This document shows positions 1-64,000 of a DNA stretch of 64,000 nt, one piece after another. The stretch spans positions 10,124 through 74,123 of the forward strand of contig JAFRRE010000129.1 in assembly GCA_017428285.1 (NCBI GenBank), read 5' to 3'. Position 1 is the stretch's first letter, and each line of letters begins with the position of its first letter. A model generated the notes under the pieces. It ran no database searches and was not told where the DNA came from. It saw nothing but the letters and a program-made list of their open reading frames with translations. The DNA comes from Bacteroidales bacterium. Its GTDB lineage: Bacteria; Bacteroidota; Bacteroidia; Bacteroidales; F082. Both the position numbers and the translations under genes were made by a program.

Positions 1-3000
1 AGGTGTCGTTATCCTTGCTAGTGGTAGCCATCGACAAGAAATCTCTCGGATACAGCTTCAAGTCGAGGTAAAAGTCCTTAAACCTGTCGTGCCTGATTTC
101 GCCTTCCACACGAGCCTTGTTGCCCAACGTGTCGACCAAAACCATGCTCTCAAACGAAACACTCTCATTATTGATCAAAATCGATGGGCTAAAGGTGTAA
201 AACGTATTCAGATAGTTAATCTTGCAGCCGCCACCGATAATGCTTATCTTTCCTTTGATGTCAGGCTGCTGCAACGAACCATTGATGTCAATCATGCCGT
301 TGCCATAGCCTTGCACCCGCGACACGAACTTATCCAAAACAGGATTCAAGGCAGATAACCGCAAGGAGTCCAAAACAGCTGTAAAGTCAAGGCTGTTTTC
401 ATCTCTTGCCGTATAATACGAGCCAAATGCATACAGCATCCGACGGTCATCGTTGTAGATGTTCGCTTCCAAATCAACGGACTTGTCCTCGTTGTCCCAC
501 GAACTCTCAATTTCCGTATCGCCAATCAAGTCGCCGTTCAGCCCTAGTTGGTCTATCCTAAGGTCAGCCAAGACCATGGGAGCGTCTTTCAAGCTACTGA
601 CCAAGGCATCGCCTGTGACAAAGCCATCGGAATTGATGCCCATACCCATAGTAAAGACATCAAAGTTGGAGAGGTCAAAGTCGCGTAACTGAACCGAAAT
701 CGTATCACCTTCATTCATAGGCACAAAGCCATCCAATCGCAGCGACTGCCGGTTATGGCTGAACATCAAATTGGAGATGTTTACTTTCCCGCCAGTGATA
801 TCAATGAAATTGCTGGGCGACACAGTCCACAACGAGTCGTTGATGATGATTTCGGCGTTGCCGATATTGAAAATGCCTCCGTTCAGGTGAGGATGGAAGG
901 TGGTCTCAATCAAAGCCTTGTTGTGGTCAAGTGTGTCATTATCATCCCATCTAACGCGAGTGGCTATGGTATCGTTGTCCATCTTAGTAAAAACCGACAA
1001 GTTGTCAAGACCAATGGATGTCGTGTCCGTTGCAGTGATGTTGGTCCAATAAACACCTCCTATCGAGAGCACACCATAAAAGGCTTCAAGTCCATTGAAG
1101 TTCTTTAGCTCCACATTGTTGATGGCCAACTTTCCAAACTCCACGCATTTTGACCTTGCTGTAAGGTTGAGCTGCCTTGAACGCGATGTGAACGTTCCAT
1201 TAACCGAGGTGTTTTTGGCAATCTTCAAATCAGGCATGAAAAGACGACTCAACGTTTGTGTGTCCTTCAAGAGAAGGCTGACGACAAAGTCTTGGTCGAC
1301 ATCATGGGTAAGGGCATACTTCTTAAATGCGTCACGATCCTTTTGGAATATCGGAAAATGCACAAACGAGTCTCCAAATTCGTTGAAAACAGGAATGAGA
1401 CTGGCAAAATTCATCTGGCCTGCCATCTCGAAATTGAAGAAGTCACAGGTAACGTTGATTTTGCGCTGCATGAGGTTGTCGTTGAGGATAGAAGCATCAA
1501 AGCTATCCATACTATAACTACCGCGTCCATCGCGATATACGGTGTTGTCAAGGTGGAGCTTGCCCTCAAGGTCATCAAGATTGAAACCTCTCAAATTGGC
1601 CTCGATGTTCGTACTGATTTCCGAAACGGAATCGTCTTTCATCAGCTCCAAAGCGGTCAAGTCGGCATGATCGATTACCGCCTTAAAGTTGGCAATGGGA
1701 TATTTCTTGTTGTTGAAGTCAACCAATCCGTTGAAGTCGAGGCCTAACACCTTGTCATCAACAGTGACAGCTCCCTTGAATCGGTTTTCCTTCAAATCGC
1801 CGTTGAGCACAATTTCATCGATGCGATGCCCCAACAGTTCAGCTTGATAAGCCTTTCCCTTCATCGTCAAGTCAACATAGCCTTTTGCAGGAACCCTTGC
1901 AACAAAATCAGCATTTAAATCGAGACTGCCAACGTATTTTTGCGCATTGGCAATCAAGCCGGCATCCACATCTTCGGCATCTATGTAACCAGTGAACATG
2001 TTGTCGCCTTTTTCCGTCTTCTGGCGCGACACTTCAAGATCGACATTGCCAACGCCCGACACGAGATGGACTTCAGAATTAAAATTGTTGTAGGATCCCT
2101 TGTATTGCAACGAGGCTCTACCCGTCTTCAGCGGGCGCAACGATTCGGGCAAAGGTATTGTCTTTGTGGAAGTCGGAATATAGAAATTCGCTAAATCGTC
2201 GTACGTAAACTGCAACCGCTTGATGTTCATCTCATGTTCCCCATCAAAGAAGTCCAATGGATGCATGCTCAGACTGCCCTCAATGACTGTCGACTTGCCA
2301 AATTCCGCCTTAAAATCATCGACACTGAAATGCTTGATTGGTCCCGTAAACCGACCCTGAAAACGAAGGTTATCGGGCATCTTGTACATGACTTCTGAGA
2401 ACACGCCGACATCGGACAATAAGATTTGAGTAGGACGTATCGTCGCGTCGAAAACGACCGAATCAACGAACCTGTTGATATCGGCATAGTCGTTGTACAG
2501 CATGTGTACATCCGCATCAATGCGGGTATTGTTCAGCTCAGATTTCAATCCGTCAAGGTAAATACCCTTCGAACAGACAACGGCATCGACCTCAAAACTC
2601 TTTATCTCCAATCCACTGATTTCCTTACCATTGAGAGCATTGATTCGGGCACTTATGGAATCGCCCAAAATAGAGAGATTACGAGCCCTAAGATTGATGT
2701 CATCTACGGCAATATGAGAATAATCCATCAAATGGCGCTCTGTCTTATCCGGACGGTCCCTGTTTTGGTTCCAATACACAAAATCCAAATTCATCACCAC
2801 GATCTTGTCGACAAAGATGCGAGCAGGTCCTTTGTCGGGGTCGACAGTGTCGGTTTTGAAAGCATCAACAAGAAAAGCGAAATTGAACTTCTCCTCATCC
2901 TCGTACTTGATTAGATTGGCTTTCGTGTCACGCAAACTCACACTTTCAAGATGGATATCTCCATTCAGCATATCGCCAAGGTCTAATTTCGTCCGCAACG

Positions 3001-3253
3001 AGCCAATATTAGCCAAATCATTGTCGTTCAAGTCTTTGACAATGACATCATCCAAATAGACAGTAAAATCGGGGGTAATCAACAAGCGGCCTACCTTGAT
3101 GTCGCCACCAGTTTTTTCCGATAGGTATCCACTCGCAAATCGAGCGGCAAACTTCTGGAAAACAGGATCTTGGATGGCAATAAAAAGGCTGGCTATGATG
3201 CCCAACAGCACCATAATCACAACCAAAATGCTATGGATAATCTTTTTTTTAAT
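1..3253 (-). CDS. TamB/AsmA-like translocation-assembly protein, partial (3' end outside window)
   Basis: A continuous open frame runs on the minus strand from about 3253 to base 1 with no stop, giving roughly 1084 residues of a longer protein. After a lysine-rich start comes one transmembrane helix (residues about 5-25, ILVVIMVLLGIIASLFIA), then a long beta-rich periplasmic region with repeated AsmA/DUF490-like segments (for example GGDIKVGRLLITPDF near residue 50). This architecture is typical of Bacteroidota TamB-like proteins, which are anchored in the inner membrane, span the periplasm, and act in outer-membrane assembly or lipid transport; the role here is inferred from the family. No ATG, GTG or TTG gives a full N-terminus. 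The best start is an ATT codon at 3251-3253, behind GGAGGG, reading (M)KKKIIHSILVV. The presumed start lies in the tsaD promoter region, and the gene is divergent from tsaD. Confidence 0.8.
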   Translation of the reverse strand, partial: MKKKIIHSILVVIMVLLGIIASLFIAIQDPVFQKFAARFASGYLSEKTGGDIKVGRLLITPDFTVYLDDVIVKDLNDNDLANIGSLRTKLDLGDMLNGDIHLESVSLRDTKANLIKYEDEEKFNFAFLVDAFKTDTVDPDKGPARIFVDKIVVMNLDFVYWNQNRDRPDKTERHLMDYSHIAVDDINLRARNLSILGDSISARINALNGKEISGLEIKSFEVDAVVCSKGIYLDGLKSELNNTRIDADVHMLYNDYADINRFVDSVVFDATIRPTQILLSDVGVFSEVMYKMPDNLRFQGRFTGPIKHFSVDDFKAEFGKSTVIEGSLSMHPLDFFDGEHEMNIKRLQFTYDDLANFYIPTSTKTIPLPESLRPLKTGRASLQYKGSYNNFNSEVHLVSGVGNVDLEVSRQKTEKGDNMFTGYIDAEDVDAGLIANAQKYVGSLDLNADFVARVPAKGYVDLTMKGKAYQAELLGHRIDEIVLNGDLKENRFKGAVTVDDKVLGLDFNGLVDFNNKKYPIANFKAVIDHADLTALELMKDDSVSEISTNIEANLRGFNLDDLEGKLHLDNTVYRDGRGSYSMDSFDASILNDNLMQRKINVTCDFFNFEMAGQMNFASLIPVFNEFGDSFVHFPIFQKDRDAFKKYALTHDVDQDFVVSLLLKDTQTLSRLFMPDLKIAKNTSVNGTFTSRSRQLNLTARSKCVEFGKLAINNVELKNFNGLEAFYGVLSIGGVYWTNITATDTTSIGLDNLSVFTKMDNDTIATRVRWDDNDTLDHNKALIETTFHPHLNGGIFNIGNAEIIINDSLWTVSPSNFIDITGGKVNISNLMFSHNRQSLRLDGFVPMNEGDTISVQLRDFDLSNFDVFTMGMGINSDGFVTGDALVSSLKDAPMVLADLRIDQLGLNGDLIGDTEIESSWDNEDKSVDLEANIYNDDRRMLYAFGSYYTARDENSLDFTAVLDSLRLSALNPVLDKFVSRVQGYGNGMIDINGSLQQPDIKGKISIIGGGCKINYLNTFYTFSPSILINNESVSFESMVLVDTLGNKARVEGEIRHDRFKDFYLDLKLYPRDFLSMATTSKDNDT

Positions 3254-3260
3254 ACTTTTG
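3253..3260 (+). promoter_or_regulatory. Bacteroidota -7 promoter box for tsaD
   Basis: TACTTTTG matches the Bacteroidota -7 consensus TAnnTTTG and lies 20 bp before the tsaD ATG. It overlaps the presumed start of the divergent TamB-like gene. No clear -33 box was confirmed. Confidence 0.45.
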
Positions 3261-3279
3261 ACCCTCCAAATTGAGACCC

Positions 3280-4302
3280 ATGAACGAATACATTTTAGGC
3301 ATCGAATCTTCGTGCGACGACACCTCAGCCGCAGTGCTTCAAGGCACGCGTGTGCTCTCCAATGTCATTGCTAGTCAGAAGGTTCACGAGCAATACGGCG
3401 GTGTGGTTCCCGAACTCGCTTCGCGTGCCCACCAACAGAATATCATTCCCGTCATCGACACAGCCTTGAAGACTGCAAAAATAGAAAAAAATCAATTATC
3501 CGCCATCGCTTTTACGCGTGGCCCTGGTCTGTTAGGCTCATTGCTCGTAGGAACCTCGTTTGCCAAGGCTTTCGCACAGACCTTGGACATCCCCATGGTT
3601 GAAATCGACCACATGAACGCACACATTTTGGTACATTTCGCCACCGATGAAACGCACACCGAGGTGCCCGACTTCCCGTTCCTCTGTCTCACCGTCTCGG
3701 GGGGACACACCCAAATCGTGGTCGTGAAAGACTATTTCGACATGGAAGTCATCGGCAAGACCATCGACGACGCGGCTGGCGAAGCCTTCGACAAGACCGC
3801 CAAGATCCTCGGCCTGCCCTACCCTGGCGGACCTGTCATCGACAAGCTGGCCAAGATAGGCAATCCTGATGCCTTCACCTTTGCCAAGCCCCAAATTCCC
3901 GATTTGGACTACAGCTTCAGCGGACTGAAGACCAGTATCTTATACACCGTTCGCGACAATTTGAAGCTCAACCCGAATTTCATAGAGGAAAACAAGGCCG
4001 ACCTCTGCGCTTCGGTGCAAAAAACCATCATCGACATCCTAATGAACAAGTTGGTGAAAGCCAGCAAGCAGACGGGTATCAAGACCGTGGCCATCGCCGG
4101 CGGCGTGAGCGCCAACAGCGGCTTGCACGATGCCATGCTCGCTTTGGGCGAAAAGTACCATTGGAAAGTGTTCATCCCACGCCTCTCCTATTCCACCGAC
4201 AACGCCGCCATGGTTGCCGTAGCGGGTTATTTCAAGTTCTTGAAAGGCGAGTTTGCGAGCCAGGATCTGGTGCCGTATGCGCGGCAGAGTTTGAAAGAAT
4301 GA
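3280..4302 (+). CDS. tsaD: tRNA N6-adenosine threonylcarbamoyltransferase TsaD
   Basis: Transfers the threonylcarbamoyl group from TC-AMP to A37 of ANN-decoding tRNAs, acting in the cytoplasm with TsaB and TsaE. The 340-aa length is normal. The N-terminus MNEYILGIESSCDDTSAAV is the classic family start. Metal-binding histidines sit in HMNAH (H111, H115), the nucleotide-binding loop SGGHTQ is near residue 140, and AGGVSANSG is near residue 270. I chose the ATG at 3280 over the upstream TTG at 3271 because it gives the conserved N-terminus and sits just after a TAnnTTTG promoter box. It converges on the C10 protease gene, with a bidirectional hairpin at the stop codon. Confidence 0.97.
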   Translation: MNEYILGIESSCDDTSAAVLQGTRVLSNVIASQKVHEQYGGVVPELASRAHQQNIIPVIDTALKTAKIEKNQLSAIAFTRGPGLLGSLLVGTSFAKAFAQTLDIPMVEIDHMNAHILVHFATDETHTEVPDFPFLCLTVSGGHTQIVVVKDYFDMEVIGKTIDDAAGEAFDKTAKILGLPYPGGPVIDKLAKIGNPDAFTFAKPQIPDLDYSFSGLKTSILYTVRDNLKLNPNFIEENKADLCASVQKTIIDILMNKLVKASKQTGIKTVAIAGGVSANSGLHDAMLALGEKYHWKVFIPRLSYSTDNAAMVAVAGYFKFLKGEFASQDLVPYARQSLKE

Positions 4303-4340
4303 GTTTATAGGGCTACCAAGGTATGACAGCCCTATAAACT
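4302..4340. terminator. Bidirectional intergenic hairpin between tsaD and the C10 protease gene
   Basis: A perfect 13-bp inverted repeat (AGTTTATAGGGCT at 4302-4314 and its complement at 4328-4340) with a 13-nt loop fills the gap between two converging genes. It starts at the last base of the tsaD stop. It lacks long T-runs, so termination is inferred from position and stem strength. Confidence 0.6.
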
Positions 4341-4344
4341 GAAT

Positions 4345-7300
4345 TCATTCAACGACAATCTTCTGTGTCTTTACATTGTTGCCATTGACAAAGCGCAAGA
4401 TATACACGCCCTTCGCCATTCCACTTGTGGGAATACTTTGAATGTGTCCGCCACGCGAAACAAGTACACGTCCCATTACATCCACAATCTGCAACACGGA
4501 ACCGGCTTCAGCCCCAATGATAACAATATTCCCATTACTGATAAAGGCAAAAGGTGCATCGTTGTCCGCGTCCCCGCAGACGGAAAACACCAGTTTGAAC
4601 CGTGAAGCATAATCGCTCGTCTTTGCCTCAAAGGTGTAACTAGGCTCAACCAATAAGTCAACGTCATTACCTGTGAGGTTATCAATGAGATGGAGATAAT
4701 TGAATTCCAGGCCGTCGGAGTTCACGTTGATGGTGTATTGCCCGTTCTTCGCTGCCTTGAAGTTGATAGGTTGCTCATTGCCACTGCAAGGCACGATGGC
4801 ACACTCACGATGTTTGCCTTGTGCATACACTTTTGATCTAGTCTCATTAAGATTGAATTTCTCCAAAGAGTGTCCCTCGTGGGTCTTCACGATAAGACGA
4901 TCGATAAGCAGATTGTTTTCCGAAAGTTCCACACGAATGGATCCTTTAGGAGGCATATTTGTCATCTGCGGGTTGAAGGTGATGTAGGCACCATCGTCCG
5001 TAGCCTTCACAAAGAATCCTTCCGCAGGATGCAGTGGATTGTCCTCACTGATTTCGCTCACGATGAGGTCATCTTTAGTTTCGTTCATCCTGAAACAGCC
5101 TTCGGCCACATTGTTGGTGGCATACGTACTGACGTTGTACACAAACGGGTTGCCCACCAGATTGAAACCAAGAAATTCTGCTCCTTCCTCATAATAGAGC
5201 GGAACTGTTAACGTAGAGACACCACTCCTGAGTTCGCCAGGGAATTCCAGCACGATGTCCTCACTATTGGCATAAAGATAACCTTTGCCCGGAACGAGGT
5301 CATAGTTACCGTCATCGCCCTCATAATTAATCCACTCCAATTCATGGCTTTGGTCAAAGTAGTAGAGGTCATACTCGTTGCTCAGCATATTAACCACGGA
5401 AGCAGGCGATGTAAAGCCCGCCAATGGTGAAGCAATGAGATACCAGCCGTTATTGTCATTGGTGTAAGGCAAAATGTTTTTCTGCACCGTACCCTGAGCG
5501 CCAAAATTGCCGTGCATTAACTGACCGCCATCTTCGATGACCAAGCCCGACACATCTGAATTGGTCAAAGTACCTGAAACGGTGAGGATTCTGCCATCGG
5601 GAATGGTCAGAGCCTTGTTTTCCGCAACAGTCAGCGAGAACACTTCGGCATCCTCGTCGAGTTCGCAGATGCCGTTGATGAGGACTTCGTCGTCGGCTTG
5701 CGGGATGATGCTGCCCTCCCAGTTCGCGGCGTTCGACCAATACTCGTCCTCGTTGCCATGGAAGATGCGGAGGTTGGACGGCTTCTTGGAAAAGACCAAG
5801 GTGTAAGTGGTCGTTTGCTGGACGGGGATGGTGTCCACAATGTGCAACTTGTTCTCATAAACAGGGTCGCCACCGTCAGGAATGGTGACAAAGGTCAGCC
5901 AGACATTGTTCAGCGGAATGACTTGGTTATCGTTGTTGCGGATGCAACTGACAATGTTGTATTGGTTCATTCCCGGGTCATCCGTCACGCCGTAGTTCCA
6001 GCCGACTCGTGAAGGCTCAACCGTAAGCGTTACGATGGTGTCCGATGGCGAAACCAAATGGTCGAAACTGATGTCGTCCACCACACCGACCGAGGTCCTT
6101 CCTCCATGCGAGAAGTAAATCGAATCGGGCGTGTCGTAGGCATCGGGGTTGTCGTTCACGAGGAAGTCGTTAATGCCGTCGTCGAGGTTGCCGTAGGCGT
6201 AAATCGGGTGGATGAGTTCGTGAATGTCGAGATGGCTGACAAGGCTCAAGTCGGAATTGCCGTAGCTGCTGTTGTGGATGACATGCGCCTCGTAGGAAAC
6301 GAAATGCCCGAGCAACGAACTGGTGAACAGCCACTCGCCTACTGCCGTTTGTCCGCTTCCGATATTGCCAAAGGGAATCTCCATCAGTCCAAGTTGACGC
6401 GGACTGCCGTTGAACGAAGCACCATACATAGCAAAGTCAATGGCAAGGCCGCGATCATTATCAATAATTTGAGGTTCTGCCGTTTCCAGTGTTACATTCT
6501 TGGCCTCTCCTGCACCTTGATTGTGGATGATAACACCGAGTTCAGCGGGAACAGTGGGTTCAACAACATCCTCTGTTAAGGCATCATCGCCGAGAATGTC
6601 GCGTTGCATGAAGTAATCCACATACAGGTCTGGGCTGGGATTGACAGTGATGTCCACAGGATAAAGCGGATAGGTCAGTCCTTCTCCGGTGAAGGGGTCG
6701 ATGAAACTGAAGGAGCCGCCAAAGGAATATACCACAGGCTGTGTGGGAGCGGCGTTCTTGGTAGGGATGAACTGCACCAATGCCGTTCCGTTGGTCTGGG
6801 CTGCAAGGCTACCGTTGCCCGAAATGCTCGTGATTTGATCTAATGAAAGTGTGTTGATTTGGAACAGGTTCGTGCAGTCATTGCCCTGCTGGTCTTCAAT
6901 CCTGAAATCGACCATGATGTCTTGCATAGGAATAGACTCGTGGCCGTTGAAGATTTGCAAAGTACCATTGAAAGCCTCACGGGTCATGGTCATCTTTTGG
7001 TTGAATTGGACGGTAACTTTTGCGCAAACTGATGATTGAATATTATCCACCTCTGCTGCCAGCAGTTCGTATGCATTATCATACATGGCTTTCACATCAT
7101 TGAAACCGTGTGCAATGGCATAATCGTAGGCTTCGTAGGCCTTGTTCATGGCTGCGGTATCATACTCGATGAAGGAGTCTGGATTGTAACCTTGTGGCAA
7201 ATACCAAACAGAATATTGACCTTCATTCCAATACATTACAGAACGGTTGTAGCGTTCCACCAAATTGGTGATGTAATCCTCTGAAACATAAGAGTATGGA

Positions 7301-9783
7301 TTGGTGATTATCAGTTGTTGCATGGCTTGTTCCGTCATCATACCCGTATTGGCATCGAGCAAGGACTGGAAAAGATTCCAGAAAGTATTTCTGTCTTCAA
7401 TGCTTGGCCATGTTACACCTCGTAGCACATTGACCAAAAACTTGTTCATGGCACTTCGGTAATCGAAATAATGCTTCAGTCCGTAATAAATGTTTTCTAT
7501 GTTGGAGGGAGTGCTTCTATTACTTTTATTTATATTATTTTCGAGACAATCCAAAGGAGGTTCGCAGCAATCTCGAATGTTTAAGTAAATATAGTACACT
7601 GTATCGCACTCACAGCCCGATGATGCCATAAAAGTCGTATCATAAAAGCCCGGTGCAACCCATGGTAAAGTGTGACCATGCCATGTATATGGAGCCTCAT
7701 CTGTACAAATATCTATATCTACGGGCTTTCTGATGGTGTCAATTAAACCCAACTCCAAAGTATAAAGCACATCGTTTTCACAAACATTATATGTAGTAAT
7801 ACGCCCTATGGTATCGCTTTGCAAATCTATCTCAATTCCATGGAAATTAAACGGACAACTATTATAGCAAAGTAATGTATCCGTGAAAAACCTATTTTCT
7901 GGCTCTTCAATCGTCAAGTTCAGATAGACTACGCTATCACATTCTCCGTTTCTTTCAAAGACTTTTTCATAAATTCCAGAATACTCGCAACGGATGAGTT
8001 CTCCACCAATATCCCAGTAATAATAGTTTCCGTGATTAGGAAGATCGCATCTTGATACCGTTATTGGAGGAAGAGTATGTTCGGATATTGCTCCAGAAGT
8101 TGTTAACGAAACTTCCAAAATAGCAGTAAGTTCCCCGGTGACATTATTATTAATATCATTATAGAATTGTTGTGTTCCACTAAAATCCGTCTCATCACGA
8201 TTTAACGATACATTCACATTATTACCTTCATGTTCATAGGATTGTTTAAAGCCTTCTCTTCGACAAATAGTCTCGGCTTTTCGTATTGTATCTATGCCTA
8301 CTACTCGAACAGAGTAATTCAAAAGTTTATCATCTTCTACAATTGGATTTAATCTATAATACCCAGGATGATTATACTTTATCGTATAGGTATGTGCTTG
8401 AGAATCTTCTTCAATTGATGGATTTTCATTGTATTCAACAGCTATTGTACTATTGTTCCAATATGTTGTTTTAGATTCATGAAACTCTATTACATCATTA
8501 ATGTTGGTTACATCATATTGCATTATTGGGTAAGCAATTAAGCAAGCCTGATCTTCATTAAATAATATTTGCGGATTATAATATAGTGTTTGCCAACACA
8601 CCCAATAATAACCATCATCTTCACCTTCATAGCCATAATTAAAATGAAAACAATTCCAAGCATCATATCCGTCACAAATAAACGAATGGGATCCTTCTGA
8701 ATTTGTTCCCCTGTACATTAAAGGCAAACTATGACTTATATACTTCTTTAAAGTATCCTGCCATTGATTATTAGTAAAGTCTTTTTTGTACAGTCCATAG
8801 GCTTTGTGATATCCAAAGTAGTTCTTCAATGCAGATTCTGCAGAAGAGCTGTTAGGACATGATGGTTGTAGTGTAGAAGCACTGCTTTCTACCCCATATT
8901 CCATATCAACAGCCAAACCACAATCAAACATAATTTGGGCAGCACGCTCTTCTTGGTCATTGATATTCCAATCCCCCCAATAATAATATTTTCTAATGCT
9001 ATTCAAATTACCACATCCAGGATATACAACACTATTTACTTCTTCGCCAAATAAACTCGTCAAATGCAGACTTGTAAACTCATTTGGATAATCTTCATGT
9101 ACCAAGTGGGTAAAAGCATAATTCATGGCTTGCACATCTGGTTGCTTTCCTAAATAATTAATCAGTTGTCCCAAAGCAGTAGCCACACATCCAGTTACTG
9201 CCCTGTAAGTTTGTCCATTCTTTTCATACCAAGGACAAAAACGGTTGTAATTATTTGCCCAATTTACTGTTGATCCTTGCCCCCATTGAGTTCGAATTAA
9301 AGGTTCGCAAAACTGGGGAAATATCAAATCTCTCGTTTTTTCAGGCATAACGCCATTAATCAAATCCTCCCAGTTCTGGGTAATCTTATCATCCACATCC
9401 CGAACATTGTTCCTCACAATAGAATCAATGGCATACTCATACATCTCAAACCAGAAATTAGCACCTGGGGCTACATTGTCCTTGTCGAAAGTGCCTTCAT
9501 CAGAATAGGCTAAAATCGGCTCCATGCGGTTGTCGCTGGCCACTACAATGAAACCGTTTTCGGAGGTGTTATATACATACAGGTTGGGATATTGTACGGC
9601 ATCCACTCGGGTAAGTTGAAGGTCGCTTCTTGGATTACCATCTTTCAGTTTCAAGAAGTTCAAACCTACTTGTCGGGCGGTCTCTTCCCTAACATTACCA
9701 TTTTGCGCCAACACGGAACCACAAACAAACAATCCCATGAGAACGGCCATCATTTTCACTATATTTTTTACTCTGTTATTCAT
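4345..9783 (-). CDS. Secreted C10-family cysteine protease with T9SS sorting domain
   Basis: A 1812-aa secreted protease of the streptopain (C10) family. After a signal peptide ending in GSVLAQ come a Spi-type propeptide region (residues about 30-100) and the C10 catalytic domain. The nucleophile Cys is in TGCVATALGQ (C199) and the catalytic His in GSHSFICDGYD (H366). The middle and C-terminal region is long and beta-rich, including a stretch like CARDB/adhesin domains. The last about 80 residues (VVDVMGRVLVSRGG to KTQKIVVE) form a T9SS type A sorting domain, so surface display or release is expected. I chose the second Met because it gives a standard signal peptide; the upstream start at 9810 is also possible. 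It is the last gene of a three-gene operon. Confidence 0.88.
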   Translation of the reverse strand: MNNRVKNIVKMMAVLMGLFVCGSVLAQNGNVREETARQVGLNFLKLKDGNPRSDLQLTRVDAVQYPNLYVYNTSENGFIVVASDNRMEPILAYSDEGTFDKDNVAPGANFWFEMYEYAIDSIVRNNVRDVDDKITQNWEDLINGVMPEKTRDLIFPQFCEPLIRTQWGQGSTVNWANNYNRFCPWYEKNGQTYRAVTGCVATALGQLINYLGKQPDVQAMNYAFTHLVHEDYPNEFTSLHLTSLFGEEVNSVVYPGCGNLNSIRKYYYWGDWNINDQEERAAQIMFDCGLAVDMEYGVESSASTLQPSCPNSSSAESALKNYFGYHKAYGLYKKDFTNNQWQDTLKKYISHSLPLMYRGTNSEGSHSFICDGYDAWNCFHFNYGYEGEDDGYYWVCWQTLYYNPQILFNEDQACLIAYPIMQYDVTNINDVIEFHESKTTYWNNSTIAVEYNENPSIEEDSQAHTYTIKYNHPGYYRLNPIVEDDKLLNYSVRVVGIDTIRKAETICRREGFKQSYEHEGNNVNVSLNRDETDFSGTQQFYNDINNNVTGELTAILEVSLTTSGAISEHTLPPITVSRCDLPNHGNYYYWDIGGELIRCEYSGIYEKVFERNGECDSVVYLNLTIEEPENRFFTDTLLCYNSCPFNFHGIEIDLQSDTIGRITTYNVCENDVLYTLELGLIDTIRKPVDIDICTDEAPYTWHGHTLPWVAPGFYDTTFMASSGCECDTVYYIYLNIRDCCEPPLDCLENNINKSNRSTPSNIENIYYGLKHYFDYRSAMNKFLVNVLRGVTWPSIEDRNTFWNLFQSLLDANTGMMTEQAMQQLIITNPYSYVSEDYITNLVERYNRSVMYWNEGQYSVWYLPQGYNPDSFIEYDTAAMNKAYEAYDYAIAHGFNDVKAMYDNAYELLAAEVDNIQSSVCAKVTVQFNQKMTMTREAFNGTLQIFNGHESIPMQDIMVDFRIEDQQGNDCTNLFQINTLSLDQITSISGNGSLAAQTNGTALVQFIPTKNAAPTQPVVYSFGGSFSFIDPFTGEGLTYPLYPVDITVNPSPDLYVDYFMQRDILGDDALTEDVVEPTVPAELGVIIHNQGAGEAKNVTLETAEPQIIDNDRGLAIDFAMYGASFNGSPRQLGLMEIPFGNIGSGQTAVGEWLFTSSLLGHFVSYEAHVIHNSSYGNSDLSLVSHLDIHELIHPIYAYGNLDDGINDFLVNDNPDAYDTPDSIYFSHGGRTSVGVVDDISFDHLVSPSDTIVTLTVEPSRVGWNYGVTDDPGMNQYNIVSCIRNNDNQVIPLNNVWLTFVTIPDGGDPVYENKLHIVDTIPVQQTTTYTLVFSKKPSNLRIFHGNEDEYWSNAANWEGSIIPQADDEVLINGICELDEDAEVFSLTVAENKALTIPDGRILTVSGTLTNSDVSGLVIEDGGQLMHGNFGAQGTVQKNILPYTNDNNGWYLIASPLAGFTSPASVVNMLSNEYDLYYFDQSHELEWINYEGDDGNYDLVPGKGYLYANSEDIVLEFPGELRSGVSTLTVPLYYEEGAEFLGFNLVGNPFVYNVSTYATNNVAEGCFRMNETKDDLIVSEISEDNPLHPAEGFFVKATDDGAYITFNPQMTNMPPKGSIRVELSENNLLIDRLIVKTHEGHSLEKFNLNETRSKVYAQGKHRECAIVPCSGNEQPINFKAAKNGQYTINVNSDGLEFNYLHLIDNLTGNDVDLLVEPSYTFEAKTSDYASRFKLVFSVCGDADNDAPFAFISNGNIVIIGAEAGSVLQIVDVMGRVLVSRGGHIQSIPTSGMAKGVYILRFVNGNNVKTQKIVVE

Positions 9784-9818
9784 GACTTTAGCATTTAAGT
9801 TGTTACACATTCTTTGGA

Positions 9819-12800
9819 TTATCTGTTGTTAGTTGGATTTTTCAGAGGAAGATTAGGTGTGGTCCCATTACCATTACCATTGCTATCACAATTATCAATA
9901 GCATCCTTTGTATCTGTAAGACAGGGGTCAAAATTACAATCATCATTATGAACAATGATTATCTGCGGCGAAGAAGATGATGAAGATGCCGTTCCACCGC
10001 CACCAGAACCGCCTCCACCACTGGCAGCAGGTGCGCCAGGAGTAGGGGTATATGGAACCGCCTCACATGCATAACCACCTATAATGCGCCACACATTGGC
10101 CCAGAACCAATTCTGTTTGTCACCACAGGTATAACACTGTTTGGTCTGTGTCAATGCTGAATATGGACATTCCGTTTCTTCCCTGCTTCCACCTCTACCT
10201 AATGCTTCCGAAACTGCCTGCGAACGCTGCCGTGTTCTCCTCGTCATACTGCAAGGAATCACTACGGAGGATTGTGCATGAAGTGTGTCAATCTCCGTTA
10301 TCAATGGGGTGAAATCATACAGCGGATGACCTGTCGGCGGATAAAGGGTGGCATCGTAAGTATCCACAAGGCCGTAATTGGTAATGATGTAATCGAACAC
10401 ATAACTCTCGCCTTCTTCCAGTTCGGGGAAGGTCTGTGGCATGTCAATCACCACCACGGGAACGGGAACATTGGTCTCGTAGTCCACAACAAGTTCAAAG
10501 GTGTATTCATCCTCAATCTCCGTTGGCACCACATTCCAAGAATAGCTGATGGCCTGATATTGCAGATAGATGTTCTGCGTGTTGGTTTGGCCGCCCTCAA
10601 TCTGTATCGTTGCTTGATATTCGGCATGATGCGGCGCGGTAATGCTCATCCTGTAATAGCCTTCGGGAATGTCCTCCACCGTAAACGTGCCGTCGCTGTC
10701 CGTCAAGCCTATAGCCACGGTCTGCAAAGAATAGTAGCCTTTTACGGTCACCGTGGCACCCGAAAGATGCTCGCCGTTGCCGTTGTAGGTGTAGTCGTCG
10801 GTCACGTCCACCAAGAGCATACCCGTAGAGTCGGAAACGGCAGTGATGGTGTAAGGTAACGACAAGCCGTCACCTCGCTCGCAGTTGATGGCGATGTTGC
10901 CCGAGTATTGCACCAAGGACGTGTTTTCATTGGCGGACAACCGCAGCGAGAAATAAGCCGAATCGTGGACGGCAATAGATGGCAGAGTGTCATTCCCCAC
11001 CACCGACAGCCAATCCACAAATGGAAGGTCCAAATAAACGCTTCCCGTCGGGCCAGTGCCATTGTTGTATAGCATCACATCCACAATCTTGCTGTTACCC
11101 TTGGTCATGGTGGTGGTGATATTGTTGGGTGCAGCATACAAGATGCCTCTCGGCTCCGCGCAATAGTACCAAGCACTAAAGTTCATGGAAGCACCTTCGG
11201 CACTTGACGCCACAAGTCTCACCTCCTCATAGTTGTTGCCGGAAGTCAAGGCCGAGCCTGTGACGCTGTATTCCAACACACCCTCTTCCATCCCCTGCAA
11301 ACTCAAAGGCTGGAAAGTGAATGAGCAGCCCTCGGGCAAGTTGGTGGCAGTCACTTGGATGTTGGTCAGCGGAATTTGGCTTCGGTTCCTAATCACAACG
11401 CTTCCCGTAGTGGTCTCGTTTTGCACCACATCCCAAAGAATCCAGCCGTTGGTGACGAGGTTCATGCCAGGGATGTTGAAGTCATCGTGAACAGCGGTGC
11501 TGTTATGCCCCACCCTACCCGAATTGATGGTGTAATACCCCGACTCGGAATAGGCCGGCACGAAATCCACGGAGAAATGGCCATCGTTGCCAGTCGTGGC
11601 AAACAGCGAGCGCGTTGTACCCATCACCATCACTTTCACCTCCACCTCGGCTCCAGCCATAGGGTTGTTGTTAACGTCCGTCACCGTTCCATAAATCGGG
11701 ATGGTGGAGTTCATCTCAAAAATGTCTTGCGTAACGTATGTATTGAATACGAACATGTCTGCAAGGCTTCCCGTAAGTTGCACCGTTTGGGTGAGCGTTC
11801 CCGTAGTAATGACCAAGTTGGCGGTGTAGTTGTATTGTACCGCTGTCGGGCTGAAAGTCACCATCAGCGAGCCGCCCGTAAGACCATTCCAGTTGGAGCC
11901 TTGCTCGAAGGAGAACATAGAGGCATCTTCGCCGGTAATCTGCAAAGTGATGGCATCGTCCAAAGCATTGCCGCTGACAAACATATTCATGGAAACGCTA
12001 TCGTTCAGCACCACTTCACCAAAAGCGAGGCTGTTCGTGCTGACATTCATTGACGGCGATATGTTCAAGGAGAAACTTCTAACGCTGCTTGTCGATGAAA
12101 AACAAGTATTGACCGCCTCAACATACCAATTATAGGTTTGGTGGTTCTGCAACGAGGAAACATAACAACTCCTATTATATATATTGCCCGCAAAAGGCAC
12201 GCTCGGAGTAGGGTCGTTGGCATTCCACAAGTACAGATTATAGTATTCCGCCCCTGAAACCGCATCCCAAGAGAAGGTTATCGGCAGCGATGTGAATGGG
12301 TAGTTGTTAGTGGGGGTCATACCGGCAAACTCGCCCAAAGGCGTATTGAAGAACTCCAACGACAAAGCGTAAATGCTATCGCAGCCATGGACAGTTTGCA
12401 GCGAGTCGTAATAGATGCCGCTTTCAGTATAAGTGTATCCGTGCCAATAAAAAGGAGTCATTTCACAAAGCGTGGTGTCTTCCTCGAAATAATAGGTGGA
12501 ATGAACCGTGAGAGCGAGATTGACGATGCTGTCGTAGTTGAAAGCAGGGTGAAACACCATGGAATAATTACCTAACCCCATTTCGGGTTGTATGATCTCA
12601 AAGCCGTTTTCAAGATAATCTTCTCCGTAACAGATTTCAGCATAGATAGTGGTATCAAGGACGATAATCTCCACGAAATTGGCCACAAAAGTAGAGTCAT
12701 CTGTCACGGTGAAGCTATAAGTTGTGCTATCAGAAACAATGTTTCCCTCATTTGACCAATTCTCAAAGACATAGCCTTGGTTGGCCGTGGCTGCAAGCAT

Positions 12801-13766
12801 ACAAGTATCGCCTAATTCATACCACCCCTGCCCGCTCAACGTACCTGCTCCTGTTGGATTGGCTATCGTTATGATAATGTGTCCATCGGTCATGTGTTTT
12901 TCAAAAGTATAGCTTTGTGTTGTGGTAAGTGCCTCACTCTCAAGCAAAATATAAACAGTGTGTTCACCTTCTCCAAGCAAAAGAGTGTTCAACTGAATCA
13001 TTCCCGTCCCAAACGGTCCAGATTGTTCATGCTCAAAGTCCTCGTCGAACCAGCAATGATAGGTCACGTTTTCGGGATTTGCTGGATTGATTTGTTCAGG
13101 CATCTTGTAGAACATATAACTTCGTGTGGAGGTCAACCCTTCGCCCTCCAATGCCACATACAAGAGGTGAATACCGCTTTCAAGACCTTCAGCATCCAAC
13201 AGGAACTGTCCAGTTCCGAACGGTCCAGTCTGCTTGTGTTCAAAATCCTCGTCGAACCAACAATGATAGGTTACATTTTCGGGATCAACCGAATTGATTT
13301 GTTCGGGCATTTTGTAGAACATATAACTTCGCGTGGAACTCAATCCATCGCACTCCAATGCCACATACAAGAGGTGAATACCGCTTTCAAGACCTTCAGC
13401 ATCCAACAGGAACTGTCCAGTTCCGAATGGTCCTGTCTGCTCGTGCTCGAAATCCTCGTCGAACCAGCAATGATAGGTCACGTTTTCGGGATTCACCGGA
13501 TTGATTTGCTCGGGTATCTTGTAGAACAAGTAGTTTCGCGCTGCGCACCACATTCCCGTTGTGTCTTTAACTTGTATGAACAATACATGAATGCCGTCTG
13601 AGAGCGAAGCGCCATCAAGCTCCATTTGCGCCGTGTTGCTGTTGAAATTCACCGTCACAGTCTGCGGTGGTTCTTGATCAAACCAATACTGGCATTGATA
13701 TAGCGACTGCGACTTCACTATCAAGCACTGCAACAGGCAGATGATTATAAAAAGTCGTCGTTTCAT
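9819..13766 (-). CDS. Large secreted repeat protein with Ig/CnaB-like and InlB-type repeats
   Basis: A 1315-aa exported protein with signal peptide MKRRLFIIICLLQCLIVKSQS. Residues about 20-260 hold one diverged and three nearly identical 69-aa units around YHCWFDEDFEHEQTGPFG. Next come an InlB/Listeria-Bacteroides-type repeat (about 275-350), a fibronectin-like segment, HYR/ASPM-like beta domains, and two carboxypeptidase-regulatory-like folds (GTVTDVNNNPMAGAEVEV; LSGATVTVKGYYSL). The C-terminus lacks a T9SS sorting domain. It has instead a CPYS/CYTCGDK cysteine-containing stretch, a GGGGSGGGG-type linker, a Ser run and an Asn/Asp-rich tail. It lies between the beta-helix gene (19 bp upstream) and the C10 protease (35 bp downstream). 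Function unknown; adhesin or structural surface protein is likely. Confidence 0.8.
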   Translation of the reverse strand: MKRRLFIIICLLQCLIVKSQSLYQCQYWFDQEPPQTVTVNFNSNTAQMELDGASLSDGIHVLFIQVKDTTGMWCAARNYLFYKIPEQINPVNPENVTYHCWFDEDFEHEQTGPFGTGQFLLDAEGLESGIHLLYVALECDGLSSTRSYMFYKMPEQINSVDPENVTYHCWFDEDFEHKQTGPFGTGQFLLDAEGLESGIHLLYVALEGEGLTSTRSYMFYKMPEQINPANPENVTYHCWFDEDFEHEQSGPFGTGMIQLNTLLLGEGEHTVYILLESEALTTTQSYTFEKHMTDGHIIITIANPTGAGTLSGQGWYELGDTCMLAATANQGYVFENWSNEGNIVSDSTTYSFTVTDDSTFVANFVEIIVLDTTIYAEICYGEDYLENGFEIIQPEMGLGNYSMVFHPAFNYDSIVNLALTVHSTYYFEEDTTLCEMTPFYWHGYTYTESGIYYDSLQTVHGCDSIYALSLEFFNTPLGEFAGMTPTNNYPFTSLPITFSWDAVSGAEYYNLYLWNANDPTPSVPFAGNIYNRSCYVSSLQNHQTYNWYVEAVNTCFSSTSSVRSFSLNISPSMNVSTNSLAFGEVVLNDSVSMNMFVSGNALDDAITLQITGEDASMFSFEQGSNWNGLTGGSLMVTFSPTAVQYNYTANLVITTGTLTQTVQLTGSLADMFVFNTYVTQDIFEMNSTIPIYGTVTDVNNNPMAGAEVEVKVMVMGTTRSLFATTGNDGHFSVDFVPAYSESGYYTINSGRVGHNSTAVHDDFNIPGMNLVTNGWILWDVVQNETTTGSVVIRNRSQIPLTNIQVTATNLPEGCSFTFQPLSLQGMEEGVLEYSVTGSALTSGNNYEEVRLVASSAEGASMNFSAWYYCAEPRGILYAAPNNITTTMTKGNSKIVDVMLYNNGTGPTGSVYLDLPFVDWLSVVGNDTLPSIAVHDSAYFSLRLSANENTSLVQYSGNIAINCERGDGLSLPYTITAVSDSTGMLLVDVTDDYTYNGNGEHLSGATVTVKGYYSLQTVAIGLTDSDGTFTVEDIPEGYYRMSITAPHHAEYQATIQIEGGQTNTQNIYLQYQAISYSWNVVPTEIEDEYTFELVVDYETNVPVPVVVIDMPQTFPELEEGESYVFDYIITNYGLVDTYDATLYPPTGHPLYDFTPLITEIDTLHAQSSVVIPCSMTRRTRQRSQAVSEALGRGGSREETECPYSALTQTKQCYTCGDKQNWFWANVWRIIGGYACEAVPYTPTPGAPAASGGGGSGGGGTASSSSSSPQIIIVHNDDCNFDPCLTDTKDAIDNCDSNGNGNGTTPNLPLKNPTNNR
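13000..13530 (-). repeat. Tandem 207-bp in-frame repeats
   Basis: Three copies of a 207-bp unit (69 codons) follow each other at an exact period; the string GTCGAACCA recurs at 13044, 13251 and 13458. The copies are nearly identical at DNA level, indicating recent duplication or ongoing gene conversion within the 1315-aa protein gene. Outer boundaries are approximate. Confidence 0.85.
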
Positions 13767-13785
13767 CGGTCCAAAATTTAAGGCA

Positions 13786-14814
13786 TTAATCTTCCGGACC
13801 GATTAGCTCCATCTCCACATTCAATTTCTTGTTCTCATCCGTTTGCCCCGCCACATTGCAATTCTTCAGTATCATATAGGAAGGTCGTGTTTTATACGGT
13901 GTGATGCCCCCATAAATGCCCACTTCCGTACCATCGTGGCCTAAGAAACTTGTGGCCACATCGTTTTTCAATTGATAGATGTTATCGTATGAGATGGTTC
14001 CGTCAAAAGTCTCAAACACATCTGAATAGTTGTTCACTTCCATATTGCTTGTGTTCAATTGGTCTTCAAACAATGATGTTTCGCCTGTTTTTATATTGAT
14101 GCAGTTGAAAAAAGTGTTATTTGAAACATTATGTCCTGAAACTGTAGAGATAATACTGTTATAGGCAACTATATTGTTGATGGGCAATCCATCATCAAAC
14201 ACTATCACTGAATTGTAGATGTTGGTGGGATTGTATATGTCATTGTGAAAATATGAAGTAAATCTTACGACACTGTTAGTAATGGATGTGCAATGATGAC
14301 GATATAAATTATAATTACTGATGATACAATTATTGAATTGACAAGACATTTGAGTATAACCTCCACCATTTATTATTCCATTAATGTTACATTTTACAAA
14401 TTTAAAATAACTAAATGAACACCAGTTATTTGAAATACCAATAGTTCCATTAAAACATATACCTTCAAAAGTAATATTATTGGTTCTTAAGCCAATATCA
14501 CTTGAAATAATTGTAGGCAATACATTTATAACGGTATCCAACACACACCCAGCCCCACGAATGGAGATGGATTTACTAATGTTTATACCATCGAAAGTAC
14601 CGCTCGAAAGCGTAATAACATCACCATCAGCGGCAGCATTGTAAGCAGAGGAAAAAGCATTTTGGCCATAAAACACACCAGTAATGGTGTCATTGTGTTG
14701 TAAAGTGGCCACTTGGTTTTGTGCAAGTGCATTCTTCATCCCCACCACACTCAGCAGCAGGACAAATAGGGCGGCACTCAAAGCCTTTTCGAATTGTAAA
14801 GATTTTGCTTTCAT
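13786..14814 (-). CDS. Secreted right-handed beta-helix protein
   Basis: A 342-aa exported protein with signal peptide ending near NALAQN. It carries a pectin-lyase-like beta-helix pattern: SAYNAAADGDVITLSSGTF is the usual opening of Bacteroidota beta-helix proteins, followed by short repeating strands rich in N and I (NNITFEGICF, ITNSVVRFTS, IYNSVIVF). No polysaccharide-lyase active site is recognisable, so a structural or glycan-binding role is as likely as catalysis. First gene of the operon with the 1315-aa protein and C10 protease. No T9SS domain is present; the C-terminus (LNVEMELIGPED) is unusual. Locally more AT-rich in the middle than the downstream genes. Confidence 0.75.
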   Translation of the reverse strand: MKAKSLQFEKALSAALFVLLLSVVGMKNALAQNQVATLQHNDTITGVFYGQNAFSSAYNAAADGDVITLSSGTFDGINISKSISIRGAGCVLDTVINVLPTIISSDIGLRTNNITFEGICFNGTIGISNNWCSFSYFKFVKCNINGIINGGGYTQMSCQFNNCIISNYNLYRHHCTSITNSVVRFTSYFHNDIYNPTNIYNSVIVFDDGLPINNIVAYNSIISTVSGHNVSNNTFFNCINIKTGETSLFEDQLNTSNMEVNNYSDVFETFDGTISYDNIYQLKNDVATSFLGHDGTEVGIYGGITPYKTRPSYMILKNCNVAGQTDENKKLNVEMELIGPED

Positions 14815-14914
14815 TTGTTTAAGTATTTAATGAATTAATAATAGTGTTTTCTATTTTTTATCCTTTTCCCGAGCGGGCAATAAAAAAAACGAAGGCTTTA
14901 CTTTTATATTAATT

Positions 14915-15033
14915 GGTATCGGAGGCCTTCGACTGCCTATGCATCACAATTAATTCAGTAAAGCCCACGTGAAAACACGTGAGCATTGGCTTTACTGCCT
15001 GCGATGCATTGGAAGTGTCGAAGTTTCCGATAC
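14915..15033 (+). repeat. Long imperfect hairpin element, copy A
   Basis: A nested inverted repeat. Outer arms pair GTATCGG with CCGATAC (14917 and 15027 regions), ATGCATC (14939-14945) pairs with GATGCAT (15003-15009), and CAGTAAAGCC (14956-14965) pairs perfectly with GGCTTTACTG (14988-14997). The tip is a CACGTG-AAAA-CACGTG hairpin followed by an unpaired AGCATT. The same tip architecture occurs in copy B at 45153-45302. It could be a structured RNA, a cruciform regulatory site, or a non-autonomous repeat; strand assignment is arbitrary. Confidence 0.6.
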
Positions 15034-15183
15034 ACAAGCGCTTAAGCTAACGCTATTTTATTTTATGTCTCGTAGAGAGTTATTATCCCATTCAATTATA
15101 TTTGGTTAAACTTTTGTTTCGTTAATGTGGGGGCAAATATAATGATTTTGTGGTTGCATCAGTTTCCTTTTGGAAATTATTGT

Positions 15184-15191
15184 TATTTTTG
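15184..15191 (+). promoter_or_regulatory. Bacteroidota -7 promoter box, first TA module
   Basis: TATTTTTG fits TAnnTTTG and is 24 bp before the antitoxin ATG at 15215. Confidence 0.45.
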
Positions 15192-15214
15192 CAGGCGAAA
15201 CAAAAAAAAACAAG

Positions 15215-15469
15215 ATGATGACAGCGGTACAGATAAATGCGGAATTGTTTCGCACTATGAGCGAAATTGCCGACGATGAAGGACTGATGATGAAACTCTT
15301 GAAATACGCCAAGAAATTGGCCGCCACCAAAGAAGATGAGACTTTGGTGTCGAAAGAAGAATTCATGGCCAGCCTTGACCGTGGGGAGGAAGAGTACAAG
15401 CAGGGACAATGCGTCCGCTTGTTGCCTGGAGAATCAGTATCAGATATGCTAAGGAGGAGCGGATACTGA
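15215..15469 (+). CDS. Putative antitoxin of a YoeB-type TA module (module 1)
   Basis: An 84-aa protein (MMTAVQINAELFRTMSEIADDEG) encoded directly upstream of, and overlapping by one base (TGATG), a YoeB-family toxin. The pattern helix - KLLKYAKKLAA - VSKEEFMASLDRGEEEY is shared with the antitoxin at 17014, so the two are paralogues. The N-terminal part probably dimerises and binds the operator; the acidic C-terminus probably wraps the toxin. I chose the ATG at 15215, after AAACAAGATG, over the start at 15170, which would lie upstream of the promoter box. Function is assigned by context. Confidence 0.75.
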   Translation: MMTAVQINAELFRTMSEIADDEGLMMKLLKYAKKLAATKEDETLVSKEEFMASLDRGEEEYKQGQCVRLLPGESVSDMLRRSGY

Positions 15470-15741
15470 TGTATAGCATTGATTTCACCACCGAAGCACT
15501 CGAAGGTTTGGCAAAACTGGAAAAGAGCGAGCCTAAAGTCTTTGCCAAAGCCGTGCGTTTCATTGATGAACTAAAAGAGCATCCCAAGACAGGCCTGGGA
15601 CATCCTGAACCGCTAAAAGGCAAGCCTGAAGGACGATGGAGCCGCGAGATCACAAAGAAGCACCGCCTCGTCTATCGTATTTTTGAAGAAGATATCCTTG
15701 TCCTTGTGCTCAGGAGTTACGGGCATTACGAGGACAAATAA
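15469..15741 (+). CDS. YoeB-family mRNA endonuclease toxin (module 1)
   Basis: A 90-aa Txe/YoeB toxin, a RelE-fold ribosome-dependent mRNA interferase. Characteristic segments are GHPEPLKGKPEG, RWSREITKKHRLVYRI and the C-terminal SYGHYED, with the conserved Arg and His-Tyr of the YoeB active site. The ATG overlaps the antitoxin stop, which fixes the start and indicates translational coupling. It is about 65% similar by eye to the module 2 toxin at 17271, on the other side of the EEP gene. Confidence 0.88.
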   Translation: MYSIDFTTEALEGLAKLEKSEPKVFAKAVRFIDELKEHPKTGLGHPEPLKGKPEGRWSREITKKHRLVYRIFEEDILVLVLRSYGHYEDK

Positions 15742-15814
15742 GCGTTTTGTATCACTGCGAAACCTCATTCCACGAAATCGAAGATTAACTACGTTAAAGT
15801 AAACAACGTATCAC

Positions 15815-16930
15815 CTACCTCACCAAATCGATATACACCGGCAAGTGGTCACTAAATCCGCCAAAATAACGAGGCCCGATGTAAGTGCGGAAGAGCTTTT
15901 TGCCGTGATAGGTTTCATCTTCCTCCAGCATAAAGTCAGCATGGAAGATGCGGGCGCTACCCTCTTGGTAATGAAGCCCTCTACCATTCTCCATCAATGC
16001 AGGCGTAACAATGATTTGGTCAAAGATCTGCCAATCGGTTTGGTGTTTCAAGGTGCCTTCAAAGCCTAAACCATCGTTCTTCCCGAACAAGTTGATGAGG
16101 CAGCCTTCTTCCAGCTCGCTGGGATGCCGCGCCCGCAGCACATCGTAGACACTCGGGTCGGTGGGACAGTCATTCAAGTCGCCCATCATTATGACTTTAG
16201 GATGATATCCTTCTGGTGCTGCCGCCATTATGGAGTCGACTTTGGCACGCAGGATTGCTGCCGAACACGAACGCGAGCCTACCGTTTCCAACTCGCCGCT
16301 GTACCGGCTCGGCCAGTGATTGACGAAGACGTGGATGGTGTCAATTGTTTGAATCGGCCCTTCGACGGGCTCAGGGGCCTTAGCTTTGGCGGTCGTTGAG
16401 CCCTGAGCCTGTCGAAGGGTCGAAACGCCGCCTTCCACTGCAATGAATTTAGCATACAAAATATCCCTCGAATGATAAGCCGTATCCTCAGGGTTGTAAT
16501 AGGGAAACACGGCGCTCTCCACCAATTGGAAATGGTCTAGGGAATACACAATGGCGGGATCAATGCCGCGCTTGTCGGGGCCTTCATAATGCACCCAGCG
16601 GTAGTTGTGTTTTTTCAGCGGGGTCTGCTCAAAAAGGGCACTCAGCACATACTCGTTCTCCACCTCGCACATGCCCAAGATGCCCAAGGGACGGTTCTCC
16701 GACATGGCTAGGATAGCCTTGTACATGTTGTTGCGTTTGCGGTAGAAACGAGTTTTGGTCCAATGTTGCATGCCATCCTCGGTGAAGGCATTGTAGGTCT
16801 TGGTGCTGTCCACAAAGGGGTCGAAGAAGTTCTCCATGTTCCAGAAGGCGACGCGGACGGGCTCATTCGTTTGCGCTTGAACGAACATCACCGCCAACAT
16901 AATGCAAAGCAGAAAAAACAGCCTTTTCAT
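15815..16930 (-). CDS. Secreted endonuclease/exonuclease/phosphatase family protein
   Basis: A 371-aa exported member of the EEP (DNase I/exonuclease III-like) fold. A signal peptide (MKRLFFLLCIMLAVMFVQAQ) is followed by VAFWNMENFFDP, the typical Asn motif of the fold. Other motifs are CEVENEYVL (metal-binding Glu), NHWPSR, MGDLNDCP and the terminal FSDHLPVYID (catalytic Asp-His). Substrate (DNA, RNA or phosphoester) cannot be told. I chose 16930 because it gives the signal peptide; upstream codons to 17005 overlap the promoter region of the divergent TA module. Oddity: residues about 171-191 are encoded by a REP-like palindrome (see repeat at 16357), adding a TLRQAQGS/PEPVEG insert. Confidence 0.85.
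   Translation of the reverse strand: MKRLFFLLCIMLAVMFVQAQTNEPVRVAFWNMENFFDPFVDSTKTYNAFTEDGMQHWTKTRFYRKRNNMYKAILAMSENRPLGILGMCEVENEYVLSALFEQTPLKKHNYRWVHYEGPDKRGIDPAIVYSLDHFQLVESAVFPYYNPEDTAYHSRDILYAKFIAVEGGVSTLRQAQGSTTAKAKAPEPVEGPIQTIDTIHVFVNHWPSRYSGELETVGSRSCSAAILRAKVDSIMAAAPEGYHPKVIMMGDLNDCPTDPSVYDVLRARHPSELEEGCLINLFGKNDGLGFEGTLKHQTDWQIFDQIIVTPALMENGRGLHYQEGSARIFHADFMLEEDETYHGKKLFRTYIGPRYFGGFSDHLPVYIDLVR
16357..16420. repeat. REP-like palindrome inserted inside the EEP gene
   Basis: Arms CCCTTCGACGGGCTCAGG (16358-16375) and CCTGAGCCTGTCGAAGGG (16402-16419) form an imperfect 18-bp inverted repeat. The same family appears at 25983-26053 between the transketolase genes. Here it is read in frame and adds about 21 residues. 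Confidence 0.85.
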
Positions 16931-16950
16931 ATTGTGACATAGTTTTGGGA

Positions 16951-16958
16951 CAAAAATA
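16951..16958 (-). promoter_or_regulatory. Bacteroidota -7 promoter box for the EEP gene
   Basis: On the minus strand TATTTTTG fits TAnnTTTG and lies about 20 bp before the chosen EEP start at 16930. This supports that start. Confidence 0.45.
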
Positions 16959-16979
16959 GTGTTTTTAGAGAAAAGTTCG

Positions 16980-16987
16980 TATATTTG
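16980..16987 (+). promoter_or_regulatory. Bacteroidota -7 promoter box, second TA module
   Basis: TATATTTG fits TAnnTTTG and is 27 bp before the antitoxin ATG at 17014. It is back to back with the EEP promoter box. Confidence 0.5.
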
Positions 16988-17013
16988 CAGCATATTAAAA
17001 ATCAATAAAAAAC

Positions 17014-17268
17014 ATGACTGCTGTACAAATGGCTAATATGAATGCTGAGATACTTCGCAACCTAGGCACATTGGCAGAAGACGAAGACATGCTTAAGCGC
17101 GTGGCAAAATACCTTCGCAAACTAGTAAGAGAAAAAGAAGATCCAACTTTAATGAGCAAAGAGGAATTCTATGCCCAACTTGATGAAGCAGAACAACAAA
17201 TTGCAGAAGGCAACTGCTCTACTTTCAGCAATTTAGAAGAAATGAACGCATGGCTTAATTCGCTTTGA
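17014..17268 (+). CDS. Putative antitoxin of a YoeB-type TA module (module 2)
   Basis: An 84-aa protein (MTAVQMANMNAEILRNLGTLAEDEDMLKRVAKYLRKL), the paralogue of the module 1 antitoxin. It shares the TAVQ start, the K-helix, and the (M/V)SKEEF motif before an acidic tail. It lies 2 bp upstream of the YoeB toxin. Assignment as antitoxin rests on this pairing and on the duplicate pair at 15215-15741. Confidence 0.75.
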   Translation: MTAVQMANMNAEILRNLGTLAEDEDMLKRVAKYLRKLVREKEDPTLMSKEEFYAQLDEAEQQIAEGNCSTFSNLEEMNAWLNSL

Positions 17269-17270
17269 TA

Positions 17271-17543
17271 ATGTATACAATAACCTATGCACAAAAAGCC
17301 AAAGAGGGTCTTGAAAAACTAAAAAGAAGTGAGCCTTCTAGTTTTAAAAAAGCCGTGAAACTGCTTCAAGAGATAGCATTTCATCCTACAACAGGGACGG
17401 GGCATCCCGAACCGCTTAAAGGCAAACCCGAGAATCGATGGAGCCGACAGATCTCAAAAAAACACCGACTAGTCTATTGCATTTTTGAGACCGAAGTACA
17501 TATTGACGTTCTATCAACATATGGTCACTACAACGAAAAGTGA
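17271..17543 (+). CDS. YoeB-family mRNA endonuclease toxin (module 2)
   Basis: A 90-aa YoeB/Txe toxin with GHPEPLKGKPEN, RWSRQISKKHRLVYCIF and C-terminal STYGHYNEK. I chose the ATG at 17271 rather than the TTG at 17265 because it matches the module 1 toxin N-terminus (MYSIDF / MYTITY). Its stop overlaps the GTG start of the DUF5106 gene by 4 bases (GTGA), so that gene is probably co-transcribed and translationally coupled. Confidence 0.88.
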   Translation: MYTITYAQKAKEGLEKLKRSEPSSFKKAVKLLQEIAFHPTTGTGHPEPLKGKPENRWSRQISKKHRLVYCIFETEVHIDVLSTYGHYNEK

Positions 17544-18376
17544 AACAAAAAATACTCATAGCATTTTTGTTTTTTGTTTTGCTTTATTCCCAAACTAAAG
17601 CGCAAAACATCCACTATTGGGACGGCATAGAAGCCTTCGACGGCCCTACGGACAAGAATCCAGTTTTAGCCGCCCAATTGGATTTCTATTTCGACAAGAT
17701 GGTGGCTCCCCTACCCGATTCCATCACTCCAGAAATCGACCGATTGATAGAAAGGACCAGTTTCAACCCTGACCTCCGAGATTTCATCCTTTGGCATCTA
17801 TTGGAGAAATACCGCCACCCCGAGTACATAAGCCAGGACCAAGTATTCGTTTACCTTTATGACCAATACTTTTCCCAATTGGAAATCAAGGACTTAAACA
17901 AAACTAATTTGGCATTGATTCGCGACAAAGCTGAGACTTTTCGAAGACTGGCCTTATTCAACCTTGCTCCCGATTTCGCAATAAGCGATTCCATTGATTT
18001 ACATTCCGTTGAAAGCGAATACACGGTGTTGTTTTTCTACGACCATGACTGCGATGTTTGCCACAAGGAAAAGCAAGAACTGGATTCTGTTGTTTTGGTA
18101 CATCCTGAAGTTACAGTACTTGCAATCGACATGAATCCCGACAATTCGGGTGAAGGTTCGGGTGAAAGTTCGGGTGAAAGTTCGGGCGAATTTGCAATTC
18201 GCCCGAAAGGAGATGGGGATTTGAAATCCCCTATTCAATACCGCCGGATTACAAATCCTTCGGAACTCATAGGATTATACGACATCGAAACCACTCCGCT
18301 GATTTATGTATTAGACAAGGACAAACGCATCATTGCCAAGAAGATACGGGCAAGACAGATACCAATAATCTTGTAG
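17540..18376 (+). CDS. Exported DUF5106/thioredoxin-like protein
   Basis: A 278-aa protein with a signal peptide (KQKILIAFLFFVLLYSQTKAQ), an N-terminal helical DUF5106-like region (about 22-140), and a thioredoxin-like domain with YTVLFFYDHDCDVCHKEK carrying a CDVC redox motif (near residue 172). Such proteins are periplasmic thiol-disulfide factors in Bacteroidota. It starts with GTG, overlapping the toxin stop. Oddities: codons about 202-231 are made of four 12-bp tandem repeats and two perfect palindromes (see repeat at 18145), inserted between LAIDMN and the NPSELIGLYDIETTP strand. The stop codon lies in another palindromic repeat. The domain is probably still foldable because the insert sits in a loop. 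Confidence 0.8.
   Translation: MKQKILIAFLFFVLLYSQTKAQNIHYWDGIEAFDGPTDKNPVLAAQLDFYFDKMVAPLPDSITPEIDRLIERTSFNPDLRDFILWHLLEKYRHPEYISQDQVFVYLYDQYFSQLEIKDLNKTNLALIRDKAETFRRLALFNLAPDFAISDSIDLHSVESEYTVLFFYDHDCDVCHKEKQELDSVVLVHPEVTVLAIDMNPDNSGEGSGESSGESSGEFAIRPKGDGDLKSPIQYRRITNPSELIGLYDIETTPLIYVLDKDKRIIAKKIRARQIPIIL
18145..18231 (+). repeat. In-frame tandem repeat plus two palindromes inside the DUF5106 gene
   Basis: Four 12-bp units of type TTCGGGTGAAAG (18145-18192) run into a perfect 12-bp inverted repeat TTCGGGCGAATT-TGC-complement (18181-18207), followed by GGGGATTT-G-AAATCCCC (18215-18231). The protein reads SGEGSGESSGESSGEF there. Confidence 0.85.
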
Positions 18377-18450
18377 AGACGCCGATTCATCGCGTCTCGA
18401 ATATTGCATTCATTTTGTCATTGGAGACGCGATAAATCACGTCTCTACAA
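18371..18450. repeat. Palindromic repeat supplying both convergent stop codons
   Basis: TTGTAGAGAC (18371-18380) and GTCTCTACAA (18441-18450) are perfect complements, with further pairing of CGCGTCTC and GAGACGCG inside. The TAG in each arm is the stop codon of the gene reading into it: the DUF5106 gene on plus and the kinase gene on minus. It may also act as a bidirectional terminator. Confidence 0.8.
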
Positions 18451-19521
18451 CGCCAATATCTGTTTCATTTCATCTAGGTGCGCCTCAGCTTCCTCAAACA
18501 ATTTCCACTGTGCTCGTGTACGCACCAGATTGTGGGTAGGATATTTTATCTTATAATAGGTATTGCCGTTGATGTAATCTGTCAGAAAACGAACGGCCTG
18601 CATGTAGGGGAACAATGTGGCAGCATAGGGCAGATTCTCCTTTTCAATCGGCAAGAGGAAAGATTTCGTGCCTTCCAAATAACCTTTTGCAAAAGCCTTG
18701 AAAATCTCCATATTGAAATGAATGTTATCTAAATCGGGGTCGTCCTCAGCACCTGTGTTGGCAGCCGAGCGCAAAAAATCGCCAAAGTCGGAGAAGACAA
18801 AACTCGGCATAATGGTATCCAAATCAATGATGCAGAGCACGTTACCTTCTTTGTCAAAAAGCATGTTGTTTACCTTGGTGTCACAATGGCAAATACGTTT
18901 CGGCAACTTGCCCTCGCGATTAAGTCGCTCGCCAAGACTCATCCTATCAGCTGCCTCTCTGATTTTAGCCACGAACTTCTGCACTTCCACCTCACGCATC
19001 TGCCCCACACGGTCTTCGGCGACAGCATCTTCCAATTGTTTCAAGCGAAATTCAATGTTGTGGAAATCAGGGATGATCTCCCCTATCGGTGCATCCAAAT
19101 CCGTCAACAACGACTCGAAATCACCAAAGGAACGACCTGCATAATAGGCATACTCTGGCGTGACTACCTCATAGGTATAGCTATCGGCGACGAAGTCCAT
19201 CACACGCCAATATTTCTCATTTTCAACGATATAGGTCTTGCCAGTATCTGCTTTCAAAAAGTGCAAGACCCTGCGATTGATATCGGCAACGCCTTGACTT
19301 TCATACTTTTTCCGAATATGATTGGTCACGGCCTCGATGTTGTTTTGCAGCATGTCGACATCGGTAAAGACTGCGTTATTGATGCGTTGCAGCACATATC
19401 TCGGCTGTCCTGCAACCATAATCTTATAAGTATCGTTGATAAGTCCATTGCCCAAAGGCTCAATGTTGTCGATAGTTTTCGGGTCGATGAAACGGCCAGC
19501 GATGGCAAAAAGTTCATTCAT
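18445..19521 (-). CDS. APH-fold sugar kinase, N-acetylhexosamine 1-kinase-like
   Basis: A 358-aa cytoplasmic phosphotransferase of the aminoglycoside phosphotransferase fold, close in pattern to N-acetylhexosamine kinases (NahK type) that phosphorylate GlcNAc/GalNAc at C1. It has an ATP-binding N-lobe (EPLGNGLINDTYKI, YVLQRIN), catalytic loop ICHCDTKVNNMLFD (D214, N219) and metal-binding IIDLDTIM (D233). It is divergent from a GH109-type alpha-N-acetylgalactosaminidase, which supports an amino-sugar substrate; that substrate is inference. The 3' end lies in a palindromic repeat. Confidence 0.75.
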   Translation of the reverse strand: MNELFAIAGRFIDPKTIDNIEPLGNGLINDTYKIMVAGQPRYVLQRINNAVFTDVDMLQNNIEAVTNHIRKKYESQGVADINRRVLHFLKADTGKTYIVENEKYWRVMDFVADSYTYEVVTPEYAYYAGRSFGDFESLLTDLDAPIGEIIPDFHNIEFRLKQLEDAVAEDRVGQMREVEVQKFVAKIREAADRMSLGERLNREGKLPKRICHCDTKVNNMLFDKEGNVLCIIDLDTIMPSFVFSDFGDFLRSAANTGAEDDPDLDNIHFNMEIFKAFAKGYLEGTKSFLLPIEKENLPYAATLFPYMQAVRFLTDYINGNTYYKIKYPTHNLVRTRAQWKLFEEAEAHLDEMKQILAL

Positions 19522-19574
19522 AGCGATAATTTTTTGGCGAAGATAGGGGTTTTATTTGGATAATTCCTAATTTT

Positions 19575-19660
19575 GCCCTGATTTTTTGGCGTGAAGCCCG
19601 TCCTGAAGGGACGATACCTTATTTACCCTACACAAGCGCAGCGCAGTGTAGGGCCTGACA
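19575..19660. repeat. Two short intergenic palindromes
   Basis: The kinase/GH109 intergenic region contains CCCGTCCTGAAGGGACG and a hairpin pairing CCCTACAC with GTGTAGGG around GCGCAGCGC. They look like members of dispersed palindromic repeats rather than classical operators. Confidence 0.5.
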
Positions 19661-19681
19661 TGACAACAAACAAACAGACAA

Positions 19682-21106
19682 ATGAAAAACAAACTACAAA
19701 AACTCCTCCTCGCCCTGCTGCTCCTCGGCATGGCCACGGCATGCACAGAAAAGCAAGCCACCGAAACTGAAGTCCGCAAGGGCAACTACCGCATTGTCGA
19801 CAACACCATCGTTTTCGACGAGCCACAACGCATCGAGGGACAGAAGAGTGTCCTGCAATTCACCGTCGACCCCATTGAAAACGTCCGTATCGGCTTTATC
19901 GGCCTCGGTATGCGTGGTCCGGATGCCGTCGACCGCATGACCTACATTGATGGCGTGACTGTCGTTGCCTTGTGCGACATCGAGCCCGACCGTGTGGAAG
20001 CCGTGCAAACCAACATCCTCGAAAAGAAAGGCCTGCCCCGCGCCGCCGCTTACACGGGTCGCGAGGGATGGAAAGAACTTGTCGCCCGCGACGACATCGA
20101 CCTCGTTTACATCTGCACCGACTGGAAGACCCATGTCCCGATGGCCGTCTACGCCATGCAACACGGCAAACATGTGGCTGTGGAAGTGCCTGCTGCCACC
20201 TCACTCGAAGAGTGCTGGCAGCTGGTCGACGTGGCCGAACAGACCCAACGCCACTGCATGATGCTCGAGAACTGCTGCTACGACTTCTTCGAACTGACCG
20301 CCCTCAACATGGCCCAACAAGGCATGTTCGGCGAGCTTATCCACGGCGAAGGCGCTTACATTCACAACCTTGAGCCTTTCTGGCACGAGTATTATGAAAA
20401 CTGGCGCTTGGAGTTCAACCAAAACCACTCAGGCGATGTCTATCCCACCCACGGCTTAGGACCTCTCTGCCAAGCCTTCAACATTCACCGTGGCGACCGC
20501 ATGAAGACTTTGGTCTCGATGGGCACGCCTTCCTACAACGGCAAGAAAATCGCCAAGGAGATGATGAATGTGGATGACTTCGCCAACGGCGACATGACCA
20601 CCACGATGATTCAGACCGAGAAAGGCAAGACTCTCCTCATTGAGCATGACGTTTACACCTACCGCCCATACAACCGTTTGTATCAACTTACGGGCACAGA
20701 AGGTTTTGCCAACAAATACCCCACGGAAGGCTTCACTTTGCTTGAGGAAAAGCTTCCCACCGGTTTCCTTGCCGAAGGCCAACACCTTAACCCACATGCA
20801 TTTGTTCCCGCCGAAGTGCGTGACAAAATCATGAAGGAATACCTCCACCCCATCGCGGTCGAAATCGAGGAAAAAGCCAAGGAAGTGGGTGGTCATGGCG
20901 GCATGGACTTCGTCATGGACTACCGCCTCATCTATTGCCTGCATAACGGTTTGCCGCTTGACCAAGACGTTTACGATGCCGCAGAATGGTCATGCCTCGG
21001 CGAACTGACAGCAGCCTCCATCGCCAATGGTGGTATGCCCGTTCAGATGCCAGACTTTACTCGCGGAGATTGGAATAAAGTTCAAGGGTATCGCCACGCA
21101 AAATAA
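19682..21106 (+). CDS. GH109-type alpha-N-acetylgalactosaminidase lipoprotein (Gfo/Idh/MocA fold)
   Basis: A 474-aa lipoprotein (lipobox ...LLGMATAC, Cys21) with an NAD-binding Rossmann domain (IGFIGLGMRG, residues about 71-80) and a Gfo/Idh/MocA C-terminal domain. Segments such as LMLENCCYDFFELT-like (MMLENCCYDFFELT), GEGAYIHNLEP, YPTHGLGPLCQAFN and GHGGMDFVMDYRL match the GH109 family, which removes alpha-GalNAc by an NAD-dependent mechanism (blood-group A or mucin O-glycans). It sits alone but divergent from an N-acetylhexosamine-kinase-like gene, forming a plausible GalNAc release and salvage pair. It is GC-rich and has highly regular codon use compared with the surface proteins. Confidence 0.88.
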   Translation: MKNKLQKLLLALLLLGMATACTEKQATETEVRKGNYRIVDNTIVFDEPQRIEGQKSVLQFTVDPIENVRIGFIGLGMRGPDAVDRMTYIDGVTVVALCDIEPDRVEAVQTNILEKKGLPRAAAYTGREGWKELVARDDIDLVYICTDWKTHVPMAVYAMQHGKHVAVEVPAATSLEECWQLVDVAEQTQRHCMMLENCCYDFFELTALNMAQQGMFGELIHGEGAYIHNLEPFWHEYYENWRLEFNQNHSGDVYPTHGLGPLCQAFNIHRGDRMKTLVSMGTPSYNGKKIAKEMMNVDDFANGDMTTTMIQTEKGKTLLIEHDVYTYRPYNRLYQLTGTEGFANKYPTEGFTLLEEKLPTGFLAEGQHLNPHAFVPAEVRDKIMKEYLHPIAVEIEEKAKEVGGHGGMDFVMDYRLIYCLHNGLPLDQDVYDAAEWSCLGELTAASIANGGMPVQMPDFTRGDWNKVQGYRHAK

Positions 21107-21112
21107 TTAGAT

Positions 21113-21120
21113 TATCTTTG
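21113..21120 (+). promoter_or_regulatory. Bacteroidota -7 promoter box, ParE module
   Basis: TATCTTTG fits TAnnTTTG, 20 bp before the ATG at 21140. Confidence 0.5.
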
Positions 21121-21139
21121 CAGTCAAATACTATTTGAG

Positions 21140-21343
21140 ATGAAACCATACAATGACGAAGAAAAATCTTCTTCAATTGCTTCAGAGCCACAGTTAGCCT
21201 ATGGAAGCGTGACACAAACGACACCCATACCAAAATGCTCCACTCAAGGAGTTCCTGAAGGATATATGACATTGGAGCATTTCGGAGAACTCTTTCATCA
21301 AAAACTTGATGACTGCTATGCGCACTTACCAAGTAATAATTAG
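21140..21343 (+). CDS. Small putative antitoxin upstream of ParE-like toxin
   Basis: A 67-aa protein, MKPYNDEEKSSSIASEPQLA..., ending MTLEHFGELFHQKLDDCYAH. It overlaps the downstream ParE-like toxin gene by 26 bp and has its own promoter box. The C-terminal MTLEHFGELFHQKLDD stretch looks like the toxin-contact helix of small Bacteroidota antitoxins; the N-terminal half is low-complexity and no DNA-binding fold is visible. Role inferred from position only. Confidence 0.6.
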   Translation: MKPYNDEEKSSSIASEPQLAYGSVTQTTPIPKCSTQGVPEGYMTLEHFGELFHQKLDDCYAHLPSNN

Positions 21344-21623
21344 TTACGCAGTTTTGACAGAATTGGAGGCAATGGCACAATACATTGCCTCCATTTATCG
21401 GCCTGATAGCGGGCATAAATATGTCAATAGGATATTAGGCCAATTGGCTGCTTTATCCTATTCAGCAGATGCTTATCAATATAGTCGTTTCAAAATGGCA
21501 AAGACCATCCATCCAAAAGCAAAAACACTAACCATTATAAACCGCAAATGGACTGTCGTTTTCCACATTGATGGTGATTTTGTCATTGTAGACAAAATCT
21601 TCCCAGCTAAAACTATTTACTAG
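21318..21623 (+). CDS. ParE/RelE-superfamily toxin
   Basis: A 101-aa protein with the ParE/RelE pattern: YQVIISYAVLTELEAMAQYIASIYRPDSGHKYVNRILGQLAAL helices, then beta strands TLTIINRKWTVVFHIDGDFVIVDKIFP. ParE relatives poison gyrase, RelE relatives cleave mRNA; sequence alone does not separate them. I chose the ATG at 21318 (MRTYQVIIS); the ATG at 21309 is also possible. It overlaps the upstream putative antitoxin and converges on the glycosyltransferase gene with only a 6-bp gap. Confidence 0.75.
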   Translation: MRTYQVIISYAVLTELEAMAQYIASIYRPDSGHKYVNRILGQLAALSYSADAYQYSRFKMAKTIHPKAKTLTIINRKWTVVFHIDGDFVIVDKIFPAKTIY

Positions 21624-21629
21624 GCTATA

Positions 21630-23582
21630 CTATTTTACCGTAACCGACCTGAAGAAAATCTCGGCATCTTTCCAAACGGTATAGTCGCGGGCATAAAGCA
21701 GATTCATCTGATTGAGGACATCGGTTTCGACGTCCTTTTCCATAAATGAAGCGGGATTGTAGACGCCCTTTCGAATCTTAGGCAGCTTCTGTGTCTCGTC
21801 GGCAGGCGAACAGTAGCCCACCCAAGTGCGACGACCTAACAAAACCAAAATGGCATCCTTCAAGAACCTCACAGGCTTTTTGACGACCAAAGCCAAAGGA
21901 AGCCAGAAAAGCATACTAAATACACTCATCACCACATCGAACAGGCGTTTGTTGCGACGGTTGGCCACCGTGTCAATTGCTTTGATGTCAACAGTATAAA
22001 GGTCTCCGCGTGTATTGATGCTATTGCTGCCAATGATAGATAAACTGTCCTTTGGTGCAATCTTGTAATCCACATTGGTGGCATGCCAATCCACCATCTT
22101 GTCGATGATGACCTGATGCGGCACATCCTTCGAACAGAAGATAACCTCTGTAATCTTGTAAATCTCAATGATGTCGGGCACCTGCGAGAGGTTGCCGATG
22201 AAGCCTTCAGGAGCCTCACCCTGTGTTTCCGAACTCACCAAACCGATGAAATCCGGTTTAATCGATGTGCTCTCCAAAATGGAGTTGACACGTTGCGTCT
22301 CCTCTGGACTGCCGATGACAAGGAAGCGCTTCTTCTCCGTCCTCTTCGACTGGAAGTTCTCGTTACCCAACAAGATGCCTATGAATCGCGTGAGGCTCAT
22401 CTCCAAGGCCAGCCACAACATTCCGAAGAGTATCAATGCTCTGGAGAAACGCAGACTCAAAGGCAACAAGGCATACAGCACCAAAATGACCGCACTACCG
22501 AAGGCCACGCCTAGAACGGCCTTCCCAATGTTATAGGGCTTGTCGTAACCTCCAGCAAAATAGGTGGATAGTAGCCAAATCAAGATATAGATGGGCAAAA
22601 CAACCGCAAACAGTACTGTTGGATAGGTTCCTGCACCGCCATAAATGGTGCTGTGACCCCAGAAATAACTGATGGTCGCTAAGCCACCATAACCCAACAC
22701 CGCATCGAGGAACGGTATGGCCGCCTTGTGGAAAAATTGCGACACTAGAGCGAAAAAGGCTTTGATGTAGATGGCCACATTAATAAGGAAAGAGAACGAC
22801 TTGGCCCAGGAGTTGCCAAAATGCTTCTTGGCAAAGATCTCCATGGCGCGGTAGAAGACAAACACATAATTCACACTGGTCTTCTTGGTGCTCTCGCCCT
22901 TATAATGGATAATGCGCGTCTCGGGGAAATAGTAATTCTTGTAACCGCCTTGAGTAATGCGGTACGACAGGTCGATGTCCTCGCCGTACATGAAAAATGT
23001 CTCATCGAGCAGGCCAACCTTGTCCAAAGTTTCCTTTCGCATCAGCATGAAGGCACCTGCTAAAATCTCGACCTCATTGGTTTCATCGTTGGAAAGATGA
23101 CCCATGTAATAACGGGCAAAGCGTTTGCTGTGCGGGAAGAGTTTGGTCAGACCGAACATCTTGTAGAACGCCGTCTTCGCCGTAGGCAAACCGCGCTTCG
23201 ATTCTGGCAGGAACTGTCCCTTACCATCCACCATCTTCACGCCAAGACCGCCTGCATCAGGATGGCTGTCCATGAAGGCGATACATTTCGAGAAGGTATC
23301 ATCCTCCACCACCGTGTCGGGATTGAGGAGCAGCACATACTCGCCTGTCGAAATCCTAATTGCCTGATTGTTTGCCTTTGCAAAACCGACATTGTCCTTG
23401 TTGGCGATGACCTTCACCTCGGGAAACTTCTGCGCCAGCATCTTCAACGAGCCGTCAACGGAGTTGTTGTCAACGACAAACACCTCCCCCTCGATGCCCT
23501 GCATGGCGCGGCGCACCGAGTAAAGGCATTGTTCGAGGAAATACTCGACGTTGTAGTTGACGATGACGACAGAGAGTTTCAT
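21630..23582 (-). CDS. GT2 glycosyltransferase fused to a membrane, degenerate sugar-phosphotransferase region
   Basis: A 650-aa protein. Residues 1-about 250 are a family 2 glycosyltransferase (LSVVIVNYNVEYFLEQCL, FVVDNNSVDGS, GEYVLLLNPDT, AGAFMLMRKE, FFMYGEDIDLSYR). Then come about four transmembrane helices (270-400) and a Rossmann-like CoA-binding segment (KKRFLVIGSPEETQ). The C-terminus resembles the ends of bacterial sugar transferases (WbaP/PglC type): KRLFDVVMSVFSMLFWLPLAL, LPKIRKGV, YARDYTVWKDAEIFFRS. The central catalytic KFRTM-type block of that family is missing, so this part is probably not catalytic. Likely acts in cell-surface glycan or O-glycoprotein assembly. Flanked by palindromic repeats at its 5' side. 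Confidence 0.82.
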   Translation of the reverse strand: MKLSVVIVNYNVEYFLEQCLYSVRRAMQGIEGEVFVVDNNSVDGSLKMLAQKFPEVKVIANKDNVGFAKANNQAIRISTGEYVLLLNPDTVVEDDTFSKCIAFMDSHPDAGGLGVKMVDGKGQFLPESKRGLPTAKTAFYKMFGLTKLFPHSKRFARYYMGHLSNDETNEVEILAGAFMLMRKETLDKVGLLDETFFMYGEDIDLSYRITQGGYKNYYFPETRIIHYKGESTKKTSVNYVFVFYRAMEIFAKKHFGNSWAKSFSFLINVAIYIKAFFALVSQFFHKAAIPFLDAVLGYGGLATISYFWGHSTIYGGAGTYPTVLFAVVLPIYILIWLLSTYFAGGYDKPYNIGKAVLGVAFGSAVILVLYALLPLSLRFSRALILFGMLWLALEMSLTRFIGILLGNENFQSKRTEKKRFLVIGSPEETQRVNSILESTSIKPDFIGLVSSETQGEAPEGFIGNLSQVPDIIEIYKITEVIFCSKDVPHQVIIDKMVDWHATNVDYKIAPKDSLSIIGSNSINTRGDLYTVDIKAIDTVANRRNKRLFDVVMSVFSMLFWLPLALVVKKPVRFLKDAILVLLGRRTWVGYCSPADETQKLPKIRKGVYNPASFMEKDVETDVLNQMNLLYARDYTVWKDAEIFFRSVTVK

Positions 23583-23587
23583 TTTTT

Positions 23588-23662
23588 CAGCTTTATGCTA
23601 TCAGCCGTAAGCCATCAGCTTGACAGCACTATTGCTGAAAGCTGACGGCTGAGAGCTGATGA
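23588..23662. repeat. Intergenic palindromic repeat, GCTGATRGCTGA family (copy 1)
   Basis: Runs of CTATCAGCC, CATCAGCTT on one side and AAGCTGACGGCTGAGAGCTGATGA on the other form a broad imperfect palindrome. A related copy lies at 24889-24958, on the other side of the alkaline phosphatase gene. Confidence 0.75.
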
Positions 23663-23700
23663 CCATTCATTTTTCGCTTTGTTTATAAATAGGTTTTCCT

Positions 23701-24870
23701 CTAGTTTTCAGGCTTGCTATCCAAATTGACTTTTACCGCCTTGACTTTCGTGCTATCAACCTCGGGTAGACCATCGCCAATATTCTCCAAACCACAGGCA
23801 TTCAGAATCTTACCCTTGATAGCAGTGTTCTGCATCCATCCTGTGAATTGTTCTGCACCCGGGCCGTAGGCGTATACCATCACCGGCAAGCAGGTGTGGC
23901 TTCCAGTGGAATAGCAGAAGGACACATTGGTATATTTACCTTTCTTGTCGGGAAGGGTCAAACCACCCGTCTCATGGTCGGCAGTGACAACAACCAAGGT
24001 GTTTCCATGTTCCTCAGCATAGTCCAACGCGATTTGAATGGTTTGGCTGAAGTCGACCACCTCATCCACCATCCATGCCGAGTCGTTAGCATGGCATGCG
24101 AAGTCAATTTGCGAACCTTCCACCATGAGGAAGAAGCCATTCTCAGCATCATCAAGGGTGTTCAAGGCAGTCTTCACGGCACGAGGCAAGAAGTCGCCCC
24201 GTTTCGCCGCGGGAGGCATGTGACCGTCATCGGCCAAAACCGCATATTTCTTGCAGGTCACATCAATATCGGCAAGGGTGTCGTAAACCTTCCAGTCCAA
24301 CTCATTCTCCATCTTCTCAATAAGGTTGATGCTGTCCTTGCGTTGGTTAAAGTGTTTCATGCCACCGCCGATGATCAGGTTCAAATAAGGATTTTCGGCC
24401 ATCTGCACGGCAATATCTTCATATTGCTTGCGATGCGGCACCTTTGCATAAAAAGAGGCAGGCGTGGCATGGGTGACATAACTCGTCACAACGATGCCTG
24501 TTTCCTTACCCTGTTCAGCAAAGACTTCGAGCAAGGTCTTGACCGGAATAGTGTCCGGATTCACGCCAATCATGGCGTTGTTAGTCTTATGGTCGCTGGC
24601 GAGAGCTGTTCCGCCCGCAGCTGAGTCAGTGATGTCATTACTGGCCGAGTGGGTGTCGACCACACCAATGTAAGGGAACTTGGAAAACACCAACTCCTGA
24701 CGGGTGGCCAACATGCCTGCATAGACCTGCGGCAACGCTGTGCCGTCGCCAATGAAATAGATGACGTTTAAGGCCTTTGGTGTCTCTGAGGTTTCTTTCT
24801 CGGTACAACATGAGGAAAAGATGCCCAACATAACGAGGGCGATTAAGGATAGTGCAATTAGTTTTTTCAT
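23701..24870 (-). CDS. Alkaline phosphatase lipoprotein
   Basis: A 389-aa lipoprotein (GIFSSCC lipobox, Cys21) of the PhoA superfamily. It releases phosphate from phosphomonoesters in the periplasm or on the surface. Active-site features are YFIGDGTALPQ (metal-binding Asp42), the nucleophile in TDSAAGGTALA (Ser83), EGSQIDFACHAND, and VVTADHETGGLTL with the metal-binding Asp-His. Length is typical for the compact Bacteroidota form. The gene stands alone between two copies of the same palindromic repeat family; no Pho box was recognised. Confidence 0.92.
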   Translation of the reverse strand: MKKLIALSLIALVMLGIFSSCCTEKETSETPKALNVIYFIGDGTALPQVYAGMLATRQELVFSKFPYIGVVDTHSASNDITDSAAGGTALASDHKTNNAMIGVNPDTIPVKTLLEVFAEQGKETGIVVTSYVTHATPASFYAKVPHRKQYEDIAVQMAENPYLNLIIGGGMKHFNQRKDSINLIEKMENELDWKVYDTLADIDVTCKKYAVLADDGHMPPAAKRGDFLPRAVKTALNTLDDAENGFFLMVEGSQIDFACHANDSAWMVDEVVDFSQTIQIALDYAEEHGNTLVVVTADHETGGLTLPDKKGKYTNVSFCYSTGSHTCLPVMVYAYGPGAEQFTGWMQNTAIKGKILNACGLENIGDGLPEVDSTKVKAVKVNLDSKPEN

Positions 24871-24888
24871 ATTGGATTGATTTGTTTA

Positions 24889-24958
24889 GCTATCAGCAGT
24901 CAGCCGTCAGCTTTCAGCCACAGTCAAACCAGGCTGATAGCTGATAGCTGACTGCTAT
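24889..24958. repeat. Intergenic palindromic repeat, GCTGATRGCTGA family (copy 2)
   Basis: AGCTATCAGCAGTCAGCC on the left pairs with GGCTGATAGCTGATAGC and GCTGACTGCT on the right. It is upstream of the alkaline phosphatase and downstream of the transketolase C-subunit gene, so it may act as a spacer terminator. Confidence 0.75.
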
Positions 24959-24979
24959 TTAATCGTTTATTCTACCATT

Positions 24980-25933
24980 TTATTGCTTCCTCCCAACAAC
25001 TTTTTTCACTGCCTCCACGATGTCGGGCGTGTCAAGATGATAGGCTTTCAGCAACTCATCAGGCGTACCGCTTTGGCCGAAAACATCATTGACGGCCACC
25101 ATCTCCATCGGGCAAGGCAAATTCAAAGCCAACACCTGTGCGATGCTGTCGCCCAAACCGCCATTACGTTGGTGCTCTTCTGCAGTGACCACACAGCGGG
25201 TCTTCCCTACCGACTTCAGCACAGCCTCCACATCCAAGGGTTTGATGGTGTGTATGTTAATCAGCTCAGCATTGATGCCCATTTCTTTCAGGATTGGCAA
25301 CGCTTGCACGGCTTTCCAAACGAGGTGGCCGCAAGCAAAAATAGTCACATCGGTGCCTTCTTGCAGCATTTGGGCCTTGCCGATGACAAATTTCTCATCC
25401 ACTGGGGTGAAATTCGGCACTTTGGGGCGACCGAAACGCAGGTACACTGGGCCATCGTACTCGGCAGCGGCAAGGGTGGCATTCTTGGTCTGGTTGAAGT
25501 CGCAAGGCACGATAACAGTCATGTTGGGCAGCATCTTCATCAGGCCAATATCCTCGAGGATCTGGTGTGTGGCACCGTCTTCACCAAGGGTAACACCAGC
25601 ATGGGAGGCAGCAATCTTCACGTTCTTGTTGGAATAGGCCACACTCTGACGGATCTGGTCATAGACGCGTCCCGTGGAGAATGCCGCAAAGGTGCCCGTG
25701 AACGGCACGAAGCCGCTCAAGGCCATGCCAGCCGCCATGTTAATCATATTGGCCTCGGCGATGCCCGTCTGGAAGAAACGCTCGGGGAACTCCTTGGCGA
25801 AGTCGCCCATCTTCAGCGAGCCAGTGAGGTCGGCACAAAAGGCCACCACCTTGGGATTGCGGCGCCCTGCTTCGAGCAAGCCTTCACCGAACCCCGATCT
25901 TGTATCTTTGTTGTTTTGAATTGTAAAGTCCAT
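24980..25933 (-). CDS. Transketolase, C-terminal subunit (split enzyme)
   Basis: A 317-aa protein covering the pyrimidine-binding and C-terminal domains of transketolase. Segments are RSGFGEGLLEAGRRNPKVVAFCADLTGS, TGIAEANMINMAAGMALSGFVPF, SHAGVTLGEDGATHQILEDI and GVNAELIN-like INAELINIHTIKPLD. It pairs with the N-terminal subunit at 26060-26902 to form the thiamine-diphosphate enzyme of the non-oxidative pentose-phosphate pathway. Split transketolases of this type are known in many bacteria and archaea. The two genes are separated by 126 bp containing a REP-like palindrome, so expression of the two halves may differ. Confidence 0.93.
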   Translation of the reverse strand: MDFTIQNNKDTRSGFGEGLLEAGRRNPKVVAFCADLTGSLKMGDFAKEFPERFFQTGIAEANMINMAAGMALSGFVPFTGTFAAFSTGRVYDQIRQSVAYSNKNVKIAASHAGVTLGEDGATHQILEDIGLMKMLPNMTVIVPCDFNQTKNATLAAAEYDGPVYLRFGRPKVPNFTPVDEKFVIGKAQMLQEGTDVTIFACGHLVWKAVQALPILKEMGINAELINIHTIKPLDVEAVLKSVGKTRCVVTAEEHQRNGGLGDSIAQVLALNLPCPMEMVAVNDVFGQSGTPDELLKAYHLDTPDIVEAVKKVVGRKQ

Positions 25934-25982
25934 GTTTATATGTTATGTTGAATCGTTGATTGTTGAAATGTTGAATTGTTGG

Positions 25983-26053
25983 TCGGGGCCTTCGACAAGC
26001 TCAGGCACCCTAAGTCACATACAAACAAGGTCCCTGAGCCTATCGAAGGGCCG
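25983..26053. repeat. REP-like palindrome between the transketolase genes
   Basis: GCCTTCGACAAGCTCAGG on the left and CCTGAGCCTATCGAAGGGC on the right form the arms. It is the same family as the copy inside the EEP gene at 16357. Just before it lie short direct repeats of GTTGAATTGTTG type. Confidence 0.85.
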
Positions 26054-26059
26054 GCATAA

Positions 26060-26902
26060 TTAGTAATCCCCTAAAGTCTCCTCCAATTGCGACAATGCAT
26101 TAGCGGCTTGTTCGTCGTTGGGGGCGGAGCCATGCCATTTGTGCGTGCCCATCATAAAGTCGACGCCAAAGCCCATCTCGGTGTGGGCCAAGATGAGTTG
26201 CGGAGCACCTTGGAAAGCGTTCCCGCGGGCGAATTTCAGGGTGTTCACCACAGCCTGCATATTATTGCCGCTCATCTCGAGGACATTCCAGCCGAAGGCC
26301 TCGTATTTGGCACGCAAGTCGCCGAGGTTGAGCACCTCATCGGTGGGACCGTCGATTTGTTTCTTGTTGTAGTCGATGATGGCCACAAGGTTATCCACAC
26401 CTTTGGCGGGCGCATACATGGCAGCTTCCCATATCTGGCCTTCCTCTTGCTCGCCGTCGCCCATTAGGACGAAGACAAGGTGTTTATCACCGTTCAGTCG
26501 CTTAGCTTGTGCTGCGCCGACAGCCACCGAAAGGCCTTGTCCGAGCGAGCCTGAAGCAATACGGACACCTGGAAGACCTTCAGCCGTGGTGGGATGGCCT
26601 TGCAAGCGAGTACCAAGGCGGCGGAAGGTAGCCAACTCTTTGACAGGGAAATAGCCGCGTCTTGCCAAGATGCTGTAAAACATCGGGCTGATGTGGCCGT
26701 TGGAGAGGAAGAACATGTCCTCGCCGTTGCCGTCCATGCGGAAGTTGGCGGGGTCGATTTGCATTTGGTCGAAATAAAGGGCTGTGACAATGTCGGTTGC
26801 GCCCAAAGAGCCGCCCGGATGCCCCGACTGGCAGCCATGCACCATACGGATGATGTCGCGGCGCACCTGAGAAGCGATTCTTTCTAATTCGTTGATGGTC
26901 AT
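26060..26902 (-). CDS. Transketolase, N-terminal subunit (split enzyme)
   Basis: A 280-aa protein equal to the thiamine-diphosphate-binding domain of transketolase. It has SGHPGGSLGATDIVTALYFD, LSNGHISPMFYS, SGSLGQGLSVAVGAA and the ThDP motif GDGEQEEGQIWEA (148-160) with IIDYNK. Upstream gene of the split pair; it transfers two-carbon ketol units in the cytoplasm together with the C-subunit at 24980. A good -7 box (TAGCTTTG) lies 36 bp upstream. Confidence 0.94.
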   Translation of the reverse strand: MTINELERIASQVRRDIIRMVHGCQSGHPGGSLGATDIVTALYFDQMQIDPANFRMDGNGEDMFFLSNGHISPMFYSILARRGYFPVKELATFRRLGTRLQGHPTTAEGLPGVRIASGSLGQGLSVAVGAAQAKRLNGDKHLVFVLMGDGEQEEGQIWEAAMYAPAKGVDNLVAIIDYNKKQIDGPTDEVLNLGDLRAKYEAFGWNVLEMSGNNMQAVVNTLKFARGNAFQGAPQLILAHTEMGFGVDFMMGTHKWHGSAPNDEQAANALSQLEETLGDY

Positions 26903-26937
26903 ATTGGAAGTGTTTTGATTTTATGAGAATTTGACTG

Positions 26938-26945
26938 CAAAGCTA
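26938..26945 (-). promoter_or_regulatory. Bacteroidota -7 promoter box for the transketolase pair
   Basis: On the minus strand TAGCTTTG fits TAnnTTTG, 36 bp before the start at 26902. Confidence 0.45.
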
Positions 26946-26954
26946 CGGAAAAAA

Positions 26955-27143
26955 CTATTCCAAATCACTTTTGTCGACCTTGTTTTTCTTTCGGTCATAG
27001 TCCTTCTTCGACTTATGCACTTTCGACGGCCGCATACTGACCTGCTTGCCGTACTGCTCGATTTCCTTCTCGCGGTCGGCTTTGAGGAGGGCTTTCAGGG
27101 TGCTGAATTTTTGCTTATTTTTCTTTTTCTTGTTGGATTTCAT
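26955..27143 (-). CDS. Small highly basic protein of unknown function
   Basis: A 62-aa lysine-rich protein (MKSNKKKKNKQKF...) with alternating charged residues, predicted helical in the middle (TLKALLKADREKEIEQYGKQ). It lies 52 bp upstream of the transketolase start on the same strand. Length, charge and position resemble small basic proteins found beside housekeeping genes in Bacteroidales, but I do not recognise a named family. It could bind nucleic acid; this is inference. Confidence 0.55.
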   Translation of the reverse strand: MKSNKKKKNKQKFSTLKALLKADREKEIEQYGKQVSMRPSKVHKSKKDYDRKKNKVDKSDLE

Positions 27144-27208
27144 GGCTATTGCTAATCATTGTATTAATAAATTAAATCCTCAAAAGGAACAAACAATCAA
27201 GTGTCCAT

Positions 27209-28438
27209 TTATTTCAAACCCAAACACCATTTTGCTCTATTCGTCAGAAGATGCTTCACTCTCTCGTAGGGTATCGCAAAATGGAATGCACCATCAGCGA
27301 AACAGCTGATTCCGTAGGGTTGGAAAGAAAACACAACTCCTTCCTCTGACAAACCCGGTCTTGGAAACGTATAGCCACCGATAGGATTGCCTTCTTCATC
27401 CAAATTGGTTACACCTGCACGAATACTGGATTCAGATACCTGATTGTCTGGCGACTTCAACGCTTCTTCGACAAGAATATTCGCCAGTTCTTCTTCATAA
27501 CCAGGCTTAAACAAATAGGAATTATCAATCTCTTGGTTATTAACATGGTCGAAAGAGACCAATCTTTCAGTGAAACCACCATGAGTACCTCCACTATAGA
27601 TAGATTCACATTGTTGATAGGTCACAAACCTATCATTACATATCATTGTCCGCATATTTAGTTCTTGATAAAGGCCCGTTGGAATAAAATCCTCTTCCAT
27701 ATCTCCATAGTCTGCTTCTATGATGGCAAAATAGACATCGGCAGCAAATTGGGCAATTTGACGATTATCCATAGGGTCACCCGTATATTCCAAGACTCCT
27801 CTCGGACTTATCTTACAATTATGAATCTTGGCCGCAATTGTTCCATCCACTTCGTCATTATTTGCCGCAACTATTTTTTCAGCCAACCATTTCCTTATCA
27901 CTTTGGCATTAGCAACAGAGATGGTCGGAAAATCTACTTCAAAATAGTATTGGGCAACACTATCCTCCTTAACGAAACTTTGGGTCTTTCGTTCGAAAGA
28001 CGAAAGCACTGCCGTTAGCGTTGAAAGCTGAGCCAAGCTGTTCTCATCCGAAAAGTCTACAAGCAGACATTTGAAAGGAGTGCATACGTAAAAACTATAC
28101 GATGAAGTATCCGAATAAGGTAAGACTTGCAACGCGGGAGTTTCAAGCCACACTTTATTCTTTTCAAATATCCTATTCGAGCAAATCGTTTCACCCACCC
28201 CAAAATAAAAGGCCCTTCCGTCGACAATACAAATGGTGTCAGCAATAGGTGAAATTCCCTCTTCTTCTGTCACCACTTCTTCTTCATCCGCCATGGAAAA
28301 GACGTTCTCATTATCGGTTTCAGTCTCTTGCACCTTGACCGCCTCTACTTTCTTGACGGTACTATTGGTGCATGATTCGAGAATACTACCCTGCAATAGA
28401 AACATGCAGAGGATTGTCATTATATGTAACTTGTTCAT
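27209..28438 (-). CDS. DUF3298-type lipoprotein
   Basis: A 409-aa lipoprotein (GSILESC lipobox after MNKLHIMTILCMFLLQ). An acidic linker (about 30-60) is followed by a beta-rich region. The C-terminal half resembles DUF3298/RsiV-like domains: SIYSGGTHGGFTERLVSFDH near 290, then YLFKPGYEEELANILVEEAL and VVFSFQPYGISCFADGAFHFAIPYERV. In RsiV this domain binds lysozyme; here it is an extracytoplasmic sensor or binding domain of unknown ligand. I chose 28438 for the lipoprotein signal; 28447 is possible. It has its own -7 box overlapping the end of the upstream gene, yet follows the AAA/WG genes closely, so it may be both co-transcribed and independently expressed. Confidence 0.72.
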   Translation of the reverse strand: MNKLHIMTILCMFLLQGSILESCTNSTVKKVEAVKVQETETDNENVFSMADEEEVVTEEEGISPIADTICIVDGRAFYFGVGETICSNRIFEKNKVWLETPALQVLPYSDTSSYSFYVCTPFKCLLVDFSDENSLAQLSTLTAVLSSFERKTQSFVKEDSVAQYYFEVDFPTISVANAKVIRKWLAEKIVAANNDEVDGTIAAKIHNCKISPRGVLEYTGDPMDNRQIAQFAADVYFAIIEADYGDMEEDFIPTGLYQELNMRTMICNDRFVTYQQCESIYSGGTHGGFTERLVSFDHVNNQEIDNSYLFKPGYEEELANILVEEALKSPDNQVSESSIRAGVTNLDEEGNPIGGYTFPRPGLSEEGVVFSFQPYGISCFADGAFHFAIPYERVKHLLTNRAKWCLGLK

Positions 28439-28472
28439 ATCAGTCATTATTAAATATGTTAAAGTCTTGGAT

Positions 28473-29111
28473 TTACTTGGCAAAAATATACTTTTTTAAA
28501 TTCATTCGCAGTTTTAGGTTAAAAATTCTTCTCTTGTTTTTTGCTCTTCGTCGCACGCGTTTTTCAGCCACGCGCCGCATGGCATAGAGCTGTTTGCCGC
28601 TATCAATAGCTTGGAATTTCACCACAACAGTTCCGGTTTTGTCGATAAAACCGTATATGTTGATTTCTTTATCATCGGTCATGCCGAAGCCATCATCGTC
28701 CATGTAATAGCGACCATCGGGATTGAGTTGCCAAGCCACTTCAGCAACTCCATTCTTAAACAACCTGATAAACGAGGGATAATGGAAACTCAAGCGACGA
28801 GCACGTTGAATGGCTTTTTGCGGGAGGGATTGCAAGGAATCCCAATCGATGTCGTTTTGACTGACGGTGACCAGCATTTCATCACTATCCATGAACTCGT
28901 AGGCACGTTTTGTGTTGTTGTCCATCAGGAAACGAGGTTTCCAATAACTGCCAATGACTTCGCTGACGATGGACATTCCATCACCCCAATCTTCGGTCTT
29001 AGCTGGATAAGTCCTGTAACGTTCTGTATTCAAACATTCGTAAATACTCCTTGGGAGTGTGTCTGCGTTTAGCAGTTCGTTGAAATGATTGTCGATTGTT
29101 GTCATATTCAT
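28473..29111 (-). CDS. Hypothetical protein with WG-like segment and basic C-terminus
   Basis: A 212-aa cytoplasmic-looking protein without signal peptide. Residues 145-165 (EINIYGFIDKTGTVVVKF) resemble a single WG repeat. The C-terminal 45 residues are very basic (RRVAEKRVRRRAKNKRRIFNLKLRMNLKKYIFAK), possibly binding nucleic acid or membrane. I do not recognise a family. It lies between the WG-repeat membrane protein and the DUF3298 lipoprotein, after a hairpin at 29138-29176. The promoter of the next gene overlaps its last codons. Confidence 0.6.
   Translation of the reverse strand: MNMTTIDNHFNELLNADTLPRSIYECLNTERYRTYPAKTEDWGDGMSIVSEVIGSYWKPRFLMDNNTKRAYEFMDSDEMLVTVSQNDIDWDSLQSLPQKAIQRARRLSFHYPSFIRLFKNGVAEVAWQLNPDGRYYMDDDGFGMTDDKEINIYGFIDKTGTVVVKFQAIDSGKQLYAMRRVAEKRVRRRAKNKRRIFNLKLRMNLKKYIFAK
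28481..28488 (-). promoter_or_regulatory. Bacteroidota -7 promoter box for the DUF3298 lipoprotein
   Basis: On the minus strand TATTTTTG fits TAnnTTTG, 43 bp before the start at 28438, inside the last codons of the preceding gene. Confidence 0.4.
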
Positions 29112-29137
29112 ATTGTTTTAGTGCGTTAAAGGCTGAA

Positions 29138-29176
29138 AGAAGAGGGTGTGTCATGGAAGGACGCACCCTCTCTTCA
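29138..29176 (-). terminator. Hairpin between WG-repeat gene and downstream gene
   Basis: GAGAGGGTGCGTC pairs with GACACACCCTC around a 7-nt loop, 15 bp after the stop of the WG-repeat gene. It has only a weak U-run (TTCTTT), so it is more likely a partial terminator or processing site than a strong terminator. Confidence 0.5.
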
Positions 29177-29190
29177 AAACATCATAATCT

Positions 29191-30360
29191 TTATAGTTTC
29201 TCCCCGCATTCTCTCCCTTTGTCGTCGAGAAGAACTGAGCCCTCTTCACCCTCGCAATGGTAGAGATTGACAGCAATAGCGGTAATATCGTCGTACAACG
29301 GCGGCGTAATTATGTTGCCATTGCGATCCATCAAGCCATAGTACCTGTCCGCAGAACGATACTTCAGGCAATGCGCTGTGGCCTTTTTCAGCTCCCCAAA
29401 CTCATCATAGTCATCGGTGATGTACTCCATCTTTTCGATGTTCGTGTAATCACAAGAGTTCACTACATTGCCCTCCATGTCGAGCAGCATACCTGTGTGG
29501 TTCTGCAAACACACCGAGATATAGTCCGTGTTGCGGACGGTGACCTTTTCGTACTCACAGGGCAGGAAAGGTTCCCCGTTGGCACGAAGTAGCCCTTGAC
29601 GACCTTCAGTGTCATGAATCAGCCAAAAGCCTTTCGACTCGTAATGGATGTGGCTATAATCAGGTTTCACTCTCCATTCGCCGTCCCGCCCGATGAGGCC
29701 CATTTTTCCGTTGTCACCCGACATTAAGCACAACCCATTATGGAAGCAATAGTCGTCAATGCATGGCGTGTAAGGAAATTCCTTGTTGATTACTGGTTGG
29801 CCCTTATGGTCGATGAAGTGGAGTATTCCCTTTTCATAGACACAAGCCGCGCCTTCAGAGAAAATCCAAGCTTTCTGATATTGCGCTGGTATGACCACCT
29901 CTCCCGTGAAGCGGTTGAAGTAGCCGCGCTTTCGCTCCTCAACGGTAGAGAAACAGGCTAGACTGTCGCCATCCGACGACTTGCAAATCCAGCGAATGTC
30001 TGTCGCCGTGCGTCGGCCCGTGGTTGTGTTGTAGAGGTAGGTAGGGCAGCTGCTGTGATAGACGACATAGGGGCTGACATACTCGTTGCTGAAATCATGC
30101 AGATAGGTTAGACTGTGATCCATGCGATGATACCTGTAGTCAATAATGATATCGCCAACACCATCGATGATTACGATAGTGAGCGCCACAGCAAAATACA
30201 GCGTCAAAGCGGCAGCACTTGTGGCAAACACATACCACACTGCTCTTGCGAACTTGTTCTCGGCCTTGTAGCCGAACATTTTGGCCACCCAGCGAGCGGC
30301 TTGCTTGATGCCTCTACCAAAGGTGGTGGAGGACTTGACTTTTTGTTCATTTTTACTCAT
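29191..30360 (-). CDS. Membrane-anchored WG-repeat protein
   Basis: A 389-aa protein with a basic cytoplasmic N-terminus, one transmembrane helix (WYVFATSAAALTLYFAVALTIVII, about 45-68), and an extracytoplasmic region made of WG-type beta repeats. Examples are RGYFNRFTGEVVIPAQYQ, LHFIDHKGQPVINKEFPY, MGLIGRDGEWRVKPDYSH, QGLLRANGEPFLPCEYEK and YGLMDRNGNIITPPLYDD. WG repeats form propeller- or barrel-like binding surfaces; ligands are unknown. It lies 65 bp downstream of the pseudokinase-AAA+ gene on the same strand and is probably its partner. Start chosen at MSKNEQK (30360) rather than 30372; both are plausible. Confidence 0.75.
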   Translation of the reverse strand: MSKNEQKVKSSTTFGRGIKQAARWVAKMFGYKAENKFARAVWYVFATSAAALTLYFAVALTIVIIDGVGDIIIDYRYHRMDHSLTYLHDFSNEYVSPYVVYHSSCPTYLYNTTTGRRTATDIRWICKSSDGDSLACFSTVEERKRGYFNRFTGEVVIPAQYQKAWIFSEGAACVYEKGILHFIDHKGQPVINKEFPYTPCIDDYCFHNGLCLMSGDNGKMGLIGRDGEWRVKPDYSHIHYESKGFWLIHDTEGRQGLLRANGEPFLPCEYEKVTVRNTDYISVCLQNHTGMLLDMEGNVVNSCDYTNIEKMEYITDDYDEFGELKKATAHCLKYRSADRYYGLMDRNGNIITPPLYDDITAIAVNLYHCEGEEGSVLLDDKGRECGEKL

Positions 30361-30425
30361 AGTTTTAAACATTTAGATGGTTAGTGAAATATTACTTTTT
30401 GATTTCAATTTGTTTCATTGTGGTA

Positions 30426-32282
30426 TCAATTGTACGCACGATATCCAATGGTCTGGCGTTGGGTCGTGTTTTTGTTCATGAACTCGTCCCAGATCCTCCT
30501 GTATTGCCGCAACTCCTCGGTTGTGACAGAAGGGCGAGTGGCTAAAAGTACTTTCTTCAGCAAGGCTTCATCGATGACAAGGTTATCCTCATGGGTGCTA
30601 AGACAAGCGCTGAAGGTGAGTCTAGCCGCCTCTTTTACCACATACGAGAGATCGCCTGCGGTGAAGCCTTCACACATCTTGGCTAGGCCTTTATAGTCAA
30701 TGTGTGATACATGTGGCACCTTGTCAACTTCCATCTTCAAGAGTTCCTCCCGACCCGTGGCATCAGGCAGGTCGACAAAGAACACCTTGTCGAAACGGCC
30801 ATGCCTGATAGCGGCTCTGTCCAAACAATCGAGACGGTTGGTCATACCTATAACAAAGACGTTCTTCTGGATGCAATCGTTAAGCTGAACAAGCCACTCA
30901 GCTACCTCGCCAGCCGTATACTCACTTCCTCTCATGTCGCGTTTTGCGAGGTGGGCGTCAATCTCGTCCACCAACAACAGACATCCTCTGTTGTTTTGTT
31001 TCGCTTTTTCCTCTGCTTTTTGAAATAAGTCACGAATAAGTCCTTGTGTACCATGGATATAAACCGAGCCAAGGTCGGACGGGTTCACGAAGAACGTATC
31101 CATACCTGTTTCTTCGGCCAAGCGATTAGAAATGTAGGTCTTACCACAACCCTGTGGCCCGTAAAGGATAAAGTTGTTCGGCTTGATGCCAAACTTAGCG
31201 GCCAGTTCACGGTTGTTCATGATGTCAACAAAGTCACGACGAAGGGCATTCTTGAGCTCTTCCATGCCTGCAACGGCCAGCAGACCTTCCCCTTCCTTTA
31301 CCTTGGCTTCAATCTTCAGCCGAGGTGTTTCCGAGTCGGATTCTTGCTGTTCATCTTTTGTTTCATCCCCTTTATTTTCGTTCTTAGCGGCATCACTACC
31401 CTCTAACTCCTGAGTCTTGGTAATGACGGGAGCTTTGGCATCAATACCATTTTCGCTCGCAAATCTGCTGAGTGCGTAAAACATGTCATACAAATTAATG
31501 TAACGCAATTTATTCTTGCTGAGGGCTTTACAAAGGATATCCTTCAGCCCATCCGGCATGTCGTCAAAAACTGGTGCAATTCCAGAATTGGTGATGGCAC
31601 GAATTTGACATTCTGTTGTTGACTCGTCGATGTCGTAGGGATAGTAGCCCTGTAGCATGTATCCCAATAGCATCCCTATTGAGAACACATCGGAAGCTGA
31701 CGAGTAACGTCCCTGATAAGTCTCTGGAGCACGACAGCAGGGGTTCAAGTCTTTAGTGACGAAAGGAGGATTTCCAGAGCATGGGCCAGATACATGATCC
31801 AATCCTCCGAGATGCACAATCACGCCCCCTTTCACTCTCGACACAATGACCGTATCGGGGTTCAGGTTGTAGTGTCCACCGCCGTTGGTGTAGACAGTCA
31901 AGTCCATCACGGCGGTCATCACTTGTAGAGCGATGTTGACAGCAACACTTACAATCAATGGCCTGCCGCACATCAAAGCCCGAAGCGTCGTTCCCTCAAA
32001 GTGCTTTGCGGTCATGTACGACATCGTCCTGCCTCGATAGCTAAGCGAGCCGGTTTTGATAGGTTGGGGAAAGGCTGCATTCGTCAATTTCGAAAGCATG
32101 GCAAACTCCCTCATCTTGCCTTTATCCATCAACATCCTGCTGTTGTGGTTGTCATAAACGATCAGATACACTTTTTGGCTTTTAGGTGTCAGCGCTTCGT
32201 ACACTTCCCGGTAGAAACTCTGCTTGCTGACCAAGCTCAGAATCCGCAAACCGGCAAACGATTCATTCAAGTTAAGCATCAT
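30426..32282 (-). CDS. Pseudokinase-AAA+ ATPase fusion protein
   Basis: A 618-aa cytoplasmic protein. Residues about 1-275 have a protein-kinase fold: the C-lobe signature APETYQGRYSSASDVFSIG (185-203) is clear, but the catalytic HRDLKPEN is replaced by HYNLNPDT (137-144) and the DFG position reads LGG (158-160). The catalytic Asp residues are therefore missing and it should be a pseudokinase. A charged linker (289-325) leads to an AAA+ ATPase domain with Walker A GPQGCGKT (375-382), Walker B LLLVDEID (435-442), sensor MTNR, and arginine finger in RAAIRHGRFDK (489-499). The AAA part resembles FtsH/Cdc48-like classic AAA modules, without a protease domain. It heads a minus-strand cluster with WG-repeat and DUF3298 genes. 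The role is unknown; a regulated remodelling ATPase linked to envelope sensing is one reading. Confidence 0.8.
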   Translation of the reverse strand: MMLNLNESFAGLRILSLVSKQSFYREVYEALTPKSQKVYLIVYDNHNSRMLMDKGKMREFAMLSKLTNAAFPQPIKTGSLSYRGRTMSYMTAKHFEGTTLRALMCGRPLIVSVAVNIALQVMTAVMDLTVYTNGGGHYNLNPDTVIVSRVKGGVIVHLGGLDHVSGPCSGNPPFVTKDLNPCCRAPETYQGRYSSASDVFSIGMLLGYMLQGYYPYDIDESTTECQIRAITNSGIAPVFDDMPDGLKDILCKALSKNKLRYINLYDMFYALSRFASENGIDAKAPVITKTQELEGSDAAKNENKGDETKDEQQESDSETPRLKIEAKVKEGEGLLAVAGMEELKNALRRDFVDIMNNRELAAKFGIKPNNFILYGPQGCGKTYISNRLAEETGMDTFFVNPSDLGSVYIHGTQGLIRDLFQKAEEKAKQNNRGCLLLVDEIDAHLAKRDMRGSEYTAGEVAEWLVQLNDCIQKNVFVIGMTNRLDCLDRAAIRHGRFDKVFFVDLPDATGREELLKMEVDKVPHVSHIDYKGLAKMCEGFTAGDLSYVVKEAARLTFSACLSTHEDNLVIDEALLKKVLLATRPSVTTEELRQYRRIWDEFMNKNTTQRQTIGYRAYN

Positions 32283-32329
32283 TTTCTCAATTGTATTTGG
32301 TTTATTATCAAATCAAGTAACTTTTCAAA

Positions 32330-32400
32330 CAGGAGGGCAGGGCATGCATAGCAATGCCCGGTGCCCGAATACGGGACACCGTTTTGGCCTCCTTTGGCCA
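32330..32400 (-). other. Structured leader hairpins upstream of the pseudokinase-AAA+ gene
   Basis: On the minus strand, GGTG-T-CCCG-TATT-CGGG-C-ACC forms a stable hairpin, followed by GGGCATTGC. It is enclosed by CAAAGGAGG and CCTCCTGTTTG arms. It ends about 50 bp before the start codon, so it could be a 5'-UTR control element. The GCATTG after the hairpin recalls the cores at 14915 and 45153, but the similarity is weak. Confidence 0.45.
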
Positions 32401-32584
32401 ATAGGATTGATAATAAAAAGTACTAAAGCGCAGCAAAGCAGTGCTGCACTTACTGGGTTTGAACAGAGAGACGAGCAGCCGACAATGCCAGCACCCTGTA
32501 CTCACCCACCGGATGACAACCTTAGATTTCGCCTCGATTGTGAGGCGTTTATGAATAAGACTATTTCGGTTTTTTTTGTACATA

Positions 32585-32676
32585 ACCGTATATAGTTATA
32601 CCATTAGACACCACTTTCCACATCCGATTTTCGATGCGAAACCTAGTACTTTATTATTACAAATCCTATATACGGT
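32585..32676. repeat. Separated 11-bp inverted repeat
   Basis: ACCGTATATAG (32585-32595) and CTATATACGGT (32666-32676) are perfect complements 70 bp apart in a non-coding AT-rich region. Spacing suits paired regulator sites or the ends of a small element. Confidence 0.5.
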
Positions 32677-32856
32677 CGAATGACCTTTACATTAAGTCAC
32701 CATATTTCAACAATTTATGTGTTATATATTACAAAAAAAACTCATTTATTATTTCTGATATTCTATCATGATTATTTGTCGCTGCAAAATTATATAATAG
32801 TTTCTTTATTCGCCACTATAATTATTGATTTTTTTTCTTTATCACCCAAAAAAAAT

Positions 32857-35800
32857 CTATTTCTTCACAAACAACTTTCTCAAGCTACCATATTTTGATT
32901 GTACCAACAAGAGATATACCCCTGCCACATAATCATTCACATCCAATATCAAGGTCTCAACAGCATCAGCTTCAACCTTATCTACGCTCTGTCCAGTCAT
33001 ATTAAATACCGTCACACTATGGATGCCCTCACCCCTAATATTAAGGATATCATTAGCGGGGTTGGGGAAGATGCTCACATAGCTGAAGTTTTCGTCTTCA
33101 CTCGCAGCGCTTCGGAAACGGACTATGTATGGCTCACCCATTGTGCCGACCATGGCATCCGTCTCATAGTTGAGAGTCTCTTCTGAACCGCTGTATTCCA
33201 TACCTGTCTCCATATCATAAAGACTAAAATTTAGGTTAGCAGCATCTTCACCTGTAATAGTGAGAAATGCCATCCAACGGTCAATTGGCTCGACGTACAT
33301 CAGACGAACGCTGCCTCGACACTCGTCAGCGGCGAATGCGGCCAACTCATAATTCTCCGCTCTCAACTCTTCGCCATCCAGTTCGATGATGGCCGTCACC
33401 GTCATGTTGTGGGGATAGGCATGCATGTCCGGAACCCAGTGGTTATTATCCGCTGTATGGTTGGCTTTCTGTTCCACACCTCTCCCCCCTTCGGGATAAA
33501 CCAATGTCTTGGGTTGGTTGCTACTCGAATAGTACATCAGTCCCATGCCAGGCTCAATGGTATTGAGAGAGCCATACCAACCGTAGTTTGGATAGTAATC
33601 CGCATAGCCTTGCTGCGACTTCAGCATGTCGCCTTGAATGGCATTCATCCCTGACAATGCTTCATTTACATCCATGGCTGTCGACGGCACATATCCCATC
33701 CATGTCCATCCATGGCTTAAGGTAATGGGGTGCTGCGAAGGCACCGCTCCCATTCCCGTCATAGCAACCGAACATGGTGCGTCAGTCTTGATCTTATACG
33801 AAGATTCGTTGTTGATGCCGGACAGAGAGCCGTACCAGCCGTAGCCTGCATAATAGACGATGTAGCCGTCGGCCTGCGATCGGATGCTGATACCATTGCC
33901 ATCTAGGCCGTCCTGAAGCATCCCTAGGCCTTCAATACCTTCCTGCTCGATGTAGGTACTCCACCAGTTCCAACCGCTAGTAAAGCTGATGGTCTGGGTA
34001 ACAGGCGTTCCTATCTGCACACTCACAACATTCGACGGATCCGACTCTCCTCCAAAGTAGTTGGTCGTGACTTGGTAGTCGTATATGCCATCAGGAAGGT
34101 TGCTATCAGTGTATGTATTGTCAGTCAGGTTAGTGGCCACGGCGTTGCCGTTGCGGTAAAGGTTGTAGGTGTACGTGCCGTCTGTGAGGTAGGTCTTGAT
34201 GAGCCAAGAGCGGTTATTCAAACGGCTCCAGCTGCTTACACCAGATTGAGAATATAAAGAAGCATCTGAAACATTGACTCCTGAATAGGAACAATATGAT
34301 GCAGGCTTGTAAACATCTGAATAAAAAACAACCCATAAGTCCTGAGTGTAATCGATAGGAACAGGCTGTGTGAAAACTATATCTTGCCAACTGCCAGCAG
34401 TAGCTGTATAATTCTGCTGATAAACGAATTCAGTTATGGAGGCAACGTTACCCTTGTAGATTCCCACCGTATATTCTCCTGCACGACGTGAATAAAAAGA
34501 GACTTTTTCAATAGTCATTCCAGCATTTGCCATCAATACGGAAACAGAATAACGCTGCGCCCAATAAGTCCTATCGCCTTGTGTGTTTGCCCCAGCGCCC
34601 GATGTGCTTGGCTCATCTAACCCATAGTGCAATATAGAGGATTCAGTGTTTGGGGTTTGCCACGAAAGACTGACATCGTGGCCATTAGTATTTGCCACCA
34701 TGTTGGTTGGAATTGGCCCCGAAAAATGGATTTCAGCAAATGCTTTGCTTGACTTCAATGACATTGTGCCATCGTTTTTCACACTTTTTACATAATAAAA
34801 ATGGGTACCGTAATTGACATTGTGGTCTGTATAACTGGAATTGTTCAAATGTGCGGCCACCAAATCTCCATCTCGATAAAGCCTATAATGAGACGCTCCC
34901 GAGACTGGCGACCAATTGATGATTACGTTTTGTCCACTGACCGATGTAGAAATATTGTTCGGAGGGGCGATGGAAGGAGTGTTAGGGTAGCTTCCAAATA
35001 CGGCACCATTCAGGTAATTCATATCATAACTCGGGTGAATGGCTCCAATAGCATAATAGCCATCGTAATTGCCTCCCCACCCCAAGACAAAATGGAAATA
35101 GTCGTACTCATCGTACCCGTCACAAATGAAAATATGTCCTACGTCAGTTTGCTGATTTTTACCACGATAGATCACTGGATGTTCAAGATCTAAATCGCTT
35201 TTGAGCATAGCTATCCATTGGGCATCAGTATAATTAATCTTGCGAAGATAGTGGGAATTATGAGTATAGTTGAAATATGTCCATAATGCAGTGTCGACAT
35301 CCGGAGGATTGGTGCCGCTGGCCGTGTCGCCATAATTGATGTCCACAGAGACCCCACAATGATAAAGAAGTGTAGCAACAGCCGAGGCTTCGGCATCTGA
35401 ATATCCATGGAAATAGTCGTTAAGCATATTGTCCCAGTCATAGACCGTTTCACCGAAGTTGGCGTATTGGACTCCGAATTCTGGATGAGCATGGGGAGTG
35501 TAGGAATGTTCCCCAATACCTCTGATAGGATGCTCCCAGTATTTTAGAAACTGAGCCATCGCCACTGATCCACATCCCCCGACGCAATGCCCCCCTGGGC
35601 CTTTGGGAGCTTCTGGACATAAATTATTGAAAGGAACCCGTTTGTGACTCCATTTGGTTCGAATTAAAGGACTCACCACCGTCCTTGACTTGGGTTCCAA
35701 ACCTCTTCCATTAATCAAGTCGTTCCACTTCGAAAGGATTTCCTCAGTGGCAGCCAAACGGTCTGTCTTAACCAAGGCAATTTGATCGTCGTATGATTTC

Positions 35801-36126
35801 AACCAATCTCTAACTTCGTTACACATTTCTTCATTGCCAAACCCTCCATTGGTTGAATACCCCAACACAGGATGCACTGCATCGTCACCAGCGATGATGA
35901 CAAAGCATCGCTCATTACCAAAGACATAGAAATTCGGGAAAGATGCTTTTTCGGCGAAGTCGATCAGATGAATTTGCGGAACGCCTTCCACCTTGGAATT
36001 GAGGAAGGACTGTGCTACACGCTGGGCTGTTTGCACAGTCACGTTTTCGGCAAACACCAAGGTAGCCATACTTATGAACAAGGCTGTAAGTGCGACAATG
36101 ATGTTGTGTCTTCTCAAATTTTTCAT
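32857..36126 (-). CDS. Secreted C10-family cysteine protease (tandem copy 2)
   Basis: A 1089-aa secreted protease (1094 aa from the alternative start at 36141). After the signal peptide (ALTALFISMATLVFAEN) come a Spi-like propeptide (NVTVQTAQRVAQSFLNSK) and a C10 domain with the nucleophile in VGGCGSVAMAQ (Cys190 of the longer form) and His in DVGHIFICDGYD (His336). Two fibronectin-like segments follow (NISTSVSGQNVIINWSPV), with an anchor-J-like beta region between them, then tryptophan-rich repeats (WNWWSTYIEQEG, WTWMGYVPS). The last 75 residues form a T9SS sorting domain (SIFPNPANDILNIRGEGI to KLFVKK). It follows the paralogous protease by 12-27 bp, so the two are co-transcribed. Confidence 0.9.
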   Translation of the reverse strand: MKNLRRHNIIVALTALFISMATLVFAENVTVQTAQRVAQSFLNSKVEGVPQIHLIDFAEKASFPNFYVFGNERCFVIIAGDDAVHPVLGYSTNGGFGNEEMCNEVRDWLKSYDDQIALVKTDRLAATEEILSKWNDLINGRGLEPKSRTVVSPLIRTKWSHKRVPFNNLCPEAPKGPGGHCVGGCGSVAMAQFLKYWEHPIRGIGEHSYTPHAHPEFGVQYANFGETVYDWDNMLNDYFHGYSDAEASAVATLLYHCGVSVDINYGDTASGTNPPDVDTALWTYFNYTHNSHYLRKINYTDAQWIAMLKSDLDLEHPVIYRGKNQQTDVGHIFICDGYDEYDYFHFVLGWGGNYDGYYAIGAIHPSYDMNYLNGAVFGSYPNTPSIAPPNNISTSVSGQNVIINWSPVSGASHYRLYRDGDLVAAHLNNSSYTDHNVNYGTHFYYVKSVKNDGTMSLKSSKAFAEIHFSGPIPTNMVANTNGHDVSLSWQTPNTESSILHYGLDEPSTSGAGANTQGDRTYWAQRYSVSVLMANAGMTIEKVSFYSRRAGEYTVGIYKGNVASITEFVYQQNYTATAGSWQDIVFTQPVPIDYTQDLWVVFYSDVYKPASYCSYSGVNVSDASLYSQSGVSSWSRLNNRSWLIKTYLTDGTYTYNLYRNGNAVATNLTDNTYTDSNLPDGIYDYQVTTNYFGGESDPSNVVSVQIGTPVTQTISFTSGWNWWSTYIEQEGIEGLGMLQDGLDGNGISIRSQADGYIVYYAGYGWYGSLSGINNESSYKIKTDAPCSVAMTGMGAVPSQHPITLSHGWTWMGYVPSTAMDVNEALSGMNAIQGDMLKSQQGYADYYPNYGWYGSLNTIEPGMGLMYYSSSNQPKTLVYPEGGRGVEQKANHTADNNHWVPDMHAYPHNMTVTAIIELDGEELRAENYELAAFAADECRGSVRLMYVEPIDRWMAFLTITGEDAANLNFSLYDMETGMEYSGSEETLNYETDAMVGTMGEPYIVRFRSAASEDENFSYVSIFPNPANDILNIRGEGIHSVTVFNMTGQSVDKVEADAVETLILDVNDYVAGVYLLLVQSKYGSLRKLFVKK

Positions 36127-36153
36127 TATATTGAAATTCAACCTATTGGTTAT

Positions 36154-39100
36154 CTATTCCTTAACGAAACACTCCATAAACAAGTCGTTTTCAGTGTAGA
36201 TACGTAATATATATAAAGCCGATTCGTAACCATTTACATCAATTCGTATCTCCTCCTGTCCTTCTACTTCCCTGTCTTCCACCATCTGCCCAATCACATT
36301 GTACATAGTCACTCTTCTGATGCCCTCGCCTTTGATGGTAAGTACTTCATTGACGGGATTAGGAAAAATCTCTAATGGCGTAGTACTTTCTTCAACTCCG
36401 TCATAGTAAATGAAATTGGCCACCAAATGGCGCGGCTCTGTAACAGTGAATTGAATTGTCGGATTATTTGAGATAGCATTGCCGTTCTCCATCCAATTGA
36501 GGAAATTATAGTTCTCGTTTGGAATGGCATTCAAGATGCAGGTTTCTCCACATTGGTAAACGCCCGCTCCTGTTACTATGCCTACGCCTTCGGGATTGGT
36601 TTCGGCAGTGATTTCGTATGATTCTCTTGTGAAGTTGGCGACAAGATTGCGGTCGCTGGTCACAGTAAAGCTGTAGTTTGCTTGTGAAGAAGCTACATTC
36701 CCGTTCTCCATCCATCTGTCAAAGGCATAGCAGGCATCGGCCGTGGCGTGTACGGTGCAGGTCTGCCCATAGGTGAATATCCCGCCACCGCTGACGGTAC
36801 CGCCCTCAATCGGGCAGGCCGCTACGGTTACAGTATAGGTTTGTGCCGTAAAATGCGCAACGTAGGTCGCCGACTCGGTGACTGTAAAAGAAAAGCTGGA
36901 ATTTTCAGAAACTTGCACCCCGTTCTTCATCCATCTTTGGAAGTTGTAGCCTGCATTGGCCGTAGCAATCAGTGTACAGGTCTCACCATAGTTATAGCCA
37001 CCTGCACCCGTTACCATTCCTCCCCCAATTGGGTCGGCTATCGCGGTGATAACATAGGCTTGCATGGTGAAGTTGGCCACAAGCGTGCGGTTGCTCGTCA
37101 CCGTGAATGCATAAGGGTTATCGATCGAGACCGAGTTCCCATTCTCCGTCCAATTGACAAAACTGTAGCCCGCGTTGGCTGTTGCCATTACGGTGCAGTT
37201 GTCTTCATAATGGAAGGCTCCGCCGCCCGTCAACGTACCTCCGTTGGAAGGATTGGCTGAAACAGAGATGACATAGCTGTCCAGATGGAAATGCGCCACA
37301 AGGTTGCGATTGCCTGTTACAATAAAGGTATAATTAGCATTGGTCGAAACCTCATTGCCATTCTCCGTCCAGTTAATGAAGGTGTAGCCTGGGTTAGATG
37401 TTGCCATTACACTGCAGTTGTCTCCATGATGGAAGGCTCCGCCGCCCGTCACCATGCCTCCAGTAGAAGGATTTGCTGAAACAGAGATGGCATAGCTCTG
37501 TAGTTGGAAGTGCGCCACAAGGTCGCGGTCGCCCGTCACAGTGAAGGTATAGTTGGCATCCGTTGAAACCACGTTGCCGTTCTCCGTCCAATTTAGAAAG
37601 GTGTAGCCTGTGTTGAGTGTGGCGATTACGGTGCAGCTTTGGTTATAGTTGTAGGTGCCGCCGCCAGTGACCGTGCCGCCGTTGCTTGGATTTGCCGACA
37701 CCGAAACCGAGTATGTGGGATTGCCGACCTGCACATGGACCGTATTCGACGGGTCGGATTCGCCGCCGAAGTAGTTGGTGGTGACATGGTAGTCGTAAAA
37801 GCCGTCAGGCAGGTTGCTGTCGGTGCAGGTGCTCCCAGTCAAGTTGCTGGCAACGACATTACCATTGCGGTAAAGGTTGTATGTATATGTGCCGTCGGTA
37901 AGGTAGGTTTTAATCATACAAGAATAAGAGGGTCCAAAAGCTCTCCAAATAATACCATACAGATTGGAATACAAAGCTGCATTTTCTTTATCTGGCAAAT
38001 TATAATCGCAAAGCGGTGCTGGATAACCAATATTGGAATAAAAAACAACCCACAAATCCTGTGTATAATCGATTGACACAGGTTCGGGAAAGACAATGTC
38101 ATGCCAACTTTCAGCCGCAGCGTTGAAACTCTGTTGAAACAACAATTCATTCGGATTGTTTTCCTCTCCCATATAAATAAACAAGGTATAATTACCTGCG
38201 TAATAAAAAAAAGACGACACCTTTTCAATAGCCATGCCTGCATATTCACTTATTGTTGACGCTGGATAACGTTGCCCCCAATACGTACCATCTGGATAGC
38301 CTCTTTTATCTGTACAAGCACCTGTTCCATATTGAAGTATAGCGGTTTCAGCATTCGGTGTTTGCCATGAAAGATTGACATTTTGACTGTTGGCTGTAGC
38401 CTGTAGATTACTCGGAACGGGACCCGTAAAATGCAAATCAACAGTAGCGATGTTCGACCTTAAAGACATGGTACCGTCTGATTTCACGCTTTTTACGTAA
38501 TAAGTGTGCGAACCATAGCTGGCATTGCTGTCTGTATAGCTGGTGCTGGTCAAGTTGTTGGCAATCAAATCACCATCAAGATATACCTTGTAATACGCGG
38601 AACTGGGTACAGGTGACCAACTAATATTGACGGTTCTGCCATTGACAGTAGTAACCACATTGGAAGGTGGATTGATCGAGGTCTCATTGGGATGGCATCC
38701 AAACATGGCAGCATTACCGTATGTGTAATTCGTAGAGCCTTGATGCAAGTCTGCAATGGTGTAGTAGCCGTCAAATCGACCACCAATAACGCCCCATTCA
38801 AAATGGAAGAAGTCATTTTCGTCATAGCCGTCGCAAACAAAAATATGTGCATTGGTCCCTTGATTATCACTACACGCACGATATAACAAAGGTTGAAGAT
38901 TGTCCAAATCATTCTTTAGCATCGAAATCCATTGGGTGTTTGAATAGCTTAATTTAAACACGTAACTAGTAGTGGAGGCATAATCAAAATAGTATCTCAT
39001 AGCGCTGTCAAGTATTGGAGCAGCAACATTGCTTGTATCCGGGCCATAGTCCATATTGACAGACACACCGCAATGATATACCAAAGTGGCGACGGCTAAA

Positions 39101-39813
39101 GCTTCGTCACTTGAATAGCCTCGAGTATAAAGGTTTTTGATATTATCCCAATCGTAAGTAGTTTCGCTGAAATTGACAGATAAAGTATCATATTCTGGAT
39201 GGCTGTGAGGGAGATAGGAATGAGAGCCAACACCTCTGACAGGATGTTCCCAATAGTTCATAATTTGAGCCATGGCGATGGCACCGCAACCCGCAGCACA
39301 ATGATTGCCATTACCATATATCGGACACAAGTTGTTAAATGGAAGTTTTTGACTCCATTTCGTGCGTATCAAAGGCTTCACAAAACTCCTCGACTTTGGT
39401 TCCAAACCTCTGCCGTTTAATAGGTTATCCCATTCTTTTCGAATTACCATTGTAGCCTCCAACCTACTTTCCTTGACGAAGGCAATCCCATCATCGTAGG
39501 CTTTCAGCCAATCCATAATGACTTCTGGCATCGCGTCTTCTCCGAATCCTCCTTCCATCGAATACCCCAACACAGGCTGCACACAATCATCACCAGCAAT
39601 GATGACAAAGCAATGCTCGTTGCCAAAGACATAAAAATTGGGAAATGAAGCCTTTTCAGCAAAATCAATTAGATGAATCTGTGGGTTGCCTTCCATCTTG
39701 GAGTTAAGGAAGGATTGGGCGGCTCGTTGTGCGGTTTGGACGGTTACATTCTCCGAAAACGCGGGCATCACCGCCATCAAAAACGCTACTAATGTTAGGA
39801 ATAGTTTTTTCAT
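36154..39813 (-). CDS. Secreted C10-family cysteine protease with six InlB-type repeats (tandem copy 1)
   Basis: A 1219-aa secreted protease with signal peptide MKKLFLTLVAFLMAVMPAFS, Spi-like propeptide, and C10 domain with nucleophile in AAGCGAIAMAQ (Cys176) and His in NAHIFVCDGYD (His323). Fibronectin-like and anchor-J-like beta segments are shared with the downstream paralogue. It then has six roughly 73-aa InlB/Listeria-Bacteroides repeats (each ...GGTVTGGG...CTV.AT...Y.F..W.ENG...), followed by a T9SS sorting domain (EIFPNPVNEVLTIKGEGI to MECFVKE). The N-terminal 400 residues are very similar to the downstream copy; the C-terminal modules differ. Likely degrades host or dietary proteins at the cell surface, with the repeats as spacers or binding modules. 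Confidence 0.9.
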   Translation of the reverse strand: MKKLFLTLVAFLMAVMPAFSENVTVQTAQRAAQSFLNSKMEGNPQIHLIDFAEKASFPNFYVFGNEHCFVIIAGDDCVQPVLGYSMEGGFGEDAMPEVIMDWLKAYDDGIAFVKESRLEATMVIRKEWDNLLNGRGLEPKSRSFVKPLIRTKWSQKLPFNNLCPIYGNGNHCAAGCGAIAMAQIMNYWEHPVRGVGSHSYLPHSHPEYDTLSVNFSETTYDWDNIKNLYTRGYSSDEALAVATLVYHCGVSVNMDYGPDTSNVAAPILDSAMRYYFDYASTTSYVFKLSYSNTQWISMLKNDLDNLQPLLYRACSDNQGTNAHIFVCDGYDENDFFHFEWGVIGGRFDGYYTIADLHQGSTNYTYGNAAMFGCHPNETSINPPSNVVTTVNGRTVNISWSPVPSSAYYKVYLDGDLIANNLTSTSYTDSNASYGSHTYYVKSVKSDGTMSLRSNIATVDLHFTGPVPSNLQATANSQNVNLSWQTPNAETAILQYGTGACTDKRGYPDGTYWGQRYPASTISEYAGMAIEKVSSFFYYAGNYTLFIYMGEENNPNELLFQQSFNAAAESWHDIVFPEPVSIDYTQDLWVVFYSNIGYPAPLCDYNLPDKENAALYSNLYGIIWRAFGPSYSCMIKTYLTDGTYTYNLYRNGNVVASNLTGSTCTDSNLPDGFYDYHVTTNYFGGESDPSNTVHVQVGNPTYSVSVSANPSNGGTVTGGGTYNYNQSCTVIATLNTGYTFLNWTENGNVVSTDANYTFTVTGDRDLVAHFQLQSYAISVSANPSTGGMVTGGGAFHHGDNCSVMATSNPGYTFINWTENGNEVSTNANYTFIVTGNRNLVAHFHLDSYVISVSANPSNGGTLTGGGAFHYEDNCTVMATANAGYSFVNWTENGNSVSIDNPYAFTVTSNRTLVANFTMQAYVITAIADPIGGGMVTGAGGYNYGETCTLIATANAGYNFQRWMKNGVQVSENSSFSFTVTESATYVAHFTAQTYTVTVAACPIEGGTVSGGGIFTYGQTCTVHATADACYAFDRWMENGNVASSQANYSFTVTSDRNLVANFTRESYEITAETNPEGVGIVTGAGVYQCGETCILNAIPNENYNFLNWMENGNAISNNPTIQFTVTEPRHLVANFIYYDGVEESTTPLEIFPNPVNEVLTIKGEGIRRVTMYNVIGQMVEDREVEGQEEIRIDVNGYESALYILRIYTENDLFMECFVKE
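36400..37712 (-). repeat. Six tandem InlB-type repeats (about 219 bp each)
   Basis: In-frame tandem repeats inside the C10 gene. Units 1-3 are closest (SVSANPSNGGTVTGGG, WTENGNVVST); units 4-6 are more diverged, so the array probably grew from its N-terminal side. Confidence 0.8.
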
Positions 39814-39844
39814 AATACGTTATTTTACATTGTTTAATTCTTTC

Positions 39845-39881
39845 AAAAAGAGGATGGCCAACTAGGTTGTTGGCCGTCCTC
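39845..39881 (-). terminator. Strong intrinsic terminator of the 39938-44622 surface cluster
   Basis: On the minus strand GAGGACGGCCAAC and GTTGGCCATCCTC form a long stem with a 6-nt loop, followed by TTTTT. It lies 57 bp after the stop of the Ig-like lipoprotein gene and ahead of the C10 protease pair. Confidence 0.85.
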
Positions 39882-39937
39882 AAACGATTGCAATTTGATT
39901 AAGCTGATTCATGATTTGAATTTGGAAACTCATGAAG

Positions 39938-40324
39938 TCATTCCGTCACTGTAACTTTACAATAATCCGATTCTCCTTGATATGTTGCTGTGATTCTGCA
40001 TTTTCCGGGAGAAATAGCTTTAACACGGCCATATTTACCAACTTTCTCCACGGTTGCTATTTCAGGGTGATCCGAATCCCAAGAATCCACTTCTAAAACA
40101 TCTTGGTTATTAAAAACATAAGAAACACCGTCTGTACGACCACACCACAAAGATAAGGAATCGCCTACTTTCAATTCGATTTCATCCATGTTTATCACCG
40201 GCTTTGGATTGGAAATATAGGGCGTACCGTTAGGTCCCGATTCCGTTTTGCAACATGATGTTGTTCCGATACCTGCAAAAACCAGCAGCACAGCCGCTGC
40301 AATTGTTCTGAATATTCTGTTCAT
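39938..40324 (-). CDS. Lipoprotein with bacterial Ig-like (Big_2) domain
   Basis: A 128-aa lipoprotein (FAGIGTTSCC lipobox) followed by one Ig-like domain: MDEIELKVGDSLSL, EVDSWDSDHPEIATVEKVGKYGRVKAISPGKCRITATY, the classic Big_2 pattern. Small surface or periplasmic lipoprotein; ligand unknown. Last gene before the terminator at 39845. The CCKTES after the lipobox resembles the CCKQK of the lipoprotein at 44137. Confidence 0.8.
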   Translation of the reverse strand: MNRIFRTIAAAVLLVFAGIGTTSCCKTESGPNGTPYISNPKPVINMDEIELKVGDSLSLWCGRTDGVSYVFNNQDVLEVDSWDSDHPEIATVEKVGKYGRVKAISPGKCRITATYQGESDYCKVTVTE

Positions 40325-40366
40325 AAGTTTAATAATTTGATTTGTTAATTAATTGATTGATTGTTA

Positions 40367-41524
40367 TTAGTTTCCGTTTTCTAAAATTTTGTCCAATGCG
40401 ACACTGATGGCCATTTCTAATTGGTTGTCGGTACCACTATTCCATAAAGTCTGGTCGAATAGGCACTCTATATCGGGTTCAGTTCCATGACCTTCATAGA
40501 TGGTGCCATCAACATCTTCAAAGAGTTTTTGTGCTGCCGTTATGGTGTATCCATTGCCTTTTCTTTCAACAATTGGCCCAGTAGCACCAAAAGTTCTTTC
40601 TCCAACTACATAGCAATTTGGCAAATGCTTTAACGCAATTGGTCCAACTTCTCCCATGCTAACAGAATTAACATCTGCCAAAACAATTATTGGAATCTCT
40701 CTTTGTCGACTAACCGATGACGGATGAATAATCCATGGCATTTTTGCTGACAAGTCAAATTTGCCTAACCCTAATTTCGTCTGAGTGTACCCGATTAATA
40801 TAGGCTCTGTCGTAAAACAAGATAGCATTGGCACGAGATTCTTAGCATCTCCCCCAAGATTGTCTCGAACATCAATAATGGCCGCTTTGATATTCTCCAT
40901 AGCAACTAATTGCCTAAAATGGCCAAATGCTCCAATTGTATCAAGCGATAATTCACTAAATGTAGGAATATACAAATATGCGATTTTTTGATCCAATATT
41001 CCAGAATAAAAAAACCTTGTAATAGTTATTTCCTTTATTGTTTCTTTGACCTTTATTGTTTCTTTGAAAGGAGACGATATTGTATCCACCAATCGGCCAC
41101 ATTCCACCAGCTTATTCAGCTGACTTTCGTGCCAAAATTTTCTGTAATGATAATAATCTCTTTTTTCAGCCTCGTCTTGCCCAGGAGTCAATTCTATGGT
41201 ATCATTGGTTGAAGGTCTTGCCAAAGTGATTGTCAAATGATGGTCTATCAAAGTAGATGAAAGTTCTCTCCAAGTCGCTTCCCAAACAGAATCCAGTTCA
41301 TTTTCCATCTCTTCAAACAAAGGATGATATTTGGTATAGACAGCATCCCAATCGGTTGTGTCAACCGACCAAAACACATAGGTGTCGTTCAATTCGTTCC
41401 AAACGGCTTCAAATTGCTGGACATCCGTCGTAATGGATGCGTTTTCGCTTTCTTTATGGCAGGCTGTCAGACCAATTAGCATGAAAGCTAAAGACAATGT
41501 GATGGTTTTAGTTAGTTTTGACAT
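40367..41524 (-). CDS. S41-family peptidase lipoprotein
   Basis: A 385-aa lipoprotein (LIGLTAC lipobox) with an N-terminal helical region and a C-terminal S41 (tail-specific protease/tricorn-core-like) domain. It has IAYLYIPTFS, AAIIDVRDNLGGD (219-226), a Ser nucleophile in NSVSMGE (Ser289), and GERTFGATGP. The usual catalytic Lys of CtpA-type S41 enzymes is not seen at the TFGKG-like site, which reads TFGATG, so it may follow the tricorn-type Ser/His/Glu mechanism or be inactive. No PDZ domain is evident. A short duplication (KVKETIKEITI) lies at 157-168. It is 42 bp upstream of the Ig-like lipoprotein. Confidence 0.82.
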   Translation of the reverse strand: MSKLTKTITLSLAFMLIGLTACHKESENASITTDVQQFEAVWNELNDTYVFWSVDTTDWDAVYTKYHPLFEEMENELDSVWEATWRELSSTLIDHHLTITLARPSTNDTIELTPGQDEAEKRDYYHYRKFWHESQLNKLVECGRLVDTISSPFKETIKVKETIKEITITRFFYSGILDQKIAYLYIPTFSELSLDTIGAFGHFRQLVAMENIKAAIIDVRDNLGGDAKNLVPMLSCFTTEPILIGYTQTKLGLGKFDLSAKMPWIIHPSSVSRQREIPIIVLADVNSVSMGEVGPIALKHLPNCYVVGERTFGATGPIVERKGNGYTITAAQKLFEDVDGTIYEGHGTEPDIECLFDQTLWNSGTDNQLEMAISVALDKILENGN

Positions 41525-41529
41525 GGTTT

Positions 41530-42201
41530 TCAGTTTTTTAATTTACCCAATAATCCAAATTGCATTACGATTGCATTGTTGCGACTTAGGAAATCTAAAG
41601 CTTCAAATTCCTTATACTGTTTGGTTAATGCAAATTCGTAGCGAGCTACTGCAAAGCAAGTCCATTTCGTACCAAGATGCCATTTGTATCCCAAGCCACC
41701 AATGAGTCCAAACTCCCAACGATTACCTATGCTATTCTTGAAATCATAGTTATCGAAAAATTCAACGACCTTATACCTATGAAAACCAGAAAAAACACGA
41801 TAACTACGATAGGAGTCACACCAATAGGCTCCAAAAGCACCTGCATCAACAAAAAACTCACCGTTGTTTCTTTTCGCAAAGGAATAATCCACCATTATTC
41901 TGGATGACAGATACAAATCATTGCATCGGGTTGTTGAGTAATAGGATTTAGTATATAATCTGTATCCCTTCTGCTGGAAGGACAATCCGCCAGTAATACT
42001 CCACCTATCGTTACATTGATAATCCGTCGCAAAATCAATCGTTGGTCCAAAACACCCCGTATAATGATAATAATCGTACTTGATGTGATGTAAAAACGGA
42101 TGATTATAAGCCACACCCACACTACCACCGATGCTCCATTGGGCAAAGGAAGACAACGAGAGCAATGTTGCAATTGCAAGTAATAACAATGATTTTTTCA
42201 T
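41530..42201 (-). CDS. Outer-membrane beta-barrel protein
   Basis: A 223-aa exported protein with signal peptide MKKSLLLLAIATLLSLSSFAQ and alternating aromatic beta strands ending in a typical barrel. Recognisable strands are WSIGGSVGVAYNH, WSITGGLSFQQKGYRLY, RIMVDYSFA, FFVDAGAFGAYWC, WEFGLIGGLGYKW and AVMQFGLLGKL-like. This fits the PorT-like/outer-membrane beta-barrel family of Bacteroidota. The role is unknown; it may be a channel or anchor for the neighbouring LRR and S41 proteins. Start chosen at 42201 for the signal peptide. Its stop is 5 bp from the S41 start. Confidence 0.75.
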   Translation of the reverse strand: MKKSLLLLAIATLLSLSSFAQWSIGGSVGVAYNHPFLHHIKYDYYHYTGCFGPTIDFATDYQCNDRWSITGGLSFQQKGYRLYTKSYYSTTRCNDLYLSSRIMVDYSFAKRNNGEFFVDAGAFGAYWCDSYRSYRVFSGFHRYKVVEFFDNYDFKNSIGNRWEFGLIGGLGYKWHLGTKWTCFAVARYEFALTKQYKEFEALDFLSRNNAIVMQFGLLGKLKN

Positions 42202-42245
42202 AATAATATAATTTATTGAATTATAATAATTTATCAAATTTACTA

Positions 42246-44135
42246 TTATTGAGTGACAACAATGCGCTTTGTCGCAATTCCATCAGAAGTCGTGATTCGG
42301 ATGAGATAAACGCCAAATCCGTAATAGCTAAAATCATATTCAAAGCAGTCAGATTCGGCTTCGCTTTCAAAAACAAGTTGCCCCAACATGTTGCAGATGC
42401 TGATTTGCTTAAGATTTTCCGATTCCAATCTAATCTTGCCAGATGTAGGGTTAGGATAAATGGATACAGGAATGTCCGAGTTTTCATTTATTGCATTACC
42501 AATGGCAAAAGTAGCTCTAACTGAAACTGCAAATGGTGGCATTACAAAACAATAGTCATTTTCCCCATTGCTTCCTTGCGTTATTGGAATGGTCTGAAAA
42601 GGGTTATCCGATTTTTGAACTATTACTGATGCCACATGACAACCTGGGTTAGGGATAAGCGAAAAACATACCAAATCTTCCATCTGTGAGCAACTTGGCA
42701 AACTGACAAAAGAGCCACCTGCGCCATTGTTGCCACAGATAGCTTTATAAATATCGTAGGTTCCACACCCCTCTTCTATGACTTCAAAATAACTATTCCA
42801 ATCGGAATTCTCGTATGCTTCCTTATTACCACAAGACACTATTAGTTTACCATTTCCTTCAAAAGCATTGCCACCAAGAAACGGAGGCACAACACCTAAA
42901 ACAATCACATTTGTCATGGTAGTTTCCTTAAAAGCCCAACTCTCTATAGATGCAACAGAATTGGGTATGACAATAGACGACAATCCTCTACATTTATAAA
43001 AAGCTTCACTTCCAATCGATGTAACAGAATTCGGGATGAAACTACTCTTGCAACCAATTAACAAACAATTAGTATTAGTCCTAATAATAGCATTACAATT
43101 CTCTCTTGAATCAAAATAAGGGTTTCCAGGCTCCACAATAATCTTTTCCAAATTGTCACAATAAGTGAACAATTCCGCACCAATTGTAGTCACAGAAGCA
43201 CCAATAGTAATGGACTTCAAATTACTACATTCCGTAAAAGCATGTGCTCCGATAAAAATCACAGAATTAGGAATGGTGATATCCATAAGCCCCTTACAAC
43301 AAGAAAAAGCATTATTTCCAATGGACTTTACCGAATCACCAATGCTAATAGATGTCAAATTCTTACAAAAATAAAATGCATAATTTCCTATGGAATTAAT
43401 GGAAGATGGAATTACGATAGTAGAAAGATCATAACAACGATTAAAGGCATAATCTCCAATGGCAGTCACGGAATTGGGAATAATAGAGTTTTTACAACCT
43501 GCTATTAAGACATTTGTGTTAGTCTCAATAATGGCATTGCAATCATTTCTTGAATCATACATTGTATTGCCAGATGCCACACTGATATTTGCCAAGTTAT
43601 CGCATGTAGAAAACACACCACTTCCAATAGATGAAACAGATTCGGGAATAATAATCGAAACAAGATTTCTACATTCAGAAAAAGCATAGTTCCCAATAAA
43701 AACCACAGATTTTGGGATAATAAGAGAAGCCAAACTGATACAACCCGAAAAAGCAGAACTTTCAATAGTAGTCACTGAATTGGGAACAATTAGAGAAGTA
43801 ATTTCGCCGCACGATTGAAAAGCTGAAGACGCAATAGAAACTACAGAATATGTGAGTCCATCGTTTGGATTTGTAACACTTTCTTGCATAATTATATCTC
43901 CTGATGGCTCTGTATATTCATACCATGAATAACTACCTGGTCGCACCACTGCCACCTCAAGTTCTTGCAGATTTGTGATTCCATAGTACAAGGTGTCTCC
44001 AGACGGGCAAACTGCCCAAAAATCGAATGCAAACGCTTTCGATAATCCCATTGTACAATGCAGAAGGACAATAATAAAGAGTCTACGTATTCTCACAATG
44101 TTGTATTTTGATGTATGTATGCGTTTGTTTATCAT
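42246..44135 (-). CDS. BspA-type leucine-rich-repeat surface protein with T9SS domain
   Basis: A 629-aa protein with an N-terminal signal anchor (RRLFIIVLLHCTMGLSKAFAF) and about 13 BspA/LRR_5 repeats of roughly 23 aa (residues about 95-430), each like SVTTIESSAFSGCISLASLI. A cysteine-containing spacer follows (YDIYKAICGNNGAGG), then a T9SS sorting domain (SIYPNPTSGKIRLESENL to TKRIVVTQ). BspA-like proteins bind fibronectin, fibrinogen or other bacteria in related organisms; binding here is inference. Part of a co-directional cluster with the lipoprotein (1-bp gap upstream) and the beta-barrel. Confidence 0.9.
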   Translation of the reverse strand: MINKRIHTSKYNIVRIRRLFIIVLLHCTMGLSKAFAFDFWAVCPSGDTLYYGITNLQELEVAVVRPGSYSWYEYTEPSGDIIMQESVTNPNDGLTYSVVSIASSAFQSCGEITSLIVPNSVTTIESSAFSGCISLASLIIPKSVVFIGNYAFSECRNLVSIIIPESVSSIGSGVFSTCDNLANISVASGNTMYDSRNDCNAIIETNTNVLIAGCKNSIIPNSVTAIGDYAFNRCYDLSTIVIPSSINSIGNYAFYFCKNLTSISIGDSVKSIGNNAFSCCKGLMDITIPNSVIFIGAHAFTECSNLKSITIGASVTTIGAELFTYCDNLEKIIVEPGNPYFDSRENCNAIIRTNTNCLLIGCKSSFIPNSVTSIGSEAFYKCRGLSSIVIPNSVASIESWAFKETTMTNVIVLGVVPPFLGGNAFEGNGKLIVSCGNKEAYENSDWNSYFEVIEEGCGTYDIYKAICGNNGAGGSFVSLPSCSQMEDLVCFSLIPNPGCHVASVIVQKSDNPFQTIPITQGSNGENDYCFVMPPFAVSVRATFAIGNAINENSDIPVSIYPNPTSGKIRLESENLKQISICNMLGQLVFESEAESDCFEYDFSYYGFGVYLIRITTSDGIATKRIVVTQ

Positions 44136-44136
44136 T

Positions 44137-44622
44137 TCACTCAGATACTCGAATCGTTACATAACCCTTATCATAACTATCCTCTTGCCAATTTTCCGAG
44201 ACAGCTTCACATGTAATCGAATAAATGGAGTCAGCCAAACTTGAGTTGACAACGATAGTGCGCGTATATTGGCTCACTGAAACATTAGTCTCTGTATACT
44301 CATCACCAAATTCATTGAATGTGATTGTGAATTTGCAACAAGCATGTTCTTGTGTTTTTTTGTAGACTAACAAAAGGCTATCGTTTCGATGCACTTCCAT
44401 TGGAGTACCCCAAACACTAAATCCTTTATTTTCCACAGTTTCATTTGTCCTTAGATTCGTCACCGCGAAGTCCGCATCATTTTTCTGCCAATAAAAATTG
44501 CCTGTTGGACAATTACAATTAGTACCATTATTGTCAGTACCCTTTTGTTTACAACATGAAGCCAGCATAATCAAGACTACAGTCATCATCAAAACCATTT
44601 TACAAATTTGCACAATCTTCAT
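44137..44622 (-). CDS. Lipoprotein of unknown function
   Basis: A 161-aa lipoprotein (LIMLASCCKQ lipobox) with an unusual CNC after the signal region (NNGTNCNCPTGNFYW), then a beta-sandwich-like region (RNDSLLLVYKKTQEHACCKFTITF, SVSQYTRTIVVNSSL). Probably an Ig-like fold; no family recognised. Start at 44622 chosen for the lipoprotein signal; codons to 44655 would extend it. It precedes the LRR gene by one base, implying coupled translation. Confidence 0.72.
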   Translation of the reverse strand: MKIVQICKMVLMMTVVLIMLASCCKQKGTDNNGTNCNCPTGNFYWQKNDADFAVTNLRTNETVENKGFSVWGTPMEVHRNDSLLLVYKKTQEHACCKFTITFNEFGDEYTETNVSVSQYTRTIVVNSSLADSIYSITCEAVSENWQEDSYDKGYVTIRVSE

Positions 44623-44725
44623 CTCACTGTTTGTTTTAAATGTACATTCTTTCATAATACTGATAATTTAATTTATTGATAATCAAGATTAATAATAATC
44701 TTATATTGCTTTAGTTTTGATGTTA

Positions 44726-44733
44726 CAAAACTA
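44726..44733 (-). promoter_or_regulatory. Bacteroidota -7 promoter box for the surface cluster
   Basis: On the minus strand TAGTTTTG fits TAnnTTTG and lies about 105 bp before the lipoprotein start at 44622, in a 210-bp AT-rich gap. Confidence 0.4.
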
Positions 44734-44832
44734 TAAACAAAATTTTACAAAACTCGCCTCCGAATGTGGCAACATCCGTCTCATTTTTCACAAATAATCC
44801 TTCAAAAAAAGTTGCATATTTCGCAAAAAAGA

Positions 44833-45102
44833 TTACACGGCATTCAGGTTCGGGTGTTTTTTGTCAAACTCATCAGCCAAATTGCGGAAGAAATTATGCT
44901 TCAATTCCTTACTATAGCGATATAGCAAATCTGTTTCGAGGCTATGTTTTCTCAGGATGCGGTACAGGTTCCTTCGGTCGGTACCGACTTTTTTGGCAAA
45001 CTCTGATTTACGAATTTTTTTATTCCGCATCTCAATGGCCACCTTTTCGCCTACATGAACGAAAATGCAATGATGATTTTCTTCTTCTTTCTTGTTTTTC
45101 AT
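44833..45102 (-). CDS. Small helix-turn-helix regulator
   Basis: An 89-aa protein with a charged N-terminus (MKNKKEEENHH), then FVHVGEKVAIEMRNKKIRKSEFAKKVGTDRRNLYRILRKHSLETDLLYRYSKEL. This is a clear XRE-like helix-turn-helix (KSEFAKKVGTDRRNLYRIL). Proteins like this are common in Bacteroidota next to variable surface genes. Start chosen at 45102; the codons to 45126 are possible. It lies 210 bp upstream of the lipoprotein/LRR cluster, and a long hairpin element begins about 50 bp upstream. Whether it controls the cluster is inference. Confidence 0.75.
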   Translation of the reverse strand: MKNKKEEENHHCIFVHVGEKVAIEMRNKKIRKSEFAKKVGTDRRNLYRILRKHSLETDLLYRYSKELKHNFFRNLADEFDKKHPNLNAV

Positions 45103-45152
45103 GATTCCCTTGATGGTTTGCGGCATCGCTATCCATCAATCGCCAGAAAAAA

Positions 45153-45302
45153 GATAAGGTGCGGGTCCTTCCACCATATTCACGGGGAGCGTCGCATGAA
45201 CCCCGCCCTATTCCATGAAAGTAGCCCACACCTATATGATGTGAGCATTGGCCTCAATGGAATAGGATACGAGACGTTACTCCTCGTGAAACCTACTTTA
45301 TC
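45153..45302 (+). repeat. Long imperfect hairpin element, copy B
   Basis: Nested helices: GATAA with TTATC outermost, TTCACGGGGAG (45179-45189) with CTCCTCGTGAA (45280-45290), and the perfect 10-bp pair CCTATTCCAT (45207-45216) with ATGGAATAGG (45257-45266). The tip is GCC-CAC...GTG-AGCATT-GGC (45224-45252). The tip matches copy A at 14964-14990, including the unpaired AGCATT, although the arms differ in sequence. Different arms with kept pairing suggest selection on structure. Confidence 0.6.
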
Positions 45303-45547
45303 CGACAATTACAAATCATCAGTTTGCGACGCTTTTGATTTGAATATGAATATCAGCTAATGCCTTGGTTTATAATATGTTGTTTTTCAATCTTTTTTAA
45401 TGCAATCCTTTCTTTCAAAACTATTGTGCAAAAGTAAACAAAAGTCTAAATATAGGATAAAAAAATGGTTGAGGATTTACAAAAAGAAAAGCAAAAATTT
45501 CCTCACAAGCCAAATCTCATGAGCATTTATCGGAATCAATTATACTC

Positions 45548-45625
45548 TAGGCATACTGTAGGCATACTCATCGCATAGTGCAGGCACGCTCAACCATACC
45601 CTTTGAGTATGCCTAGAGCGAAGGA
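45548..45625. repeat. Inverted and direct repeat of TAGGCATACT
   Basis: CTCTAGGCATACT, then GTAGGCATACTC as a direct copy, and GAGTATGCCTAGAG as a 13-bp inverted copy about 55 bp further on. GAGCGAAGGAA is then repeated several times. Looks like a multi-site operator or a decayed repeat element. Confidence 0.5.
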
Positions 45626-45729
45626 AGAGCGAGAGAAGAGCGAAGGAACAACGAAGAAAAGTCATCATAAAACCATCTTTTCCTAAGTTAACACAATTCC
45701 ATCCCCTAAAGTCTAATCTCTAAACTACC

Positions 45730-47295
45730 CTACCATTTCCCCGAATATCCGCCACCACCACTATGGCCACCGCCGAAGGAACCACTTGATGAATGATGGC
45801 TGGAGGAATGGCTCGAATAGCTTCTGCCACTTTTGGAGCCAGAAGACGAAGTGCTACTGTAGTGTACCAGCATAGGTATTGTCAAGGTTTTCACGAAAGT
45901 TTCGCCGCAGTGTTGACAGACATAGGTTTCCTGCTTCTCACCGTTTTGGGTATAACTGGCTTGACGTGTCGTCACCGTATTCGTCAACAATGAGGTAAAG
46001 GCTCCGCACTTCGAGCAAGTCGAGAACTTGTTGTAACGCTTTCCATGTTCCCTCACCACATACTCGTGTCCATTAGGGCAACGGTAGGGCGTGAACTTCA
46101 AAGCCTCTAATCTTGCCTCCGCCTCGTGAATTTCCGACAAGCGGAAAGAATTATCATTGCTCAACATTTGGCCACACTGTGGACAACGGAATTCTTTTGC
46201 CGCATTCATCCGTTTTTTAAGAATCAGATAATAAATCCAGCCCAACCAAGGTGCTATCCAAATCGCAATCTTGTTGTTGGAACGATCGAAAGCGGCTCGG
46301 TAGACCGAATTAGGGTTGACCGTTTTTTTTGCCAATTTCTTGGCTGTTTTCAAGAGACGCTGGTTATGGCGGAAGCATATCCATGAGAGATACAAAAGCA
46401 GTGTAACTAACGCTATCCAAGTGTATAGTTTGCTCTGCTCGGCATTAGGGTATCGTAGGGTCATAAACGCAACTACCATAAATAAGATGACGAATATGGA
46501 AAGACCCAACATCATACCACCAAGACAGCCCTTGCCCTCCCATGGCGAGCCCGACCAATTCGTACTGAAACCATCGACAAAGGTAACACCGCTTTCATTA
46601 TACGATTGATAAGCACTTGACACTGTTTCCTTTCGTTCCTTTCGCTTGCGCAGCCAAAAGACAATGCCGACAATGGGCATGGCAAACAAGAGCAAACCAA
46701 ACAATCCCAACCATAGACTACTGCCAACCTCGTCAAAATCATCATCAGCGTCATAATCGGTTTGCGAAGGCAAAGTAGTTTTCAGCCCCATAGGGATTTC
46801 TCCTCCATAAACGGTCACAATATCGGCCACGCCAGCACAGAGTCCGCCCTCATAGTCGCCCGCCTTGAAAAAAGGCTTGATGGTTTTGGTAAAGATACGC
46901 TCACATTTGGAGTCAGTGAGTGTTTCCTCGGCACCGTAGCCTGTCTCAAACTCCAAGGCATGCTGGTCTTCCACAAAGAGCAAAAGCACGCCATTGTCGG
47001 TTTCAGCATCGCCAATGCCCCAATCGTTGAAAAGCTCCGTGGCAAAATGCTTGGGCTCCGCCTCACCGATACTCGACAAGGTCACCACGAAGACATCCGC
47101 CTTGTCGCGAATGGCACACAAGGCCGTGTTGATGGTCATCTCAACACTGTCCGACAAGTATCCATCAGGATCCGAAACATGGATGTCGTTGCCCTGCAAA
47201 CGCGTGTTGGGTACTGTACGCACCGTCCACGCTCCATCCGCCATCGCATTGAAAACCAATGAAAACAATATCAAAAATAAGGCAATTCGTTTCAT
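45730..47295 (-). CDS. TPM-domain membrane protein with zinc ribbons
   Basis: A 521-aa protein with signal peptide (KRIALFLILFSLVFNAMA) and a TPM/YgcG-like domain: VSDPDGYLSDSVEMTINTAL, ADVFVVTLSSIGEAEPKHFATELFNDWGIGDAETDNGVLLLFV. Transmembrane helices occur near 205-225, 275-300 and 305-325. Zinc-ribbon-like CxxC pairs follow (CPQCGQ, CPNGHEYV, CSKCGA, CQHCGE), and the tail is the usual Ser/His/Gly-rich SSGSFGGGHSGGGGYSGKW. TPM proteins are linked to membrane-protein or photosystem repair and to envelope stress, but the bacterial role is unclear. Start chosen at 47295; a -7 box (TATCTTTG) lies 23 bp upstream. Divergent from the TPR gene. Confidence 0.85.
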   Translation of the reverse strand: MKRIALFLILFSLVFNAMADGAWTVRTVPNTRLQGNDIHVSDPDGYLSDSVEMTINTALCAIRDKADVFVVTLSSIGEAEPKHFATELFNDWGIGDAETDNGVLLLFVEDQHALEFETGYGAEETLTDSKCERIFTKTIKPFFKAGDYEGGLCAGVADIVTVYGGEIPMGLKTTLPSQTDYDADDDFDEVGSSLWLGLFGLLLFAMPIVGIVFWLRKRKERKETVSSAYQSYNESGVTFVDGFSTNWSGSPWEGKGCLGGMMLGLSIFVILFMVVAFMTLRYPNAEQSKLYTWIALVTLLLYLSWICFRHNQRLLKTAKKLAKKTVNPNSVYRAAFDRSNNKIAIWIAPWLGWIYYLILKKRMNAAKEFRCPQCGQMLSNDNSFRLSEIHEAEARLEALKFTPYRCPNGHEYVVREHGKRYNKFSTCSKCGAFTSLLTNTVTTRQASYTQNGEKQETYVCQHCGETFVKTLTIPMLVHYSSTSSSGSKSGRSYSSHSSSHHSSSGSFGGGHSGGGGYSGKW

Positions 47296-47317
47296 CATCG
47301 TTCGTGTAACAACCTTA

Positions 47318-47325
47318 CAAAGATA
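47318..47325 (-). promoter_or_regulatory. Bacteroidota -7 promoter box for the TPM gene
   Basis: On the minus strand TATCTTTG fits TAnnTTTG, 23 bp before the start at 47295, which supports that start over 47397. Confidence 0.5.
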
Positions 47326-47355
47326 CAAAAAAAGCCATATATCCTCCTTTTTTAT

Positions 47356-47363
47356 TATTTTTG
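47356..47363 (+). promoter_or_regulatory. Bacteroidota -7 promoter box for the TPR gene
   Basis: TATTTTTG fits TAnnTTTG, 24 bp before the ATG at 47387. Confidence 0.5.
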
Positions 47364-47386
47364 CACCAAATTTCATCAGGCAACCC

Positions 47387-48847
47387 ATGTTTGACAACGA
47401 AGACTTTGAAGATTATTGGGAAGAAGAAAAGGACCGAAAGGCGGCCATCGAGCGGTATGAGGACATGCTGAAAACGCACGAATCGGTGTATTTCGACAGC
47501 GAGGAGTTTGAGTTCATCATCGACCATTACACCAAAAACAACGACCTGAACCGCTCAAGGCAGGCTGTGGAGTTGGCTATGGCGCAGCATCCCGAAAGCA
47601 ACATGCTGAAAATCAAGTATGCTCGCCAATACCTTTTGGAAAACGACGCCCAAAGTGCTTTCGACATCATGCAGCATGTGGAACGCGTCGACGATGATGA
47701 GGATCCCGACTATTTCCTCACCCTCGGCTCATGTCTGGCCGTCTTGGGCAAGTCGGAAGAGGCTTTGGAGAACTATTTCAGTGCCTTGCCCTACTTCGAC
47801 GAGGATGAGAAATTTGAACTCTACAACGCCATTGCCTACGAGTACCAACACATGCGCAAATACGACCTCGCCCTCGAGTTCTACGACAAAGCCCTTGCCC
47901 TCGCCGACGACAAAGACACCATCTACCACGAGATCCGCTGCTGCTACCTCAGCGCAGGCCGCAAAGAAGATGCCATCGATTACTTCCAAAAGCTGGTCGA
48001 CAAAGACCCATACAACAGCAAGGCCTGGACCAACATCGGAGATGTCTACCGCATGATGGGCCAATACGAAGAGAGCATCGACCCTTACGAGTACGCCCTC
48101 AGCATTGACCCGGAAGACCTCTGGACCAACATGCATCTGGCCGACATCTATTACGACCTCGGGCGTTACAAGGAAGCCATCGACACCCTTGAGGAAGCCC
48201 TGCGTAATGGCGTAGAGACCTCGATGATACACACCACCATCGGCGACTGTTACTACCGCCTCAACGACCTGCAAACCGCTGAGGATCATTTCAACAAAGC
48301 CTTGGAAATCAACCCAATGATAGGTTCCGGTTATGCCGGTCTCGGCTACGTCTTCAGCGACCGTGGCCAAAGCCGAAAGGCCATCAAATTCTTCGAGAAA
48401 GCCTTGGAATACGAGCCTTGGGAGACCGACCACCTCTACTCCATCGCCACCGATTACATGAAGCTGAAGGAATACGACAAGGCCATGGAATGCCTGCGCA
48501 AAATCCAAGAGCAGACACCCAACGATGCCGATGCCTATTATTACATCGCAGACCTTTATGGGCAACAGGACAAAATCGACGAGGCCATCAACACCATCAA
48601 ATTCGGGCTAATGCAAACCGACAACGACTCCTCGCTGCTTTATCTTTTGGCCTACGCCTATTTCGTGAAAGGCTCACACCACGAAGGTTTGGAAGCCTTA
48701 GACCAAGCCTTGGATGCCGACTTCGAAGTGTGGCCCGACTTCTTGGAATACGACAAGGAACTGCTGGCCAACGACACCCAAATCCTCGAACTCATCGAAC
48801 AACACAAGAAAAACCAGAATTCAAATACAGCAAACCAACCCGAATAA
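47387..48847 (+). CDS. Tetratricopeptide-repeat protein
   Basis: A 486-aa cytoplasmic protein beginning MFDNEDFEDYWEEEKDRK, acidic at the N-terminus and made of about ten TPR units, for example YDLALEFYDKALALADDKDTIYHEI, KEDAIDYFQKLVDKDPYNSKAWTNIGDVY and KEAIDTLEEALRNGVETSMIHTTIGDCY. TPRs mediate protein-protein contact; the partner is unknown. The ATG at 47387 is chosen because it follows a promoter box and avoids overlapping the divergent TPM gene. First gene of a run with the membrane protein at 48851 (3-bp gap) and aroE. Confidence 0.88.
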   Translation: MFDNEDFEDYWEEEKDRKAAIERYEDMLKTHESVYFDSEEFEFIIDHYTKNNDLNRSRQAVELAMAQHPESNMLKIKYARQYLLENDAQSAFDIMQHVERVDDDEDPDYFLTLGSCLAVLGKSEEALENYFSALPYFDEDEKFELYNAIAYEYQHMRKYDLALEFYDKALALADDKDTIYHEIRCCYLSAGRKEDAIDYFQKLVDKDPYNSKAWTNIGDVYRMMGQYEESIDPYEYALSIDPEDLWTNMHLADIYYDLGRYKEAIDTLEEALRNGVETSMIHTTIGDCYYRLNDLQTAEDHFNKALEINPMIGSGYAGLGYVFSDRGQSRKAIKFFEKALEYEPWETDHLYSIATDYMKLKEYDKAMECLRKIQEQTPNDADAYYYIADLYGQQDKIDEAINTIKFGLMQTDNDSSLLYLLAYAYFVKGSHHEGLEALDQALDADFEVWPDFLEYDKELLANDTQILELIEQHKKNQNSNTANQPE

Positions 48848-48850
48848 TTC

Positions 48851-49354
48851 ATGCGTATCAAAGACTACCTATATATTTTCCTGATTGCCATGGTGCCCAT
48901 CGTCGAACTGCGTGGCGCCATCCCAGTGGCCTACACCTTAAAAGCGACGACTTCCCCTGACCTCAACATCTTATTGAGTTACATTGTCATCGCCATCGGC
49001 AACATGATTCCCGTTCCCTTCATCTTCTTCTTTGCCCGCCGCATTTTGGAATGGGGCAAGGACAAGAAAGTCATCGGAAGGTTTTTCACTTGGTGTCTGA
49101 AAAAAGGCGAAAAAGGTGGTCAAAAACTGCAAGCGAAAGCCGGTCGTGGCCTATATTTCGCTTTATTGCTCTTTGTCGGCATCCCGTTGCCTGGCACGGG
49201 CGCATGGACTGGCACCTTAGCAGCCAGTTTCCTTGACATGGACTTCAAGAAAAGCGTGTTGGCCGTCATTGGAGGTGTGGTGCTCGCCAGCGTCATTGTC
49301 GGTGTGTTGTGCACCCTTGGATTCGGAGCATGGTTTGGCATTACAGGACAATAA
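48851..49354 (+). CDS. Small multidrug-export-type membrane protein (COG2426)
   Basis: A 167-aa integral membrane protein with four or five helices: LYIFLIAMVPIVELRGAIPVAY, LLSYIVIAIGNMIPVPFIFFFA, LYFALLLFVGIPLPGTGAWTGTLAA and VLAVIGGVVLASVIVGVL. The ELRGAIP and GIPLPGTGAWTG motifs are diagnostic of the family annotated as putative small multidrug export protein, with a half DedA-like fold. The real substrate is not established. Co-directional between the TPR gene (3 bp) and aroE (12 bp). Confidence 0.88.
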   Translation: MRIKDYLYIFLIAMVPIVELRGAIPVAYTLKATTSPDLNILLSYIVIAIGNMIPVPFIFFFARRILEWGKDKKVIGRFFTWCLKKGEKGGQKLQAKAGRGLYFALLLFVGIPLPGTGAWTGTLAASFLDMDFKKSVLAVIGGVVLASVIVGVLCTLGFGAWFGITGQ

Positions 49355-49366
49355 AAACAAGGCACT

Positions 49367-50110
49367 ATGAAACGCTACGGACTCATCGGACATCCACTGA
49401 AACACTCGCAGTCAAGGTTCTACTTCAACGACAAATTCGAATATGAAGGTCTCGACTGCCTTTATCAGCATTTCGACCTCAAGTCGTTGGATGAACTTCA
49501 AGAGGTGATGGAACGCTACCCCGACCTCTGTGGGTTCAATGTGACAATACCTTATAAGGAAGCCATCATTCCCCTGTTGGATGAAATCGATGAGACCGCG
49601 AAAGAAGTCGGTGCTGTCAATGTGGTGAAAATCACGGAAGGCAAGCTGAAAGGCTACAACACTGATGTTTATGGATTCGATCAACTGCTCAACCGCGCCC
49701 TCAACGGCAAAACCATTAATCATGCCTTGGTGTTGGGTACAGGAGGTGCTTCAAAAGCTGTGCAGTATGTACTAAAGCAAAAAGGCATTCCCTTTTCCAC
49801 CGTCAGCCGCAGTGCCGAAAAAGGCGACTACACCTACGACACGCTGAGCGATGAAATCCTGCGCCAAAACCACCTTATCATTAATACAACGCCTTTGGGC
49901 ATGGTGCCACAAGTGGACACTTTCCCCGACCTTCATTACCAAGCCTTAAGCGGCAAGCACATTCTCATCGACCTGATTTACAACCCGAAGGAAACGGCTT
50001 TCATGGAGTTAGGCAAAACCTGGAGCGCAAAAGTGTATAACGGAATGCAGATGTTTGAGGAACAAGCGAAGAAAACTTGGGAGATTTTTAATGACAACTA
50101 TGGCCTATGA
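49367..50110 (+). CDS. aroE: Shikimate dehydrogenase
   Basis: Reduces 3-dehydroshikimate to shikimate with NADPH in aromatic amino-acid and chorismate biosynthesis. The 247-aa protein has the shikimate-binding GHPLKHSQS (Ser14), catalytic Lys in NVTIPYKEA (Lys64) and Asp in YNTDVYGF (Asp100), and the NADP loop LGTGGASKA (123-131). It is a little shorter than E. coli AroE (272 aa), as usual in Bacteroidota. aroK lies 1.5 kb downstream on the other strand. The last codons and stop lie at the edge of a palindromic repeat. Confidence 0.95.
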   Translation: MKRYGLIGHPLKHSQSRFYFNDKFEYEGLDCLYQHFDLKSLDELQEVMERYPDLCGFNVTIPYKEAIIPLLDEIDETAKEVGAVNVVKITEGKLKGYNTDVYGFDQLLNRALNGKTINHALVLGTGGASKAVQYVLKQKGIPFSTVSRSAEKGDYTYDTLSDEILRQNHLIINTTPLGMVPQVDTFPDLHYQALSGKHILIDLIYNPKETAFMELGKTWSAKVYNGMQMFEEQAKKTWEIFNDNYGL

Positions 50111-50173
50111 CTATGGCCAATGGCTTGCTATTACGTATGAGCAAGCCATGGTCATTGGCCATAAGCCATAGTC
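50101..50173. repeat. Intergenic palindrome between aroE and rlmD
   Basis: GACTATGGC, AATGG and TTGCT on the left pair with AGCAA, CCATG and GCCATAGTC on the right. It starts inside the aroE stop region and may act as terminator or spacer. It belongs to the same style of repeats as at 18371 and 23588, but with different sequence. Confidence 0.7.
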
Positions 50174-50188
50174 AAAAAGAAGAACAAA

Positions 50189-51628
50189 ATGGCGAGACAA
50201 AAAATAAAACGAGAACCCGAATACATCGAAGACGTCGAAATCATCGACGCAGGTGCTGAAGGCATGTCGGTGGCCAAGCCCGAAGGGCGCGTAGTCTTCA
50301 TCCCCTTTGGCGTGCCTGGCGATGTGGTCGACATCGAGGTTTATAAGCGCAAGAAGAACTTCTTTGAAGGCAAGATATTGAACTTCAAGAAGATGTCGGA
50401 CAAACGCGTGGAACCCGTATGCCAGCATTTCGGCCTTTGTGGCGGCTGCAAATGGCAGCAAATGGACTACCAATGGCAGACCTACTACAAGCAGAAACAG
50501 GTGAAGGACAACTTCGACCGCATCGGAAAAATCGATTATCCTGAGATTCGCCCGATTTTGGGTTGCGAAAAGCAGTTTGCCTACCGCAACAAGCTGGAAT
50601 ACACCTTCTCGAACCGTAAGTGGCTTACTGATGGTGCACCCTCAGGAACTCATGATGAAGACGCCTGCAAGGGACTCGGTTTCCACCTACCCCAACTCTT
50701 CGACCGCGTGGTCGACATCGAGCAATGTCACCTGCAAGCCGACCCGTCGAACGATATCCGTCTGTTCGTTAGGCGCTTCACGCTGGAGCGGCACCTCCCC
50801 TACTACAACTTCCGCACTCACGAGGGACTAATGCGCAACCTTGTCATCCGCTGCAACTCAAAAGGCGAGTTCATGGTCATCATCGTGATCGGCGAGGAAA
50901 ACGCCATCGTGCGCCATGAGCTCATCCCAGCCTTGGAAATGGCCTTCCCACAAATCGTATCGCTGCTTCTAGTCATCAACCCGAAGTTGAACGACATCAT
51001 CAACGACCTGCCGTTTGAATGCCTCAAGGGCGAGCCTTACCTCATCGAGACCATGAAATCGCCGCGCCCGGGATTCAATGACCTGAAATTCCGCATCGGG
51101 CCGGTATCGTTTTTCCAAACCAACGTCTATCAAGCGGAAAGGCTTTATAAGACCGCTTTCGACCTCGCGGAGGTGAAGGGCGATGAATTGATGTACGACC
51201 TTTACACGGGCACGGGCACTATCGCCCAATATTTCTCAAGGTTTGTGAACAAAGTAGTGGGTATCGAGTATGTGGAGGCTGCCATCGAAGACGCCAAGGT
51301 GAATGCTGAAATCAATGGCATCAAGAATTGCACATTCTATGCTGGCGACATGGCCAAGGTTTTCACCGATGACTTCATCACCACCAACGGTCGCCCCGAC
51401 TTCATCGTCACCGACCCGCCTCGTGCTGGTATGGCCGAAAAAGTGGTGGAACAATTGTTGAAGATTCAAGCGAAGAAAATTGTCTATGTCAGCTGCAACC
51501 CAGCCACGCAGGCCCGTGATTTACAACTGCTTGATTCAGCTTATAAAGTGATGGCTGTGCAACCTGTAGACATGTTCCCACACACACAGCATGTGGAAAA
51601 TGTGTGCTTGTTGACCTTGAGAGACTAA
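50189..51628 (+). CDS. rlmD: 23S rRNA (uracil-5-)-methyltransferase RlmD-type
   Basis: A 479-aa SAM-dependent RNA m5U methyltransferase. It has an N-terminal TRAM domain (about 10-70; AGAEGMSVAKPEGRVVFIPF) and [4Fe-4S] cysteines in CQHFGLCGGCKW (C78, C84, C87). The Rossmann domain shows MYDLYTGTGTIAQYFS, and the catalytic motifs are VTDPPRAGM and YVSCNPATQARDL near the C-terminus. RlmD and RlmC types cannot be fully separated by eye. Its TAA stop overlaps the convergent aroK stop. Confidence 0.9.
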   Translation: MARQKIKREPEYIEDVEIIDAGAEGMSVAKPEGRVVFIPFGVPGDVVDIEVYKRKKNFFEGKILNFKKMSDKRVEPVCQHFGLCGGCKWQQMDYQWQTYYKQKQVKDNFDRIGKIDYPEIRPILGCEKQFAYRNKLEYTFSNRKWLTDGAPSGTHDEDACKGLGFHLPQLFDRVVDIEQCHLQADPSNDIRLFVRRFTLERHLPYYNFRTHEGLMRNLVIRCNSKGEFMVIIVIGEENAIVRHELIPALEMAFPQIVSLLLVINPKLNDIINDLPFECLKGEPYLIETMKSPRPGFNDLKFRIGPVSFFQTNVYQAERLYKTAFDLAEVKGDELMYDLYTGTGTIAQYFSRFVNKVVGIEYVEAAIEDAKVNAEINGIKNCTFYAGDMAKVFTDDFITTNGRPDFIVTDPPRAGMAEKVVEQLLKIQAKKIVYVSCNPATQARDLQLLDSAYKVMAVQPVDMFPHTQHVENVCLLTLRD

Positions 51629-52143
51629 GAAAGCCCTTTGATCTTCTCCATCAGGTTTACCAAGTCAAGGTCTTCTGACTTCACCGTGATTTTGGCTTGC
51701 TCATAAAACGGCAGACGTGAAGTGTAATGCTGGGCGACAAACTCTGCCAACTCCTCTTCGCTTTTGCCAACAGCCAAAGGACGTTTCCGCTTGGCGTGGA
51801 GCAATCGGTCAACGACGGCCTTTTCGCTGATGCGCAAAAACACCGTCAAACCGTGTTGGTTCATCCACTCCATGTTGTCGAAATAGCATGCCGTGCCGCC
51901 ACCTGTCGAAATCACCACATTTTCAAGGTTTTCGGTCTCCTTCAGCACCTCCGACTCAAGTTTACGGTATAAGGGCTCATCGTATTTGTGAAAGAAATCG
52001 CAAACTGAAATCTTATATTTCTCCTCGAACAAATCATCGGTATCTGCCACCTCCCAACCTAAACGATTGGCCAAGCGACGCGCCGTGGTTGTCTTACCCG
52101 CGCCCATGTAACCGACGAGATAAATCCGATTCACGTTCATCAT
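51625..52143 (-). CDS. aroK: Shikimate kinase
   Basis: Phosphorylates shikimate at the 3-OH using ATP. A 172-aa P-loop kinase with YLVGYMGAGKTTT (Walker A about 11-18), VADTDDLFEEK (shikimate-binding Asp), VISTGGGTAC (GGG motif) and RKRPLAV (lid Arg). The ATG at 52143 overlaps the upstream stop (ATGATGA), indicating translational coupling to the lipoprotein gene at 52140. It is the last gene of the radical-SAM operon, an odd place for a chorismate enzyme. Its 3' end overlaps the rlmD stop by 4 bp. Confidence 0.95.
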   Translation of the reverse strand: MMNVNRIYLVGYMGAGKTTTARRLANRLGWEVADTDDLFEEKYKISVCDFFHKYDEPLYRKLESEVLKETENLENVVISTGGGTACYFDNMEWMNQHGLTVFLRISEKAVVDRLLHAKRKRPLAVGKSEEELAEFVAQHYTSRLPFYEQAKITVKSEDLDLVNLMEKIKGLS

Positions 52144-52586
52144 TTCACCCAATCGGCAGAACGAAATGCATCGCCTACCTGATAGACCATAGATTTGTTC
52201 GGCGCCAAGGCATTGACAACATACTTCACCACTTTCTTTTCCTTTGTAAGGGTCTTACTACCGCTCTTCACGACATTATATGTGACCCAAACGACGAAGT
52301 TCTCCTTGTCGTCAAGTCGCCAAGAGCCTTCAATGGTCACATTGTTCCCCTTTTTGTCAACGGCATGACACAAATACTTGCCATCACCATAAAAGGACTC
52401 TGAGCCTTTAGGGAAGAACGACTTTTGTTCGGAATTCTCCTCTGTATATTTCCATGTGCCAATAAGATAGAAATCCCATACCGCTTCCTTGGCAACAGAT
52501 TGTTTAGGCTCTGCTTTGCGTTTGCCCCCTGGTATGCAGCCTGCCATAATCATGGCCAGTAACATCAATACTATAGTCTTTTTCAT
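52140..52586 (-). CDS. Small lipoprotein of unknown function
   Basis: A 148-aa lipoprotein (LLAMIMAGC lipobox) with a beta-rich body (YLIGTWKYTEENSEQKSFFPKGSESFYGDGKY, TIEGSWRLDDKENFVVWVTYNVV) resembling lipocalin-like or DUF domains with a GTW motif. It overlaps both neighbours: its start by 4 bp with the upstream gene and its stop with aroK. So it is part of the radical-SAM operon. Function unknown. Confidence 0.75.
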   Translation of the reverse strand: MKKTIVLMLLAMIMAGCIPGGKRKAEPKQSVAKEAVWDFYLIGTWKYTEENSEQKSFFPKGSESFYGDGKYLCHAVDKKGNNVTIEGSWRLDDKENFVVWVTYNVVKSGSKTLTKEKKVVKYVVNALAPNKSMVYQVGDAFRSADWVK

Positions 52587-53347
52587 TTTAGATTTCTTTT
52601 GCGTTTATATTCGTTAATGGCATCTTCCGCTTGTTTGATAGACTGTTCTACAGGACCGTATTCATTCACATCGACGCCATGGGCTTTCGCATAAGCCACT
52701 GCTGCCTTAGCTTCCTTTAGGGCTGCCTCAGCCTGTCTAAGCTGTTCATCTGTGGTGATGATCAACTCTTCTGTCGTATTGTTAGTCTCAACATTACTCT
52801 TTTCCTTAGGTTGTTCTTGCTTCCCGACCTGTTGCTGGCTATCATGCTGATCCTTCTTTCCAGTATTTTGCTTAGGCTGATCCTTCTTACCCGTGTTCTG
52901 CTTATGCTGGGTCGTTTCTTTTCCCGTTCCCTTCTGCTTCGCCTTTTCCTGTTGGTGGACCGATGACTTATCGGTTCCTAGGAAGTCACCAGTATAAATG
53001 TTTTTCCACACATAGCAACCACGTTTCTGGTCCCACACTTTCCTAACGCCTGAAAAAGGCGACACCTCGGGATTGTCGGGGTCGTTGTTTGAACCCGTGA
53101 AATGCACATGCTTGTCCATCTCTTCTATAGGCTTCATGTTCTTGTCGAGGCAGATAAAGCCACCCATACTGTTTTTCCACACATAGCAGCCGCGTTTATT
53201 GTCATATTCCTTATGCACGCCAAAAGCTTCGGTGTTGACAAATACAGTTGTATTATCATCATAATAATTGCTTCCCGTCTGTGCCAAGGTCAGCATGGGC
53301 ATCGACAACAAAATGATTATCAGTGAAATCAATAGTTTCCTTTTCAT
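52583..53347 (-). CDS. Secreted protein with duplicated KRGCYVWKN motif and Lys/Gln repeats
   Basis: A 254-aa exported protein (signal peptide ...LLSMPMLTLAQ). Two copies of a 9-residue motif, KRGCYVWKN (51-59 and 108-116), each in a similar beta context, are followed by low-complexity Lys/Gln/Gly repeats (TGKKDQPKQNTGKKDQ, about 150-170) and a C-terminal helical region (TDEQLRQAEAALKEAKAAVAYAKA). I recognise no family. It lies 11 bp downstream of the radical SAM gene and overlaps the next lipoprotein gene, so it is in the same transcript. The Cys-Tyr-Val-Trp motif makes it a candidate additional substrate of the radical SAM enzyme; this is inference. Confidence 0.7.
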   Translation of the reverse strand: MKRKLLISLIIILLSMPMLTLAQTGSNYYDDNTTVFVNTEAFGVHKEYDNKRGCYVWKNSMGGFICLDKNMKPIEEMDKHVHFTGSNNDPDNPEVSPFSGVRKVWDQKRGCYVWKNIYTGDFLGTDKSSVHQQEKAKQKGTGKETTQHKQNTGKKDQPKQNTGKKDQHDSQQQVGKQEQPKEKSNVETNNTTEELIITTDEQLRQAEAALKEAKAAVAYAKAHGVDVNEYGPVEQSIKQAEDAINEYKRKRNLK

Positions 53348-53358
53348 AATCTTAGGCT

Positions 53359-54435
53359 TTAGTTATTAGTAATCATGTGATATTGACAGATTTGCAATTT
53401 GCCATCGCCGTCGCGGAGGTGCATGCCGTTGCCTTGGCAATAGCGCCACATCTTGCAATGCTCACACTGGTCGGTCTTCATCCATTTCCGGTCGCGGTAA
53501 ACCTGGAATTTGTTTTGCCAAACGTCCCAAAAACTGTCCTTGTAGATATTGCCTTGATGGTAGTCGCTGCGGATACTGAGGCAACCCGAGATAGAACCGT
53601 CGGCCAATATGGAAGCCACATTAATGCCCGCACTGCATGAATAATAGTGGTTGCGCACCTCGCCCTCATATTTGCCAAGGAAACCGTCGCAGCCATAGTC
53701 GGCACGAATCTTGCCTTCAAGACGTGTTTGCTTGATGAATTCCATCATCTGCACAAATTGTTCATTGCTGAGCTTGAAGTCCGGTTCGTTGGCGGCGCGA
53801 CCGAAAGGAAACACGGTGAACAAGCGCCAACGGCGTATGCCTAACGAGATCAGGAAATCGCGAAACTTCGGCAAGTATTTGATGGTACGCTGGTTGACGC
53901 ACGTAATGACATCCCATGTAAGGCTTGGATGCTGTTTCATGGCTTCCACTGCACGAAGTACGTTTTTGTAACTGTTGGGATTGCCGCGCATCCAGTTGTG
54001 GTCCTCCTCGAAGCCATCGAAACTCACTGCCAGCGACTTCAGCCCAGCATCCATAAACTCATTGAGTTTCTCGGCCGAGAGCAACATGCCGTTACACACC
54101 ATGCCCCATACGAAGCCGCGCTTCGAGATTTCCTCGCCGCAATGGGACAAATCAGGACGCACGGTGGGCTCACCACCAGTCGTGATGACCATCACCTTGC
54201 CCGGATCTTGATGGGCGCGCACCTCATCAAGCACCTTGGCGAAATCTTCAAAAGGCATGTCATCCTTTTCGGAGAGCATACGACAATCGGAACCGCAGTG
54301 GCGGCAGTTGAGGTTGCATCGCAGCGTGCATTCCCAAAACAGCTGGTGCAGCTCATGCTCATCGATGCGCTTTTGCAGCACCTGATGATTAAGCTCAAGC
54401 ATCACCTTTTTATAAAAGCCGAGACGTTCGCTCAT
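53359..54435 (-). CDS. Radical SAM/SPASM enzyme, rSAM/lipoprotein system type
   Basis: A 358-aa radical SAM protein. The [4Fe-4S]-SAM motif CX3CX2C is CNLNCRHC (C40, C44, C47). GGEPTVRPDL and SFDGFEEDHNWMRGNP follow, and a SPASM-type C-terminal Cys cluster is present (YSCSAGINVASILADGSISGC, DQCEHCKMWRYCQGNGMHL, LQICQYH). The overall pattern fits the Bacteroidota family known from bioinformatics as rSAM/lipoprotein system enzyme (TIGR04133-like), whose partners are lipoproteins of the kind encoded directly upstream (7-bp gap). It presumably modifies those proteins after translation. Reaction not known to me. Confidence 0.87.
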   Translation of the reverse strand: MSERLGFYKKVMLELNHQVLQKRIDEHELHQLFWECTLRCNLNCRHCGSDCRMLSEKDDMPFEDFAKVLDEVRAHQDPGKVMVITTGGEPTVRPDLSHCGEEISKRGFVWGMVCNGMLLSAEKLNEFMDAGLKSLAVSFDGFEEDHNWMRGNPNSYKNVLRAVEAMKQHPSLTWDVITCVNQRTIKYLPKFRDFLISLGIRRWRLFTVFPFGRAANEPDFKLSNEQFVQMMEFIKQTRLEGKIRADYGCDGFLGKYEGEVRNHYYSCSAGINVASILADGSISGCLSIRSDYHQGNIYKDSFWDVWQNKFQVYRDRKWMKTDQCEHCKMWRYCQGNGMHLRDGDGKLQICQYHMITNN

Positions 54436-54442
54436 TTCTTCT

Positions 54443-55021
54443 CTACTTTTTCATTTGCCGTATCTCAATCTCATATGGACTACCATACAAAACTTCGGCA
54501 TCCGGTAAACGAGAAATATCAAACTCATCCAGCTCTTTTTTCGCTTCTTTCAGCTGTCTCTCCCAAATGGAAATATCACTTTCCATATTGGCTTGTTCTT
54601 CATCGTAATCTGGATACATCCCTGGAGGTGGGCCGTAGACACAAGGCGGAATATAGGCTTTAATAAGGAAATCCAATGAATCAATACGTTTCAGGATTTG
54701 ACGGCGGCGAACGTTACGGTCGAGGTCGATATCTTCGCCTAAACGATAGTTGATGGAGTCAAGCCTATTTTCAAGGGAATACTTTTCATCAAAATGTTCC
54801 ATGAAATCTTCCCAGTAATATCGGTAGTAGTTCGGGTCGTCCTCTTCGGGATTTTCAAACTTATCGCTTTTCACCTTGGCCAACTGCATTTCAACCCGCT
54901 CACGCTCTTTGCGGAGCTGCTTGCGTTCCTTGCGCGTCAAGCCATTCTGCGTGCAGCAGGCTCCCAAGAAAGCCAGCCCCGACAGGGCACAAATCCATAC
55001 CGAACGAACTACCTTTTTCAT
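54443..55021 (-). CDS. rSAM-partner lipoprotein 2
   Basis: A 192-aa lipoprotein (LSGLAFLGACC lipobox) with the family N-terminus CTQNGLTRKERKQLRKERERV, a coiled-coil-like charged body, and two VYG-type motifs: PPCVYGPPPGMYPDY (about 126-140) and AEVLYGSPYEIE near the C-terminus. Similar to the lipoprotein at 55027 over the first about 45 residues, so the genes are duplicates. It is the immediate neighbour of the radical SAM gene and its most likely substrate; the YGxP sites are candidate modification points. An odd aromatic run (DDPNYYRYYWEDF) lies near residue 65. Confidence 0.82.
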   Translation of the reverse strand: MKKVVRSVWICALSGLAFLGACCTQNGLTRKERKQLRKERERVEMQLAKVKSDKFENPEEDDPNYYRYYWEDFMEHFDEKYSLENRLDSINYRLGEDIDLDRNVRRRQILKRIDSLDFLIKAYIPPCVYGPPPGMYPDYDEEQANMESDISIWERQLKEAKKELDEFDISRLPDAEVLYGSPYEIEIRQMKK

Positions 55022-55026
55022 GGCGG

Positions 55027-55482
55027 TTATTCCTGGTTCAACTCTTTCAGTTCCTGTCGAACCGCTTCAAGTTCACTCCTCAGGCGTTGGGTTTCCTTGC
55101 CGTATTCTTCAATAATTTCGGGCGAGCCGTAAACGCAGGCGCCTTCGCGTCGTTGTAAGGCAGCTTGAAGGTCAACGATACGTTCCTGTAAAGCCACACG
55201 GCGTGCGCTCTTCTCCAAGTCGACCTCCTCACCTAATTTGGCATTGATGGAATCAAGCTGACTTCGTAAGCGATAGGTGTCGGCAGCTCGTCTGGCCATA
55301 ATCTCTGGCGTTCCGTAAACCACAGAGCCCTCTCGACTGGTCAAAATCGCTTGGATGGAGTCGCGTTCTTTGACAAGTTGCTTGCGCTCTTTGCGTGTCA
55401 AGCCATTTTGCGAGCAGCAGGCAGCCAAGAAGGCCACGCCCGACAGTGCGCCAATCCATACAGTTCGAACTACTTTTTTCAT
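55027..55482 (-). CDS. rSAM-partner lipoprotein 1
   Basis: A 151-aa lipoprotein (LSGVAFLAACC lipobox) with NGLTRKERKQLVKERDSI. It has two internal copies of an about 45-residue unit: REGSVVYGTPEIM...YRLRSQLDSINAKLG and REGACVYGSPEII...QRLRSELEAVRQELK. The repeated VYG(T/S)PEI is the likely modified site. The first copy has Val where the second has Cys, so modification of both sites would not need the Cys. First gene of the radical-SAM operon, with a -7 box 24 bp upstream. Confidence 0.82.
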   Translation of the reverse strand: MKKVVRTVWIGALSGVAFLAACCSQNGLTRKERKQLVKERDSIQAILTSREGSVVYGTPEIMARRAADTYRLRSQLDSINAKLGEEVDLEKSARRVALQERIVDLQAALQRREGACVYGSPEIIEEYGKETQRLRSELEAVRQELKELNQE

Positions 55483-55505
55483 TTCATTTTAGTGTTATAA
55501 CGCTG

Positions 55506-55513
55506 CAAAAGTA
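55506..55513 (-). promoter_or_regulatory. Bacteroidota -7 promoter box for the radical-SAM operon
   Basis: On the minus strand TACTTTTG fits TAnnTTTG, 24 bp before the start at 55482. Confidence 0.5.
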
Positions 55514-55578
55514 AAAGAAAAATTTGAAATTTGCTAGAGAATCTCAAAAAAAACAGCCATCGATATCCAAATTATCAT

Positions 55579-55586
55579 TACTTTTG
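55579..55586 (+). promoter_or_regulatory. Bacteroidota -7 promoter box for the restriction-modification gene
   Basis: TACTTTTG fits TAnnTTTG, 83 bp before the ATG at 55669, leaving a leader long enough for control of the methyltransferase. Confidence 0.45.
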
Positions 55587-55668
55587 CACAAAACTACAAA
55601 CTAACGATAAACCTATTCTCTAACAGTAGTAAATTATTGGTTTTAAAGGCAGAATAAAAAGAGTAAAA

Positions 55669-57612
55669 ATGAACACGGTATCATTGTTTTCCGGCGCAAT
55701 GGGATTGGACCTTGGCATTGAAAAAGCAGGATTTGAGATTAAAGTATGTGTAGAAATGGACAAATGGGCAGTGGAAACAATTAAGGCGAACACAAACATT
55801 CCTGTTATTGACCGTGATATTAATTTAGTCCCAACCGATGAAATTCTATCTACCGCAGGCCTAGATAGAAAAGATGTAACATTGGTAGTAGGAGGGCCTC
55901 CATGCCAAGCTTTCTCAACTGCGGGAAAGCAAAGAGGGCTAGCTGATTTTCGTGGCAACGTAATCCTCCAATACTTAAGAGTGGTTTCAGAAATCCGACC
56001 ACCATACTTTATACTTGAAAACGTTCGAGGTTTAATTTCCGCAAAATTGAACCAACTTCCTCTCGAATATGAAGAATACAATTCCATTAAATCAATCAAA
56101 GGCAGCGTATTACAATTCATAACTACCGAGTTTAAAAAGATCGGCTACAGCATCAGTTATGCATTGCTTGATTCAGCCAACTATGGGGTACCTGAACGTA
56201 GAGAAAGGATGGTCGTTATCGGTCATTTGGGCGATCGAGTTCCCATTCCAAGTCCTACACATTCCAAAGAAGGAGGCTTCAACACCAAACCTTGGCTGAC
56301 GCTACGAGACGCCATCGGCGATTTGGAAAAACGAGAAGATCTGAATTTCATTCCTTTACGGCCTCAAAGTCTGCCCTATATGAAAATGCTACATGAAGGC
56401 GAAAACTGGAGAAATCTTCCTGCTCACCTAGCTCGAGAAGCCATGGGAAAAGCATACGATCTTTCGGGCGGTAAAACTGGCTTCTTACGTCGCCTAAAGT
56501 ATGATGAACCATCACCAACATTGGTGACGAGTCCAACCATGCCTGCTACATTGCTTTGTCATCCTACTCTACTTCGACCATTAGCTATTGAGGAATATGC
56601 TCGAATCCAACAATTTCCTGACAATTGGCAATTTAAAGGACGTATTGAAACAATTTACAAACAAATAGGAAACGCTGTTCCCGTTGGGTTGGGTTATGCA
56701 GTTGGTCATCAAGTTATGGAACACATCCACGGGCGGATAAACATGAATGAGGAAGCACAAAACCGAATACCTTATTCGAGATACAAGCACACCAAAGATG
56801 AGGAGTTCTCACTACTCTTTGAATCAAGAAAAGAAGACAAAAAAGGAAAAAATACAGTTATGGACAACTTAATCAACAAAGTGGAAGGTTATGTCCGAGA
56901 CAACATCTCCCAATTTCACGAAGCAAGAATCAACAAACTAAAAAAGCTTAAACTTGAAGAATTGCTAAAGAAAAAGAACCCATATATGTACAAAGCCAAA
57001 AACATCAATGCTGCAGACCAACTTGTTAGAGGCTTGGCCTCTGCTTTTATGTCATCAGCAGAAGAAACCATGTTTGGCGACTGGCTTGAAGGACTAGCCA
57101 TTTTTGTAGCAAAAGAAGTCTATGACGGAAGAAAAAGCTCGGCAGATGGTATCGATCTAGAAATGGACAAAGATGGTTGCCACTATGTCGTAAGCATCAA
57201 ATCAGGGCCAAAATGGTCTAATTCTACTTCTTTGAAAAAACAAATGGAGAATTTCAGAAAAGCTATAAAAATCTACCATACAAGTGGAAACAAAAACGTC
57301 TGTTTAGCCATTGAAGGTTGCTGTTATGGCACCGAGCATAGTGAGAATGACACCAGGACAAAAATTTGTGGACAAGAATTCTGGAGATTCATTTCTGGCT
57401 CTGACACGCTTTACACTGATATCATTGAGCCTATGGGAACCGACGCAAAGATAAAAAATGAACTATATCAAAAAGAATATGATGCTATGATTACCAAATT
57501 CATAGTTGAGTTTGCTTCCAAATACTGCGATGAAAATGGTTGTATCGAATGGAACAAAATCCTTAGAATAAATTCAGGAATTACTTATAAAAAAGCAGGT
57601 AAGGCTTCTTAA
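55669..57612 (+). CDS. C5 DNA methyltransferase fused to a PmeII/TdeIII-type restriction endonuclease
   Basis: A 647-aa bifunctional protein. Residues 1-355 are a cytosine-C5 methyltransferase: motif I SLFSGAMGLDLGIEKAGF, motif IV GGPPCQAFSTAG (Cys79), motif VI ENVRGL, motif VIII ERRERMVVIG, and motif X QIGNAVPVGLG. Residues about 398-647 match the PmeII/TdeIII type II endonuclease family: KLKKLKLEELLKKKNPYMYKAKN, EETMFGDWLEGLAIFVAKEVYDGRKSSADGIDLEMD, VVSIKSGPKWSNS (Asp496 and SIK 509-511 as PD-(D/E)xK residues), and FWRFISGSDTLYTDIIEP. A charged linker (360-397) joins them. An internal ATG at 56860 follows AAAGGAAA and could give free endonuclease. AT-rich relative to its neighbours, suggesting transfer. 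Recognition site unknown. Confidence 0.88.
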   Translation: MNTVSLFSGAMGLDLGIEKAGFEIKVCVEMDKWAVETIKANTNIPVIDRDINLVPTDEILSTAGLDRKDVTLVVGGPPCQAFSTAGKQRGLADFRGNVILQYLRVVSEIRPPYFILENVRGLISAKLNQLPLEYEEYNSIKSIKGSVLQFITTEFKKIGYSISYALLDSANYGVPERRERMVVIGHLGDRVPIPSPTHSKEGGFNTKPWLTLRDAIGDLEKREDLNFIPLRPQSLPYMKMLHEGENWRNLPAHLAREAMGKAYDLSGGKTGFLRRLKYDEPSPTLVTSPTMPATLLCHPTLLRPLAIEEYARIQQFPDNWQFKGRIETIYKQIGNAVPVGLGYAVGHQVMEHIHGRINMNEEAQNRIPYSRYKHTKDEEFSLLFESRKEDKKGKNTVMDNLINKVEGYVRDNISQFHEARINKLKKLKLEELLKKKNPYMYKAKNINAADQLVRGLASAFMSSAEETMFGDWLEGLAIFVAKEVYDGRKSSADGIDLEMDKDGCHYVVSIKSGPKWSNSTSLKKQMENFRKAIKIYHTSGNKNVCLAIEGCCYGTEHSENDTRTKICGQEFWRFISGSDTLYTDIIEPMGTDAKIKNELYQKEYDAMITKFIVEFASKYCDENGCIEWNKILRINSGITYKKAGKAS

Positions 57613-57647
57613 TTGCTATTCTAAAAAACCATCAAAACAAGAACAAT

Positions 57648-57677
57648 GAGACATCCATGGTGGTGTCTCTTTTTTTA
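57648..57677 (+). terminator. Intrinsic terminator of the restriction-modification gene
   Basis: GAGACA-CC pairs with GG-TGTCTC around CATGG, followed by a run of T, 35 bp after the stop. Confidence 0.8.
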
Positions 57678-57857
57678 TCTTCTTCTCTGAAAAAAGTTTT
57701 CAACCTCCCCTGTTGATAAACCTGTTGATAAAATGTTGAAAACTAATTGGTGCCTCTTTCCGATGAATCACCTACAATTCCTAATTTTGAGTGCTTATCC
57801 ATATTTGGAATTATTGCGAATTAAATCATTAAGTATCAAACAAATAATCATCATCCA

Positions 57858-60800
57858 ATGAAACGAAATCTTACTTTTTTGTTGACAGCTTTGTTGCTGT
57901 TGACGGGAATGAACGTTTGGGCGCAATCTCGAACGGAGATCACCGATGTTCTCAACCGAGAACTTACCGGTGTCACTATCACATCCTATACCGGTTGGGA
58001 AGGAAAGACCAGTAACTCCGATGCTGTCTATGCAGGTAATAGTGCTGGCGGCAACGAATCCATCCAGCTGAGAAGCAACAACAGCAACTCAGGCATTATC
58101 ACCACTGCATCGGGCGGAACACTGACCAATGTTACTGTTATTTGGAATAGCAACACTAACGATGGCAGAACTTTGAACGTGTATGGCAGTCACTCCGCTT
58201 ACACTTCACCGACTGAGTTGTATAATGATGAAACCGATGGAGACCTTCTCGGCACTATTGTGAAAGGCGAAAGCGAGGAATTGGCAATTTCAGGTTCTTA
58301 CGAGTACCTCGGCCTCCGTTCTGCCAGTGGTGCCATGTATTTGACGGAAATTGACATCACATGGAACACCGAAGGCGGCACTCCTCAAGAGACCGTAGCC
58401 ACCCCAACCTTCAACCCTGAAGCTGGCACCTATTCCGAAGCTGTTTCGGTCACCATCAGTTGCGCCACCGAAGGGGCAACAATTTACTATACCCTTGACG
58501 GTAGCAACCCGATGGAGGACGGCACGGTCTACACCAGTGCCATTAACATCACCGAAACCACTACGGTGAAAGCCTTCGCCATGAAAGAAGGCTATCTCAA
58601 CAGCGGTGTCGCTTCGGCCACTTATACCATTTCCGAAGCCCCAGCTCCGACCCTCATCACCATCGCCGAGGCACGCGCCCTTGCCCTCAACGAATACGCC
58701 TTGGTACAAGGTGTGGTGACTTTCATCGACGGCCGCAATGTCTACATCCAAGATGAGACGGCTGGCATCGACCTCTACTTGAACAACAACACCGTGCCTT
58801 CGGCCATCGCCTTGGGCGATATGGTCCAAGCCTACGGCAAAAGGGCTGCATACAACGGCCTCGCCGAACTGAGTGGTATCAACGGCAACGATGCCGAACA
58901 ATTCAGCATCCTTTCGTCAGGCAACACACTGCCCTTGGCCGTGAAAACCATCGCTGAAATCCTTGAAGGCGGTGCCGATGCCCTGCAATGCACCCGCGTC
59001 AAGGTAGAAGGTGCCACCATTGGTGCCATCAACACGAACGGCAACACGCCTTTGACGCAAGACGGAGCCACCATCAACATTTATAAGGTTCCTGCCTTGA
59101 CAGGTATCGAAGAAGGTGATATGGTTGATGTCATCAGCGTCATCGGCTATTTCAACGTGCCTCAACTGAGAGTTGCATTGGCCAACGATGTGACCTTGAT
59201 TGAAACGCCTTCAACTTCAACCATAACTGTTACGCCTACGGCGCTTTCCGGTTTCGAATATGAATTTGAGGCTGGCGGCCCATCGGAAATACAGTATTTC
59301 ACTGTAAGCGGCGATCAATTGACTAACAATGTCAGTGTGATTCCTTCTGAGCATTTCGAGGTTTCCACTCAGGTCATCGAGCAGTTTGAACCAGAAAATC
59401 CTGCAATGATCTACATCCCTGAATCGGGTTCATTCTACGACATCCAAATTTGTGTGAGACTGAAAGCCGGCCTTGAAGCAGGCACATACAACGAGCAGAT
59501 CGCTATCACTTCAGAAGAGGCAGGTACTGTATATGTCAACGTTTCAGGCAGTGTTACTGGTGGCGCGCCTACCCCACCTCCCACTCCTATAGAAGGCGAA
59601 TATGTGCGCATCAGCGACCTCAGCCAACTCATTGCTGGCAGCTATGTGGTCTTTGCCGCCCGTTTCGACGAGAATGCCACCGACTATTACGCCATGACAA
59701 ACGCCTCTTCGGGCAAGCCCACTGGCGTTTTGTTCTCCTCCACCACTAATGAAGGCAATGAGATTCTGCCTGCTACTATCACTGATGAAGAAAACAGCTT
59801 CTATTGGATTGTCGGCGTGACAGACAACGGCTACACCTTCACCAACGCTGCCGGCGAAATGATTGGTTATACCAGTAGCACCAATTTCACCACAAACGGC
59901 GACAACACCGAATGGGCTATCGAGTTGGGTAGTGCTGATGCTGGGGCAATGGTACCCAACTATTCAGGTTTCCTTGTTACTAATGTGAATAACGATCAGA
60001 GGCATTTCGCTTTGAACGGCAACCATAACTTCGGCCCCTACCACTCAAATAACTTTTCCAACAATGGATACAACTTCTACCTTGACCTGTTTGTAAAGGC
60101 TGGTGGTGAGCCTCCCGTCCCACCTACACCCACGGTAGCCACACCTACCTTCTCGCCTGCCGCAGGCACCTATACTGAAGCACAGAGCGTGAGCATCACT
60201 TGCACGACTGAAGGTGCTACCATCTATTACAGCACAGTATCAGAAAACGGCCCTTGGGCTCCATATTCAGGAGCTATCCAAGTCGAAGAGAGCATGACCA
60301 TCTGGGCCTATGCCGAAAAGGAAGGCTACAACGACAGCCCAGTATCCGAGGCCACCTATACCTTCCAACTCGGCATGGTCACCATCTTCAACCAAGACTG
60401 GGAAGGCGAAATGAATGGCTGGACCTTTGTTACTGTTGAGGGCAATAAGCCCTGGACCGTAGGTCAGTACCAAGGCAACCACTACGCTTACGCTAACGGT
60501 TACAACGGTGGCGTTAACGAACAGTGGTGCATTTCCCCTGCTTTCAACATCAACGATTACCAGAATGTAATCCTGACGTTTAGAAATGCGAAGAACTACA
60601 CTGGTCCTGATTTGGAACTGAAATATTCAACCAACTACGATGGCGTTGACCCAACGACAGCCAGCTGGTGGACTTTCGACTTCAACATATCGCCAGGCTC
60701 ATACACTTGGGTTGAGTCAGGCGACATCCCGATCAGTATTTATCCAGCATATAGCACAAACTGCTATATTGCATTCAAATACACCTCAACAGAAAACGAG

Positions 60801-63800
60801 GCTGCCGCTTGGGAGGTTGACGACATCATGCTTGTGGGAGCCACCAGCGTTCCAAATCTCACTGTAACGCCAAACTCATTGTCAGGCTTCACACATGTGG
60901 TAGGTGAAGGCCCTTCAGAATCGCAATACTTCACTTTGTCGGGTGTCAACATCGGTCCGGCACCGGGCGGCGGCTCAACGGGTAGCATCATCATTCAGTC
61001 CAGTGAAAATGAATTCGAGGTATCTCTCGACAACGAGACATTCTCATGGCAGGTTGACATTGATGGTATTAACGGCACGCTGGAACCGACCCCAGTTTAT
61101 GTGAGAATGAATGGTCCTGCGGTCGGACAATACACAGGAACTATTGAGATCTATGCTTCTTCATCCGACGAAGCCACCGTTTCTTTAAGCGGCACAGTCA
61201 CTCCTCAACCCGTGCCTGGCGATGATTATGTACGAATCACCGACATGAGCCAACTTGTTGACGGTAACCGCATCGTCTTTGCCGCCCGCTTCGACGAAAA
61301 TGCCTCTGACTACTACGCCATGAGCAATGCCGCTTCGGGCAAGCCCGAAGGCGTGCTGTTCACCTCCGCCTTTAACGGCAGCGACGAAATCCTTCCCTCC
61401 TCCATCCTTAACGAAGAGGACAATTTCTATTGGACAGTGAATGTCACCGCTGACGGCTACACCTTCACCAACGCTAACGGCGAACTGATTGGCTACTCCT
61501 CAAGCACAAACTTCTCCCCCAATGGCGACAACACGGCGTGGAGCATAGAAATCGGCACTTCAGAAGAGACAGCCATGGTGCCCAACTACACGGGCTTCGT
61601 TATTGGCAACGTGAACAATCCGAACAGGGCATTCGCTTTGAACGGCAGCCACAACTTCGGTCCCTACCATATCCAGAACATGGCTGGTGAAACCTACAAC
61701 TTCTTCCTCGACATCTTCATGCAAGGCGAAGGCGGCCCCTGCACTGTGGCTGCCCCGACCTTCAATCCCGCAGGCGGCACATACTATGAGGGTCAAGTAG
61801 TTGCCATAAGCTGCACCACACCTGATGCCACTGTCCACTACAGCCTCATTCCTGAACCCTATAACTGGATGGATTACCAAGGCCCCATCACCGTTAACGA
61901 AAGCATGACCATTTGGGCATACGCCGAGAATGGTGACTGCGACCCCAGCCCCATCGTCAGCGCGGAATATATTATCCAAGATGACCTCACCATCATCTTC
62001 AACCAAGACTGGGAGGAAGACTGGCACGGTTGGACTGAACGCTGTGTATATGGCGACTCGCTATGGCGCATTGCTTCCTACCAAGGCAATCACTACGCAT
62101 ATGCCAATGGCTACAACCATCCTGCCACAGAGGATTGGCTCATCTCACCCGCTTTCGACCTCGATAGCTACAACAACGTGGTACTGACCTTCCTCACCGC
62201 CAAGAACTACACTGGAGATAGCCTCCGCGTGTATTTCTCCAACGACTACGACGGTCAAGACCCGACCACTGCTACATGGCAAGAACTCGAATGCGAACTC
62301 TCACAAGGCAGTTGGAACTGGGTTGAGTCGGGTGAAATCAGCCTCGATGAATTCAGTGGCTCGAACTGCTACATCGGTTTCAAGTACACTTGCACCGATG
62401 AGGAAGCAGCAGGTTGGGAAGTCGACGACATCATGCTTACCGCAGGCGGAGGCGCAACGCCCATCCCGACTCTGACAGCCACACCTAATACTATTAATGG
62501 CCTCGACTACATCTTTGAAAACGGACCTTCAGCCTCACAAAGCTACACCCTTACTGGCGCCAACCTCGAAGGTGAAGGCTACATCACTGTAACGGTGTCA
62601 GGTGAATTCGAAATCTTAAATGACGATGGCAACTATAGCAGTAGTCCGTTTGAGCTCCACTATTCCAATGGAGTAATCGACAATCAGCCTGTGACTATCA
62701 CCGTCCGTTTGAAAGGTGATCTTCCTATTGGTCCTTATCCAGGAAACATCACCCATAATGGTGGCGGAGCTACCGCTACGGTCAGCCTGTCAGGCACCGT
62801 ACGCGGTGATTTTGAGCCCAACATCTCTGCTGCCATGCCGCTTTACATCCAAGGCAACAACGGATCAAACAACAACCGCGTGCCCGTGGCCATCCAAGTC
62901 ACGCTGCTTAACCTCGAACCGAACACCACCTACCGTTACACCAACCAGTTGGTCGACGACAACGATGGACCTGAAACAGCCGGCGCTGGTAATGTAATCT
63001 ATGTCAACGGTGATGGTTTCTACCGTACGACTAGCCCGAGCCTTGAAACGGAAGGCAACTATGGTGAGTTCACGACAAGCGCCAATGGCAGTCAGATTGT
63101 TTGGTTCATGAACGAGCCCACAGCCAATGCCCGCTTCACGCCTGGCAACCATGTCTATCTCCGTATCCGCCTCAATGACGGTCACAACGGTACAGAAGTG
63201 GCTAACACATTCACCACCGATGAATATGCCACTGTGCTTAACTTTGGCACTGAAAACGACGAGTATAGCGGATCAGCCTTCTATGTGAAGAGCGAAGAAG
63301 ATCCTATGAGCTTCGCCATGCTGTTGTCGGATGCAACCCCCTTCCGTCCGCTTTATTCCACCAGCGTTGAGACAACAGGTGTTGACTTTGGAAGCATCAA
63401 CCAATACGCCGACTTCTATAAGGAAAAGGTGGCTGGTAAGGACGGTTGGTTCGGTGGCATCCTGCCCAATGTGAATCCCAACGGTGTCAACCGCATTGTG
63501 ATTTGGGACCTTTACAGCTACACGCTCAACGAATACATATCAGTAAACGGCGAGTGGAGTCCTGAAGCTAACACCGTCAACCCGAACGCAGGACTCGATG
63601 CACCCATCTTCATCGACCTCACCGATGATGGTGTTGAAGAAGGCTTGGCCACCAACGTGAAGGTTTGGAGCACCGACCATGAGTTTGTCATCGAAAACGA
63701 CGACAACGCCCATTATAACATAACCGTGTATAATATCCTCGGTCAACCTATGATGATGAAGCAGATCAACGCGGGCAGCACTGAGCGCGTCAGCCACAGC

Positions 63801-63875
63801 CTCGCCACGGGCATCTACATCATCCGTTTGCAAAACAACCAGAACGCAGTTTCTGTAAAAGTAATAGTTAAGTAA
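57858..63875 (+). CDS. Large multidomain surface protein with T9SS sorting domain
   Basis: A 2005-aa protein with signal peptide KRNLTFLLTALLLLTGMNVWAQ. Modules in order: an N-terminal beta domain (about 25-170); a chitobiase/hexosaminidase-C-terminal-like domain (ATPTFNPEAGTYSEAVSVTISC, about 180-260); an OB-fold-like domain (ITIAEARALALNEYALVQGVV, about 270-455); and a beta domain (ITVTPTALSGFEYEF). Next is a roughly 170-aa module starting YVRISDLSQLIAGSYVVFAARFDEN, which recurs as YVRITDMSQLVDGNRIVFAARFDEN. Two further chitobiase-like domains and two cleaved-adhesin/anchor-J-like domains follow (IFNQDWEGEMNGWTF, IFNQDWEEDWHGWTE). A T9SS sorting domain closes it (YNITVYNILGQPMMMKQ to VSVKVIVK). 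Likely a surface adhesin or glycan-binding scaffold; no catalytic site recognised. Confidence 0.87.
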   Translation: MKRNLTFLLTALLLLTGMNVWAQSRTEITDVLNRELTGVTITSYTGWEGKTSNSDAVYAGNSAGGNESIQLRSNNSNSGIITTASGGTLTNVTVIWNSNTNDGRTLNVYGSHSAYTSPTELYNDETDGDLLGTIVKGESEELAISGSYEYLGLRSASGAMYLTEIDITWNTEGGTPQETVATPTFNPEAGTYSEAVSVTISCATEGATIYYTLDGSNPMEDGTVYTSAINITETTTVKAFAMKEGYLNSGVASATYTISEAPAPTLITIAEARALALNEYALVQGVVTFIDGRNVYIQDETAGIDLYLNNNTVPSAIALGDMVQAYGKRAAYNGLAELSGINGNDAEQFSILSSGNTLPLAVKTIAEILEGGADALQCTRVKVEGATIGAINTNGNTPLTQDGATINIYKVPALTGIEEGDMVDVISVIGYFNVPQLRVALANDVTLIETPSTSTITVTPTALSGFEYEFEAGGPSEIQYFTVSGDQLTNNVSVIPSEHFEVSTQVIEQFEPENPAMIYIPESGSFYDIQICVRLKAGLEAGTYNEQIAITSEEAGTVYVNVSGSVTGGAPTPPPTPIEGEYVRISDLSQLIAGSYVVFAARFDENATDYYAMTNASSGKPTGVLFSSTTNEGNEILPATITDEENSFYWIVGVTDNGYTFTNAAGEMIGYTSSTNFTTNGDNTEWAIELGSADAGAMVPNYSGFLVTNVNNDQRHFALNGNHNFGPYHSNNFSNNGYNFYLDLFVKAGGEPPVPPTPTVATPTFSPAAGTYTEAQSVSITCTTEGATIYYSTVSENGPWAPYSGAIQVEESMTIWAYAEKEGYNDSPVSEATYTFQLGMVTIFNQDWEGEMNGWTFVTVEGNKPWTVGQYQGNHYAYANGYNGGVNEQWCISPAFNINDYQNVILTFRNAKNYTGPDLELKYSTNYDGVDPTTASWWTFDFNISPGSYTWVESGDIPISIYPAYSTNCYIAFKYTSTENEAAAWEVDDIMLVGATSVPNLTVTPNSLSGFTHVVGEGPSESQYFTLSGVNIGPAPGGGSTGSIIIQSSENEFEVSLDNETFSWQVDIDGINGTLEPTPVYVRMNGPAVGQYTGTIEIYASSSDEATVSLSGTVTPQPVPGDDYVRITDMSQLVDGNRIVFAARFDENASDYYAMSNAASGKPEGVLFTSAFNGSDEILPSSILNEEDNFYWTVNVTADGYTFTNANGELIGYSSSTNFSPNGDNTAWSIEIGTSEETAMVPNYTGFVIGNVNNPNRAFALNGSHNFGPYHIQNMAGETYNFFLDIFMQGEGGPCTVAAPTFNPAGGTYYEGQVVAISCTTPDATVHYSLIPEPYNWMDYQGPITVNESMTIWAYAENGDCDPSPIVSAEYIIQDDLTIIFNQDWEEDWHGWTERCVYGDSLWRIASYQGNHYAYANGYNHPATEDWLISPAFDLDSYNNVVLTFLTAKNYTGDSLRVYFSNDYDGQDPTTATWQELECELSQGSWNWVESGEISLDEFSGSNCYIGFKYTCTDEEAAGWEVDDIMLTAGGGATPIPTLTATPNTINGLDYIFENGPSASQSYTLTGANLEGEGYITVTVSGEFEILNDDGNYSSSPFELHYSNGVIDNQPVTITVRLKGDLPIGPYPGNITHNGGGATATVSLSGTVRGDFEPNISAAMPLYIQGNNGSNNNRVPVAIQVTLLNLEPNTTYRYTNQLVDDNDGPETAGAGNVIYVNGDGFYRTTSPSLETEGNYGEFTTSANGSQIVWFMNEPTANARFTPGNHVYLRIRLNDGHNGTEVANTFTTDEYATVLNFGTENDEYSGSAFYVKSEEDPMSFAMLLSDATPFRPLYSTSVETTGVDFGSINQYADFYKEKVAGKDGWFGGILPNVNPNGVNRIVIWDLYSYTLNEYISVNGEWSPEANTVNPNAGLDAPIFIDLTDDGVEEGLATNVKVWSTDHEFVIENDDNAHYNITVYNILGQPMMMKQINAGSTERVSHSLATGIYIIRLQNNQNAVSVKVIVK

Positions 63876-63913
63876 TAATAGTTAGGTAAGTAATTTTCCC
63901 TTCGGGGAAACGA

Positions 63914-63945
63914 AAAGTCCGGGAGCCTGGCTCTCGGACTTTTTT
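63914..63945 (+). terminator. Intrinsic terminator after the 2005-aa protein
   Basis: AAGTCCGGGAGCC and GGCTCTCGGACTT form a 13-bp stem (one mismatch) with a tight loop, followed by TTTTT. It lies about 40 bp after the stop. Confidence 0.92.
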
Positions 63946-64000
63946 GTTATGGTAACGGTGCAACAAAAGATGAAGAAGGCATGTCATTCCTTTGGAATCT

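Follow-up and report, generated by a model that had tools for sequence, protein, structure and literature searches.

Genes and RNA elements at the locus

The window (the whole stretch of DNA analysed, 64,000 nucleotides) carries four neighbouring genes on its minus strand: a 618-aa pseudokinase-AAA+ fusion (ORF 30426..32282; Pfam AAA, 93.8 bits), a 393-aa single-helix WG-repeat protein (29191..30372), a 212-aa protein of an unnamed family (28473..29111) and a 412-aa exported DUF3298 protein (27209..28447). In the 393-aa protein the WG repeats (PF14903) scored 73.6 bits, over the cut-off, and they probably lie outside the inner membrane. The 212-aa protein scored 18.6 bits against the same model, below the cut-off of 25.6, and domains related to it occur elsewhere fused to A1S_2505-type domains. 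The DUF3298 protein (40 bits) has an N-terminal hydrophobic segment ending in ILESC and is a probable lipoprotein. The domains that an earlier, sequence-only reading had assigned to the fusion, the single-helix WG protein and the DUF3298 protein were thus borne out by these Pfam scores and by hydropathy.

A stable hairpin lies between the WG and 212-aa genes (29135..29175, minus strand; z = -3.78 for 29105-29200, with 0 of 200 shuffles folding as well) and may split the transcript. The initial picture of a single-operon locus was abandoned after this hairpin was seen. Just upstream of the fusion gene, a structured leader (32300..32580, minus strand; z = -4.88) accounted for three of the six lowest z values among 240 minus-strand windows. 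It is 95-98% conserved, was present in G001, G022 and G108 when 12 genomes were searched, and gave no match in Rfam; we consider it a candidate RNA element or attenuator.

A pseudokinase joined to a classical AAA+ ATPase

The 618-aa protein was modelled by AF2 with a mean pLDDT of 84, and its N-terminal domain (about residues 1-279; 31446..32282, minus strand) has the two-lobed structure of a protein kinase. The positions of the beta3 Lys, HRD-Asp, loop Asn and DFG-Asp are occupied by I41, N139, T144 and G160, so that the active Ser/Thr kinase set is absent; HYNLNPDT (residues 137-144; 31851..31874, minus strand) replaces HRDLKPEN. The search returned 199 homologues at E<=1e-3, and among the 120 listed the HRD-Asp position held Asn in 118 and Ser in 1, the remaining sequence being truncated. 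The classical AAA+ domain (residues 331-605; 30468..31292, minus strand) has Walker A and B motifs, the pore-loop aromatic Y408 and arginines R493 and R496. Of the 120 listed homologues, 119-120 (one gap) keep the Lys of Walker A, the Glu of Walker B, the sensor Asn and the paired arginine fingers, and pore loop 1 was aromatic throughout (W in 86, Y in 33, F in 1). Judged by these residues, the kinase fold is a catalytically dead pseudokinase and the ATPase is intact, as had been claimed from the sequence alone. The protein is a member of an unnamed family with the same fusion, and no measured function was found in the literature for any member.

The N-terminal part of known ATPases is an N-domain in p97 and a MIT domain in Vps4. 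The ATPase of the 618-aa protein belongs to the classical AAA clade, as do the D2 domain of p97/CDC48 and archaeal and yeast Vps4, but it is a single AAA module with a kinase fold in place of those N-terminal domains. The best PADLOC match was the anti-phage ATPase IetA/IteA (92.7 bits); with the IteA NCBIfam model the score was 83.9 bits against a cut-off of 510, over residues 292-597 only. The partner in IetAS is the serine protease IetS, and PADLOC gave no match for the three neighbour genes. PD-T4-6 defence relies on an active kinase; the 618-aa protein scored 44.5 bits with that PADLOC model, which has no curated cut-off, and lacks the catalytic kinase residues. COG3899, the predicted ATPase to which CP1 bacterial pseudokinases are linked, presumably goes with AAA_16-type models, whereas the ATPase studied here is PF00004 by Pfam and reached only 15.4 bits, under the cut-off, with AAA_16. 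CP1 proteins resemble the 618-aa protein as cytosolic pseudokinases physically linked to a predicted ATPase, although theirs is not a classical AAA (PMC12599244, in whose main text "AAA" and "Bacteroid" each occur 0 times).

A variable chromosomal site beside transketolase

The cluster sits in a variable, recombining stretch in which allelic identity changes gene by gene. Its conserved border (26060..27143, minus strand) consists of a 62-aa basic ORF and a transketolase N-terminal gene, the latter named by eye. We compared 20 transketolase sites, taken from 83 rows (mostly the topmost, with some skipped). At 11 of them there was no large insert beside transketolase; 4 carried type I R-M genes (L111, L113, L115 and L114, the last also with TIR/nSTAND-cluster genes), and there was one site each with TIR+nSTAND (L099), TPR genes (L110) and other content (L116), and two sites gave no information (L102 stops at a contig end, and in L106 the gene was not called). 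We applied family models to three genes of L111, to the R subunit of L114, and to L099, L110, L080 and L116, and L113 and L115 were assigned by similarity clusters; in L113 the R-M genes are separated from transketolase by a further conserved gene. Since HsdR is very common in the genus (242 matches in 99 genomes, summed from the table), the at least 4 cases near transketolase are only a weak enrichment (1.5 expected when 10 kb on both sides is counted, p = 0.07; 0.76 expected upstream only, p = 0.008, a direction picked after the data were seen). At the window's own site, the WG gene of G108 is followed by genes for Y_phosphatase3 (197.5 bits) and A1S_2505 (150.6 bits); a Metallophos gene (39.1 bits) is present there in G001. 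Much of the DNA flanking the cluster is not defence-like, with two C10 proteases bearing sorting tails and other exported proteins.

A variable, recombining site hints at a putative conflict role such as phage defence. The sequence-only reading had named envelope sensing among its speculations. On a rival reading of that kind, the WG and DUF3298 proteins would sense envelope stress and the ATPase would remove damaged membrane proteins as housekeeping quality control, with no conflict role. The presence of a one-helix WG protein and an exported DUF3298 protein fits that idea, as does the DUF3298-type anti-sigma factor RsiV, a lysozyme receptor (PMC5014341, PMC4183432), which has this domain in common with the 412-aa protein. 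Unlike the RsiV case, none of the four genes of the cluster was a sigma factor by Pfam, and the PDB sequence match of the 412-aa protein was 3s5t, not RsiV. The pseudokinase-AAA gene is also patchy, occurring in 6 of the 99 genomes in the genus, and a variable site with mosaic alleles is unlike that of housekeeping genes. We regard the housekeeping role as unlikely.

Neighbourhoods of the relatives and a possible ADP-ribose link

Kinase-AAA fusions that keep the catalytic residues exist in the wider family, beyond what the sequence-only reading could see; its picture of the neighbourhood likewise left out the variable site, the usual chaperone-like neighbour and a link to ADP-ribose. In the relatives the ATPase has a small partner encoded beside it, in most cases a peptide-binding chaperone of the TY-Chap1/YbjN type, and in the window's clade the membrane-anchored WG-repeat protein occupies that position, followed by the 212-aa and exported DUF3298 proteins. 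TY-Chap1 was above the Pfam cut-off in only 2 of 4 examples analysed (L024, L028); L057 and L065 gave a score under the cut-off or no match. TY-Chap1 was counted with a profile made from L028, and the neighbourhood counts are slightly off, the ORF caller having missed the L039 anchor and possibly lost the small neighbour of L038 to an opposite-strand ORF.

In an active-looking kinase-AAA subfamily, 6 of 9 loci carried TY-Chap1-type, NrtR-like Nudix, A1S_2505 (vWA part assigned by eye) and ADP-ribosylglycohydrolase genes, and a seventh held a glycohydrolase fragment. The G065 pseudokinase-AAA locus, of the same clade as the window, also has an ADP-ribosylglycohydrolase. These neighbours match components of the ARG-centred conflict systems of PMC9503650 (section 3.8), which share TY-Chap1, a Nudix regulator, phosphatases and ADP-ribosylglycohydrolase with them. 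The cluster might accordingly be a branch of systems predicted to act against phage ADP-ribosylation, in which ADP-ribosylated proteins would pass from TY-Chap or the 212-aa protein to the ATPase, to be refolded or cleared; the phosphatase, A1S_2505 and Metallophos genes of G108 and G001 point the same way. However, the 6 loci are orthologous and count as nearly one observation, and the Metallophos family also occurs at the R-M sites L113 and L114, so it is not specific. Section 3.8 of PMC9503650 contains no AAA+ or kinase-fold component, and our profiles detected none of the genes of these systems in the window cluster. Neither TY-Chap1 nor ADP-ribosylglycohydrolase turned up near it (for the latter, none within 10 kb of the anchor with a profile built from L027). 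The co-occurrence statistics were entered with 72 ADP-ribosylglycohydrolase rows, where the listing has 70. We regard membership of the cluster in the ADP-ribose systems as unlikely.

Co-occurrence of the four genes

The sequence-only reading had raised the possibility that the neighbours form one system. Association is non-random, the 212-aa gene being found in 4 of the 6 genomes with the pseudokinase-AAA gene versus 7 of 99 genomes of the genus overall. A fixed four-gene system was not supported: at the seven pseudokinase-AAA loci with context (the window, G022, G001, G108, G004, G028, cut by the contig end, and G065; four of them one orthologous locus), DUF3298 was a neighbour at 4, the WG gene at 5 and the 212-aa family at 5, and at the same site G115 (L080) has the WG, 212-aa and DUF3298 genes with no ATPase. 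An autonomous pseudokinase-AAA gene lying by chance beside the other three in a mosaic island would explain this trio, the WG genes found away from the fusion at 17 of their 21 positions across the genus, the shifts of allelic identity from gene to gene and the hairpin between genes. Linkage of the 212-aa gene to the pseudokinase-AAA family is nevertheless seen again in further families of the order (L068, L073; p = 1e-5), and that of DUF3298 recurs in G065. We consider chance adjacency unlikely.

Residue classes in the wider family

We aligned 172 rows (the query, the 120 listed homologues and 51 ORFs from fetched loci, leaving out ORFs of L001, L003, L058, L078, L079 and L081 as duplicates or broken copies), and 66 hand-picked rows were used for the tree. 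The rows fell into HxN (125), HND/E (35) and neither (12, with remaining duplicates: L076_03 is a copy of the G022 gene, and L068_09/L082_01 are one gene); these classes are defined by the HRD-Asp residue, so only the other residues count as evidence. The HxN class retains the alpha-C Glu (60/61) and the APE Glu (125/125) and has a near-strict motif of its own, GGGH(Y/F)NxxPDT. That the domain is still an enzyme with unusual residues, perhaps another transferase, in line with this retention and with the unusual activities of SidJ, SdjA and SelO mentioned in PMC12599244, is hardly credible given the joint loss of the beta3 Lys, the HRD-Asp, the loop Asn and, in most cases, the DFG-Asp, and given that 64 of 125 HxN rows, with a gap at the Lys column, are shorter proteins (~520 aa) without the N-lobe.

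Discussion

Our favoured reading, held tentatively, is that the fusion is a remodelling AAA+ ATPase with a docking pseudokinase and WG, 212-aa and DUF3298 partners, in a conflict (probably anti-phage) island. The 618-aa protein would remodel proteins as ATPases of the p97-D2/Vps4 type do, most likely by threading them through a ring, and its kinase fold would not phosphorylate but act in docking or recognition. Something at the envelope may be sensed or held by the WG and DUF3298 proteins; the 212-aa protein may, with the pseudokinase, deliver a target to the ATPase, which would unfold or extract it. A bolder version, which we think improbable as it stands, would make this a new class of conflict machine: a p97-like AAA+ gated by a dead-kinase receptor and wired through the membrane WG protein to an envelope sensor, and expressed from a structured leader RNA. 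Recombination between strains would swap the surfaces used for recognition (the C-lobe of the pseudokinase, the WG ectodomain and the DUF3298 domain), and the motor would stay constant.

If the island is a conflict system, the predicted phage-conflict networks of chaperones and ADP-ribose would gain a p97-type remodelling ATPase. Across the family, the kinase domain carried on a shared ATPase type is active-looking, dead, deleted or replaced; the family is thus a natural experiment, in which the effect of a pseudokinase on its ATPase is open to direct testing.

Catalytic residues in the kinase and ATPase domains

The 618-aa protein (30426–32282, minus strand) joins a kinase-like domain to an AAA+ ATPase. 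A protein search returned 199 homologues, and residues were counted in the 120 listed. The HRD-Asp position was occupied by Asn in 118 and by Ser in one, and was absent from one incomplete protein; the loop Asn was retained in 5 and the DFG-Asp in 25 of these 120. An N-lobe is present in 55, of which 4 keep the β3 Lys. The dead group carries its own signature, GGGH(Y/F)NxxPDT, near-strict in the alignment, and includes a subgroup of ~520 aa that lacks the N-lobe. Among 35 kinase-AAA relatives from the fetched loci, selected for H-N-D or H-N-E at the HRD position, the Lys and the loop Asn were present in 35/35 and the DFG-Asp in 33/35; these relatives look capable of catalysis, the four with H-N-E doubtfully so. 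Judged by its residues, the kinase is dead throughout the clade and not in the window protein alone.

When the window was compared with its two nearest orthologues, dN/dS was 0.17–0.20 for the pseudokinase, 0.08–0.10 for the AAA part and 1.3 for the linker (45 codons, with few changes). The clade-wide residue loss, together with the low pseudokinase value, argues that the domain is retained for a role other than phosphotransfer. On the contig of an orthologous locus (G108; L003/L058), the pseudokinase-AAA gene is interrupted by stop codons and the adjoining WG gene is intact.

The Walker A Lys and an aromatic pore-loop residue (W, Y or F) were found in all 120 listed homologues, and the Walker B Glu, the sensor Asn and both arginines in 119 (one gap each). 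Such a residue set characterises substrate-threading rings, as in p97, Vps4 and FtsH. By these residues the ATPase is intact in the family, and would form a ring. The observation made in the sequence-only reading, a cluster headed by a catalytically dead kinase fused to an intact AAA+ ATPase, is confirmed with small corrections.

Loss and exchange of the kinase domain

In an unrooted tree built from the ATPase columns only (66 rows), the 41 fusions with Asn at the HRD-Asp position (H-x-N) formed one clade (support 100/99), sister to three ATPase-only genes (L066–L068; 99/94). Two further proteins (L069 and L073) carry Asn at this position, yet were placed separately. At locus L040 (7731–9551), BspA-type leucine-rich repeats (LRR_5, 94.3 bits) replace the kinase domain ahead of the same ATPase, and this protein grouped with the kinase-AAA protein of L035 (100/99) inside an Hsp70-linked branch. 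On this tree, catalysis was lost more than once in the kinase-AAA family, and the kinase domain was dropped at least once and exchanged at least once. Because the tree is unrooted, the presumed direction from active to dead rests on the shared canonical residues. We read the N-terminal domain as a swappable docking domain.

Neighbouring genes in the genus and the order

The cluster (27209–32282, minus strand) also encodes a 393-aa WG protein, a 212-aa protein of an unnamed family and a 412-aa exported DUF3298 protein. Of 99 genomes surveyed in the genus, six (G001, G022, G108, G004, G065 and G028) carry the H-x-N fusion. The 212-aa family was found at eight places in seven genomes, four of these places lying no more than 12 kb from such a fusion. 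DUF3298 relatives (E<1e-30) occurred in four genomes, three of them shared with the H-x-N set, and WG relatives (E≤1e-20) at 21 places in 17 genomes, four adjoining a fusion. Genome-level overlap with the fusion gave p values of 1e-4 (212-aa), 5e-4 (DUF3298) and 5e-4 (WG), to be read with caution since three of the six H-x-N genomes carry one orthologous locus. Across 393 genomes of the order, the 212-aa family occurred in 6, the ATPase family (E≤1e-50) in 13 and both in 4 (p 1e-5); the two genes are adjacent at L073 and separated by 3.5 kb at L068, both from other families of the order.

The proposal that these genes make up one system is partly supported: their linkage recurs, WG and DUF3298 co-occurrence included. 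A fixed system is not supported: neither the 212-aa nor the DUF3298 gene is present at the G108 locus, the WG/212-aa/DUF3298 trio occurs in G115 without the ATPase, and 17 of the 21 WG places lie away from a fusion. In G115, a TROVE/Ro60-vWA protein gene (L080: 4678–6756) separates the trio from transketolase. Upstream of the window cluster, at 32857–39813, are two large secreted C10 peptidases with an I69 inhibitor propeptide and a Por-type sorting tail.

Variable site, alleles and leader

Immediately downstream, the cluster is bordered by a conserved ORF of 62 aa and by a transketolase gene. For another 20 genomes in the genus, chosen from 83 rows, the 10 kb upstream of the transketolase gene were surveyed: 11 had no large insert, four had type I restriction-modification genes (in L113 with one extra conserved gene between them and transketolase), one had TIR and nSTAND genes, one TPR genes and one other genes, and two were uninformative. 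As a control, HsdR had 242 matches in the 99 genomes; at least four were seen within 10 kb of the 83 transketolase genes against 1.5 expected (p 0.07), or 0.76 expected upstream only (p 0.008, post hoc). In G004, an HsdR match lies ~8 kb past the fusion on the same contig. We term the site variable; these data only suggest that it is defence-type.

The window was compared in 250-base steps with G022 (L001) and G001 (L002), three genomes being too few for a formal test. Identity to both was 94–100% in the leader, the N-lobe, the greater part of the ATPase and the gene for the 212-aa protein, and 74–88% in the pseudokinase C-lobe, where L001 and L002 are alike. It fell to 62–87% in parts of the WG gene, whose closer partner changes midway, and was 69–81% in DUF3298 (against L001 only). 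These sharp switches are consistent with exchange between diverged alleles, and the varying parts are those expected to recognise something.

The leader (32300–32580, minus strand; 281 bases just upstream of the pseudokinase-AAA gene) folds at -94.4 kcal/mol (z -4.88 against shuffles), accounts for three of the six lowest z among 240 minus-strand windows and is 95–98% identical in the three orthologous genomes. It had no match in the nine other genomes of 12 searched, occurring only alongside the pseudokinase-AAA gene, and no match in Rfam. Coding by an overlapping ORF (91–95 aa) is doubtful, since a one-base gap shifts its end; the leader is a possible attenuator or small RNA. At 24801–25000 and 21201–21400, both strands give very stable folds (z ~-4 to -6.5), perhaps terminator or repeat hairpins.

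Relatives with conflict-type neighbours

For 34 of 52 distinct loci in the wider kinase-AAA family, the ATPase has a relative of the peptide-binding chaperone type TY-Chap1/YbjN no more than two genes away, mostly at a distance of 0–135 bases. Four such genes, plus one weaker copy, were run against Pfam; those of L028 and L024 passed a cut-off, that of L057 fell just under and that of L065 had no match. In another branch, Hsp70 relatives (826–855 aa) are close by in seven loci (L030, L031, L034, L035 and L070–L072), and in five the next gene belongs to a small unnamed family lacking a Pfam match, which we call TerB-like. These loci are apparently a separate chaperone-type island.

In six of nine loci of one active-looking branch (L026, L027, L029 and L059–L061), the kinase-AAA and TY-Chap1-type genes are accompanied by an NrtR-like Nudix protein (Pfam NUDIX and NrtR_WHD), an A1S_2505 protein, vWA-like by eye in its first part, and an ADP-ribosylglycohydrolase (ARG); a seventh has an ARG fragment. 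The density-based chance of ARG at seven loci is ~3e-13, but these loci amount to a single orthologous island. In G065, the H-x-N locus has two TY-Chap1-type genes, DUF3298, a phosphatase-ARG protein and an A1S_2505 fusion carrying a domain of the 212-aa type. Both the island and this locus resemble the ARG-centred conflict systems in the components listed in section 3.8 of PMC9503650, a section that names no AAA+ ATPase. At L083 (1776–2987), an RNA 2'-phosphotransferase-like gene (191.5 bits; model cut-off 239) adjoins an A1S_2505-212-aa-type fusion.

At the site of the window cluster, G108 has Y_phosphatase3 and A1S_2505 genes and G001 a Metallophos gene. Profile searches detected no gene of these kinds near the cluster of the window, so that its ADP-ribose link is by relatives only.

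Pseudokinase-ATPase links are already known, as in the CP1 pseudokinases associated with predicted COG3899 ATPases (PMC12599244). In the literature searched, no such link was found with this ATPase class, lineage or context. We are much more confident of the structural part, a dead kinase joined to a working ATPase as a non-catalytic module, than of the biological role. We interpret the locus most simply as encoding a remodelling ATPase that has a dead kinase for its adaptor, within a modular, recombining island with conflict-type relatives; this full statement is put forward tentatively, with less than even confidence.
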